In this document: one piece after another, positions 1-64,000 of the stretch | How positions within the stretch are numbered: the first letter of the stretch is position 1 | Layout of the letters: each line of letters begins with the position of its first letter | From: Loxodes magnus | Lineage: Eukaryota; Ciliophora; Karyorelictea; Loxodida; Loxodidae | Direction: 5' to 3' | DNA: 64,000 nt | NCBI GenBank assembly: GCA_946699065.1 | Contig: CAMPDV010001305.1 | Coordinates: 62,001-126,000 of the forward strand | Made by a program: the position numbers and the translations under genes | Notes under the pieces: model-generated | Seen by the model: only the letters and a program-made list of their open reading frames with translations | Databases searched by the model: none | Told to the model about the DNA's origin: nothing

Positions 1-3000
1 ATTAAAGTGGATATAAATGTTTTACTAATTTTAATTAAATCTAAAACAGCTAAATCCTAAAAAATTGCTATGTAGTTCTATTCTATATTTGCATCTGTTA
101 TAATAGCTTTGATACCTTTAATATTTTTATAAGATCTATCATAGATTATTTTAATGAAGCATAAGCTTTTAAATTATATTCAGAAGGTTTTTTAAGGAAT
201 ACTTTATGAGTAAAAGTTTATTGAAATAAGCATTTAAAATAAATATTTAAAATGAGAAAGCTTTTATTCATATAAGTACTTTTAATAATTAAGCATACAC
301 TTAATTTTAAGTTTTTAAATCCCTTGAAATAATTTATAATTATTCTTTTTCTTTATTACTTATATAGCATCTTAATAACTCTACTTTAATTATTTAAATT
401 AGCTATTTCTATTCATTTGCGTAGTTATCTTTTATACTATTAGACTTTATACACTTGTATTATGAACTTTATATATCATCTTAAATGAACTCATGATTCA
501 ATTACCTATGTAAGTATAATTGCTCTAAGCTCTATAGTTAAATATACTTAATTTTGCTTATTTTATTGTCTATATCTTTAAATTCTTTATTCTTCATATT
601 AAATCTATTAAATTCCTACTAGCTGCTAATATTAATAAAGTGCTTCTATGCAAAATAAATAAAAGAATAAACCATTTAAAATTAAAAGATTTGAAGTATT
701 TATGCTAATTAAATTTATGAAAACAGAATTACCAATATTAATGTGATATCATTCTATTAATTAATAATCACTACCATTTGTAATACTCTAATCATGCAGT
801 CCTTGTCTTCATATCCTTTTATTTTTCAATTTATTATTTCATAGATTTTCGCTTTTAGAGTAACAACTTTCCATTATTTTTAGATTTAAGCTAACAAAAT
901 GATAGATATAGACTAGATTATCTTATACAACTTTCTTAAAGAGAGAATTCTTCTTTGTATGTTCCACTAATTTTATTCGTATTGGATTTGAAAAATAAAG
1001 CTAAGGTAATTGTGATATGACTGAAATTAATTAAATTCCTAAACTAAGTCTCTTCAGACACTTTTATTATTAGAATGTTTTTCATTTTTACTATTACAAA
1101 CTTGATGATCATTGTTGTGAAATCTTCTACTATCATAGTTGATTACTTGAATTTTCCATAATGCTCTGCCAATATTAATGATGCAAATCTATTTAAGTTT
1201 TATTCATAGAGTTTAAATGAATTTAGTCTTCAATTATTAATTTATTTTCCAGTATTCTGAGTTCCTCACATAATGTAAGCTTTAAAATTTGTATGAATTT
1301 AGCTAAATTAAATATCAATTTTGCTGGTAGATTATGCAAGATATTTAAATTTGTAAGTTGCAATTACTAAGCTATCTACAATGGGCAGATCTATTATACA
1401 ATTTATGTTTATTGAGTATCTTGTTGTAGATGAATTTGCTGATTCTTTTGTCCTCTATCTTAATCTATTATGGTTCTGATTTGTAAATTGAAATATTGGT
1501 TTGAAGTAGCTTGATTGTATTAATTGAGGAAGTATCTTTGATTATAAATATAATAAGTTTAAATAAGCAGTTCTTAAATATGAATGGATATAACTAGATG
1601 CTTATTATATTAAAAGCTTATTTAATCTTTACTATTTTAATAATTAGTTTCTTTGCTTATTTCTTTCTATTTATTACTAGTGCTAAGCATATTTATTTAC
1701 TTCAATAGTTCAATCTACTTCTCTTTATTATTCAATTCAACCTTTCTCTTTATATCTAATCTACCTTTTAACTTAAATAACATAGCTATCTAGATTATTT
1801 ATCTTAGTTCAAATTATTAAGCTGTTAATATGCTTAATACCTAAATTTATTTGGAAGCAGAAAATTATAGAAAGAAAAAGTTTTTAAGAATAAAGAATAA
1901 AGAGAATGTGAGAAGCTTATCAACTGTATATTGCTGTCCCGGATTTAAGAGTTTAGAAAATCTATTAACAGAAGATTTAGTTTCATATGTCTAATGATAA
2001 CAGATATAAACCAATCAAATCCAGAACTTACTATCGCCAGAGTTTAAGACTTTAAAATCAAAATATAACAGAAAACTTTCAATCAACTAATCTAGTCAAG
2101 TATCTAATGAGTAAATTTGATCTAATTAGTGTCTACAGTTGTTATCAAATGAACACCAAAGGTTTCTCATACGTAATTAATAAAATAATCAAAATCCCAT
2201 CATTCATTTTATTTGATAAACTTATGTCTCTTTCAGATAGATGCATAAATAATAAATAGCTAAATAGCTTTAAATTTGATTTAAACTAAAGCTAATTAAT
2301 AATTAAACTATGAGACTATTTAATTTCTAGTTGTTTGATTCTATTAAATTCATATTCATATATTCATTATATATGAAAATGAGTGACATAATCAACTTAT
2401 AAGCTTAATCTTGAGATTTACCATCACTTTATTACCTTTAAGTGTATCTCAGAATCAAACTTTGAAGACTTCTCTTTATTAAACTCAATCTTCTTCGAAA
2501 GAAGATACTCAGAGTGGAATAATCGTAGACAAAGAATTGTTAAGACTTAAGATTACTCAACTCAAGTAAGTTTCTATCACTTAGTTACCTAATTTTCAAC
2601 TATGATTAAGTAGTTGCTAGAAGTTTAAATTATATCAGTAGAAAGTATTATCACCTTTCGTTTTTATGTAATTGGTTAACTGAAGAAAGAGTAACATAGA
2701 ACAAAGAATAGCTACAACTATTATTCGCTAGAGATAAGAATTATACTTTAGCTTGTACAGATTTACAATAAATCTATCAAATATGCAGAGCCATTTTAAT
2801 AATAAAAAAACCTTCAACTCGCATATTTACCTTAATATTACTATAAAATCCTCATCTTGCAGCTTCTGTCTGTAAAATTTAAAAAGATTAGACTATTTTA
2901 GAATCAAATAAAACTAAAGAAAGAAAGAATTTCCTAAAATAAGTAGAACAAAAAGCAAGTGAAGAACAGTAGATGTAATAAAAGTACGCTGAGTGATTTA

Positions 3001-4020
3001 ATGCAGTTAGTAGATGAAGAATTTACAGGTGATTACTATTTTAGAAAGCGTCTACAATAGAATTTTTATATTTTGCATTTAATCTTGAGGAATACAGAGG
3101 AGATCAGAATCAAGTTACTAAGTAAGAAAGATTTCCTTGATGATGCAATTTTTTAAAGAATTAAATTGCTAAGTTTCTATTTAAATTTTTAATGATTACA
3201 TAAATTAACCAACCAATGCTCATACTCACTAGACGATATCATATTTAAAAAGTAAAGCATTCTAGTAAATTTAAATTAAAGAACCAGCTACTAAAATATC
3301 TTAATACTTAGTTAAATAATATATAATCTTGATTGACTTCTAAATCTGAATAATAGGTAAAGTAATTTTTACTTAACAAATAATTTAATTTTTATCTTTA
3401 GGTAATTTATTCATAAGTAAATAACCTAGCAATTTTATTTTCTAGCTAAATCTAAAACTCAAAAGGATATAATTATATGATAAGCAACTAAAAACACTGA
3501 ACTATTACCTATTCCAATTTTTTTCTTTTGCTTTAAAGTTTTTTCTTAGAGGTTTTTATTTTTGCTTAATGTGTATAAATCTATTTATTCTAATGAAGCA
3601 TCAATGTTTTATATATTCAGCATTGCTATTAACTTCCTTAAATGCTATCTAACCTAGAATTTTAAAGTTGTTTAGCAATAATTAAATAGGTTAAATATGA
3701 CAGTTACATTTTTAAAGGTAAATAATGAGGATTGGCTAGAAATAAGAGTTGCATTATAATTTCTTATGTGGATAATGAATATAATATTGGATTTGCATTA
3801 TATATGGAATGTGCTTAACTGATGCTGCTAGGAGAGTTAATGATATGCTAAAAATGCCTAGATCATTATAATAGTAATGATTGCTAAATTAGTTAGTTTC
3901 TTTATAAGGCTTTAATTAGATCTAAGTAGCTATTTATTTAATTATTTATAAATCTTCTCTTTAAATCTATCAACCTAAAATAATAAGTCTACCTTATCAA
4001 CTTAATTAAACCTATAACTT
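1..4020. other. AT-rich stretch without a convincing gene
   Basis: About 4 kb of very AT-rich sequence. With no fixed stop codon every frame is open, and the translations are the Leu/Ile/Asn/Gln/Tyr-rich text expected from AT-rich DNA. I recognise no domain and no clear coding bias. It may hold the end of a gene lying to the left, or decayed sequence. Confidence 0.5.
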
Positions 4021-4035
4021 TATTATATATATACT

Positions 4036-4102
4036 AAAAAATGCTTCAAGAAGGGCTTTAATACTGCCTTCTCAAAGAAGGAGAGAAAACCTGAAGCATT
4101 TT
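4036..4102 (+). other. Nested inverted repeat (potential hairpin) at the LINE 5' side
   Basis: An outer arm AAAATGCTTCA pairs with TGAAGCATTTT about 45 bases later, and an inner arm AGAAGGGC pairs roughly with GCCTTCT. The right copy (about 54,351-54,422) keeps the arms but has four extra bases (TACC) inside the left outer arm. It lies ~300 bp upstream of the first LINE reading frame, so it could be a 5' untranslated structure. Its role is unknown. Confidence 0.45.
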
Positions 4103-4340
4103 GTACTGCCACGTCTTTGATTTAAATAGTCCAACTTCCTCTATTAAGAATGGAAACTAGACTCATAACACAAGCTCTCAGACTACACAGAACCAAATTC
4201 ACTGATCGAACGAACATTATATAATAATACACTCAACGGTAAAAGGATATCAATGTATCTTTGATTGGATAAACTTCACTAAAAGGAGGAGAATAAAAAA
4301 AGAAAGGAATGAAGGGGTAAAAAAAGTCACAATCTAAGCA

Positions 4341-6250
4341 ATGATTAAACAAAAGAATGAACAATTTATTTCAGCCAAGTTCCCTGAAGAATAAATGGTA
4401 AGAATCTACTAAAATGCCTATGATGATCTATCAGATATGGTGACCGAAGTTTAATTTTACCCACTTTCTGAAAATACTGAGTTAGTAGAGAAAAATACCT
4501 TGGACTAAGAAGTGATACAAGTGTTTAGAAATCAAATATGCCGCAAGTATGAACAAGCAATGACCAAATTGATTTTTAAATAAAACGGAATAGTTTATTT
4601 GGTCTTCAACAATGAATAAAGATACTAGCAATTCGCATAATTCAGAGAATAAACATTCAAAGGCGTTAGAATTCCTATCTAAGCAAGAAATTAATTTGAA
4701 AACTTTGATATTCATAACTAGTCCGTTTACTTCATAATAAATGAATATTCAAACATTAAGAAAATAATGGAAAAAATGAGATAATATGGAAAACCTAGAG
4801 GAGAGGTATAGCATACATACCCAAACACTACAATGCTAACAGGTAGCAGAGTAGTGTACTTAGATTTAAAGGATACAGACGAAGCAAAGAGGATACCAGA
4901 AGTAATAGACTTGAACGGAAACAAAATGAGAAGACAGCACCAAGTAAATTTTATCTGTTGCTTATGCAAATGAAAGGGTTTCAGACCAACAATAACGAAT
5001 GGTGAAAACAACAAAAAGAAAACTACATACAAGAGATTTAGAGATGCTTGAAGGAGAATTTAAATTAACAATAAAAAAACCAGATTTAAAAGCAAATAAG
5101 AGGATAATTAAAGTAGGAGAATAAATGATTATAGAGGAAGCAAGAGAAGAAGAGAAGGAAATAGAACGAGGAAAGTAGAAAAGTAGTTAAAACAACTATA
5201 CAATTAAATTATAAAATTTTTTTATGCTAAATGAATAAATAAGAATTATTTTCATCAAAATGGAATTGGACAAAAAAATGAAGGCTTCAAAAAGAATTTC
5301 TATACCAACTCCTCGAAGAAGGAGAGGAAACAAGAATCTATTCTCGGGCAGTCTTCTTATACTTAACCTTAACCATTTTTTTAATTATCTTAGCAAACTG
5401 GAATATAATAGAACTATGGAGGACGGAAATAGACTCAGAAAAAAACTTTTGCTTATTCAAATATCGAAGGAGAAGTCTAGAAAGCAGGCTTCGCCTGCTT
5501 TGTACCAGGAGGTTTCTAAGTTTAACCCTTTTGGCCAGATGAGCATGGAATAGCTCATTAAAGTTGTACTAAACGTCCTGGAAGAGGTCTAAAAGCTAAT
5601 GAAGGACAATGAGAAGCTAATGCAACAACTTACCCTAGCAGAAGGAATAGAGTCAAGACTCATGTACTAGGAAAGAGAGCTAAGCGCCTTTTGAAACATA
5701 CCAAAATGATAGAATAGCTAATCCTAAAACTAGTTTCAGAAACAGCTGAACTGGATAACAGCGGAAAAATAAGAGAGAAATTGTAAACATTTAAGAAGAA
5801 CAAAGCAAAACTGGAGCTATAAAAATGGAAATTGAAGCCTAAAAAGAGCATATCCATCAAGAAAAATAATTAAAAATCAAAAAGAAATGCTTCTGTGGAA
5901 GCGTATGACATCTTTATCGGAAGTGTTGGAAATTTTAATAGAAATAAAAAAATATTGGATAAAAGAGAAAAAAAGACGAAGTCTGAATGAAAAGAATGTA
6001 TTCTAACCCGGATGGTTTAATATAAAAAATCAAGAAGGAACTAAGGCATATAAAAGGAAGGAAAGCCTAGAGAAACCAAAGTTCCCAATCTTGTTAAAAT
6101 TGAGTGGCCCAAATTTTTATATTTAACAGTAGGGAGCATGAACTGCTTTCATCCTTACGGGGTTGAAAATCCCTAAAACGGAAAATATAAATTAATAATA
6201 TAATTATTATTATATATATTATTTAAAACCGCCATAGTTGTTCGAAGGTG
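4341..6250 (+). CDS. LINE ORF1-like basic protein
   Basis: From ATG 4,341 (or ATG 4,395) one frame reads about 630 codons with TAA/TAG as Gln. The first ~220 residues look like a folded domain with hydrophobic strands (e.g. VVYLDLKD) and then a Cys cluster CCLCKWKGF, where TGA stands in the Trp position. The rest is Lys/Gln-rich with a coiled-coil-like part around 5,690-5,860 (TAELDNSGKIREKLQTFKKN). A second frame from ATG 5,260 also gives protein-like text (SMEQLIKVVLNVLEEVQKLM), so overlapping frames or a frame change cannot be excluded. ORF1 identity is inferred from its position upstream of the reverse transcriptase. The right copy lacks one base near ATG 54,661 and one near 55,213, so ATG 4,395 is the safer shared start. 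Confidence 0.45.
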
Positions 6251-6263
6251 AACAACAAGGACG

Positions 6264-6530
6264 TCTTCATCAGAGGTTGGGGAAGTTAAGTACTCATAAT
6301 CGACTTTATGTCTTCCTCTGCTTTGGTTTGGCCTCGAGACATAAGATTCTTAGACCTACGACACTGGCTTAGTTTAGTTTAATTCTGGAACGAAAAAGAA
6401 ATAATATTGCAAGGTTCATCAGAGGTGGGGAATTTAAGTACCCATAATTGACACATGTCGTCCTCTGCTTTGGTGATGCAATGAGACACAATCCTGCCAT
6501 GTCCTTGGACCTCCAACAAGTAGAAAAGAT
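6264..6530 (+). repeat. Two tandem ~100-bp related units, 150 bp apart
   Basis: The block starting TTCATCAGAGGT at 6,264 recurs at 6,415 with the shared pattern cagaggt..ggggaa..ttaagtac..cataat..cctctgctttgg. Both units are also present at about 56,635 and 56,785 in the right copy. The CAGAGG and CCTCTG ends of each unit are complementary, so each could form a stem. As protein, one frame gives two similar segments (FIRGWG.. and FIRGGEFKYP..), so this could instead be an internal protein duplication at the start of the LINE's second coding area. Confidence 0.5.
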
Positions 6531-6829
6531 TATGAGTATTCTTAAATTATATCAATCTAATTTAGATCACCATTAGCTCACAAGCAAAGACTTCAAACAT
6601 TTTCCATTTCGATAGTTTCTTCAATAAAACTATTGAAGCTTGTTGAGATTACTATCATTTTGGTACGCTCGAGAAATTTTTTTAGTGTCTGATTAAGAAA
6701 TTGTAAAATCCCTCGCCCTCCTTAGTAGCGATACTATCAAGACTGGCATTAAGTAAGATTATTATAATACTTTATTGTGTAAGTTGAGGTAACAGTGTAT
6801 TGACTAATACTCAATCTAATAAAGTATTC

Positions 6830-9800
6830 AACCATGAAATAAGCTTAGCAGATTATAAAAATGTATACCAATAAAAATGAACTGATTAATATAAATGCCA
6901 ATTGAATGTTGCTTCCTTTTAGTGGAAATCTCTGTACGTTTGTGTAAACAATAAACTTTTACTAAAGCATCAACATTTCTAGAAGCCTTTTGTGCTATAG
7001 AGGTTATAGGCAAAATGTAGGAACGAGTATAGCTAGACAGTTGTTAACCTAAACAGCTTTTCTTAGTGTGAAATCATAGGAAATGCTTCCTTTGAAGAGC
7101 TTTAACTAAATAATCTCTTCGAGAATCTTGAAAAACGAATTACGAAGCTTCAACATTTGTAAATGGAATAACCTTCATTGAGAAAAATTTTCTTCCATGA
7201 TACTAGTTCTACTTACTTTACTAACAAAGGGAGTTGATCTAGCTTTGTATCCTTATATGTGATAAATTTGGTAAGTTTTAAATAAAATCGGCATTATTCT
7301 TATGAATTAGCTCAAAAACACATTCTATAATATTTCCTTAGCTACGAGTTTTAAATTATTAATTATCTTCATATTAGTGAGCTTTTAAGGTAAATAGGAT
7401 CTACCTTTTCCTCATCCACTTTCTTAACTTTAGATTTAAATAAAAAGGAGAAAATTTACGTTTTTGGCAAAAGTGGTATATCAAGTAAAGCCTTCATTAT
7501 CAACAGCCTTTAAGCAAAAATATAATATTTTAAGTTCTATTGAAGTTGGAGTTTCTTTTTACCACAATAAAGCATTATCTTTGCTTATTGAACTAGAAAT
7601 ATCAAATAGCAATCCACTGTAGTGCCTATATTCCTTGTATTTTTCAAATAATAACAATCTTCTTATATTTCTACTTTTTAGTTACTCAATATTACTAAAC
7701 CTTTGATATTGTCAAAAGAGATATTTCTTAGGTTTAAATAACGATAATTTAAGTAATCATATTACTAAGTATAGCTACCACCTTTTAATTATAGACTTCA
7801 ATAATATTTAATAGCACTGCTACTATTATTTCTATAGCTAGCTCTATACTAAATAGTCATCATATCTATGTATAACTTAAATCATGTTGCATTATCAATG
7901 CCTCTTATCTAATAAAGCTAGTATTTAAAGAGTAAGTTTGAAAACTAATTAATAGTAGTTACTTATAACTTAAGTGCTTTATCCTTCTCTATTAGCTTTA
8001 GAGAAAATTAGCAAAATCTCTTTTGTAACTACGAAGTTTCCTTAAGGTCTTAAGGCTCTCTCGCTTAAAAACAAGAAGTTAGCAATTGATCCTCAAATAA
8101 GCTTAATTTCAGACTCACTTATTAAGCGAATTGAGATAAATCTGGCTGATCTTTTAGATGAAATCTAGGAGTGTCTAAAGTATAAAGAGCTGTTTCTTAG
8201 TTATAGTTCTCTGATTATTGCTAGATAAACTTGCTTAGAAACTTCATTCAATTGAAGCAAAAAGATGTGAACTGCAATCATTTAAGAACAAAGAAAGTAG
8301 ACCTAGTTAGTATAAAGGCTAGCTAGTCTAGATATAAGCGGAAATTAGCTGTCTTAGATTAAACTACTTAAGACATTAAAACTTTGAGCTTTTAATGTGA
8401 ATTAGAACAAAATAAGACATCGAAGTTCTAGGAGAGGTTTATTGATCTTACTGACATTCTGTGGAGAAAAACTGATTGAAGGATATAAACCAAATAGGGA
8501 AATATCAAAAAAGCTCATAAGTCTTAACTCAGATTGCAATTAAATTGAAATGCTAGATGTATTTCTGGTGTAACCTTAGTAGATAGTGTCACTAGCATTA
8601 ATCACATAATAGGATTTTATAGAAAGACACCAAATAATTTTAAGTCCCATCTTTTCAAAATTTTTCCTTAAGCATAATCACATACAACACTTCTCATTAT
8701 CCTTCCAACTAACTGAACGAGTATGTAGTGTCATTAGTAAATTTAGTAAGTTTCTTGATGATCTTTTCACTACAATTTATTAGAAGCGGCTTTCCCTGAA
8801 ACTAATTGAAAAGTTTAAAAACTGGTGTGCTGCACTTAGTTAGTAGCACTCGATTATTTAATAAGATAGAGTTTTAAAGCATATTTGATTATTTTTAAAA
8901 CCTTAATTATCTTGAAAAGATAGACTTTCGACAAAAATAGAAGAAACTAGGAAATCTATTAAAAAGCTAATCTCTTTAGAATATCACAAACTAATCACTG
9001 GCATAGTGCTATTAATATTTTGCTTTTCCTTTTTCCATCTTATGTTGTTTAAATAGCTTTACTTAACAATTTTTTAAGTACAATAATGCTTTTAAAGGAA
9101 GGCTCAGGGAGCTGCTTTTAGTTTAATATAGGTTTCTTTTATTAATTTCTTAATTCTAATTCTCTTTTGATTTTTAAAGGAACTAGGAGATGATTTTTCT
9201 TAAGCTGTCTTTTACTAAATATCTTGAAAAGGCTATAAGAAGCTTTTAATTATAGTCTTCTACTTACATGATCCCCTATTTGGATTTTCAAATAAAAGTG
9301 AATAATTAAAGTTATACTCATTCCTACACTTTTTCCTAATGTATCTCCAAACTCCTAACTTCGTTTTCAAGTTATATTATCATCGCTCATCTACAACTCC
9401 TAGCATTAAGTAAGTTTACATTTTAGATTATAGATTCAAACTCTGATTGACTTCTTAGTTATAATTAAGCTAGCTCTTGTAATTACAATTTCTTTGTTGC
9501 TTTAAATCTACTTTAATTCATTAAATTGACATTAGATATCTGAACTCGTTTACAAAGCTTAATTATTATCGTTTAGTTGAGAAGAAGTAAATTCCTTTAA
9601 TTCTTTACCGCTTTCTATTCCGTGATTTGAGGCACAGCATACTACTTTAGATCCACAGTCTTAGATCACTACCCTTTTTCCATGTTTCATTCTGTTATTC
9701 CGCGTTTTCTTTTATTATCTAACTTTGGTAAATTTTCACTTCTACAGCTCTAGCTTTGGTGTACTATGGTATTGTGATTCGATATTTAGAAGACAAAGCT

Positions 9801-11200
9801 AATGTTTTTGGATTTAAATGCAATAACTTTGATACTACATTAGTATATAGAGGAAGAGCTTATGATTTGATCCTACTATCTAAATCGGAAAAAGGTATGT
9901 AGCATTTAACAAAGGAAGCAAATAGTGCTTTTAGAACGTCTTTCTTAAATACAAATACTACCAAATGAGTATCTGTATAGTTTTTGAAAAAGAAAGGAAA
10001 ATAAACCAAGAAAGGCTTATAAATTAAAGAGAAGCCAAGCCTTTAAAAATAATAAGTCACTTACTTAGGAATATTATTGCATGAGAAAAATAATCTCATT
10101 AATCACTGTAAGGAAGCGGGATTTAAATAGCTAGCTGTAGTAAAGAAAGTTGTTTATCAATTGTTAAATTTAAAAACTTATACCTTGAAATTTTAAAAAC
10201 CTTTGCCGTTACTTTATTTTGCCTAAGATTGAATATGAGGGAGAATTAGTACCTTTGACTGTTTAAAAAGGTATTACTTCGATATTAAATGAAATTGGTA
10301 TGAGTATGAGATTCATATAAAGAAAAGCTTTTTAAGCAGAATCAAGATCTTTTAGTGAATCATGTTATGTAGACTTAAATTAACTTCCTTATAAACACAT
10401 CATGACTCTCAGGTTTTTCAAATTTTTAATAAAATTAGAAAAGAAAGTTTGGAAAAAGGCAATTCAATTATAGGAAGGAAGAGCATTTGAAAATAACTGA
10501 AAAGAAGATAACGAATACTATAATGACGTGATGAAGATGGATTAAGGTTATAATATTGATTCAAATAAAAAATAAATAAGCACAAGCTGAATTATAGTTG
10601 ATAAGCATGCTAAAATTTAAATAAAAATTAGATTTTATAGAGATTCTGATCAAAGTATTAACAGAATGACTAAACGGATATCTTTGTAAAATAATTTCAA
10701 AGTTTGACTTAGCTTCCAGAATTAATATATTCTGAATTTAATAAGCATTACGTAAGAGAAATCAATAGCATATATAAATGAGAATCCAATCGTACGATGT
10801 TCAAAAGGAGTTATAAGACTGTGATTATTATATTGATAATCCTTATTGTAAATGTGGAGAGTATGACACTTTTGATCAGATAATGATATGTATTATAAAC
10901 ACTAAGGGACTGATTTTTATGACAGGTTGGGAATCTTGATATAAAGAAACTAATAATTTACGATCAGGTATATATTAATTAATTTCCTAGAAAGTAATTA
11001 GATTATTTAGATCTTTAGATTAAAATTTCCACAGAAAGCTACTATCTTTCAGAGTGCAATTCTTCGATGTGATAGATGAGATTGGAAGAGCAGAATTCAA
11101 GTTTAACAAATTGAAGAAGAGAGAATGATGATTTGCTTTTTAAGACTTTGAAAGTGTCTTCGATCGAAAGAAGTAATTTTTGCAATTAAAGATGTCCATA
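6830..11200 (+). CDS. LINE ORF2-like polyprotein: reverse transcriptase and Cys-rich C terminus
   Basis: The recognisable part is at 9,771-10,130. AYDLILLSKSEKGMQHL resembles the palm motif that normally reads (F/Y)ADD-LILLS, and VTYLGILLHEKNNLINH matches the following YLG..H motif of LINE reverse transcriptases. Near 10,850 a CKCGEYDTFDQIMIC motif resembles the C-terminal Cys/His motif of LINE ORF2, and REWWFAF follows (two TGA codons read as Trp). Left and right copies differ by several synonymous changes in the C-terminal frame starting at 10,778. Upstream text at 7.0-9.6 kb is protein-like, but I could not identify endonuclease motifs. The RT and C-terminal parts are in different frames, so the gene is broken or contains unseen introns. 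Confidence 0.6.
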
Positions 11201-11249
11201 AGCACTTAAAGTTAAAATCTAAACTAAATAAACTTGATATATATGCAAG

Positions 11250-11930
11250 ATATTTCATTTTTCTTCTCATATTTAAAGGTTTGAATATTCAATTCTTCAT
11301 CAGATTTTCTGTAACCATATTTTCAAATTAATTATGAACTAAACTTTTAAAAATTTTAAGTCTTTCAAAGCATCTCTCCATAAGTTATATTCACAAGCCA
11401 ATCTTTTCAGTTTTAATTATCTTAGTCAGACTATTGTTCATATAGCTGATACTTTCTGTGCTATATTTAATCTAATAGCTGATTTTACTTAAAATTGAAT
11501 TAAACTTTTTGATATTGAATTAGTTAGTTATAAACTGAATTAGCTACTAGATGTATTATTATAAGTTACTTCTTCTTTCTAAAAACAAAAAGGAAAGAGT
11601 TTTCCCTATTTTATATAAGATTAAGCCTTATTTACCTTCCTTTCCCTTTCCCTTTCACTATACATTAGCTCAGCTAGTTATGCATTTCCTCGTTTTAGTT
11701 TAATACTTTACTTAAATTAATTCTTGTAACCCTTGATCTTATGTTCGCCCTTTTAAGGAACTGAAGACAGCTATTCTAGCCTTAGAGTTTTCTTGTCTTC
11801 TTTCAAGTTTCAAAGCTCTTAATTTAGCAAATAGTGCTATCAGATTTTTATTTATTTAACCCCAAGAAGCCTATCTAAGTTACTGCTTCTAGCTTTTTAT
11901 ATATGATATGACATAGAAAAATTTAACTGA
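11250..11930. other. AT-rich spacer, nothing identified
   Basis: Spacer between the LINE-like region and the reading frame at 11,933. It contains a pyrimidine-rich tract around 11,630-11,670 (CCTTCCTTTCCC and neighbours). No domain is recognised. Confidence 0.4.
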
Positions 11931-11932
11931 AA

Positions 11933-12450
11933 ATGGATATATTTTTAAAAGCTGCTGGCACTTATAAGAAAAAGGCATACGGTGGAGATTAATTACTATT
12001 GAATATAGTAAACACTCAAAAAAGAAGAATGAGACAAATGTTTGGATCTAAAGGAGACTGAAACAAGATAACTACTGTCAATAAGGGATAAATTAGCTTG
12101 AATCGATACGTAATAGAAGAATGCGAGTCTAGTAATTCTAGAGAAGAATGGAGTGACCCCTTGAACATTTGAGAAAACTTATAAACTGATTCCGTGACTA
12201 ACCTTTCAAAGGAAAAAGTCACGTAAATAGAATATTATTATTATTCTACTGTTTTAAAAAGACTTAATGATGAAGATTGCCTCTCATTACTCAGATCAGG
12301 ATATGACGAATCTATTGGAAGAAGAATTAGAATAAATCTAAGAAAATGAGAAGACTGATCAGATTAAATAATTTCCAAGAATACTCTTACTTGTGATTCT
12401 ATCTTACCTTGTGGTAAACCTATCAATGGTGAAACAACATAAATAAATTC
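11933..12450 (+). CDS. Uncharacterised reading frame, left copy
   Basis: From ATG 11,933 the frame reads MDIFLKAAGTYKKKAYGG and stays protein-like for ~170 codons, with acidic and aromatic stretches (ECESSNSREEWSD, KVTQIEYYYYS). I do not recognise a family. Five Trp positions are visible: four are TGA (GDW, NIW, KW, DW) and one is TGG. At 12,356 TGA is matched by TGG in the right copy (62,730), and at 12,365 TAA is matched by TAG (62,739). Both changes are silent only if TGA = Trp and TAA/TAG = Gln. Of about 14 substitutions between the copies I count about 4 as silent, so selection looks relaxed. The 3' end is unclear; a TGA near 12,673 is not conserved in the right copy. Confidence 0.5.
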
Positions 12451-13240
12451 ATTCATAATAATACTTTTAAGCATCTTAAGTGTATCCATAACTTTATAGT
12501 TTAATGGATTTTAAATTTTGTGTACTATTCTTTTACATTCCCAAACATTCTTACTACCCCAACAATCCTCCATTCGTTTTTCTCACTTCCTTATTTTAAA
12601 TACTATCTATCTAATAATCTTCTTAGAAAATGATAACCTTGAGAGAAACCCCAGATTAAAAAAAAGGAAGAGATGAAAGAAAGAACGCTTAATTAATTTT
12701 GCGTAACTGAAAGTGCATTCGAGATCTGGAGACAGGCATAAGGATAACTTTCATATAATAACGGTCATGAAATCTAAACGCGTTAATAAATATATCTTAA
12801 AAATTCTCCTTTAAACACTATGCATACACTACAGCTGATATACTCTATACAAGCGAAGCTTTAATTTATATATCTATATAGTTTACTTCAATTATCTCTT
12901 CTAGTTTATTAAAATCCATTTTATAATGTTTCAGTCTATCCTATTAGTCTTTCTATTTTTTAAATTGAAGAGGTTAAAGATTTAATGTTTTCCAGCTTAT
13001 TTTCATCGTTTTCTTACTCGCCTTTTAATTTCTTTACTAAACTATCTTTTTAACGATTCATTTTTATTTAGCTAATTCTCAATATTTTGTGTCTTTGTGG
13101 CTTTCTTATTTCTAATTACTTAATCTCTTCTTACACTTCTCTTATTCTCTTTTCCTCTTAAACTCCAAAAAAGTACTTTTTTTCTCTTCACATTTCACTT
13201 TAATTTACGTTAGTTCTTTGTGTTCAAACTTTTATGTTCC
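12450..13240. other. Pyrimidine-rich spacer
   Basis: Plus-strand C/T-rich sequence with one weak hydrophobic frame from about 12,990 (segment FIFIQLILNILCLCGFLI). It could be an upstream part of gene A, but the evidence is only compositional. Confidence 0.3.
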
Positions 13241-15580
13241 TTTTAGAAGGAAAGAGAAACTACTAGCGAGGAAGGTTAGCTGGATATATCCTAATTAGTG
13301 CCTAAATAGCTTTATAAGGCTTATTGCAAACTGCTAGGGTATGAGGTTTAATTAACATTCACTTGTCATGTTTCAGCAGTACTGTATATGGTAAGAGTGG
13401 ATCTAAGGATTAGTGATACTTATGTAAACAGCTGATAAGTAAACGAGGTAAAGTAAATGAAGGACTATGAGGAGGTTAAGTATTTGTATATGAGATCTAA
13501 GTCATTCAATTATAAATAGAGATAAAAGGACGAGATACCAATCGAAATTTAAGAAAAGAAATTTAATGCCATTAGAGCGACTAGATGATATTAGATAATA
13601 ATTCTATATCAGAGGAAAGAAAACTCGTTGATAATAAGCTTAAGTATATACTTTGAGGAAACACCTTTGAAGGTTATAAGGATTAAGTTCTTTATATCTA
13701 GAATGAAGAGAAAAAGAAAAAGAGAAAATGATATTAGCTTTTAACTTGCAACTCTGTATCTCATTGATTGTGGGTGAGTAATATATCACTTTTTTTTTAT
13801 TTAGCATAGAAATGCGATTTAATAGATACGCTCAATTTTAAATATTTTGATTTCCCTATTTTGTGACTGTTTTTAGCTAATTGAAAAATAGTCTTCCCTC
13901 AGGGATTCAAATGAGTAACTAAATCTGCTAACAGCAACTTTTCTATAGTTGTCTGTTATTCTTCTTAGAACTCCCTAACACAATTAGACCCTTTCCTTAG
14001 ATTTCTAAATGACATAGTTAAGAAATTGAACATACAGGATGAATCTACTGTCAATAAATTGCATTGCAAATATGGAAGTGAATTTAAGTCCTTAAATCAG
14101 TAATTTGCTAGTCTATTTTCTATAAGATGTCAAAACTACTGAAAGAGTATATTTTTGATTATGATTCCTAAAGTAGAATATTCTAATAACTCGCTCTATG
14201 CATTTGCTTAACTTCTGTTATACTAGTCATTTCAACTCCGAAAGTTTCGGATTTCTAGTAAAAAAATAGTCTTAGTCAACAACTAATTACATTATGCATA
14301 CAAGCGTATTAATGGATATGATAGTCAAGTTCTCTTCATCATAAAGCCTTTGAATTTAAAGTGGCAAATAAGCTGTAGATCCTTTAGTGTTCTCTGCATC
14401 TATTTAACTTGATTGAGTCTTATATTTCCAACGCTTTATTAGCTAATCCCGTTTACTTAATAACTCTGACTGCCAAAGAAGGAGCCTGCTTTATTTTAAC
14501 TCCTTACCTCGAATAATTAATTATATATACTTCAACCTAGTTTAGATTTCTATATTAGTTGTCTTAAAACTGCCTAAACCATGTCACAGTTCTTAGATTA
14601 GAAATCCTATGAAGAAGCTTATACAAACTCCAGTCAGTCAAATGATTTTGCTTTAATAAGGCCACTAAAAGAATTACTTAATCAAGCCGAAAGTATAAAG
14701 ATCTCCCTTCAAACTCAGCTATTCATTTGCTTACTTTTATTCCTTTTTCTAGTCTCAAGTTTACTTCCAAAAGCTATTATAACCTTAGATATATTGTCAT
14801 GTTCCATTTTTATGATTTATTCATATAGACATGAACGTACTAACTTTTATAAGGAGCTCGTAATAAACTACATATTAGCTAACCAAATTTTTTTTATTCC
14901 TAGAACATTCCTTTTACTCCTTATTTTCCCTTAAGCTAAGTTTTAAACTTTTATCCCTTTTAATGCTTAACTATTTAAACGTGACTTCAATCTTTCTTTA
15001 ACTTGTCCTAGGATTTCTTTTTACTACTGCTGACTATTGAGGATTTGTAAGTTACCCATTTACCATTTTCGTCTTTCTACTTAATGCTTTTTATCTTCTA
15101 TTGATTCTTTCTTTGAGCTTTTTTAGCTTTTAACTTGGTCCAACTCGTAAAGTGTTGATATCATTAGCTATGCTAACTTGAAATTGCCGTTTATGTTTAT
15201 CTTTGAACTTTCTACCTTCCCTTATTTTGTATTCCACTCGAATATCTAAAATTAAGCCCCTTTACCTACTAAAGGCTCAAATAATGCTTAAGCATTTCAC
15301 TTGGCATCAACTCGACATAATGAGATTACACTATACAGGGAAAAATAACTACCTCGTATGAGGATAATAAGGCGAACCCTCAATCGCTATAAGAAAGCAA
15401 GCATTTATGAGAAAGAGAACAAACTTAGTCAAAACTAAGTAGAGTATTTAGCTTCAATAAGCAAAGTAGAAAGAAAGTAACTAGTAGAAAAGTACAAATA
15501 AGATAGAGATAGTACTACTATATCAATTAGTAAGAGTAAGTAAGAGACTTTATTAATAAAGTAAATAGATGTAGATGAAA
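13240..15580 (+). CDS. Gene A: C-terminal part of a multi-pass membrane protein
   Basis: Protein-like text runs from ~13,240 (LAGYILISAQIALQGL) to ~15,580, with frame uncertainty before ~13,950. The best part starts near 13,997 (RFLNDIVKKLNIQDESTVNK) and stays in one frame to the end. It contains KYGSEFKSLNQQF, KRINGYDSQVLFIIKPLNLK and hydrophobic segments such as LFICLLLFLFLVSSLL and FTIFVFLLNAFYLLLILSLS, then a basic Gln/Lys-rich tail. TGA sits at Trp positions (e.g. DYWGF). It looks like the C-terminal region of the large multi-pass surface proteins common in ciliates, but I cannot name the family. Related sequences lie at 19,310 (B) and 22,995 (C). The 5' part is duplicated at 63.6 kb. 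The ATG and exact stop are unknown. Confidence 0.5.
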
Positions 15581-15599
15581 TAGTATAATCTTCATTTAT

Positions 15600-16030
15600 T
15601 GTATAATCATAGAGGTTTCAAATATATAAGAAAATGCTTTAAGTGAGATAGGGTTTAAAAGAAATAATAGAAGGAAAAGTCAGAGAGTTAGGAGTTGTTT
15701 GATTTTGATTAGGAATTGCAGAAATTATTAGACCTAGAAAAATTTTATCTAAAGGGTAGAAAAGAAAAAGATAGGATTATTAGAATGTAGCTTAGATGAA
15801 TTATAAGCATAATGAAAGCAATTCTAGTATAGAATATCACTTAAATACTTATTACTAATAACTAACCAACTCTATCAGAAACAGTAATCTTAATTAAATA
15901 ATATTTCTAAATTATAAAGGTTGATATAGAAGCATTAATAAGAACTAAATAGATTATATAGCTTTATTTTACTTAATTAAATATATAACTTATAAAAATA
16001 ATTTAGTTTATATCTTATATTAATGTCTTT
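15600..16030. other. AT-rich intergenic stretch
   Basis: Convergent spacer between the end of gene A (plus) and the end of the Kelch gene (minus). Nothing recognised. Confidence 0.4.
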
Positions 16031-16039
16031 CTCCATTAC

Positions 16040-18400
16040 TCACACACTACATTTTTACCATTCTCTATTTGGCTATTATTTAATTTCATAGTAGTATAAT
16101 ATATCTTACTCATTTTCACTTGGACTGTATATTCAAATCTTATTAGATTCATATATTCCATTATATCAAAAAAATCTATTGAAGTGAGGAAAAGCACTTC
16201 CATTCTCTGTTATTTTCTTTCAATCAAATATTATAGTTTATCCTAAATTACTTCTATCATTAAATATGTATGTTTATTCCATTTCTTATATATAAATTGC
16301 TGACACATAGTGAGCTGCTTTTGGTAATTTAATTGATTAAAATTATTATCATTTATTGGTAATTACATCATAAAAACATACATAATCTTTATCAGAACCT
16401 AAATAACCACCAAGTGTAAATATCACATCATATGAGTAACACGTTCCATGATCTTCACCTTTATATAGATGTTAAGCAATTTAGATACTTTTATTTTTAT
16501 TAATATCATATGTCTCACATGTATTTGTAATACTATCTTAAGAATCACTTCCTCCAATAATATAAATAAGTGATTTATTATCATAGACTAAAGAGGTTTC
16601 ACTTCTAGGAAATATTAAATTAGATTAATTTTCTATTTTGTTATTTTATATCTTTAATATATGGTTTTAGTTTTATCCTCCTACCATTATTAATTAATCT
16701 ATTTATGTTTAATATACTGATGTTTAGTTATTGTATATAGCTTACAAATTAGGAATAGTTATTTATGTCTGAGTGAGTGGTGTAGCAGATATATTTACTT
16801 AATAGAATATTAGAATTTCATTTTATCCTAAGATAGTTATTAAAAGCTAAGATTTATTTTAATCTCTTCTATGCTATAATTTCGCAAAATTAAGTCCATT
16901 TTTCAGTTCTTCATTCCAAAAATTCATATATATATAAGTTTTCAGATACTAAAATTACTATTATGCTTAGCCTCTTTCTTCCTTGATTTAATCAATTAGA
17001 TTCACATTTTCTGCTATGTTCTAATTATTCTATTACAACTAAGCTATTTCTTATACCTTCTCTTATAATACCTTCTATAATGTGTCTTTCTGGCTCTAAA
17101 TGATTTAAATTTAATTATTTAGATCTTAAGAGAACTTGTTCGTATTCTAAAGTTCTTAAGTTAACTCTTCAATTCTCTTAATTAAGCTCTATTTCTCATT
17201 CTCCTTTTAAACTATTTCCTTCTAACTTTCTTCTAGTTACTTTTATAGTTTGCGATTCTCGGGAATTTGCTCTTCAATAGTCTCTTTTAATTACTAATTT
17301 TACGTTTCTAGTTCTTTTTATTATCTTACTAGAATCTCATTCTATTTCTCGAAAATTTCGCTTTCATATAGTTGTTAAAATAGAAATTCTGAGAGGTTCT
17401 TATTAAAATCTTCATTCTTCCTTTCTTAGGATAGACACTTCAAATCTTTAACTATTGCTCTATCCCCTATAATCTTAACATCTTAGCCTCACATTTTTCT
17501 ATAGTCTCCACTTCCAATTTACTGATTTCATTGTATTACTCTTGAAGATCTATAACTTATACCATATGTGAAGTAGCTGCCTGCTTTAAGCTAATATATT
17601 GTAACAAGTTTTTATTAAAGTTGCTTTAGATAACCTGAAAAAGGTTTTCAATGATAGTACCTTATGACTGTATTACTATATTTCTCAAATTAATCATTTC
17701 ATCATTCAATTACTTTTAGGTTTAGCTGCATTACTATCTTTTTAGATGCAGTTACATTGATTACTATAACGATACTAACTTAAATTGTATTTCAGTCTAC
17801 ATAGATTGTATTTAATCTTCTATCAGAACCTTTTAATGAAAATTATGTGTAGTTTATCCACATAAAACACAAATATAGTCCTTTTCCTCTAAGCAATTGA
17901 ATGTTCAAGGTAAGTTATGGATTAAGCATTATTTTAGAAGATGGGACTAAGATTCATCCTGTTGCTAATCCTTTTCAATCTCTTCTGCTACTTGTATTTC
18001 TCTTTACGATATCTATTTGTTGAAATCTACTATTTCAAGGTCTTTAATTGTTTTCTTAGTCATTTTGTTGTGATCACTACAGAAAAGAAACTTTGATAAG
18101 TTTAGCATAGACTGCAGACACTCTTAACATACAACACACTAGCAATCTAGCCTTCTTGGTTTCTTTTCATTATCATTAAAGTTTCTATTGCACCCTTTAC
18201 ATATAAAAGCTTATATTTTTATAATAAAAAGCCTTCTAGATGTTTAACTAAGTTTTATCTGACGATAAAGTAGTAAAGATTCAATCACTAATAACTTACC
18301 TAATCTTACTCTTCACATATTTTTGTAACTCTAAATTATAAATTTTGCTTCATATCATCTGACAATATGCTCGCTTAAAATGATCGAAGACATATTAGCA
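16040..18400 (-). CDS. RING-like / B-box / coiled-coil / Kelch protein (TRIM-like)
   Basis: Read on the minus strand. A RING-like zinc cluster lies at about 18,210-18,060 (CKGC, DCQCVVCQECL, FCSDH). A B-box-like cluster follows at about 17,910-17,830 (CLIHNLP.., YICVLCG.., HNFH). A long Gln/Glu-rich coiled coil runs from ~17,810 to ~17,110. Kelch-type beta-propeller motifs occupy ~16,870-16,040 (SLIYIIGGSDSQ, CETYDINKNKS, VIFTLGGYLGSD, ITNKWQQF, NRFFWYNGI). In ITNKW and FFWYNG TGA sits at the Trp position of the repeat. A frame change near 17,440 in the coiled coil may be a short intron or a defect. Protein-like text in the same frame continues upstream to ~18,700, so the start is unsettled; the end is taken as the TGA at 16,042-16,040. 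The architecture suggests a ubiquitin ligase or scaffold; this is inference. Confidence 0.65.
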
Positions 18401-18969
18401 GTGTCACTCAATTAACGCTTCAACTATTCTTCATTAATCATGATTCGATTAACTTCTGTTTGAAGCATACTTTTATAAACCCTCGTCTCTCTTCTCTATT
18501 CTGGTATCTTTTTTCTACTTCTCTAACTATCAATCTTATAATACCATTCGTACCACTTTCCATCTCCTTCAACTCTTCATTTATCTATCAACCTTCTCTT
18601 AATCAAACTACCTTCATTTTGCTTTTAGCTTTTTCACAAATAGAATGCTACCCTAAGCATCCTTTCATTTTCCTTTCTCTCAATCTGTTCTTCTAGATCC
18701 TGTATCTTAAAAGGTAACTATACTAACTGATCTCAAGAATAATCATATGATACCTGTTTAAGGTAAATGTTGCTATATTTTCTCTTATGGCTCTTCTTCA
18801 TTAATCATAATGCTTCACTAAGAACTGAGGGAGTTTAATTTAGATTAACTGAGTAATAGAAAGAACCTCATAAGGTAGAGATATGGAGAGAAACTAAAAG
18901 GACTAAGATTAACTAAAAGGCTTTTGTTGTACTTTGAGAGTCAAGTGTTTGTTAATACTTCTGTAAGAC

Positions 18970-20930
18970 ATGGATTGAGAATCTAAGAGAATGGTATTAG
19001 ATTATCATAATCCTTTAGTATCAAAGAGCATATCAACTAATTATAGAGATAGCTAGTCAACTTTGAAAAGGAAGTTAGAAAATAGAGTTAGATGTAAGTT
19101 TTCGGATGAGATTTAAGAGCTAAAGCCAAGAAATGAAAAGTAAAACATCTGGCTGCTTACTCTTAGATCGTAAAATCTAGTAACTGAAGATCTTTAGAAG
19201 GTAGCTTTTTGTTTACAGACTATTGAAGCCTTTTTAAGATGCTAAAGATATTTCTTAACAGATAAGTTCACTGAAAAACGGTGACACTAAACTTTTTACC
19301 TAAAAAGAAGAGAAGATACTTTTAAGGAAGGTTAGGCTGATAATATCCTAATTAGTGACTAAATAGCTTTATACTGTTTACAGTTAACTGACTAGGATAT
19401 GAAATAATAATAAGCATTATTTTGTATATATGTAAACAGTATTATTTAAGGTAAGAATAACACATTAGCACTAATAATTTCAGTGTAATTAAATGATAAG
19501 TAAATGAGGTAATTAAAGAAAGGATTAGAAAGAAAGATTAGGATATTTGTATATTATATATAAGTCATCCAGTTATAAATAGAGGTAGGAGGACAAAATA
19601 GTCAGCGTAATGAAAGGAAAGAATTATAAGTTACTAGAGTTACAAGATAGCTCTAGTTAATTACTTTTGAATCTGAAGATAATTTAAAATCTTAATAGTT
19701 AAAAGGAAATTTAGACAGCAGACTAAAAATTTAAGCTTATGTTTTGAAGAAATCAATATTGAAGGCTGCAAACAGTAATCTTTATAGTACAATGAAGGAA
19801 AGAAGAAAAGAGAAAGTGAGACTAAGGGGATTAAAAGCTCAAAGGTAGAAAATAGCATAAAGATCTAGTAATTCAGATATGGATTGAAACATCATTAAAT
19901 CAAAGCTATTATTTAAAGATATTGAAAAAGAAGGGATTACAGAGAGTCAATTTATCAATATAGTTAAAGAGAATGAAAATAATAAAACTGACAGCTATCT
20001 TTTTGCTCTATTTGAGAATTAAGTGAATTCAAGTCATATATTATGCATTCAGCTATATTAGCAAATTATCTTGATAAGTTCAGCAAGAAAATTGATCAAT
20101 CTAGAAGAAAATGAGATATCTCTATCTATTATATTTTCTATCGTTAACTTCATTATAGAAATGAACATAAACGGCAGTTTTAAGAGACTTTTTGATAGCT
20201 TTACTACATATTTGGACCTGCTTTTCGAATAGCTTTATCTTTCTTCTATAGCTCAAAATCAGTTAGCCGGTTTCAAAAATATCCAGCTTGTCAGTTAATC
20301 TCTGAAAACCGCTGGGTATAATTTTTACAGCTAAATAAAGAATCTGAACTGTTTAGTATGTAGACTACATCATAGTTAGATAGCCATAAGAAATATCAGA
20401 AAAGTTGACAAAATACTTCTTTACTTATCAACTTCAAATCCTTATGAGTTCAGCAATAAAACAGAAAAAGTTAGGGAGGACTTCATATCCACAGCGCATT
20501 AACCAATATGATTGTCATACTATCTCATCCAAGTCTATTTATTCACCTACCATATTAATTGGACATACTATATAAAGGCTCTATTTGGTATATTACCTAA
20601 AGCTACTATGATTAGTAATTAATTTCTTTAAGTTAAAGCTATAACTGGTTGGACGGCTAATTGCTTGAAATCTAATTTACCCTTCAATAAAATTAGTCGA
20701 ATTACACTTAAAATACCCTATTTCCCATCCTCATTCTTATCTAGCCAAAACTAAGTCAAGGCTAGAAACTCAGATTCATTCTTCCTTCTCTTCCATACTA
20801 TATTTACCATCTCTTCTATAGCTTATACCATACGAGCATTAACCTTATAAAACTGCCTTTATTTCAGTCCAGTAAGTTAAGCAAGCATTAAAATAGCGAT
20901 TAGTATGAACCGTTTTTAGATCTTACTAAC
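18970..20930 (+). CDS. Gene B: uncharacterised protein related to gene A at its 5' part
   Basis: ATG 18,970 opens a protein-like frame (MDWESKRMVLDYHNPLVSKS, with TGA as Trp at residue 3). It continues through LVTEDLQKVAFCLQTIEAFL into a part alignable with gene A: DNILISDQIALYCLQ against GYILISAQIALQGLL, and FVYYIQVIQLQIE against FVYEIQVIQLQIE. After ~19,860 it differs from A (KDIEKEGITESQFINIVKEN). No zinc or catalytic motif is seen. Two frames compete between 20,200 and 20,900, so the gene may be decayed. Family unknown. Confidence 0.4.
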
Positions 20931-21514
20931 ACTGTTTGACTGCTAATGTAGACAACAAGATATGCTAGGAGGTGATACGTTTGGAATGGACAGAGAAATA
21001 AAACCGTCGATACTTCAGTGGCAGATAATAGATTAAGCTATTTACAGTGTTTAAGGAACTTGAGAGTGTCAAGAGGTTTGTATACAAATGAAGCTTCAAA
21101 ATACAGTTGATGGATAAGAATTTGCTAAGGGATGTAAACAAAAATCGAATAGCGAAGGACTAGAGTAAAACTGTCTTAAGAACTAGGCGTATAACTAGTA
21201 TTAGCTAAACTTGTTCTTACATAACAGTAAGATTACAGATATGATTCATACTTCAATGGTTCTGGACATAGCCTAGCAACTAAAATTCTCAGATTATGCT
21301 AAAGAAGATCATAGTAAGAACTAACTAGTCAGCATCTCAGAAAGCCAATGATACTGTAGTCTAGCAACATCACTAAGATGAAGCAATCTCTAATCTTTCT
21401 TACATACTATAATTAGAATCTAATAAATTCATACTGTTTAAACCAGATAATCTAATAAGATATGAAAAATAAGTACTAAAGCCTTAAAAATTATTTGACT
21501 TTTAATTGAATTAA

Positions 21515-23010
21515 ATGGGTTTCATGGTAGCGAAACACAAACCACAAATGAAGAAAGCAATAAGAGTCAATCCAGAGACTAATCTACTGCCAGGCAGGTA
21601 AAAGAACACTCATGTCTAGATACTACTCAAGAAATTCAAATAGTACTCAAATAAGAGTCAGAAGCTAGATTTTAAAGCCTTTTTATAGATGCTCACTGAT
21701 CTTAATGAAAAGCATAGGAATATGACAGAGTCTACGTTCAAACTTTTTGATTTAATAGGGACGGGAAAGATAATTTTTAGGGATTTTTGCGTAGCTCTAT
21801 ATGTTGTATGTCATCGAAAGAAGAAAAGATTCGCTTTGTGTTTGATGCTGATGAAAACTCATTTTTGACATAAAATGAGTTTTAATAAATGCTTAAGACG
21901 ACGATAGGCTTCGCGAAGAAATTCAACAAAGCACCGTAAAATGAGCAGGATGATGTTTGAATATACAGCGTAACCAAAAAAATCCTGAATCCGAAGTAAA
22001 AATAATCCTATGAATTGTTCTACGAATGAGCGGCTAAGAATTTGGACACCTCGTCTTTGCTTAATATTTTTGAGATTGTTCCTTCACCAGAAAAAGAGAA
22101 AACGATAATAAAGCAAATAATGACTGACTTGTAAAATAAGCCACTCTAACCAGGAGAAGACTGTATGCACTAAGCTATAGTTGGTGAGAGTCTTGGAAGC
22201 TTTATATTAATTCTGACAGCAGAATTTTAATTAAGAAGAGTAATCGAGTCAGCTAGCGCTCTAGCGAATGAACATGAAAAAAAGAAAGCGGAATCGTATG
22301 AATAGTTCAAAACTATCAAAACTAGTAGATTGGCTTTAAGATCCTTAGAATTTGATAATTCTTTTATAGATGGAGAGATTAAAGGAACTTTGAAGAATAG
22401 CCTGATGCAAGACTATGTTTATATTCTAAATCCTTAAATAGTCTGGAAGAACTTATTCAGCTGATATGGAGGAGGCCCAATATTTCTGAGGAAAGTGATT
22501 GTAACTAAAAATGAAAATTCCGTACCGTTTGTCGAACTCTATCCTAAGATCGTAAAACTTCATCTTTGCTCCCAGAGTGGAAACTTTGATAAAGAGATGA
22601 AAAATGGGTATTTTTAAGCTCGGTTATGACGATGGGATAGACTAAATCTAATATGGTCGAAAAGAGCAAATCATCATAAGAAATCAGACTCTGGACAAAA
22701 ACTCCAGGAGCAGAGTGAAATTTAGTGACTAACTTAGATGAAACTGTTTAAGATGTAAGAGTAGAAACTGGCTAGTTCTTTATGATTGAATAGAAATGTA
22801 CAGAGTATACAAAAACAAGGACAAAGTATAATTGGCCTAGAGATAGAATTTCTAAGAAAATGGAGTAAAAAGATTGAAGGAAAACTTTGAGGTAGGAGAT
22901 AGATTGGATGTTTGGAATCCTTTAGTGCACAAATGAAGACTCGTTACAATCTAGTAGCTCAACACAAAATAAATTATAGTCCATTTCATAAACGAAAAGT
23001 ACAAGCAAGA
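21515..23010 (+). pseudogene. 5' fragment of a USP32-like gene: EF-hands, DUSP, Tudor-knot-like domain; no catalytic domain
   Basis: ATG 21,515 begins a frame with helical EF-hand text (LLKKFKQYSNKSQKLDFKAF, FKLFDLIGTGKIIFRDF). Near 21,805 the frame changes, and a second EF-hand follows (EEKIRFVFDADENSFLTQNEF is 21 residues in total, key loop DADENSFLTQNE). At about 22,430-22,550 a DUSP-type motif appears (VWKNLFSWYGGGPIFLRKV), with TGA encoding the conserved Trp before YGGGP. At about 22,870-22,985 comes a Tudor-knot-like segment (VGDRLDVWNPLVHKW). EF-hand plus DUSP is the layout of USP32-type deubiquitinases, but the Cys/His protease boxes are absent: at ~23,010 the sequence turns into repeat C. 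Several internal TGA codons sit at Trp positions. It is probably a truncated, non-catalytic remnant; a short regulatory protein is less likely. Confidence 0.6.
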
Positions 23011-24600
23011 TAGACAGCTACCAATCGAAAGGAAAACGATATAAGGTTACTAGAGTTACTATAAGATAATAGTTAATTGTTCTAGACCAAAGGAAGTAAT
23101 ACTAGTAGTTAAAAGACTAAAGAAAAAGCTTTGAGAAAATAATATTGATTATTATAAGCATTAAGTTGTTTATTGTTAGAGGCGATAAAAAAGGAAAAAA
23201 GAGAGCAATATTATCTTAAAGTTTACGGTTAAGTATTGTAGTGTGTACTATATCATCTGTCTTTGCTTAAGTATCAAAATATGATTTAATAGCTATGCTC
23301 AATTTTAAATATCTTGCTTTCCCTATTTATGACTACTTTGACGCCTATTGAATGGTCTGAAGAAGTATCTCAATCTATTATCTATTGCTCTTACATAACT
23401 ATAGTTATTCTCTATTCTTCTTAGAAAAGTCTTACAAGTTTCGGATATTCTCCTTTGAATTTTTAAAAGACATCGTAAAAAGATAGAACATGCAGGATAT
23501 AATTGATCCCAATAAATTTGCTTTGCATAAACGAAAGCAAAATTTGAGTTCTTAAGATTGTTGTTTACTAGACCTTATATCTAAAAGGCTCCAAATCAAT
23601 TGAAAGTGAAGATATTTGACAAAACATCCTGAAACAAATATTCTAACAGCTCGTTCTAAGCACTTTCTCAACTTCTTCTCTCCATATCATTTCTACCTCT
23701 TAAATTAGGTCTTTTAGCAATGCAATCATTTACATCAGCAACTGATTACATTTCACATTCAAGCTAACGGTTCATTTCAAAGTCTAGATTTACTTATGCT
23801 TTTCTCCTTAGTCTCTATTGGACTATTTTTGATGTCTCTGATAAATTTCATAAGCTACCGTAATTACTCCCATCTTGCTAACTATACCTTTAAAAACCTC
23901 ATTTACAAAGCGACATAATGGAGTAGAGAGTTGATAGACAAGAGGTAGCTTTGCAAAGAAAAGAAACTTAGCGAGCATTATACGGAATAATGTGGCTACC
24001 AATGAAGGAACCATTATTAGATTCTAGCTTCATACATCGAATGATTAATCCCATATACGATAATCTAGTTAGTTATCTATAGTCAATTACCTTAAAAATG
24101 TTTAAATCATTTCAAAATTCTTTAATTGAAAATACTTACGAAGATCAAGTAGATCAACTGATTTTCGCTTGAATCAAGTTATCAATATAGTAACTTAACC
24201 AAGTTAAAAATCTAAAGATCTTCCCTTTAAACTCAGCTCTTTATTTACTTTTCTTGCATCGAGATTGTCTTAGGAGTTATTGCAACCTTAGATATAGTGA
24301 TCCAATTTTCTGCAATAGTTATATAAATGATCTTAATGCTAACCTTGTGCTAATGATACTAATTCAGCTATTATACTGAGACAAATTAAACTTAGTCTTA
24401 GGTATCAAATTTTTCATCTAATTTGACTTTTTCTTTGACTTTTAATTTTTTTCCTTTAAGCTAAGTTTTGAATTCTTTTATCCCTTCAAAATCTTAATTA
24501 TTTAAACCTAACTACTAAGCTTTGCATAAAATAAACTTAGTATCTTTTTTACTACTATTAACTACTGTGGATCACCAAGTTACTCACTAGCCAATGTGAG
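22995..24600 (+). pseudogene. Gene C: degenerate relative of membrane-protein gene A
   Basis: Nucleotide similarity to gene A is visible in order. ATACCAATCGAAA (A, ~13,536) matches CTACCAATCGAAAGG; the tract around 23,280-23,480 matches 13,820-14,010; AAGATCTTCCCTTTAAACTC (24,215) matches 14,700; TTTAAGCTAAGTTTTGAATT (24,461) matches 14,930; and TACTACTATTAACTACTGTGG matches 15,020. At protein level LNQVKNLKIFPLNSALYLLF matches LNQAESIKISLQTQLFICLL, then the frame is lost. It abuts the USP-like fragment and interrupts it. Confidence 0.6.
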
Positions 24601-24789
24601 TAATAGTTAATTAACAATACTAGCTAAACACAATATTTAGTAAGCATCTTTCAATTCTTATTCTTTCATTAAGCTCTTTCCCAGCTTTATTTTCTTTCTG
24701 TTGTATTATGAACTTTATCATACTAATATTACTAACTTAAAAGATCTAAAGCATTACCACTCAACTTTCAAAATTATTCATTCTCTTCT

Positions 24790-25790
24790 AGCTTTAATGT
24801 CTCTAACTTTTATCTCTATGAACTGATTTACTTTTAAGACTTTTCATTGAGAATGTCTTCTTTAACTGATTTGATCCAGAGTTCAATATTTTCAACTTCT
24901 CTTTTCTTCTTGAATTAGCATACTTAAGCAAATCCTCTTTCTTCTGCACATCCAGTTTTATTCTTCGCTCTATCTTTATAAATTGGCTAGTTGTAACATC
25001 GATCTTATCCCCATAGAAGTTTTCATTAACTGAAGAAATCTTAAGAGCTGTATTCTTACAAACTCTGGAATTCTTTCTTAGTTTATACTCCATTTGGTCT
25101 ATCCTCTACATTTTCTCTGCTTCTGTAATTAAAAACCTACTGCTATCTATAGATTCATTTGATCTATCTATTCCTTCTTACTACTAAACCTCTTAGTAAA
25201 GCTTATTTTAATAAATATCTTTAATTCCTTTCTAAACCTTACCGTTATACTAAGATAAAATTAGTATCTTTTGATGTGTTAGATACAACCTTACTCAATT
25301 ATAGTCTTTATTAATACTAAGAGTTACAGTATCTTTTATATGGAAGATTTAGTTATTTTAAAGCCCTTTATTACTAAATTAAATGAAAAACTTATATTTT
25401 TGATTACTTTAATACCACCTAGATTTACTAATCTCTGCCTTAAAATCTAAAATCCTTGATCATCTAACTTCTCTAGGTTTGTGCTGCAGAATTACGTTTA
25501 TCCTTTTGTCGGTCCAATGAAATTCTAGTTATACAGTCTACTCATAATTTCTGTTCATTCTACTGATGAAATTAAAACGCTGAAAGATCTCAATTTTTAT
25601 CTCTTTCTTCTCAATAATTTAGTTACCAGAGCTTTCAGCTTTATATGCCATCCTTTCTCTTTCTCTTCTAATGATAGATTTGTAAGTAGTATCTGAGTAG
25701 TAGAGTCACTCACATTCTTATCATATCTAATTGTAATAACTCTAACTGAAGAGTACATCAGAATCATTCTCCTGTTATGAACTATTTTAG
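24790..25790 (-). repeat. Family D copy 1 (coding-like on the minus strand)
   Basis: On the minus strand the text is protein-like: STTQILLTNLSLEEKEKGWH near 25,700, LVNLGGIKVIKN near 25,420, then a basic segment (SQFIKIERRIKLDVQKKEDL, 24,950) ending near 24,803. The plus-strand anchor CTTACTACTAAACCTCTTAG (~25,178) recurs in altered form at 28,801 and 30,699. The NLGGI motif recalls RIH/armadillo-like helical domains, but I cannot assign a family. Confidence 0.4.
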
Positions 25791-25799
25791 CACTAAGCT

Positions 25800-27750
25800 A
25801 ACTTTTCTTTTAAGTACTCCTTTTTTAGGATTGAAGGGCAAATATTTCTGAAGGTTGTTTTCTATAGTTAGATATTTCATTATGTTTAAGCTAAAAATTA
25901 CTTTGATACTCAACGCTTTTTATGTTTCTTAGGATTAAATAAAATAAATTTAAAGCTAGTTCCTATAAGCTACTATTTCCTTTTAGTACCTACTTCTTAA
26001 TGTATCATATCTTTTATATAAGCATCTTTAGCTATTCAGTCTTACTATTTATCCAATCTTTAGATTTATTTTTCCTATAGCTAATCATATGATATGACTA
26101 TCTATTTTCAATCAACTATAAATTACTTTGTATACTGATCTCTTATAACTTCATCTCTTAATTAATCTTGATACTATATTTTGTTTTTGTCTCTATCTTT
26201 CATTCTGACTCTTACCTATTGAGCATCTTTATAAGTTTCTTTCTTGCAGCTAATTAATAAACTTATATTTACTTTTTACCTTCTTACAGAACCTCTAAAC
26301 TAACTTACTCTTACTCTATGTTCCTCTATTTTACTTACCATATCGACTTACATCTTCAATGCTTAGGTTTACTTATAAGGTTTTATTTATTTACTTCTCC
26401 AGTTAAGTATTTAGAGGATGATAATTAGCAAGTATGACTCCCAATCAAGATACCAGATTCATATTCTATTCCTACTGACTTAGTAAACTAGCTTTCCATC
26501 TCCTATATTTTAATAGCTTTCTGTCCTTTATTTTCGGTTGATTATGTAAATAGAGTAAGAAAGACTTTCAATGCGATCTTCTGCAAAAGATGGAAGTTTA
26601 GATATATTTGATAAGTTCTAGGGTATTAACACCCTTAGCTGTGTTTATCTCTAGTGATGATGAAACGAACAGAGAATCTCCTGGAACTGAGCTCTAAAAT
26701 TTGATCCTTAGATGAAAAAATTCTAGCTTAAGATTGACAAACAACTTGACTTACGAAATCAAAGCATGACTCTATTTCATAAACCATTCTCATAACTTAG
26801 GAGACCAATTAATACCCTTGATCATCAGAATTAGAACCCTTTTCATAAAAGCTAAGTCTTAATACTCAGTTACATAAATAAAAGGATTGGCAACAAAGTA
26901 CTCAAAAAAGCCAGGATAAGAAAAGTTCTACTAACTGTATATTTAAAAAGCTTCAGTTCAGTTGAGCGTTTCTATAAGCTAACACACACTCTGCTATAAA
27001 AGCTTCTCGTTCTAACATTTTGTAGACAGATTTGAAGAGAAGTATCTCTTATTGGTATTGGGTTAAATAGGAGTGTGATATAAGATGTTAATAGTTTGTT
27101 AGTCGTAAACTTAGAAGCAATATTACGCTTTAAGAGATTATATTTCTTATCCTTTACTAATCATACTAAATGGTAGGCTTATTTTACTAGTTACATTTCA
27201 ATGGTGAAGCTTCTTAAGATGGTTATTTTTGAGAGCGAAAGCAATTGATAGAGTTACATGGTAATGAAATATGTTAATGAGTAAGTTGTAAAATAGCTGT
27301 TAATCTATAGCATCTGATTGAAAATAGTAAATTGCTGACTACTAAAATAAGCCGTTGTAGCAGTATTTGCTTAATAGAAATGAAGTTTACTATGTTACCT
27401 CAGTTCCTCATTTTCTGATGCATTAACTTTCTCCAGCTTGGTGCATTAATTTGGATCTCTTATTAACTTTTTATAATTTCCTGCATATAAAATTTGAAGC
27501 TTCTATGTTATAAATGGATAGATCTTCCTACTCTTTACTTAGCATTAACTAAGCTGACCCTTTTCTTATTACAGCATAGATTAAATATCATTTTATCATT
27601 TTAGCCTTTATTTTAGCCTTTATTTTAACCTTTAAAGCTATAATTCTTTATTTACTTAGGAAATATCAAATGCTAGTAAGATTATTAGAGAAACAAATTA
27701 GTCTTATGATAGTTCCTTAGCTAACATTTTTCCCACTTCCTATTGTTTTA
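25800..27750. other. Weakly coding-like AT-rich stretch
   Basis: A plus-strand frame from about 26,650 to 27,480 gives moderately protein-like text with possible membrane segments (QEIIFLILYQSYQMVGLFYQ, LIFWCINFLQLGALIW) and TGA at plausible Trp sites. There is no domain match and no homologous copy to test it, so I do not call a gene. The rest shows nothing recognisable. Confidence 0.25.
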
Positions 27751-27779
27751 GGCTGTTATAGCACATCTTATTAGCTTTA

Positions 27780-28150
27780 ACTATTATTTCCATCCTTCAG
27801 CTTTATTTCCATTATATCTAGATAATCCATCCTGGAAATCCTTTTTCTTTATTTGCAGTCCAATGCTTCTTCAATCATTAGAGCTATATAAATACTTATT
27901 TCCCTTCATGCTTCTTTTGCCAGTGTTAAAGTTGCTGACTATTACTAATATTATATCATTAAAACATATGTACTCCTTCCTTATTTATAATGTCCTACGA
28001 ATGTAAATATCATTCTATGTAATTACCCTTTGAAGCAAATTAATATCATATATCTCACAAAGTACCTTTAGAATCTTATCTTCCGATAACTGAAATTTTA
28101 ATATACTATAAGTTCATCCACACTCTCTTTATTCTCAAGGCTTCACTCAT
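27780..28150 (-). pseudogene. Degenerate Kelch-gene relative
   Basis: The minus-strand sequence resembles the Kelch part of the gene at 16,040-18,400. The stretch reading IYDINLLQRVITQNDIYI aligns with TYDINKNKSIQIAQHLYK, and the plus-strand string ATTAATATCATATATCTCACA (28,041; key part ATATCATATATCTCAC) parallels ATTAATATCATATGTCTCAC at 16,500. The Gly-Gly pairs of Kelch repeats are lost, so this is a decayed paralogue. A matching coiled-coil or RING part is not evident. Confidence 0.4.
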
Positions 28151-28639
28151 ATTTCTACTGATCAAACTACTTTTTATTCCTCTTTCCTTTTTAAATACAA
28201 CTCCATTATATAGTAGACTTATTATTACTTCTATAGTTTCTTTTTATTAAAATACTAAAGATCCTTTAATAACTACATTTCAAGCTATTCATACTTAGCT
28301 TAGTAATCCTACTTTAGATTCTAATTTTACTACTTTATTCTAGCTACTCTTATAGCTATTAAGTTGCTTAATTCTACTAATTCCATGTTCTTTTAACTTA
28401 CCTCTTATTAGTCTATTCTAGTTCTGCTTTTTGATATAAATTGCTCTATATAGCTTAGTTAAATACTCTATTACTTCAGTTCCTCATCTTATCTCTTTAA
28501 CCTTTATTCTGTATGTTTTAATCTAGTCATTCTGCTCTTTATGGCTATTATTCTTACCTAGTTAAACTAATTTTCCTCTATTTACTTTAATAGCTTCTAT
28601 GTATAATCTGCTATTGTTAGCTTTTCTCCTTTATAGCTC

Positions 28640-29480
28640 TTAATTTAAGTTACTAGACTTAGCTTTAGTCTTTAAGATAGGTTTGCTTCTTACAAATCCA
28701 AGTCATCAAACTTAATTAATCCTCTGATTAATCCTATCTCAATCTTAGTCAAATAAGTAATTCCTTTTATCTTAAGGAATAATAATTCTTATTATATCTA
28801 TTTACTACTAAACATCTTACACTTAATAGATAAATTAATAAATATCTTAAACTTACTTTTTAAGCTTTACTATACTTAGATAATATTAGTATCTTTTGGA
28901 ATGCTTGATACTTTCTTACTATTTTAGTCTTTTAGAAACTAAGAGTTTTTAGTACTTTAGTATAAGATATTTATTTATGTTCTTTTAATGAATAAAGAAC
29001 TTACAAATTTACAGTTTAAGTTTGTAGTTCCGTTTATATTAATATCACCTAATTCTTTTAACTTTAGTTGCTTCTAAAATCCTTATTTATATATTGTTCT
29101 CTATATTTATGTGTGAATTAATTCTTTAGTCATTTCTTAATCCATTAAAATCCTCGTTTATTCTACAGTCTACTAAACTTCTTAGATTAGCTTCTGTTTC
29201 TTCTACTAATAATTTTAAAATATCAAGATATTTTAAGCTTTTATCCAAATTTCTAAGTAGTTCATTACTTGCAACACAACAATCTTACAATTTTATTCTT
29301 CTTCTAAAGATAGATTAATGAATCTATCTTTAGTAGTTGATTTAATCAAATAATAATTATATCACATCTAGTAGCAAGTGCTTTTATTTTCCTTTCTACA
29401 GTGTAACTCTTATAAACTTCTCATAACATAACATTTATTCAAACAAAGCTCTGTATTATACATAACTTCAATATAGAAAA
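28640..29480 (-). repeat. Family D copy 2
   Basis: Shares an ordered series of anchors with copy 3: TACTACTAAACATCTTACAC (28,803), TTAGTATCTTTTGGAATGCT (28,890), then ATCACATCTAGTAGCAAGTG (29,357). The spacing to copy 3 is about 1.89 kb throughout. Minus-strand translation is broken between frames. It is likely a decayed gene copy. Confidence 0.5.
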
Positions 29481-30439
29481 CTTTAGAACTATACAATCAT
29501 TATATAGATAAAGGAATGAGAAAGAAGTTTAATAGATGCTACTTGCTGATGTATATAGAGGATATTAGTTTATAATTAGAAGTTAATAATCTCAATTTGC
29601 TTGTTACTTAATATTCCAATTCTATAGTAATGAAGCTTATTATACTTACTTATAATCTGATATTCTTTAAACAATGAATGAAGGACTATTGTTCTCTACT
29701 GCTAGTAATCATTTATTACTTATTTATATGAATGACTATCTTTATGTCTTTATATCTTACTTATTTTCTATCTTTCATATCTTGTAAATAAAAGTTTTAA
29801 TATCACTTTGTTATAATAAGCATGTAAGATACTAATTCATCAAATTTAAAACTGAATACTAAAACTAATTTAGACTACTATTATTAACTAATTTATTACT
29901 TAGTCTTGTATCTTTAAAAGTGTAAATATCATGAAATAACATTCTTATTATTATTTTGTTATTTGTAAATCTAACTGTGGGCTTATATAACTTCATTATA
30001 CCTATCTATTTATTATTTTTAACTTCAAATTTTACTTATAACTAACTAAGCTTATTTGTTTAGTAACTAAAATAGAGTTTATAAATAGCATAGAAATCCT
30101 CTTTCTAAAGATATAAGTTTATTTTAGTTAAATAAAGGTGACTAATACTCTATTTATATAATTAAATAAAACTATTTTTTACTTCAAATTCATAAAATCT
30201 ACCTCTTCTTTTTCCCTTTTAGTCCTCATTGCTTCTTTCTTAGGGTTACGAGTTCTATCTTATTACCTTATTAGTGAAGTAAAATCGAACAAATCTTCAA
30301 TGAATGTTCATAAATACTTAGATTTCTCTATTGTTAGCTTTATTATCTTATAGCTTTATTAGCTCTTTTTATCATCTCTAAATTATCTTCAGTTAACTAA
30401 GTTTATCTAAGAAGTTTAAATCTTTAGATTCCTCATTTC

Positions 30440-31340
30440 TACTTTTATTCTACTACCTTAATCAAAAATTTGTCTTTCATTCATCCAGTTTTTTACAGAG
30501 CTTGCTTACCTACAAATTATCTAGCTACATTATCAATTTTATTACATTGTAGAGTCTACGTTTGACTGTAGAAACTTTAAGAGTTGTAATCTTACAAAAC
30601 TAAGATAGCAGACTTAATTTGTTCTCCAAGTAGTTTAATCTTAAATTTTATTCTAAATCTGTTTTTCTCTAGATTAATAATTTTATAGTACCTTCTTACT
30701 ACTAAATACCTTACACTTAATACTTAAATTAATAAATATCTTATAAGATCTTTTTAAGCTTTACTATTATACTAAATTATTGGTAGTATCTTTTGAAGTG
30801 TTAGATACTTTCTTTATAGTCTTTATTAGTAATAAGTTTTAGATTTAGTATCTTTTCATTTAAGGATTTAATTAACTTAATCATTTAAGTTTAAATTACT
30901 TTGTGATTACATTAATACCGCCTAAATTTGCTTAAATCTAGTTATAAGTATCAAATCCTTAATTATATGCTTGCCTCTATATTTGTATGTGATGTAAGGC
31001 GTTTAGTTCTTTTTTAATCCATTAGAATCTTGATTAATCTACAGTCTATTTAGCCTTCTAGATTTGCTTCTGTTTCTCCTAGTGATAAATTTAAAATATC
31101 GAATGATTTTAAGTTTTATGATTCAATTTTCTTATTAGTCTATCACTTGAAATGCAACAAAACTTACAACTTTATTCTTCATTCATCTTCTTCAAGTTTG
31201 TGATATTTCTTAAGTAGTTGATTTAGTAAAATTATAATCATATCACATCTAGTAGCAAGTGACTTTATTTCCCTTTCTAATCCAAATTTCAAAACGACAG
31301 TGTAACTCTTACAAGCTTCTCATATAATAATTATAAGAGT
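30440..31340 (-). repeat. Family D copy 3
   Basis: Same anchors as copy 2: TACTACTAAATACCTTACAC (30,692), GTATCTTTTGAAGTGTTAGA (~30,786) and ATCACATCTAGTAGCAAGTG (31,248). On the minus strand NLKSFDILNLSLGETEANLE parallels KLRSFSVLISSVE of copy 1, and NLGGINVITK parallels NLGGIKVIKN, but in a shifted frame. It is therefore a decayed copy of an unidentified protein gene. Confidence 0.5.
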
Positions 31341-31344
31341 CATG

Positions 31345-32455
31345 CTATTAGCATTTTTAACACTAATCTTATTTTTCTTTCTATTACTCTTTTATAAGAT
31401 TAAACTAGCAAATATTGCTTCATTATTGTAGAGTAACTAGTAGATTAATACTCTCATATAAATATGCTTTCTCTAAAAATACTGAGTCTTATTATATTCC
31501 TCTTAAGATTACTTCCGAAACTTAATTATAAGAAAAATATGCTAATTATCGTTTTTTAACAAGACTCTGATTATTACATCATACTAGTCTTTTTAAAGTG
31601 ATTACAGTTAATTTTTTAGCTATAGACTTAATTAAATAATACCTTAAATATACTTATGTCTAAGAAATTCTCATATTTTTAGAATATTCTAATAGATAGA
31701 AGAGATATGCAATAGAAATAAATTGATAAAGTAATTATTTACTCGTAGGAAGCAAGTAGTTTATATTTGTATTAGTACAAGAAAAGGAAATCAAGATGCT
31801 AAACTAGTTGAGTATTAATAAAATTGCAATTATAATGTTAACTGCTATCTTGTGCCTATTTATTAGCTAATTTATAGAATTAAAACAATAAATAGAAAGA
31901 TTTAATCTTAGTGTGTATCTCAATCAATTTTAAGTATACTAGATTTAGTAATAATTAGTATAACTATAGAAAATATTTATTATTCTTTAATCCAAACATA
32001 AGGGAATACAATCCATATATCAAATTTACTATACTATTATCACTATACAGCCATTATTCATATCAACCCAGTGCCAATACAATTTATCAAAAAACATACA
32101 ACTAAATAATACAACGCTATTTAGTTCAAATTTACCATTCTCATCATAAACACATTATAGTATCAATCAATATAAATCAGTTATATGTAAACATTATACA
32201 ATTCTAGATCATCCATTTTCCATACCAAACTATTGCTTCTACCTAAAATTATTACAATCTTAAAAAACCATATACCATTTTAATCATATTCTTACAACCA
32301 TTTATTACAAAATATCAAAATTAACCATATTATAAAAAGTTAAAACAAGATACTATAATATAACTAAGATTTACAAATCTTTATTAAAACCAATATATTT
32401 ATTTTTAAATCAATTAAAATGTAGAAAGTTTTCGATTTTATTTTTTAAATCAGAC
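31345..32455. other. AT-rich spacer downstream of the giant LNR gene
   Basis: Holds the 3' flank of the minus-strand giant gene. A minus-strand coding-like patch lies at about 32,200-32,000 (LYWLILQCVYDENGKFELNS). It could be a fragment of another gene but is too short to call. Confidence 0.3.
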
Positions 32456-35400
32456 TCACTCATCACTACTTGAACTAGATTTCTGCGAACGAGATCTTTT
32501 TTCAATCCTCTTGCTTTTAGCTGAAGATTTTGTCTTTCCAGAGAAATCTACTTTTTAAGCTTGATTTTTTCTTTTTTCTTATACAAAATTAATAACTCCT
32601 ACATCACCTGTTCCTTTTTCAGCTGATATATCTTCTTCTTTCTAATTTTCGTCTTCCTAATCTTCATTTTCGACTTCTTATGGCTCGACTTCAGGAGCCT
32701 CTACTTCTGGTTCATCGTTTACTTAATCTGCATATAAATCATCTGGTACGGTATTAACTTATACAATTCCATCTTCTTCATCTTATTATGGCTCGACTTC
32801 AGGAGCATCTACTTCTGGTTCATCGTTTACTTAATCTGCATATAAATCATCTGGTACGGTATTAACTTATACAATTCCATCTTCTTCATCTTATTATGGC
32901 TCGACTTCAGGAGCCTCTACTTCTGGTTCATCGTTTACTTAATCTGCATATAAATCATCTGGTACGGTATTAACTTATACAATTCCATCTTCTTCATCTT
33001 ATTATGGCTCGACTTCAGGAGCCTCTACTTCTGGTTCATCGTTTACTTAATCTGCATATAAATCATCTGGTACGGTATTAACTTATACAATTCCATCTTC
33101 TTCATCTTATTATGGCTCGACTTCAGGAGCCTCTACTTCTGGTTCATCGTTTACTTAATCTGCATATAAATCATCTGGTACGGTATTAACTTATACAATT
33201 CCATCTTCTTCATCTTATTATGGCTCGACTTCAGGAGCCTCTACTTCTGGTTCATCGTTTACTTAATCTGCATATAAATCATCTGGTACGGTATTAACTT
33301 ATACAATTCCATCTTCTTCATCTTATTATGGCTCGACTTCAGGAGCCTCTACTTCTGGTTCATCGTTTACTTAATCTGCATATAAATCATCTGGTACGGT
33401 ATTAACTTATACAATTCCATCTTCTTCATCTTATTATGGCTCGACTTCAGGAGCATCTACTTCTGGTTCATCGTTTACTTAATCTGCATATAAATCATCT
33501 GGTACGGTATTAACTTATACAATTCCATCTTCTTCATCTTATTATGGCTCGACTTCAGGAGCCTCTACTTCTGGTTCATCGTTTACTTAATCTGCATATA
33601 AATCATCTGGTACGGTATTAACTTATACAATTCCATCTTCTTCATCTTATTATGGCTCGACTTCAGGAGCATCTACTTCTGGTTCATCGTTTACTTAATC
33701 TGCATATAAATCATCTGGTACGGTATTAACTTATATAATTCCATCTTCTTCATCTTATTATGGCTCGACTTCAGGAGCATCTACTTCTGGTTCATCGTTT
33801 ACTTAATCTACGTATAAATCATCTGGTACGGTATTAACTTATACAATTCCATCTTCTTCGTTTTCTTATTGCTCATTAAATAGTCTTTGGAATTTCATTT
33901 ATGCGAAACGGTTTACTTAACTTCCATGTAATTCTATTACATCACTAGGACTTAGGCCCTCTAAATCAAAGACTTATTCTCTAATATATTCTTAATCTTT
34001 TAGTTTACTTCTAATTACAAAAGCTTCTCCATCTGTTCTTATTTCTTGACTGTACCATTATCCTATTTTTAGAGGCTCTTCGGTTATCTTTATTGTTTTT
34101 TCAGCGTTTTCCAAATAAAGATCACCAATTGGATTTTGTAATATGCTTATTGTTGGTAATTTAATTAATGTTTGCTTTCCAGAATCTTTTCTTAATATTT
34201 CTTCAAGCATATAATCAATTTCGAAAGAATACGATGGTGTGCTGAAATCGTTTCTCTAAAAAATGTAAATTATTTCTTCAAGTTCTAATCCTTCTCTAAA
34301 TCTAGCTTGTCCTTCACCTTTTGTCTCAACTTTAGCATCTTCCCCTTATGATACAGATACATCATTTTCAAATGGCCACACTGTGATTTCACCTTCAGTT
34401 TCTAACTATAAGATTTCTTCTTTCTTTTTCTGAATTGTGTTTTCTTCTTCTTCATTTTTCTATATTATCTGTTCATATTCATCTGCTTCCTTTTCACTTT
34501 GAGATTTTTAAGAATCATCTGCAACTTCAACTGTATCAATATCTTCATTTTGAGGTAATTAAACATCATTTGTAGTTTCATCTATATCATTTTCCTATAC
34601 GATTTCAGGTTTATTTTCTTCCTTTTCTATATCTTAACAATCTCCACCATCCCAACTACAAGCTTCTGTGAAACATTCAATATTGCATCGGCCATCTCCA
34701 ATATATTGTTAGGGGCAAGTTATCGGGCATTCATCAAAGGTTTCCAAACAATCAGTGAAATCGTAATTACATTCTGGAATATTACATTATTCATCGCAGA
34801 TAAAATCTTGCTTACATTCGAAAGGACATCCAGAGCAATCATTATTATCCCAATTGCAATTCTTATTATTACAGTTCTTGTGGCAAACACCATCTCCTAA
34901 CATATCCAAATAGCATCCCACAGCACAATCATCATAAGCTTTGCAATCTGAACCATCCTAATCGCATGAATCAAATTAGCATTATATATCACATACTCCG
35001 TTATTTACCATAGTCTCCTTACAATCAGGAGCACAATATTCTAATTATAAGCAATCTCCTTTATCCCATCCACATGCTGCTGTGTTACACTCATAGTTGC
35101 AATATCCATCACCTAACCATGAAACAAAACAGTTTTCTGCACAATTAGATTTTATGCAGTCTCCAGCATCATATTTGCATCTTGAATTGTAGCAATCTTT
35201 CTAGCATTCTCCATCACCTATCATACTTGTAGTGCATTACCATGCACATTTTTGTGAGCAGTCTGCTCCATCAAAATCACAAGCTTAATTGAAACAACTA
35301 TGATCGCAATGTCCATCAGATATCATTTCCTCCAAACAAAATTCCGAACATCTAGGTAAGCAATCGAATACATCCCATTTACAAGCTTCGTTATTGCATT

Positions 35401-38400
35401 GTTCATCACAAACACCATTATTTAACATACTTTTCTAGCAAGAACTATTACATTCTTCTAATTTATTACAGTCTCCATTATCAAACAAACATTCAGGATT
35501 GTAACAAGTTTAATCACATTCACCATCACCTATCCAAGCTAAAGGACATCCCCAGCCACTCAAATGATTGCAATCTTCTCCATCATAATTACATTCTTTT
35601 ATGTAGCATTCTTATTAGCACATTCCATCGTTAATCATATCTGTACTGCAACCGAAATTACAATCTTATGGGCAATCTCCAGAATCATAATCGCATTCCC
35701 CAATGTTGCATTCTTCATCACACACACCATCTCCATTGAAACCTAAGGGACAACCCGCTCTAGTACAATTATCGCAATCAGATCCATCAAAGTTGCAAGC
35801 TTAATTGAGGCAAAAAACATCACATTATCCATTATTAATCATTGATATTTTGCAATCTGGGCTGCATTCTTCCTCTGGCTTACAGTCTTACAAATCATGA
35901 TTGCAAGCGTCGACATTGCATTCATCTTCGCAAATATCATTTCCAATCATATAATTATGACAACCTGGAGCACATAAATCTTCAGGAGGTGCACAATCAT
36001 TTTCATCGTATTCGCATTCAACAACATTGCATGCTTCATCACATATTCCGTCTCCAAGCATGCTAATTGGACATCCTTCAGTACAGGTAGGTTACTCATA
36101 GCAATCATTTCCATCATAGAAACAAGATTGAGTAAGGCATTCTGTATTGCATATTCCATTGTCTATCATAGTAGCTTAACATCCAGGACTGCAAAGATCT
36201 ACAGTGCAATCATTTCCATCCCAATTACACTCTACATTGTAGCATTCAGCTTCACAAACTCCATTGTCAATTTGAGACTAAGAACAATCTGGAGCACATT
36301 CACTTTCTATAAAGCAATCATTTCCATCATAGCTACAATTCTAGTTCCAACATTCTTTGTCACAAGTTCCATCGTTGATGTAGTTTAATGAACATCCTGG
36401 TGAACATTCTTCGACACAGTCACCTCCATCAAATGAGCATTAAGTTGTATTGCAAGCTAAGTCACATTTTGAGTTTCCAATCATTCCAGGAGCGCATCCA
36501 TCGGCACATAAATCACAGTCTCCACCATCCCATTAACAAGCTTCATTATAACATTCAATATCACAAACTAAATCGTTTATAAATTACTTTAAGCAATCAG
36601 CAGTACAATAATCTATACAATCGTCTTTATCATATTAGCATTGAGGTAAGAAACATTCTTCTTAGCATAATCCATCTCCAACCATATATTCTTCACATCC
36701 TTCAGCACATGGTTCTACTGGGAAAGTAATGCAATCATTTCCATCGTTGAAACATTCAGGAACTTCACATTCTGTATCGCAATGTTTATCTCCTATCCAT
36801 GAAATTAAGCATCCTTTATCTCCGCATTATTCGCAATCATTATCATCGTGATGGCATCTTTCAGTTAAGCATTATTCTTAGCATACTCCATCTCCAATTT
36901 AAGACCATTTGCAACCTTCATCACATTCTTCTATATTTGCGCAATCATCTGAATCGAAATAACACTCTTCTATGTTGCAAATTTCGTCGCAAACCTTATC
37001 TCCAACCCATTCCCATCTACATTCCTCGCTACAATATAAAGGACCTGGGTAATTGCATTCACCTTAATCGAAATCACATTCAGTAACATTACAAGCAAGA
37101 TCGCATTTTCCATTTCCTAAAAGTAAAGGAGGACATTCCTCAGCACAATAATTATTGCAATCATCACCATCCCAACTACATAATTCATTTTAGCAAGTCT
37201 CTTAGCAAGTTCCATCATTAATCATATCATATGTACAATCTTTGTTACAATAAGGCTCACTAGGATAAACACAATCTCCGTTATCCATATTACAGTCAAG
37301 ATTGTTACATTCAGGGTTGCATACTCCATTTCCAAGATTTTGAATAGAACATTCTTCTTTACCGCAGTAACCTTCAGGTTTTGGAGTTTTTATGCAATCG
37401 AGATTATCATACCAGCAAGATTCTACATAGCAAGGATCATTACAGTTTCCATCTCCTACTTATGACCAAGCACATCCATCAGCGCAGAAGTCACAATCAG
37501 CTTCATCCCAGTGACAGTCTTCATTATTACACTATTAATCACAAAATCCATTACCTACAAGATTTTTTGAGCATCCTGGTACGCATTCAGTTGAATTTTA
37601 ATTATCATCAATATCATTACCACATAATTTGCTTGCTACACAAGCTGGTTAACTTATTCCATCTCCAATCATTGACCAAAGACAGTCTTTGTCACAATAC
37701 CACGCATTTGGATAAATACAATCTCCTTGATCCCAACCGCATTCTTCTAAATTGCACTCATCATCGCAGAATCCATCTGCTAATAAATGTACACATCCAG
37801 GTACTATTCTGAAACATTTATTATCACAGTCTTATTTATCAAAATTGCATTATTCTACGTTACAATCTGGATTACATATTCCATTTCCTACTTATTCCCA
37901 CCAACAATTTTCTGCACATTTTTATTCGTTGAAAGGATCACAATCACCAAAGTCATAAACACAGGCTAAAACATTACAAGAGGCGTCACACTGAGCATTT
38001 CCTAAATCATTCCATCTACAATTTTCTGCACAATGTGTTGTATTTGGAAGATATTCTTAAATGCAATCTCCTTTATCGTAATAGCACAAAGAAGTATTGC
38101 AGGCAGCATCGCACACACCATTTCCGATTTCTTCCCATTTACATTCTGTTGTACAATAAATAGTTGAGTCAATAGTGCCACCTTGCTTGCAATCATCGTT
38201 ATCATAGTTACATTCTGGAATATTACATTCTTTATCACATTTTAAGTCTCCTAACCAAGCAAATGGACATTCACATCTATTGCAATCTCCAAGATCAAAA
38301 GAGCACTCATAAGTATTACAATCTCTGTCACAAATTTCATCACCCAACATTTCTTAACTGCAAGTACAACCTTCAGTTTTGTTGCAATCTCCTTCATCAT

Positions 38401-41400
38401 ATCTACCAAATTCATTGTTACAGTCTTCTTAACATATTCCGTCTCCAATCCAAGTTTCATTGCAATCGGGACTGACAAAGCCTGGTGGTACACAGTCTCC
38501 ATTATCCCAATTACATTAAGCGAAATTACAATGCATATCGCAAACTTTATTTCCAAGATCAGTAGTTATACATGCCTCAGCGCATGTATTTATTGCGCAA
38601 TCTCCATTATCAAAATTGCATCTTTCTACATTGCAAGCTTATTAGCAAACTCCATCACCAAGATTTTCATTCAAGCAGTCATAAGTGCATCTATCTTCGC
38701 AATCATCTTCGTCGTAATTACAATTTGCGTTCATACATTCTGCGTTACACATTCCATCATTTATCATACTTGCGTAGCATCCTAACTAACATTGAGGTTC
38801 ACAGTCACGTCCGTCATAGTTGCATTCAGCATAATCGCATTCTTCATCACAATTTCCATTTCCCATTTTTCCTTAGCATTCTAACGAACATTTTTTGTCA
38901 CAATCTTTTCCATCGAAATTACACTGCTCTATATTGCATGCTCCATCACATTTTCCGTCTGCTATCCAAGCATTTAAGCAATCCCATGAACATCTATCAT
39001 CACAGTCTTCTCCATCAAAGTTACATTATTTATTGTAGCAAACTAAATCGCATACTCCATCGTTAATGTATTTAGGGTTGCATTCAGAAGCACACCAAGG
39101 TTCACAATCACCATTATCATAATTGCATTCAGCTGTATTACAAATCTAATTACAAACTCCATCTCCTTTGAATGAAGCTACGCAACCTTGTCTTGTACAT
39201 TCGTCACAATCAAGACCATCAAATTAGCATGATTCAGTTAAGCATTCTTCGTCACAGTATCCATTGTTAATATAATCTGTTCTACAGTTTTCATTGCAAT
39301 AATCTGGTTCATCACAATCTCCAGAATCATAATCACATTATTCATTATTGCAAGCAGGATCGCATATACCATCACCAACATTTCTATATGGACAGTCTTT
39401 GGCACATTCATTTTCTGGCTTGCAATCATTCTAATCAAAGTCGCAACTTTCTACCTAGCATGCAGCTTAGCAAATTCCATCATTAAGATCGCTGTATAAA
39501 CATCCCTCAGCACAACTTGTTGGAGGAGTACAATCAGAACCATCAAACTTACAATCTTCGTTATAACATTCAGTTTCGCAAATTCCATTACTTACTTAAG
39601 ATTCTAAGCATCCCTCAGAACAGAAAGGAGCTGTGCAGTCTTTCCCGTCCCAATTGCAATCTTTGTTCCAACACTAAATTTAGCAAGTTCCATCATTAAC
39701 CATTTTGTCAGCACAACCATAAGAGCATTCTTCATCTAACCAACAATCAGTTCCATCAAATTAGCAAGATTCTGTCTAACACTCAGGATTGCATATTCCA
39801 TTGTTAATTTGTGAAAGTTTGCAACCTTAATCATTGCAAGTATCTTCACAATCTCCACCATCAAATTAGCAAGCTTCAGTATTACAGCTTTAATCACACA
39901 TTAAGTTTGCTAGTGAACAAGGAGAACATTCTGTAGCACAAGCATCACAATCACCTTTATCGAAATCGCATTGCTAATTGTAGCACTCAATGTTGCAACG
40001 ACCATTTCCTAATTGAGATTTCAAACATTTTTCTTGACAGTAGTCCAAGCAATCGTTGTGATCATATTAGCATTGCTTGCTAAAGCAACCTTAATCACAA
40101 ATTCCGTTTCCAAGCATGTCTTAGCTACATCCTTCAGCACAATAATTTTCTGTTTCTCTTAAACAGTCAGAACCATCCATTTTACACTCTTTAACAAAGC
40201 ATTCATCTTCGCAAATATCATCGTTTATCATAGAAAATACACAGTTCTTATTGCAAAATTCACAATCTTAATTATCGAATTAGCATTCAGCAACATTGCA
40301 AGCATCTTCACATATTCTGTTACCTAATTGATTTTTGTTGCATCCAGGAGCACATTCTTCTGCTGGAATACAATCAAAGCGATCATAGAAACAATCAGCA
40401 ACTTAGCAAGGAGGATTGCAAGCGCCATCATTAATCCAACTATGAGGACATCCTTCAGCACAGAACTTTTCATTTGGATATGATGAATATTCTTCTACTT
40501 AACTTTAGTATTTTTGATTTTCTTAAAATACTTTAGTAATTTCATTTTCTTTATTTGTTTCTGCTTTAGACTTTGTCGGTTGAATACTATAAACTTGAAT
40601 ATCATCGAAGTATACATTACCATACTTTTCTCCAACAAAATCTCTAATAATTAAAGCTATCTTTTGGCTATCTTGCTTGAAAATATCAGTGAAAGCTATT
40701 ACGACTGTTTCCCATTGGTTAGTATCAGGGAGTCTTGCAGCTACTTAATCAAATTGCTCAAATGTTGAAGTGGATCCAATGTAGAATGGATTAGTTATAA
40801 TTCCACTTTCATCTTATTAGCAAAAACCAATTTATCCACCTGATTTGACTGATCCATCAGATACACCCAAATACTTAAATGCAACAATATATTAATCTGT
40901 AGGACTGAAGAAAGGTAAACTATATAACTCATCTTAAGTAGTTATTTAGAGAACTTTATTAGCTTCATCTTTTGGATCAGATACTATACTAGACAAAAAT
41001 CCTTCTTCAGTTTGCTCATTCCAATTATTTGCTAGATTTCCTTCCTCGAAATTATCGTCAAATATCAATTTAGCTGAAGCTAATTATGCAACTTGATCAT
41101 AAATATTTTCAACAGTATCTAAAGCAATTATAACAATGTCATCGAAATAACAGTCACCAGCTGGTGAAACTCTGTCTTAGAAAACAATACGTAGAGATCC
41201 TGGTTCGTTAAAGTCATTGAAAGTTAAACAATATTTTTACCAAGATTCACTGTATGGAAGATGCATTGCTTTTACATTATCTTCATAAAAGTCTTTATCA
41301 GTACTTGCAAGTCATACTATTTCTTCTTCGTTACCAACTCCAACAGATCCTCCAATATTTTCTACATCACTATTTTCTTTAGACATAGCGAGATAATTGA

Positions 41401-44400
41401 AGCAAACCACATAGCTTCCTGTTGGTGATTCAAGTAAAGGAGTGAAAATATCTCCATCTATATTCTCTGAAGTGAAAGTTAAAACGGTATTATCAGAATT
41501 TAAAGGATCATGAGTCAAAGTACCAGAAGTTAAAGATTCTTCTTTTCCTACCCATTTATTGAGGTTTCCATTTTCAAAATCTTCTTAGAAAATAGCTGTT
41601 TCTTTGCTTGGAGAACAATCTTATCCATCGAAATAACATTATTCTACTTAACAAGAAGGTTCACATATATCATTGTTTACCTGTGATTTCTAACATCCAA
41701 GCCAACAGAAGTTGTTGTTTGGGAATATACAGTCACCTTTATCAAAATCACATTCTTCAGTATTGCATTCTAAATTGCAAATTCCATCTCCAATAGTTCC
41801 TTAGTTGCAGGTATCTCCACATGGATGTGCGATTGGAGGTCTATCACAGTCCCCGCCATCAAATTGGCATGTATCGATATTACATTGTTAATCGCATTTT
41901 CCATCTCCTACTGAAGACCAGGTGCATTCCTTTGAGCAAGTAGTACAGTCTTCTTAATCGTAGAAGCATTCTGCATTATTACATTGACTTTAGCATATTC
42001 CATCTCCTAGCTATGCATAGCAACATCCAGATGAACATTCAACCTAGCATTCTTCACTACAGTCTGGTAGATCATTTTAGCAATCAGAATTCTAGCATTC
42101 AGGTTCGCAAATTCCATCATTCAACCAATCCCAAAGACATCCTTCGGCGCAATAATATTGATTTGGATAAACACAGTCTCCTCCATCATACTAGCAATCC
42201 AAAGTGTTGCACTACTAATCACAGTATGAGTCCCCAACTTATCTCCAATAGCATTCTTCATTGCATTTATTGAGATTAGGATATCTGCAATCAAATCCAT
42301 CGAAATCACATAGAGCATTGTTACATCTAGATTCACATTCTCCATTGTTAATCATTCCCCAAGTACATCCTTCGAAGCAAAGATTTTCATTGGGATACAT
42401 ACAATCTTAGCAATCATAATTGCAAGCAGCATTGTTGCAGGCATCTTAACAGATTCTATCGCCAATAAAGTTCCTTTAGCAGTCTGGAGCACAGTGAGTA
42501 GAATTTGGAGTTAAGCAATCACCTCTATCATACTCGCATTCTTTAATTAAACATTCAGGTTAGCATAAGCCATCTCCAATCATTTCATTCTTGCATTGAC
42601 TTAATTATTTGCACTACCCAGGACTAGGTTCAGGGTCAAAGGGGTCAGTTGGTATATCTGATGGCAGAGTTGTATCATTAATAACATAAGGAGTATACAA
42701 AAAGGTTTTGTAGCAAATGTTAGAACCCTTTAGAATGAAGGTTTTATCTTGAGATCTAACATTATTTTAGAACTTAACTGCTATGGCTTGATCTTTATTC
42801 AAAGTAACTTGATATGTAACTGTGTCCAAGTTATAGAAGATAAGTAAACTATTCCACTATGTCAAATCAAGATTTCCTACTACATAATTCTCTTCAGAGT
42901 TACTTATAATCACTTGATAGTTTTATCCAGATTCTTCTTATTCAACGATAAGTTAAACTTTATCTGGCAATAAAACTACTTAAGAGTCACCAAGTATGTC
43001 AAATCCAAAAGTTATATAGAATGTATAATCACTTAAAAAATAAGGAAGTACTTCATAAGCTACTGATTAGGTTTCATTCAAGCAAAGTTAGTCATTACTT
43101 GGGGTGGGATCTCCTGTAGGTGTAACTGTTACGTTGGTACAATTTATAGATTCCATTTGAAGTTAAGCAGAACTACTATAAGTGGAATAGCATGAATTAT
43201 TTGGCTATGGTTCTGGTGTCGGAATGTCAGGAAAATCTTCTGGAATATCATCTTCACTGTATATAATTGTATTTTAGTAGCAGAAAGGAAGATTACCATA
43301 GAACGTGTATTGATTAGGCCTTGGTTCCATATTAATAATCAATCCTTTTCCATTTTTATCCCATTCTGTTACGTTTTCATACTTCCTTTTATCATTCAAT
43401 TATACAGTTAAATTATATGTCTTTGAATCGAAAATTACCCAAAGTTCATTCCATTAGTCATTTACCGATCCTATTTCGAGGGTAACTCCTTCTAATTCAT
43501 AAACAAACATTCCAAGTCTATTCTTTGAAGTTGGGTAGACATAAAAATTACCATAAGGAAGCGAAATTATTTTTTCACGTGTATTTGTACTTTCATCTTC
43601 GTAAGAATAATAATTTGGCTACAACAATGAGTAAAGTGCATAGACATAGACCTCTCCTTAATCCTCCGCTCTAATTGTTCCAATACCAGTTTCATGATAA
43701 CATCTAAGACCTGAGGTACATGTAGTATCTCCAGTAAATTCGCTTTCCATAGGACTATCTTTGCATTCTTCCTAACAGGACTTTAAGTAATTGAACGAAG
43801 AGTCTGCTTTATCTGGACAAACTTTGCCTTCACATTAATCAATAGAATATTTCAAGTCTTCTGTTAGAGTTTTCATGGTATCCACGTAAGTTTAATTTGT
43901 CAATGAAGGAAGATTTGACAACTCTTTTTCATAGCAATCAATTAATTAGTTGGAAGTATTGATTAGAAGCTCATAAGAAGATAAGCATTCTTCGCTATTA
44001 CAGTTGTCATCTAAAGATTCTATAGCAGAGAAAAGATCCTGTGTAGCTTCTTCAGAGGCTAGAGAACTTTTTATTGATCTTAGCTTGTCGTGGCTTGAGA
44101 GATCATTCTAAGCTTCCACTGTTTTTTTGTTTACAAAGTAACCTGCTAAATAATCTCCACTTATTATTTATTATTCAATTCCAGGTCCTTTCCATGCTAC
44201 TTCTACATGATCAGATTCACCTGCATCTTTATGCAAAACTTCTATGTAATATGGCTATTCAGCAATCAAGTATATTTCCTTGGATTTTTGAGAGAGAGCT
44301 GCATTGAAATTACCAACGCTTGTCTATTTTCTTAAGTATGCAATTTATTTTTTATCAGCAGGATTTCCTGAAGTACTGAGGTATAATTCAGATTCATCAT

Positions 44401-44932
44401 CAGAAGCTATCCAAAATGTATACTTTCCATTCACTTTAGGAATTAAATATCCTCGAATTCTCTGACCATATGAGCTGTACCAGTCTATTGGTCCTTATAA
44501 GCTTTGGAGTGTACTTGCTTCGTCAGGTATATCAGGATATTAAGCATTCTTAGTGAAGTCTGTGATATATTTTCCTGATATCTTCCAGAATTCTGCATCA
44601 ACAAATCCTCTCTACAGTTCGAGCTCTTCATTAGCCTCTTTATTCTTGATGTGTTCCTATAAATGATTCGAATCAGTATCCCATTTTAAGGCAGCCTCAT
44701 AGGCTAAATTTAGCTCTGACCTAAAATCTTTGAGGATTTTATTATTAGGCTCAGCTACTTAGGTCACATAGATATCCTTTTGCTTAACAACATCCTCTAT
44801 CTCCAGCATAAGACTGTAAATAGTATCTGCATCAGGACAATCTTTCCAGTTCTTTTCAGGTAAATAGCTTTAATACATCGCATTGACAGCGAAAAAAGAA
44901 GTAATAAGAAAAGCACTAAGGAAGGCTTTCAT
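32456..44932 (-). CDS. Giant secreted PA14 / beta-sandwich / LNR-repeat protein, 4,158 residues
   Basis: ATG at 44,932-44,930 and TGA at 32,458-32,456 are exactly in frame (4,159 codons, no intron needed) with TAA/TAG as Gln. Order: signal peptide ([18 protein letters not shown]); PA14 domain, residues ~115-265 ([38 protein letters not shown]); a helical Cys-bearing linker; two beta-sandwich LamG-like domains to ~750; about nine LNRs (~775-1,100); two concanavalin-like domains ending in YFDDI (~1,115-1,450); about fifty more LNRs (~1,490-3,430; pattern C..(L/I)(G/N)(D/N)G.C...C....C..D..DC); an acidic linker and another beta-sandwich; the 36-residue array; and a Ser/Arg/Lys tail ending SSSSSDE. 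LNRs normally bind calcium. I see no transmembrane helix near the end, so it is probably secreted, surface-bound or stored. One TGA lies at codon 1,207 and must be read through. Confidence 0.93.
32681..33865 (-). repeat. Tandem 108-bp minisatellite inside the giant gene (about 11 units)
   Basis: The marker TGGCTCGACTTCAGGAGC occurs at 32,681, 32,789, 32,897 and then every 108 bp to 33,761,, eleven times. Each unit encodes 36 residues, including [20 protein letters not shown] and [12 protein letters not shown], with four TAA-Gln codons. Units are almost identical. Those at 32,789, 33,437, 33,653 and 33,761 carry GCATCT (VDAP) instead of GCCTCT (VEAP). The unit at 33,761 also has TACGTATAA in place of TGCATATAA, and the outer edges are diverged. 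The length is a multiple of three, so changes in unit number keep the frame. Confidence 0.97.
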
Positions 44933-47761
44933 TATTATTATTTTGATTATTTTACGCTCCTTAAATAGTAACCGACATTGATTTTATACGGCTATAAACG
45001 AAAAAAACAAGTATTTTAATATTAGTTAATATCCGTTTATTTAGCCTTTTTATAAAGTGTTTTTATTAGTTAAAATAACTACTAAGTATATCGTTATAAT
45101 AACATACTAAGGCAAATGAAAGTGAAACTAGGCATTTTTAGATTTTAGGTGCATGCTGGTTCTTAGTTAAAGAACTGTCTTTTAAGCTAACTTCTTTTTT
45201 ACTTGCTGATTTCGAAAAATATTAAGAATTTTCTTCTATGAAAATGCTTAGGAAACTTTTGAAATTGATGATCGAAAGATAGATAGAAGAGAAAAAATAG
45301 AAGATAAGGATAAAATAAGCGGATTTAGTTAAATAAGAAATATAACTGAATTAAATAATATTTTGGAAAGTTCTCTCAGTAGTAATTTACTAAATTTAGC
45401 TTTTAGCACCATAAAGCGCTGTCAACACAGTTAGAATATTCATTCCCAAGGTTAATGAAATAATAATATTTAGTTTCTTAGAGTTTCTAGTACTTCCTTT
45501 CAAGGTTCCTCACTTAATACTTCAAAGATTTGCACATTCTAAAAGCAGTAAAAATAATAAATTTTAGGCTTTGATACCCTTCATTTGATATAATGAGTAT
45601 CTTATTATATGCTCATTAGTTGAAATGAAGAGCTTTATAACTAAGCACTATTTTTCTAATATTATTAAACCAAAAATAAAGGTTTTTCTTATTTCTCTGT
45701 CTATTTTTAAAAGACTTATTAAAACCTTTAAAATGATATGATTGCTTAGTTTTAAGATAATAGAGGGTAAATAATTTAGAATATATATTAGTTAAAATTG
45801 TTTGATTGTTTAATTACATTTAGTATATTTAGAGCCATCATTTTCAGAACATCTTTGTAGATTGAAAGGTGTAGATTGCTCAACTGCTCAAATTTCTACT
45901 ATGTATAGAATTTACTCTAAGCAAGCCAATCCTAGATAAGTATATTCAAATTTAGCCTCAAAAGGAGGTTCCAAGGAAAAAGTTTATTTTACTTAATATA
46001 ATCAGATAACCAAGGACTAGGTTATCTTACAATTTTAGACTATAAGCATTAAGAATTACATCTAAATAAGTTGTTCACATATACTTATCTCTTTCTGTTG
46101 TTCTATTTGGTTCTTTTAAGCTCTTCTTTTATATATTTATAGCTGATGTAAACTCAAACGCACACTTATACTTTTATTTTTATAATTGTTATTTCTCTTT
46201 AATATTTTATCTATAAACTATGAGTGAAGAATTCTATATCTTTTGATCTAATTAATTCAACTTAAGAGGTTTCTATGAATGTAATTCCCTTACTTGTCAT
46301 ATTAGCTTCAATTTATTCATCCTTATATTTAGGTAATTTCTCTATTTCTCATCTAAATTTCCTAATATTTCTATATTTCTCCTACTTTTCTTGTCTTTTT
46401 ATAACTCGTATAGTATAAGGCATTTGGTATAAAAGTATAAAATGTAGACTTTAAGCTACATCAAAAGAGAAATTTAAGAAGTAGTAATATCTTAACTAAG
46501 GGAATATTTTAATTGCATGTTAATAGTGAAATGAAATAGCATTGCTGAGTATAAAGTTTATCCACTTAAAGAATGCTTATAAGCTAATTAAAAATGCTAA
46601 CTTAAATGATTTTTATATGAATGTTTACCATTATACTACAAGTTTATGGAAACATCTAGTTAATAGTCATAGTTATCTAAGTTAAGGCCATTATTAGAAG
46701 ATATATGGAACAAAACTTAAACAAATGTAATTCAATTAAAATTGAGATTATAGTTGGTTATGAAAAGGCAGTGGATTAGAAGAAATGTAAATTTTAGTTA
46801 CAATTATTAAGGAATAAAAATATAAAAATTGTATTAATTAAATCTAAAAGTTAAATTAGCAAATATACTTTAAATCTAACTAAATCATATTAGTATAATA
46901 TTCTATAAATCAGTATTTTATATAAGAGTATTAATACCAAACAATCCTATTACCATCTAAATTAGAAAGTAAGGCAGATTATTAATAATTTAAGCATCAA
47001 ACTTTAAATTTTAAATTCAACCATTTCTAGACACTAAGTTTATAATTAATCTACTTAGACAATTATTAAGCAAATTGGTAATCTCTAAAGTTTAAATTCT
47101 CTATATTTTAAGATCAGAATAGACTTAACTTTTCAATTAAGAACTCAATAGTTTATCAAAGCATTTGAATTATCTCACAATAAAATATCTATCTTATATA
47201 TTTAATTTTCATACTCTTTTGTAATTTGTTTCTTATTTCAAATATTCTTATTATCTCATATTATATAGCAACATTTAAATGATGATAGATCCTATTCTTA
47301 GTGATATTTTTAAGCAGCAATATTAAAAATTAGATCTTTCTATCATCTTAACTCCAAACAACTTCTTACTGCAACTTTATAATATAAAGCTAAAGTCTCA
47401 TTATACAATCATATAATATATGCTCTTTATCTTATTTAGATATATCAATAGAATAATCAATAATCATACTCTTTATTTAAACTAAGTATATTCTTTTTAT
47501 TCATTACCTTATTAATCCAAAGCAAATATTAAACTTAACCACTCTATTTTTCATATTATTCTCTATAATTTTCACTAAATACCATTTCCACATTTTAATT
47601 AAGCTAAGCCAAACAGTGAATAATATGAAATAGATCAGAAAAATACTTTTCTGTCTAGTGATTGCATTTTAGATATTCTGGTATTAGTTAGGAAGAGCAA
47701 TGACTATAGAAATAGTTATTTTATAATTTTCTATATTATCTTCAATAGGTTTAAATAAAAT
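44933..47761. other. Gene-poor AT-rich spacer between divergent genes
   Basis: Separates the minus-strand giant gene from the plus-strand RBR gene, so both promoters should lie here. The 5' flank of the giant gene is A/T-rich with ATTATTATTATTTTGATTATT immediately upstream of its ATG (key part ATTATTATTTTGATTA). No domain or repeat is recognised in the middle. Confidence 0.5.
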
Positions 47762-49074
47762 ATGTCTAACTACAGAAAACAAACAAGCTAATTCAAAATT
47801 ACAAACAACAAAAAACAACTTTAAAACCTTAACCTTAATTTAGAAACACAACAAAACTAGGAATAACAAACATAAATCACAGAGTTAACTTCTGAGAATT
47901 CAAATCATCCTTTTAATTAACAAACCAAACCAATTCCCAATCAAACAAGCCAGCTCCAAAACTAATTCCACCTTCAAATTATAAGATTAATAAGCAATTT
48001 TACCCTTTTCTATAATCAATTGAAACAGCTTTATCGCTTTCATCTTCACAAAATCTTTAAAATACCTATTTAAGTATAAAATCATATCAATAAGACTTGA
48101 TTAATTAATCAATTGATATATCCAACTCTGAGAGATAAAAATCTCTTAAAATTTGAAAGACAGTCAAGATAAGAGTACCTTAAAGTATTAATTAAGTTTA
48201 ATAGATTACAAGTCTTGATAAGACCTTAAGTACTTCTAGAAAGAAAAAAACACTCCAATGTGAAATTTGCTATAATACATTTAATTTAAGTTAAATGCTT
48301 TTCTTAACATGTGGGCACAGATTAAATTAATCATGCTTGAAGCTAATGATCAATGAAGCTATTTCGAAATGCCATTTTAAAGTTGAGCACTTTCTATGCT
48401 GAAATTAAGAATGTAATTTACCCTTAGAAATGCCTATTCCTAGTTTCAATTAACTGAACCATTAATTTTTAAAAGCTTATAGAGGAATAATGAGATTTGA
48501 TATGCTGGTGGAGACTAAAAGCTACTGGAAAATTCAAGTAAGTTTTAAAGAATTAGAAAATGTCCTGGTTGTAAAGAAATTCTTGACTTAAGAAATATTT
48601 ATTAATTTTTCAAGTGTCCACATTGCTTAAATCATTTTTGCTCTATATGTTGCAGAAAAAGCCATTAAGGGCCATGCCAATACGAAAATTAAGAAGAAGT
48701 AAGATTATCAATTTAGTATTTAAGATTAATTAATGAAGCGGAAATAGATTTAAGAGCTTGTCCTTTTTGTAATGAGTAATACAGGCCACCAGTCAAATGT
48801 AAACATGTAACATGTGATAGATGTAGAGGAGAATGATGTTTTGCCTGTTGTGTTAACTAGAAAGTAAGTATACTATCTTTAGCCTATTTTCGCTCATGGA
48901 AACAATTATCATGCTGAAGGATGTCCATTCTACTTTGCTTATTAAGGCGAAGAAATTTATAAGTCATAAAGTTGTCCTGAATGTAAAAGATTAGGATTTG
49001 GTTGCTAAGCGCCACCTAGAATAAGCAAAGAATTAGAAGAAAAAAATAAGAAATGTGGGATTGGAGCTAGGTGA
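47762..49074 (+). CDS. RBR-type E3 ubiquitin ligase (RING1-IBR-RING2) with ultrashort introns
   Basis: ATG 47,762 starts a Gln/Asn-rich N-terminal region (MSNYRKQTSQFKITNN). Exon 1 ends at 48,184. RING1 is LQCEICYNTF..FLTCGHRLNQSCLK..FLCWNQEC (48,253-48,400). An IBR-like part follows: KCPGCKE..FKCPHC..FCSICC..SHQGPC (48,558-48,680). RING2-like: ACPFCNEQYRP..CKHVTCDRCRGEWCFACC (48,757-48,855), then HGNNYHAEGCPFY and CPECKRLGFGC. TGA encodes the conserved Trp of EWCFAC and the Trp of LCWNQ, and TGA 49,072-49,074 ends the gene. Introns: 48,185-48,204 and 48,864-48,882. One more frame change near 48,510-48,556 is unresolved; a GTAAGT..TTAG stretch lies there. RBR ligases pass ubiquitin through a RING2 cysteine. 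The substrate is unknown. Confidence 0.8.
48185..48204 (+). other. 20-nt intron in the RBR gene
   Basis: GTATTAATTAAGTTTAATAG. Its removal joins ..RQEYLK to ITSLDKT.. and links the N-terminal frame from ATG 47,762 (141 whole codons) to the RING1 frame. Standard GT-AG ends. Confidence 0.75.
48538..48556 (+). other. Possible 19-nt intron, frame not fully explained
   Basis: GTAAGTTTTAAAGAATTAG has good splice ends, but removing it alone does not join the RING1 frame to the IBR frame. Either a second event lies just upstream (48,500-48,537) or the sequence has an indel. Confidence 0.35.
48864..48882 (+). other. 19-nt intron in the RBR gene
   Basis: GTAAGTATACTATCTTTAG. Removal joins CFACCVNQK to PIFAHGNNYH, restoring the usual spacing between the last RING2-like cysteines and the HG..YH motif, and it keeps frame to the TGA at 49,072. 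Confidence 0.85.
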
Positions 49075-49213
49075 AGACTCAAAATTAGGGAATAATAAAT
49101 TTGTTTGTTTGTTTTTATTGTTTTATAACTAAAAGTTCTAAGCATAGTAGTTCTAAAGTGATAAAACTACATCTATTAAGTTCTAATTTTAGTTTAATTT
49201 AATCTCAATTAGA

Positions 49214-50304
49214 ATGAAAATAAATAGGTAATTTCATTCTAAGAACAAGTTTGGAAGAAAATAGTGATGCTATATAATCTAATTCCCCTTATAATGGTAT
49301 ATTGGTTACATTTACTTATAGCTTTAAGAAGCGTGATAGAACTTTCCCTATCTCTATCTTCCATGTTATGAAGGTTGTTCTTAATTAATTATAATTAGTT
49401 GCTATAAACAATAATTTTGAGAAATAGGAAAAAGGATCTGGCAATCTTTAGCATTGTAATAATATAAAAGGTAATGATTATAGTTGAGGAGCCTTGATAA
49501 AGAATAGACTTTGCTTTATAATAATTGATAATTAAAATATATTTGCTAGGGTTAGCTTAGCATCCTATGGTTCTTAAGGGAATGATGCAAAAGGTGATAT
49601 GAGTCTCTCCAATGTCTTGCTAAAAAGAATTGAAATTGAATATTGATTTGCTTAGTTTGATTAGCTTAAAGCTGACTGAATGAGTTAATGTATTGAATGC
49701 ATAAATAAATGGGAGATAGTATAAAGAAGAGTGTAAAGTGTATTTGGATATATTTAGAATATTAAAGACTTTTATGGTTGTATCATCATTGCTAAGAATT
49801 GAATAATTAGTATGTAAGAAATGAAGGTAATTAAAATAATGGAAGCTATATTCTAAAATATTAAGCTATTAAGGGACATGGAATACTTTTACTTAAGCAA
49901 ACATTTTAGATAGTGCAAACAGATTAATAATTGATTTAGGTATAAATCTTAAGAGTCTTTAATTATTAAATAACTATATATATAAGTTTATGAAATTATA
50001 GATAGATATTTATACAATAGTAAGCAGCATGTTGCATGCTTTAACTTTATGTTCTACTCTAAATTAAATTTTGCAAAATCAGAAGAATAATAGCTATCTA
50101 GCAAGATTATATAATAATCAAACATTTTAAGTTAAAATCTTTAAGATATTAGAGTAATAATATCTTAAAGTCAACAATTATACTTATAAGCAAGAATCTA
50201 TAGAAACTAAAATGTTTTAAATGAAATCATTCAAACATTAAATAAGATTATTCTATTCAAATTTACAACTTTACTAACACATTTTATCTTAGATTGCTTA
50301 ATGA
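49214..50304 (+). CDS. Uncharacterised protein with two ultrashort introns
   Basis: ATG 49,214, only 139 bp after the RBR stop. Exon 1 is 14 nt (MKIN plus two bases), then a 16-nt intron, a long exon, a 19-nt intron at 49,827-49,845, and an exon ending at TGA 50,302-50,304. The protein begins MKINRTSLEENSDAIQSNSP, continues YNGILVTFTYSFKKRDRTFP and GALIKNRLCFIIIDNQNIFA, and after the second intron reads SYQGTWNTFTQANILDSANR. Trp is encoded by TGA in YSW, YWF, DWM and NWI, and by TGG in NKW and TWN. No family recognised. It ends 21 bp before the first base homologous to the window start. Confidence 0.65.
49228..49243 (+). other. 16-nt intron
   Basis: GTAATTTCATTCTAAG interrupts an AG|A codon right after MKIN. 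Its removal connects the ATG to the long protein-like frame, which has no other nearby start. Confidence 0.7.
49827..49845 (+). other. 19-nt intron
   Basis: GTAATTAAAATAATGGAAG. Removal joins ..SMQEMK to LYSKILSYQGTW.., moving into a frame that stays protein-like to the TGA at 50,302. Confidence 0.65.
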
Positions 50305-53300
50305 AATCTTAGTGCAATGGAATATATTAAAGTGGATATAAATGTTTTACTAATTTTAATTAAATCTAAAACAGCTAAATCCTAAAAAATTGCTATGTAG
50401 TTCTATTCTATATTTGCATCTGTTATAATAGCTTTGATACCTTTAATATTTTTATAAGATCTATCATAGATTATTTTAATGAAGCATAAGCTTTTAAATT
50501 ATATTCAGAAGGTTTTTTAAGGAATACTTTATGAGTAAAAGTTTATTGAAATAAGCATTTAAAATAAATATTTAAAATGAGAAAGCTTTTATTCATATAA
50601 GTACTTTTAATAATTAAGCATACACTTAATTTTAAGTTTTTAAATCCCTTGAAATAATTTATAATTATTCTTTTTCTTTATTACTTATATAGCATCTTAA
50701 TAACTCTACTTTAATTATTTAAATTAGCTATTTCTATTCATTTGCGTAGTTATCTTTTATACTATTAGACTTTATACACTTGTATTATGAACTTTATATA
50801 TCATCTTAAATGAACTCATGATTCAATTACCTATGTAAGTATAATTGCTCTAAGCTCTATAGTTAAATATACTTAATTTTGCTTATTTTATTGTCTATAT
50901 CTTTAAATTCTTTATTCTTCATATTAAATCTATTAAATTCCTACTAGCTGCTAATATTAATAAAGTGCTTCTATGCAAAATAAATAAAAGAATAAACCAT
51001 TTAAAATTAAAAGATTTGAAGTATTTATGCTAATTAAATTTATGAAAACAGAATTACCAATATTAATGTGATATCATTCTATTAATTAATAATCACTACC
51101 ATTTGTAATACTCTAATCATGCAGTCCTTGTCTTCATATCCTTTTATTTTTCAATTTATTATTTCATAGATTTTCGCTTTTAGAGTAACAACTTTCCATT
51201 ATTTTTAGATTTAAGCTAACAAAATGATAGATATAGACTAGATTATCTTATACAACTTTCTTAAAGAGAGAATTCTTCTTTGTATGTTCCACTAATTTTA
51301 TTCGTATTGGATTTGAAAAATAAAGCTAAGGTAATTGTGATATGACTGAAATTAATTAAATTCCTAAACTAAGTCTCTTCAGACACTTTTATTATTAGAA
51401 TGTTTTTCATTTTTACTATTACAAACTTGATGATCATTGTTGTGAAATCTTCTACTATCATAGTTGATTACTTGAATTTTCCATAATGCTCTGCCAATAT
51501 TAATGATGCAAATCTATTTAAGTTTTATTCATAGAGTTTAAATGAATTTAGTCTTCAATTATTAATTTATTTTCCAGTATTCTGAGTTCCTCACATAATG
51601 TAAGCTTTAAAATTTGTATGAATTTAGCTAAATTAAATATCAATTTTGCTGGTAGATTATGCAAGATATTTAAATTTGTAAGTTGCAATTACTAAGCTAT
51701 CTACAATGGGCAGATCTATTATACAATTTATGTTTATTGAGTATCTTGTTGTAGATGAATTTGCTGATTCTTTTGTCCTCTATCTTAATCTATTATGGTT
51801 CTGATTTGTAAATTGAAATATTGGTTTGAAGTAGCTTGATTGTATTAATTGAGGAAGTATCTTTGATTATAAATATAATAAGTTTAAATAAGCAGTTCTT
51901 AAATATGAATGGATATAACTAGATGCTTATTATATTAAAAGCTTATTTAATCTTTACTATTTTAATAATTAGTTTCTTTGCTTATTTCTTTCTATTTATT
52001 ACTAGTGCTAAGCATATTTATTTACTTCAATAGTTCAATCTACTTCTCTTTATTATTCAATTCAACCTTTCTCTTTATATCTAATCTACCTTTTAACTTA
52101 AATAACATAGCTATCTAGATTATTTATCTTAGTTCAAATTATTAACCTGTTAATATGCTTAATACCTAAATTTATTTGGAAGCAGAAGATTATAGAAAGA
52201 AAAAGTTTTTAAGAATAAAGAATAAAGAGAATGTGAGAAGCTTATCAACTGTATATTGCTGTCCCGGATTTAAGAGTTTAGAAAATCTATTAACAGAAGA
52301 TTTAGTTTCATATGTCTAATCATAACAGATATAAACCAATCAAATCCAGAACCTACTATCGCCAGAGTTTAAGACTTTAAGATCAAAATATAACAGAAAA
52401 CTTTCAATAAAATAATCTAGCCAAGTATCTAATGAGTAAATTTGATCTAATTAGTGTTTACAGTTGTTATCAAATGAACACCAAAGGTTTCTCATACGTA
52501 ATTAATAAAATAATCAAAATCCCATCATTCATTTTATTTGATAAACTTATGTCTCTTTCAGATAGATGCATAAATAATAAATAGCTAAATAGCTTTAAAT
52601 TTGATTTAAACTAAAGCTAATTAATAATTAAACTATGAGACTATTTAATTTCTAGTTGTTTGATTCTATTAAATTCATATTCATATATTCATTATATATG
52701 AAAATGAGTGACATAATCAACTTATAAGCTTAATCTTGAGATTTACCATCACTTTATTACCTTTAAGTGTATCTCAGAATCAAACTTTGAAGACTTCTCT
52801 TTATTAAACTCAATCTTCTTCGAAAGAAGATACTCAGAGTGGAATAATCGTAGACAAAGAATTGTTAAGACTTAAGATTACTCAACTCAAGTAAGTTTCT
52901 ATCACTTAGTTACCTAATCTTCAAACTATGATTAAGTAGTTGCTAGAAGTTTAAATAATATCAGTAGAAAGTATTATCACCTTTCGTTTTTATGTAATTG
53001 GTTAACTGAAGAAAGAGTAGCATAGAACAAAGAATAGCTACAACTATTATTCGCTAGAGATAAGAATTATACTTTAGCTTGTACAGATTTACAATAAATC
53101 TATCAAATATGCAGAGCCATTTTAATAATAAAAAAACCTTCAACTAGCATATTTAGCTTAATATTACTCTAAAATCCTCATCTTGCAGCTTCTGTCTGCA
53201 AAATTTATAAAGATTAGACTATTTTAGAACCAAATAAAACTAAAGAAAGAATTTCCTAAAATAAGTAGAACAAAAAGCAAGTGAAGAACAGTAGATGTAA

Positions 53301-54339
53301 TAAAAGTACGCTGAGTGATTTAATGCAGTTAGTAGATGAAGAATTTACAGGTGATTACTATTTTAGAAAGCGTCTACAATAGAATTTTTATATTTTGCAT
53401 TTAATCTTGAGGAATACAGAGGAGATCAGAGTCAAGTTACTAAGTAAGAAAGATTTCCTTGATGATGCAATTTTTTAAAGAATTAAATTGCTAAGTTTCT
53501 ATTTAAATTTTGAATGATTACATAAATTAACCAACCAATGCTCATACTCACTAGACGATATCATATTTAAAAAGTAAAGCATTCTAGTAAATTTAAATTA
53601 AAGAACCAGCTACTAAAATATCTTAATACTTAGTTAAATAATATATAATCTTGATTGACTTCTAAATCTGAATAATAGGTAAAGTAATTTTTACTTAACA
53701 AATAATTTAATTTTTATCTTTAGGTAATTTATTCATAAGTAAATAACCTAGCAATTTTATTTTCTAGCTAAATCTAAAACTCAAAAGGATATAATTATAT
53801 GATAAGCAACTAAAAACACTGAACTATTACCTATTCCAATTTTTTTCTTTTGCTTTAAAGTTTTTTCTTAGAGGTTTTTATTTTTGCTTAATGTGTATAA
53901 ATCTATTTATTCTAATGAAGCATCAATGTTTTATATATTCAGCATTGCTATTAACTTCCTTAAATGCTATCTAACCTAGAATTTTAAAGTTGTTTAGCAA
54001 TAATTAAATAGGTTAAATATGACAGTTACATTTTTAAAGGTAAATAATGAGGATTGGCTAGAAATAAGAGTTGCATTATAATTTCTTATGTGGATAATGA
54101 ATATAATATTGGATTTGCATTATATATGGAATGTGCTTAACTGATGCTGCTAGGAGAGTTAATGATATGCTAAAAATGCCTAGATATAATAGTAATGATT
54201 GCTAAATTAGTTAGTTTCTTTATAAGGCTTTAATTAGATCTAAGTAGCTATTTATTTAATTATTTAGAAATCTTCTCTTTAAATCTATCAACCTAAAATA
54301 ATCAGTCTACCTTATCAACTTAATTAAACCAACTTTATT

Positions 54340-57300
54340 ATATATATACTAAAAAATGCTTACCTTCAAGAAGGGCTTTAATACTGCCTTCTCAAAGAAG
54401 GAGAGAAAACCTGAAGCATTTTGTACTGCCACGTCTTCGATTTAAATAGTCCAACTTCCTCTATTAAGAATGGAAACTAGACTCATAACACAAGCTCTCA
54501 GACTACACAGAACCAAATTCACTGATCGAACGAACATTATATAATAATACACTCAACGGTAAAAGGATATCAATGTATCTTTGATTGGATAAACTTCACT
54601 AAAAGGAGGAGAATAAAAAAAGAAAGGAATGAAGGGGTAAAAAAAGTCAAAATCTAAGCAATGATTAAATAAAAGAATGAACAATTATTTCAGCCAATGT
54701 CCCTGAAGAATAAATGGTAAGAATCTACTAAAATGCCTATGATGATCTATCAGATATGGTGACCGAAGTTTAATTTTACCCACTTTCTGAAAATACTGAG
54801 TTAGTAGAGAAAAAGACCTTAGACTAAGAAGTGATACAAGTGTTTAGAAATAAAATATACCGCAAGTATGGACAAGCAATGACCAAATTGATTGTTAAAT
54901 AAAACGGAATAGTTTATTTGGACTTCAACAATGAATAAAGATACTAGCAATTCGCATAATTCAGAGAATAAACATTCAAAGGCGTTAGAATTCCTATCTA
55001 AGCAAGAAATTAATTTGAAAACTTTGATATTCATAACTAGTCCGTTTACTTCATAATAAATGAATATTCAAACATTAAGAAAATAATGGAAAAAATGAGA
55101 TAATATGGAAAATCTAGAGGAGAGGTATAGCATGCATACCCAAATACTATAATGCTAACAGGTAGCAGTGTAGTGTACTTAGATTTAAAGGATACAGACG
55201 AAGCAAAAAGGATACAGAAGTAATAGACCTGAACGGAAACAAAATGAGAAGACAGCACCCAGTAAATTTTATCTGTTGCTTATGCAAATTGAAAGGGCTT
55301 CAGACCAACAATAACGAATGGTGAAAACAACAAAAAGAAAACTACATACAAGAGATTTAGAGATGCTTGAAGGAGAATTTAAATTAACAATAAAAAAACC
55401 AGATTTAAAAGCAAATAAGAGGATAATTAAAGAAGGAGAATAAATGATTATAGAGGAAGCAAGAGAAGAAGAGAAGGAAATAGAACGAGGAAAGTAGAAA
55501 AGTAGTTAAAACAACTATACAATTAAATTATAAAATTTTTTTATGATAAATGAATAAATAAGAATTATTTTCATCAAAATGGAATTGGACAAAAAAATGA
55601 AGGCTTCAAAAAGAATTTCTATACCAGCTCCTCGAAGAAGGAGAGGAAACAAGAATCTATTCTCGAGCAGTCCTCTTATACTTAACCTTAACCATTTTTT
55701 TAATTATCTTAGCAAACTGGAATATAATAGAACTATGGAGGACGGAAATGGACTCAGAAAAAAAAACTTTTTGCGTATTCAAATATCGGAGGAGAAGTCT
55801 AGAAAGCAGGCTTCGCTTGCTTTGCACCAGGAGGTTTCAAAGTTTAATCCTTTTGGCCAGATGAGCATGGAATAGCTCATTAAAGTTGTACTAAACGTCC
55901 TGGAAGACGTCTAAAAGCTAATGAAGGACAATGAGAAGCTAATGCAACAACTTACCCTAGCAGAAGGAATAGAGTCAAGACTCATGTACTAGGAAAGAGA
56001 GCTAAGCGCCCTTTGAAACATACCAAAATGATAGAATAGCTAATCCTAAAACTAGTTTCGGAAACAGCTGAACTGGATAACAGCGGAAAAATAAGAGAGA
56101 AATTGTAAACATTTAAGAAGAACAAAGCAAAACTGGAGCTATAAAAATGGAAATTGAAGCCTAAAAAGAGCATATCCATCAAGAAAAATAATTAAAAATC
56201 AAAAAGAAATGCTTCTGTGGAAGCGTATGACATCTTTATCGGAAGTGTTGGAAATTTTAATAGAAATAAAAAAATATTGGATAAAAGAGAAAAAAGACGA
56301 AGTCTGAATGAAAAGAATGTATTCTAACCCGGATGGTTCAATATAAAAAATCAAGAAGGAACTAAGGCATATAAAAGGAAGGAAAGCCTTGAGAAACCAA
56401 AGTTCCCAATCTTGTTAAAATTGGGTGACCCAAATTTTTATATTTAACAGCAGGGAGCATGAACTGCTTTCATCCTTACGGGGTTGAAAATCCCTAAAAC
56501 GGAAAATACAAATTAATAATATTAATAATATTATTAATATTATTAATATTATTAATATTATTAATATTATTATTATTATATATATTTTTTTAAAACCGCC
56601 ATAGTTGTTCGAAGGTGAACAACAAGGTCATCTTCATCAGAGGTTGGGGAAGTTAAGTACTCATAATGGACTTTATGTCTTCCTCTACTTTGGTTTGGCC
56701 TCTAGACATAAGATTCTTAGACCTTAGGCACTGGATTAGTTTAGTTTAATTCTGGAACGAAAAAGAAATAATATTGCGAGCTTCATCAGAGGTGGGGAAT
56801 TTAAGTACCCATAATTGACACATGTCGTCCTCTGCTTTGGTGATGCAATGAGACACAATCTTGCCATGTCCTTGGACCTCCAACAAGTAGAAAAGATTAC
56901 GAGTATTCTTAAATTATATCAATCTAATTTAGATCACCATTAGCTCACAAGCAAAGACTTCAAACATTTTCCATTTCGATAGTTTCTTCAATAAAATTAT
57001 TGAAGCTTGTTGAGATTACTATCATTTTGGTACGCTTGAGAAATCTTTTTAGTGTCTAATTAAGAAATTGTAAAATCCCTCGCCCTCCTTAGTAGCGATA
57101 CTATCAAGACTGGCATTAAGTAAGAGTATTATAATACTTTATTGTGTAGATTGAGGTAACAGTGTATTGACTAGAACTCAATCTAATAAAGTATTCAACC
57201 ATGAAATAAGCTTAGCAGATTATAAAAATGTATACCAATAAAAATGAACTGATTAATATAAATGCCAATTGAATGTTGCTTCCTTTTAGTGGAAATCTCT

Positions 57301-60300
57301 GTACATTTGTGTAAACAATAAACTTTTACTAAAGCATCAACATTTCTAGAAGCCTTTTGTGCTATAGAGGTTATAGGCAAAATGCAGGAACGAGTATAGT
57401 TAGACAGTTGTTAACCTAAACAGCTTTCTTAGTGTGAAATCATAGGAAATGCTTCCTTTGAAGAGCTTTAACTAAATAATCTCTTCGAGAATCTTGAAAA
57501 ACGAATTACGAAGCTTCAGCATTTGTAAATGGAATAACCTTCATTGAGAAAAACTTTCTTCCATGAAACTAGTTCTACTTACTTTGCTAACAAAGGGAGT
57601 TGATCTAGCTTTGTATCCTTATATGTGATAAATTTGGTAAGCTTTAAATAAAATCGTCATTATTCTTATGAATTAGCTCAAAAACACATTCTATAATGTT
57701 TCCTTAGCTATGAGTTTTAAATTATTAATTATCTTCATATAAGTGAGCTTTTAAGGTAAATAGGATCTACCTTTTCCTCATCCACTTTCTTAACTTTAGA
57801 TTTAAATATAAAGGAGAAAATTTACGTTTTTTTCAAAAGTGGTATATCAAGTAAAGCCTTCATTATCAACAACCTTTAAGCAAAAATATAATATTTTAAG
57901 TTCTATTGAAGTTGGAGTTTCTTTTTACCACAATAAAGCATTATCTTTGCTTATTGAACTAGAAATATCAAATAGCAATCCACTGTAGTGCCTATATTCC
58001 TTGTATTTTTGCAAATAATAACAATCTTCTTATATTTCTACTTTTTAGTTACTCAATATTACTAAACCTTTGATATTGTCAAAAGAGATATTTCTTAGGT
58101 TTAAATAACGATAATTTAAGTAATCATATTACTAAGTATAGCTACCACCTTTTAATTATAGACTTCAATAATATTTAATAGCACTGCTACTATTATTTCT
58201 ATAGCTAGTTCTATACTAAATAGTTATCATATCTATGTATAACTTAAATCATGTTGCATTATCAATGCCTCTTATCTAATAAAGCTAGTATTTAAAGAGT
58301 AAGTTTGAAAACTAATTAATAGTAGTTACTTATAACTTAAGTGCTTTATCCTTCTCTATTAGCTTTAGAGAACATTAGCAAAATCTCTTTTGTAACTACG
58401 AAGATTCCTTAAGGTCTTAAGGCTCTCTCGCTTTAAAACAAGAAGCTAGCAATTGATCCTCAAATAAGCTTAATTTCAGACTCACTTATTAAGCGAATTG
58501 AGATAAATCTGGCTGATCTTTTAGATGAAGTCTAGGAGTGTCTAAAGTATAAAGAGCTGTTTCTTAGTTATAGTTCTCTGATTATTGCTAGATAAACTTG
58601 CTTAGAAACTTCATTCAATTGAAGCAAAAAGATGCGAACTGCAATCATTTAAGAACAAAGAAATTAGACCTAGTTAGTATAAAGGCTAGCTAGTCTAGAT
58701 ATAAGTGGAAATTAGCTGTCTTAGATTAAACTGTTTAAGACATTAAAATTTTGAGCTTTTAATGTGAATTAGAACAAGATAAGACATCGAAGTTCTAGGA
58801 GAGGTTTATTGATTTTACTGACATTCTGTGGAGAAAAACTGATTGAAGGATATAAACCAAATAGGGAAATATCAAAAAAGCTCATAAGTCTCAACTCAGA
58901 TTGCAATTAAATTGAAATGCTAGATGTATTTCTGGTGTAACCTTAGTAGATAGTGTCACTAGTATTATCGCATAATAGGATTTTATAGAACGACAGCAAA
59001 TAATTCTAAGTCCCATCTTTTCAAAATCTTTCCTTAAGCATAATCACATACAACACTTCTCATTATCCTTCCAACTAATTGAACGAGCATGTAGTGTCAT
59101 TAGTAAATTTAGTAAGTTTCTTGATGATCTGTTCACTACAATTTATTAGAAGCGGCTTTTCCTGAAACTAATTGAAAAGTTTAAAAACTGGTGTGCTGCA
59201 CTTAGTTAGTAGCACTCGATTATTAGCATAATAAGATAGATTTTTAAAGGAAAATTTGATTATTTTTAAAGCCTTAATTATCTTGAAAAGATAGACTTTT
59301 TACAAAGATAGAAGAGACTAGGAAATCTATTAAAAAGCAAATCTCTCTTTAGAATATCACAAGCTAATCACTGGCATAGTGCTATTAATATTTTGCTTTT
59401 CCTTTTTCCATCTTATGTTGTTTAAATAGCTTTACTTAACAATTTTTTAAGTACAATAATGCTTTTAAAGGAAGGCTCAGGGAGCTTCTTTTAGTTTAAT
59501 ATAGGTTTCTTTTATTAATTCCTTAATTCTAATTCTCTTTTGATTTTTAAAGGAACTAGGAGATGATTTTTCTTAAGCTGTCATTTACTAAATATCTTGA
59601 AAAGACTATAAGAAGCTTTTAATTATAGTCTTCTACTTACATGATCCCCCATTTGGATTTTCAAATAAAAGTGAATAATTAAAGTAGACTCATTCCTACA
59701 CTTTTTCTTTATAGTATCTCCAAACTCCTAACTTCGTTTTCAAGTTATGTTATCATCGCTCATCTACAACTCCTAGCATTAAATAAGTTTAAATTTTAGA
59801 TTATAGATTCAAACTCTGATTGGCTTCTTAGTTATAATTAAGCTAGCTCTTGTAATTACAATTTCTTTTTTGTTCTAAATATACTTTAATTCATTAAATT
59901 GACATTAGATATCTGAACTCGTTTACAAAGCTTAATTATTATCGTTTAGTTGAGAAGAAGTAAATTCCTTTAATTCTTTATTGCTTTCTATTTCGTGATT
60001 TGAGGCACAGCATACTACTTTAGATCCACAGTCTTAGATCACTACCCTTTTTCCATGTTTCATTCTGTTATTCTGCGTTTTCTTTTATTATCTAACTTTG
60101 GTAAACTTTCACTTCTACAGCTCTAGCTTTGGTGTACTATGGTATTGTGATTCGATATTTAGAAGACAAAGCTAATGTTTTTGGATTTAAATGCAATAAC
60201 TTTGATACTACATTAGTATATAGAGGAAGAGCTTATGACTTAATCCTACTATCTAAATCGGAAAAAGGTATTTAGCATTTAACAAAGGAAGCAAATAGTG

Positions 60301-61610
60301 CTTTTAGAACGTCTTTCTTAAATACAAATACTACCAAATGAGTATCTGTATAGTTTTTGAAAAAGAAAGGAAAAGAAACCAAGAAAGGCTTATAAATTAA
60401 AGAGAAGCCAAGCCTTTAAAAATAATAAGTCACTTACTTAGGAATATTATTGCATGAGAAAAATAATCTCATTAATCACTGTAAGGAAGCGGGATTTAAA
60501 TAGCTAGCTGTAGTAAAGAAAGTTATTTATCAATTGTTAGATTTAAAAACTTATACCTTGGAATTTTAAAAACCTTTGCCGTTACTTTATTTTGCCTAAG
60601 ATTGAATATGAGGGAGAATTAGTACCTTGGACTGTTTAAAAAGATATTACTTCGATATTAAATGAAATTGGTATGAGTATGAGATTCATATCAAGAAAAG
60701 CTTTTTAAGCAGAACCAAGATCTTTTAGTGAATCATGTTATGTAGACTTAAATTAGCTTCCTTATAAATACATCATGACTCTCAGGTTTTTAAAATTTTA
60801 ATAAAATTAGAAAAGAAAGTTTGGAAAAAGGCAATTCAATAATAGGAAGGAAGAGCGTTTGAAAATAACTGAAAAGAAGATAACGAATACTATAATGACG
60901 TGATGAAGATGGATTAAGGTTATAATATTTATTCAAATAAAAAATAAATAAGCACAAGCTGAATTATTGTTGTTAAGCATGCTAAAATTTAAATAAAAGT
61001 TAGATTTTATAAAAATTCTGATCAAAGCATTAACAGAATGACTAAACGGATATCTTTGTAAAATAATTTCAAAGTTTGACTTAGCTTCCAGAATTAATAT
61101 ATTCTGAACTTAATAAGCATTACGTAAGAGAAATCAATAGCATATATAAATGAGAATCCAATCATACGATGTTCAAAAGGAGTTATAAGACTGTGATTAT
61201 TATATTGATAATCCTTATTGTAAGTGTGGAGAGTATAACACTTTTGATCAGATAATGATATGTATTATAAACACTAAGGGACTGATTTTTATGACAGGTT
61301 GGGAATCTTGATATAAAGAAACTAATAATTTACGATCAGGTATATATTAATTAACTTCCTAGAAAGTAATTAGATTATTTAGATCTTTAGATTAAAATTT
61401 CCACAGAAAGCTTCTATCTTTCAGAGTGGAATTCTTTGATGTGATAGATGAGATTAGAAGAGCAGAATTCAAGTTTAACAAGTTGAAGAAGAGAGAATGA
61501 TGATTTGCTTTTTTAAGACTTTGAAAGTGTCTTCGACCGAAAGAAGTAATTCTTGCAATTAAAGATGTCCATAAGCACTTAAAGTTAAAATCTAAACTGG
61601 ATAAACTTGA
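54340..61610 (+). mobile_element. Decayed LINE, right copy; approximate limits
   Basis: Collinear with the copy at 4,020-11,250. The ORF1-like frame starts at ATG 54,714 (ATG 54,661 is out of frame after a one-base loss). Another one-base loss lies near 55,213. The reverse-transcriptase segment is at about 60,140-60,500 and the Cys-rich motif near 61,220. One extra T near 61,513 shifts the C-terminal frame relative to the left copy. It arose by duplication of the whole segment, not by its own transposition. Confidence 0.6.
56516..56580 (+). repeat. ATT/AAT microsatellite, expanded in the right copy
   Basis: About 65 bp of AAT/ATT-type repeats between the ORF1-like region and the tandem units. 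The matching left-copy site (6,190-6,225) is only about half as long. Confidence 0.85.
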
Positions 61611-62306
61611 TATATATGCAAGATATTTCATTTTTCTTCTTATATTTAAAGGTTTGAATATTAAATTCTTCGTCAGATTTTCTGTAACCATATTTTCAAA
61701 TTAATTATGAACTAAAATTTTAAAAATTTTAAGTCTTTTAAAGCATCTCTCCATAAGTTATATTCACAAGCCAATCTTTTCAGTTTTAATTATCTTAGTC
61801 AGACTATTGTTCATATGGCTGATACTTTCTGTGCTATATTTAATCTAATAGCTGATTTTACTTAAAATTGAATTAAACTTTTTGATATTGAATTAGTTAG
61901 TTATAAACTGAATTAGCTACTATATGTATTATTATCAAGTTACTTCTACTTTCTAAAAACAAAAAGGAAAGAGTTTTCCCTATTTTATATAAGATTAAGC
62001 CTTATTTACCTTCCTTTCCCTTTCCCTTTCACTATACGTTAGCTCAGCTAGTTATGCATTTCCTCGTTTTAGTTTAATACTTTACTTAAATTAATTCTTG
62101 TAACCCTTGATCTTATGTTCGCCCTTTTAAGGAACTGAAGATAGCTATTCTAGCCTTAGAATTTTCTTGTCTTCTTTCAAGTTTCAAAGCTCTTAATTTA
62201 GCAAATAGTGCTATCAGATTTTTATTTATTTAACCTCAAGAAGCCTATCTAAGTTACTGCTTCTAGCTTTTTATATATGATATGACATAGAAAAATTTAA
62301 CTGAAA

Positions 62307-62830
62307 ATGGATATATTTTTAAAAGCTGCTGGCACTTATAAGAAAAAGGCATACGGTGGAGATTAATTACTATTGAATATAGTAAACACTCAAAAAAGAA
62401 GAATGAGACAAATGTTTGGATCTAAAGGAGACTGAAACAAGATAACTACCGTCAAGAAGGGATAAATTAGCTTGATTCGATACGTAATAGAAGAATGCGA
62501 GTCTAGTAATTCTAGAGAAGAATGGAGTGACCCCTTGAACATTTGAGAAAACTTATAAACTGATTCCGTGACTAACCTAGCAAAGGAAAAAATCACGTAA
62601 ATAGAATATTATTATTATTCTACTGCTTTAAAAAGACCTAATGATGAAGATTGCCTCTCATTACTCAGATCAGGATATAACGAATCTATTGGAAGAAGAA
62701 TTAGAATAAATCTAAGAAAATGAGAAGACTGGTCAGATTAGATAATTTCCAAGAATACTCTTACTTGTGATTCTATCTTATCTTGTGGTGAACCTATCAA
62801 TGGTGAAGCAACATAAATAAATTCATTCAT
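62307..62830 (+). CDS. Uncharacterised reading frame, right copy
   Basis: Copy of the frame at 11,933. There are no indels over the first ~145 codons. TGG at 62,730 and TAG at 62,739 replace TGA and TAA of the left copy. Amino-acid changes include Asn to Lys, Leu to Pro and Asp to Asn, so the protein is not under strong constraint in at least one copy. Confidence 0.5.
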
Positions 62831-63619
62831 AATAATACTTTTAAGCATCTTAAGTGTATCCATAACTTTATAGTTTAAAAGATTTTAAATTTTGTGTACT
62901 ATACTTTTACATTCCCAAACATTCTTACTACCCCATAATCCTCCATTCGTTTTTCTCACTTCCTTATTTTAAATACTATCTATCTAATAATCCTCTTAGA
63001 AAATGATAACCTTGAGAGAACCCTAGATAAAAAAGAAGGAAGAGAAGAAAGAAAGAACGCTTAATTAATTTTGCGTAACTGAAAATGCATTCGAGATCTG
63101 GAGACAGGCATAAGGATAACTTTCATATAAAAACGGTCATGAAATCTAAACGCGTTAATAAATATATCTTAAAAATGCTCCTTTAAACACTATGCATACA
63201 CTACAGCTGATATACTCTATAGAAATGAAGCTTTAATTTATATATCTATATAGTTTACTTCAATTATCTCTTCTAGTTTATTAAAATCCATTTTATAATG
63301 TTTCAGTCTATCCTATTAGTCTTTCTATTTTTTAAATTGAAGAGCTTAAAGATTTAATGTTTTCCAGCTTATTTTCATCGTTTTCTTACTCGCCTTTTAA
63401 TTTCTTTACTAAACTATCTTTTTAACGATTCATTTTTATTTAGCTAATTCTCAATATTTTGTGTCTTTGTGGCTTTCTTATTTCTAATTACTTATTCTCT
63501 TCTTACACTTCTCTTATTCTCTTTTCCTCTTAAACTCCAAAAAAGTACTTTTTTTCTCTTCACATTTCACTTTAATTTACGTAAATTCTTTGTGTTCAAA
63601 CTTTTATGTTCCTTTTAAA

Positions 63620-64000
63620 AGGAAAGAGAAACTACTAGCGAGGAAGATTAGCTGGATATATCCTAATTAGTGCCTAAATAGTTTTATAAGGTTTATTGCA
63701 AATTTCTAGGGTATGAGGTTTAATTAGCATTCACTTGTCAATGTGTCAGCAGTACTGTATATGGTAAGAGTGAATCTAAGGATTAGTGATACTTATGTAA
63801 ACAGCTGATAAGTAAACGAGGTGACGTAAATGAAGGACTATGAAGAAGTTAAGTATTTGTATATGAGATCTAAGTCATTTAATTATAAATAGAGATAAAA
63901 GAACGAAATATCGATCGCAATTAAAGAAAAGAAATTTAAGGCCATTAGAGCGACTAGATGATATTAGATAATAATTCTATATCAGAGGAAAGAAAACTCG
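63620..64000 (+). CDS. Start of the gene A homologue, cut by the window end
   Basis: Matches 13,250-13,627 with scattered substitutions. It includes the conserved patch LAGYILISAQIAL and the following FVYEI.. part, and ends at the window edge. Confidence 0.4.

What the first reader, a model, noticed from the sequence alone, without database searches (positions are those of the whole stretch)
32456..44932. A 4,158-residue PA14-LNR giant with about 60 Lin-12/Notch repeats
Seen: a single unbroken frame with signal peptide, PA14, several beta-sandwich domains, about nine plus about fifty LNRs and an acidic repeat tail. LNRs in Notch and pappalysins come in small numbers; so many in one secreted protein next to PA14 (a carbohydrate-binding type of fold) is unusual. 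Inference: a calcium-loaded matrix, surface or extrusome protein.
Basis: partly seen in the sequence, partly recalled or inferred. Interest (0 to 1): 0.75.

Follow-up and report, generated by a model that had tools for sequence, protein, structure and literature searches.

The report
Giant secreted 64-repeat LNR protein family
A ciliate genome carries a duplicated gene family for giant, apparently secreted proteins with about 64 calcium-site repeats each; the repeats have kept their number and order while the protein's tail has changed freely.

Summary
The window lies in a 705.7-Mb genome whose size fits the Loxodes magnus macronuclear assembly. Minus strand 44932-32456 is one 4,158-residue frame (TAA/TAG=Gln, one inner TGA, TGA stop) with a signal peptide, PA14, tentative lectin-like and jelly-roll parts, 64 LNR repeats (9+55; 0 in 50 shuffles) and an acidic repeat tail. 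The gene sits in a ~50-kb tandem unit; of 40 scored genome matches 35 are full-length at 98-100%. Of 7 further copies read, the older ones are 64-83% identical in array B. Array B has 0-2 gap residues in 6 of 7, and 320-326 of 326 cysteines kept; dN/dS is 0.05-0.26 in 20 of 21 pairs. The tail varies freely. Best reading: a secreted, calcium-dependent, disulfide-locked spacer of set length linking binding ends in a matrix or granule, supplied by many gene copies. Location unknown; the Müller vesicle (statocyst) is a bold candidate. No transcript or protein data could be reached. In passing: LNR arrays also lie on probable OSCA/TMEM63-like membrane proteins.

The parts
32456..44932 (-). Coding frame of the giant LNR protein, 4,158 residues, stop TGA included
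   Evidence: top coding segment of the window (codon model trained on this gene, so not independent)
44879..44932 (-). Signal peptide, residues 1-18 (cleavage site judged by eye)
   Evidence: hydrophobic N terminus in 8 of 8 proteins; its sequence diverges while the mature start (Y-x-S-x-L-P) is kept
44147..44635 (-). PA14 domain, residues about 100-262
   Evidence: Pfam PF07691 E=2.8e-10; profile of 7 family rows hits solved PA14 protein 6qdi, E=4.4e-8
43217..43780 (-). Lectin/LamG-like region 1, residues 385-572 (tentative)
   Evidence: Lectin_L-type E=0.0012 in paralogue C143a; 26% identical to region 2 in a two-row alignment; PDB profile search best E=0.27; no usable model
42629..43207 (-). 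Lectin/LamG-like region 2, residues 576-768 (tentative)
   Evidence: aligned with region 1; conserved in 7 family rows
41615..42628 (-). LNR array A, 9 repeats, mostly 38-residue period
   Evidence: gap-free in 7 of 7 paralogues
40472..41608 (-). Two tandem jelly-roll (MAM/CBM-like) modules, residues 1109-1487 (tentative)
   Evidence: internal duplication, 28% identical; MAM E=0.12; PDB profile search best E=0.16, a laminarinase module; model pLDDT 62.5; Foldseek best E=1.5e-4, Eph ligand-binding, CBM29 and CBM4 folds, TM about 0.4
34637..40471 (-). LNR array B, 55 repeats
   Evidence: collinear in paralogues; best-matching six-repeat diagonals start at repeats 10-23 with offset 30, an old block duplication
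33767..34345 (-). C-terminal LamG-like region, fast-evolving; its 3' end runs into the repeat tail (tentative)
   Evidence: alignment of 6 rows; Laminin_G_2 E=0.043 in C155; absent from the C1648 translation as read
32674..33874 (-). Acidic tail, about 11 copies of a 36-residue unit
   Evidence: 108-bp tandem repeat; C782 and C1648 carry different units
32459..32545 (-). Basic Lys/Arg/Ser C terminus
   Evidence: similar end in the 4 copies whose end was printed: window, C143b, C143c, C1648
1..13674 (.). First copy of the overlapping part of the ~50.3-kb tandem unit
   Evidence: 0 to 3.8% mismatches per kb
50326..64000 (.). Second copy of the overlapping part of the ~50.3-kb tandem unit

Best explanation
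A secreted structural protein of Loxodes. Shown by sequence: export signal, PA14 domain near the N terminus, two arrays of disulfide-rich LNR repeats with calcium-ligand positions kept, no other membrane segment, no HExxH motif, net charge -653. Shown by comparison: repeat number, order and cysteines of the LNR arrays are under purifying selection in a gene family, while the tail is free to change. Inferred: calcium and disulfides lock the 64 LNRs into a rod or spring of set length; the PA14, lectin-like and jelly-roll parts bind glycans or partner proteins at one end and at the break between the arrays; the acidic tail and basic end help packing or condensation; many gene copies supply dose in a ciliate whose genome was inferred to be diploid. 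The product would be a cross-linked matrix in the cell coat, in secretory granules or in a vesicle lumen.
For: PA14 and LNR profiles. Signal peptide the only strongly hydrophobic window, no HExxH, in 8 of 8 proteins. Charge. Array B: 0-2 gap residues over 1,949 columns in 6 of 7 paralogues, the seventh (C143b) has 1 inserted and 12+17 lost; cysteines kept 326/326 in four, 325, 324 and 320. Of 62 repeats the best match is the positional partner in 62 (C143a), 62 (C155), 62 (C143c) and 61 (C1023); the other three paralogues were not put to this test. dN/dS of array B 0.054-0.259 in 20 of 21 pairs of 7 sequences, one pair undefined, C1648 left out. In the first 4 kb of 30 near copies, 84 non-synonymous and 55 synonymous changes, dN/dS about 0.39. 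Copies: 40 scored matches of 71 candidates: 35 full-length at 98-100%, 3 partial at 100%, 2 at 91-92%; three on one contig, same strand. Diploid inference: PMC11441545, passage.
Against: No transcript, protein or localisation data. Calcium binding not measured. Lectin-like and jelly-roll assignments weak. The N-terminal 780 residues have dN/dS 0.16-0.87 and the C-terminal LamG region 0.23-0.86, so several parts are weakly constrained. dS above 1 is near saturation, so those ratios are rough. Some copies look damaged: the middle C1305 copy and C2184/C1328 match the jelly-roll query in two pieces. Some contigs look redundant (for instance L019 and L020 are identical), so copy number is uncertain.
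Confidence: 0.6

Rival explanations
1. Content of a discharged organelle (extrusome or pigment granule): an acidic polymer condensed with calcium that swells on release.
For: Secreted, acidic, multi-copy, with variable charged tails. Likeness to ciliate dense-core granule matrix proteins is recalled, not tested.
Against: Pfam gave only LNR, PA14 and weak GLEYA at E<=1; no comparison with granule proteins was made; a literature search for Loxodes and extrusome gave a listing of 17 papers that I did not read.
Confidence: 0.2
2. Lumen or statolith-matrix protein of the Müller vesicle: the acidic, divalent-cation-binding giant helps to lay down barium sulfate or ties the statolith to the stalk or to LNR-bearing membrane proteins.
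For: Loxodes has a vesicle with a barium sulfate body on a ciliary stick, and laser cutting of the link abolished gravitaxis (PMC5460273, passages; also PMC10954788, passages). The same genome has LNR arrays on multi-TM proteins that resemble OSCA/TMEM63.
Against: No localisation evidence at all; the composition fits any secretory compartment; only 3-60 Müller organelles per cell, which does not obviously call for many gene copies.
Confidence: 0.1
3. A variable surface-coat family in which many copies diversify by gene conversion and so alter surface recognition.
For: In 15 distinct copies with one upstream type, coding diversity is 0.00654 against 0.00009 in the 1.5 kb upstream; 1,016 of 2,701 pairs of informative sites show four gametes, so the copies are mosaics. 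Tails differ in repeat unit between copies.
Against: dN/dS is below 1 wherever it is defined; the diversity peak (codons about 667-1167) covers LNR array A, whose dN/dS is 0.08-0.24; no membrane anchor seen.
Confidence: 0.1

Closest known systems
Notch receptors (LNR negative regulatory region)
   Same: LNR module; solved Notch1, 2 and 3 LNR chains are among the 9 PDB sequences matched by an 833-residue piece of array B (E 3.3e-8 to 8.5e-5)
   Different: Three LNRs in Notch (PMC7649014); here 64, with no EGF, ankyrin or transmembrane part found
GlcNAc-1-phosphotransferase (GNPTAB)
   Same: Best PDB sequence hit of that piece (7s05, E=1.9e-9)
   Different: No transferase domain in the Pfam scan; the aligned stretch of 7s05 spans about two LNRs
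Pappalysins (PAPP-A)
   Same: Secreted, LamG-like domain plus calcium-binding LNRs (PMC9579167, passages)
   Different: Three LNRs, a metzincin catalytic domain and SCR modules there; here no HExxH in 8 of 8 proteins, and a PA14 domain
Oithona nana LNR-domain proteins
   Same: Lineage-specific LNR burst, many of them secreted (PMC8301441, passages)
   Different: [quoted passage not shown] here 64 in one protein

Membership tests
LNR domain proteins (PF00066) | six-cysteine LNR modules over Pfam's cut-off | tested here: met
   994.5 bits, cut-off 21.2; 58 of 64 repeats show 6 Cys, 3 show 7, 3 show 4 or 5
LNR domain proteins (PF00066) | one bound calcium per module | not testable with these tools
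   ligand positions kept; binding needs an experiment
PA14 domain proteins (PF07691) | PA14 domain over cut-off | tested here: met
   40.6 bits, cut-off 24; paralogues C155 and C143a carry a second PA14 after array B
Notch receptors | EGF repeats, transmembrane segment, ankyrin repeats | tested here: not met
   only LNR, PA14 and weak GLEYA in Pfam at E<=1; no transmembrane segment
Pappalysins | metzincin zinc-binding HExxH motif | tested here: not met
   0 of 8 proteins
Ciliate surface (immobilisation) antigens | hydrophobic C terminus for a GPI anchor (feature recalled) | tested here: not met
   the window protein ends in a basic, serine-rich stretch and has no hydrophobic window there; in C782 and C143a the true end was not fetched
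Mobile element cargo | transposase, integrase or reverse transcriptase in the repeated unit | tested here: inconclusive
   five stretches, one strand each, 15 frames in all: 6 frames gave no family, 9 frames gave kelch, B-box, IBR/RING, DUSP and ubiquitin-like matches and no mobile-element domain; the rest of the unit and the other strands were not scanned

The most novel reading that the evidence does not exclude
Loxodes has built an LNR-based mechanical toolkit: secreted fixed-length PA14-LNR giants, and OSCA/TMEM63-like channel proteins that bear LNR arrays of a dozen to more than sixty repeats. The giants would be matrix or tether and the channels the force sensor of the Müller vesicle, with LNR contacts bridged by calcium or barium as a gating spring.
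Probability: 0.08. Interest if true: 0.93.

Novelty: new variant of a known kind. Interest (0 to 1): 0.66.

Why it matters
It shows a module known in small numbers from Notch and pappalysins as a long, frozen array in a single-celled organism, outside Notch signalling. A fixed-length repeat array beside a hypervariable repeat tail in one protein is a natural experiment on how repeat proteins stay constant. It also gives a concrete list of secreted and membrane-bound candidates for unknown molecules of Loxodes, its gravity organelle included, and a testable idea: a near-diploid somatic nucleus may meet high demand by germline gene arrays.

Tried and rejected
Notch-like receptor and pappalysin: rejected as memberships. 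The one paper holding LNR, PA14 and Notch owes several of its PA14 hits to the antibody name PA141 (passages). Viral relatives: none in two viral-contig scans. Prokaryote relatives: 4 of 52 candidate stretches in one genome-contig scan, with 1-2 LNRs each. Positive selection as main driver: dN/dS below 1 wherever defined. Structure of the lectin-like region: prediction failed and was not used. No collection of eukaryote sequences was on hand, so presence in other ciliates is untested. I first took a second inner TGA in the C1648 copy as damage; it stands at codon 3127, where the window protein has Trp, so I dropped that. My notebook's count of 36 near-identical copies was corrected to 35 full-length plus 3 partial.

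Print searches: 'notch', 'LNR', 'PA14' and 'Muller' have 0 occurrences in the held main text of the L. magnus genome paper (abstract and outline seen, passages; supplements not looked at). Full-text searches: Loxodes magnus + genome (3 papers), notch repeat + LNR + ciliate, LNR + PA14 + Notch, Loxodes + Muller, LNR domain + protist, any two of Loxodes/UGA/Notch (002 papers, 8 listed, useless), Loxodes + extrusome (10 listed), LNR + Paramecium + Notch, any two of TMEM63/LNR/Lin-12 (8 listed), Loxodes + gravity + mechanosensitive. I saw no description of this family in those listings or in the passages opened; no paper was read whole.

Full report
Where it is. The genome handle has 705,730,643 bases in 7,843 contigs. 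The L. magnus macronuclear assembly is given as 706 Mbp in PMC11441545 (passages), and the frame needs TAA/TAG read as Gln and a TGA as Trp, as in table 27. I take the organism to be Loxodes magnus; this is inference from size and code, not from a name.

The gene. Window 44932-32456 (-) is one frame of 4,158 residues. It is the only long segment with a strong coding score when scored with its own codon usage (trained on the gene, so not independent). Better support comes from Pfam, from a profile made only of paralogue repeats (64 LNRs; 0 in 50 shuffles) and from the depletion of TGA in this frame alone. Layout: signal peptide, PA14, two lectin-like regions (tentative), 9 LNRs, two jelly-roll-like modules (tentative), 55 LNRs, a LamG-like region (tentative), acidic repeats, basic end. 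It has 402 Cys and a net charge of -653.

The genomic setting. The window's first 13.7 kb recurs at 50326-64000 with 0-3.8% mismatches per kb, so the gene sits in a ~50.3-kb tandem unit. The N-terminal 2.5 kb has 40 scored matches among 71 candidates: 35 full-length at 98-100%, 3 partial at 100%, 2 at 91-92%. Contig C1305 alone has three on one strand, about 44 and 50 kb apart. Of 30 copies fetched, 27 were full length, of which 26 were distinct over 5.5 kb; by the coding 4 kb the 30 fall into 25 groups at 0 differences and 21 at up to 5. Some contigs look redundant, so the true number is uncertain. Signs of ordinary genes lie in the unit: kelch, IBR/RING, DUSP and ubiquitin-like matches, several below Pfam's cut-off. 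In 15 distinct copies with one upstream type, upstream diversity is 0.00009 and coding diversity 0.00654, and over the 26 distinct copies 1,016 of 2,701 site pairs show four gametes: the copies are mosaics with homogenised flanks.

The family. I read seven further copies: C782 and C1648 (near copies), C143b and C143c (91-92% over the N-terminal DNA), C143a, C155 and C1023 (older). With the window gene they have 60-63 LNRs by a regular expression. Array A is gap-free in seven of seven, with 56 of 56 cysteines in six and 55 in C1023. Array B has 0-2 gap residues over 1,949 columns in six of seven; C143b has 1 inserted and 12+17 lost. Cysteines kept in array B: 326/326 in four, then 325, 324 and 320. 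Protein identity to the window in array B: 98% C782, 91-93% C143b and C143c, 83% C143a, 75% C155, 64% C1023. Between the window gene and C155, array-B dS is 2.3 and dN/dS 0.07; dS above 1 is rough. In four paralogues tested, 62, 62, 62 and 61 of 62 repeats match their positional partner best, so the array was complete before these genes split and has not been reshuffled since. Within array B the best six-repeat diagonals start at repeats 10-23 with an offset of 30, an older block duplication. In contrast the tail differs in repeat unit and length between copies: a 36-residue unit here, another in C1648, and a third in C782 that ran beyond the stretch fetched. C1648 lacks the C-terminal LamG-like region. 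C143a and C155 carry a second PA14 after the array. C1023 has 15 inner TGAs; at least two stand where relatives have Trp, and I did not check the others one by one.

Constraint by part. For the pairs with defined values among 21 pairs (C1648 left out), dN/dS of array B is 0.054-0.259, of array A 0.084-0.242, of the jelly-roll part 0.20-0.37, of the N-terminal 780 residues 0.16-0.87, and of the C-terminal LamG region 0.23-0.86 without the 6-column C1023 pairs. The LNR arrays are the most constrained part. Damaged copies seem to exist: two places on C1305 and C2184/C1328 match the jelly-roll query in two pieces.

How it most likely works. Shown: export signal, domain content, frozen array, free tail, gene amplification. 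Inferred: calcium-loaded, disulfide-locked LNRs make a rod or spring of set length; PA14 and lectin-like parts bind glycans; the charged tail packs the protein for secretion. In PAPP-A each LNR is known to bind a calcium, and LNR3 takes part in protein contacts that calcium removal weakens (PMC9579167, passages), which makes LNR-partner bridging plausible.

What is known. PDB neighbours by sequence are GNPTAB and Notch LNRs and a PA14 protein. The largest described LNR expansion that I saw, in a copepod, has 178 domains in a whole proteome and at most 5 LNR plus 13 LNR-like per protein (PMC8301441, passages). I found no relative in viral contigs and only 1-2-LNR proteins in four prokaryote MAG loci. 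I file it as a new variant: known modules in a new architecture and number.

A second finding in passing. In the same genome L050 has an LNR array (62 stretches by Pfam; 78 by a custom profile) and L049 has 12 (Pfam) or 13, both flanked by hydrophobic segments. L049 carries a full-length but sub-threshold PHM7_cyt match (24.4 bits, cut-off 27); L050's frame has an RRM_1 match (22.7 bits, over its cut-off of 20.7) between hydrophobic segments at the matching place. That PHM7_cyt is an RRM-like fold is recalled. A profile of the two aligns end to end with three Loxodes RSN1_7TM proteins at E=3.9e-5 but probability only 43%; controls gave 0.14 (reversed) and 0.61 (another segment). Against: neither locus is among the 11 RSN1_7TM and 35 PHM7_cyt genome matches, and no PDB chain matched L049's N-terminal part. 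So they are probably, not certainly, OSCA/TMEM63-like.

Noticed in passing
L050 (G000:C1996:30001-40000) with L051; L049 (G000:C198:267001-277000): LNR arrays (12-13 in L049; 62-78 in L050) flanked by hydrophobic segments, in proteins that look like OSCA/TMEM63 channels (against). LNR hits on C198 and C1996 recur about every 11 and 31 kb.
   Followed up: partly
G000: The genome has many OSCA/CSC1-type matches (11 RSN1_7TM, 35 PHM7_cyt), several of them grouped on C67, C1095 and C815.
   Followed up: no
1.5 kb upstream of the gene, loci L001-L030: Fifteen distinct copies share an almost unchanged 1.5-kb upstream region (pi 0.00009) although their coding parts differ by 0.65%; further upstream types exist.
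   Followed up: partly
window 16283-16744 (-), 48259-48671 (+), 22306-22796 (+): Neighbour genes in the tandem unit: kelch repeats; RING and IBR matches in two frames (a short intron would explain it); DUSP and ubiquitin-like matches in two frames, perhaps a ubiquitin-specific protease. RING, DUSP and ubiquitin-like matches are below Pfam's cut-off.
   Followed up: no
G000 contigs C290, C76, C577, C58, C247: More distant relatives of the jelly-roll pair (25-36% identity) form further clusters, with many in-frame TGAs.
   Followed up: no
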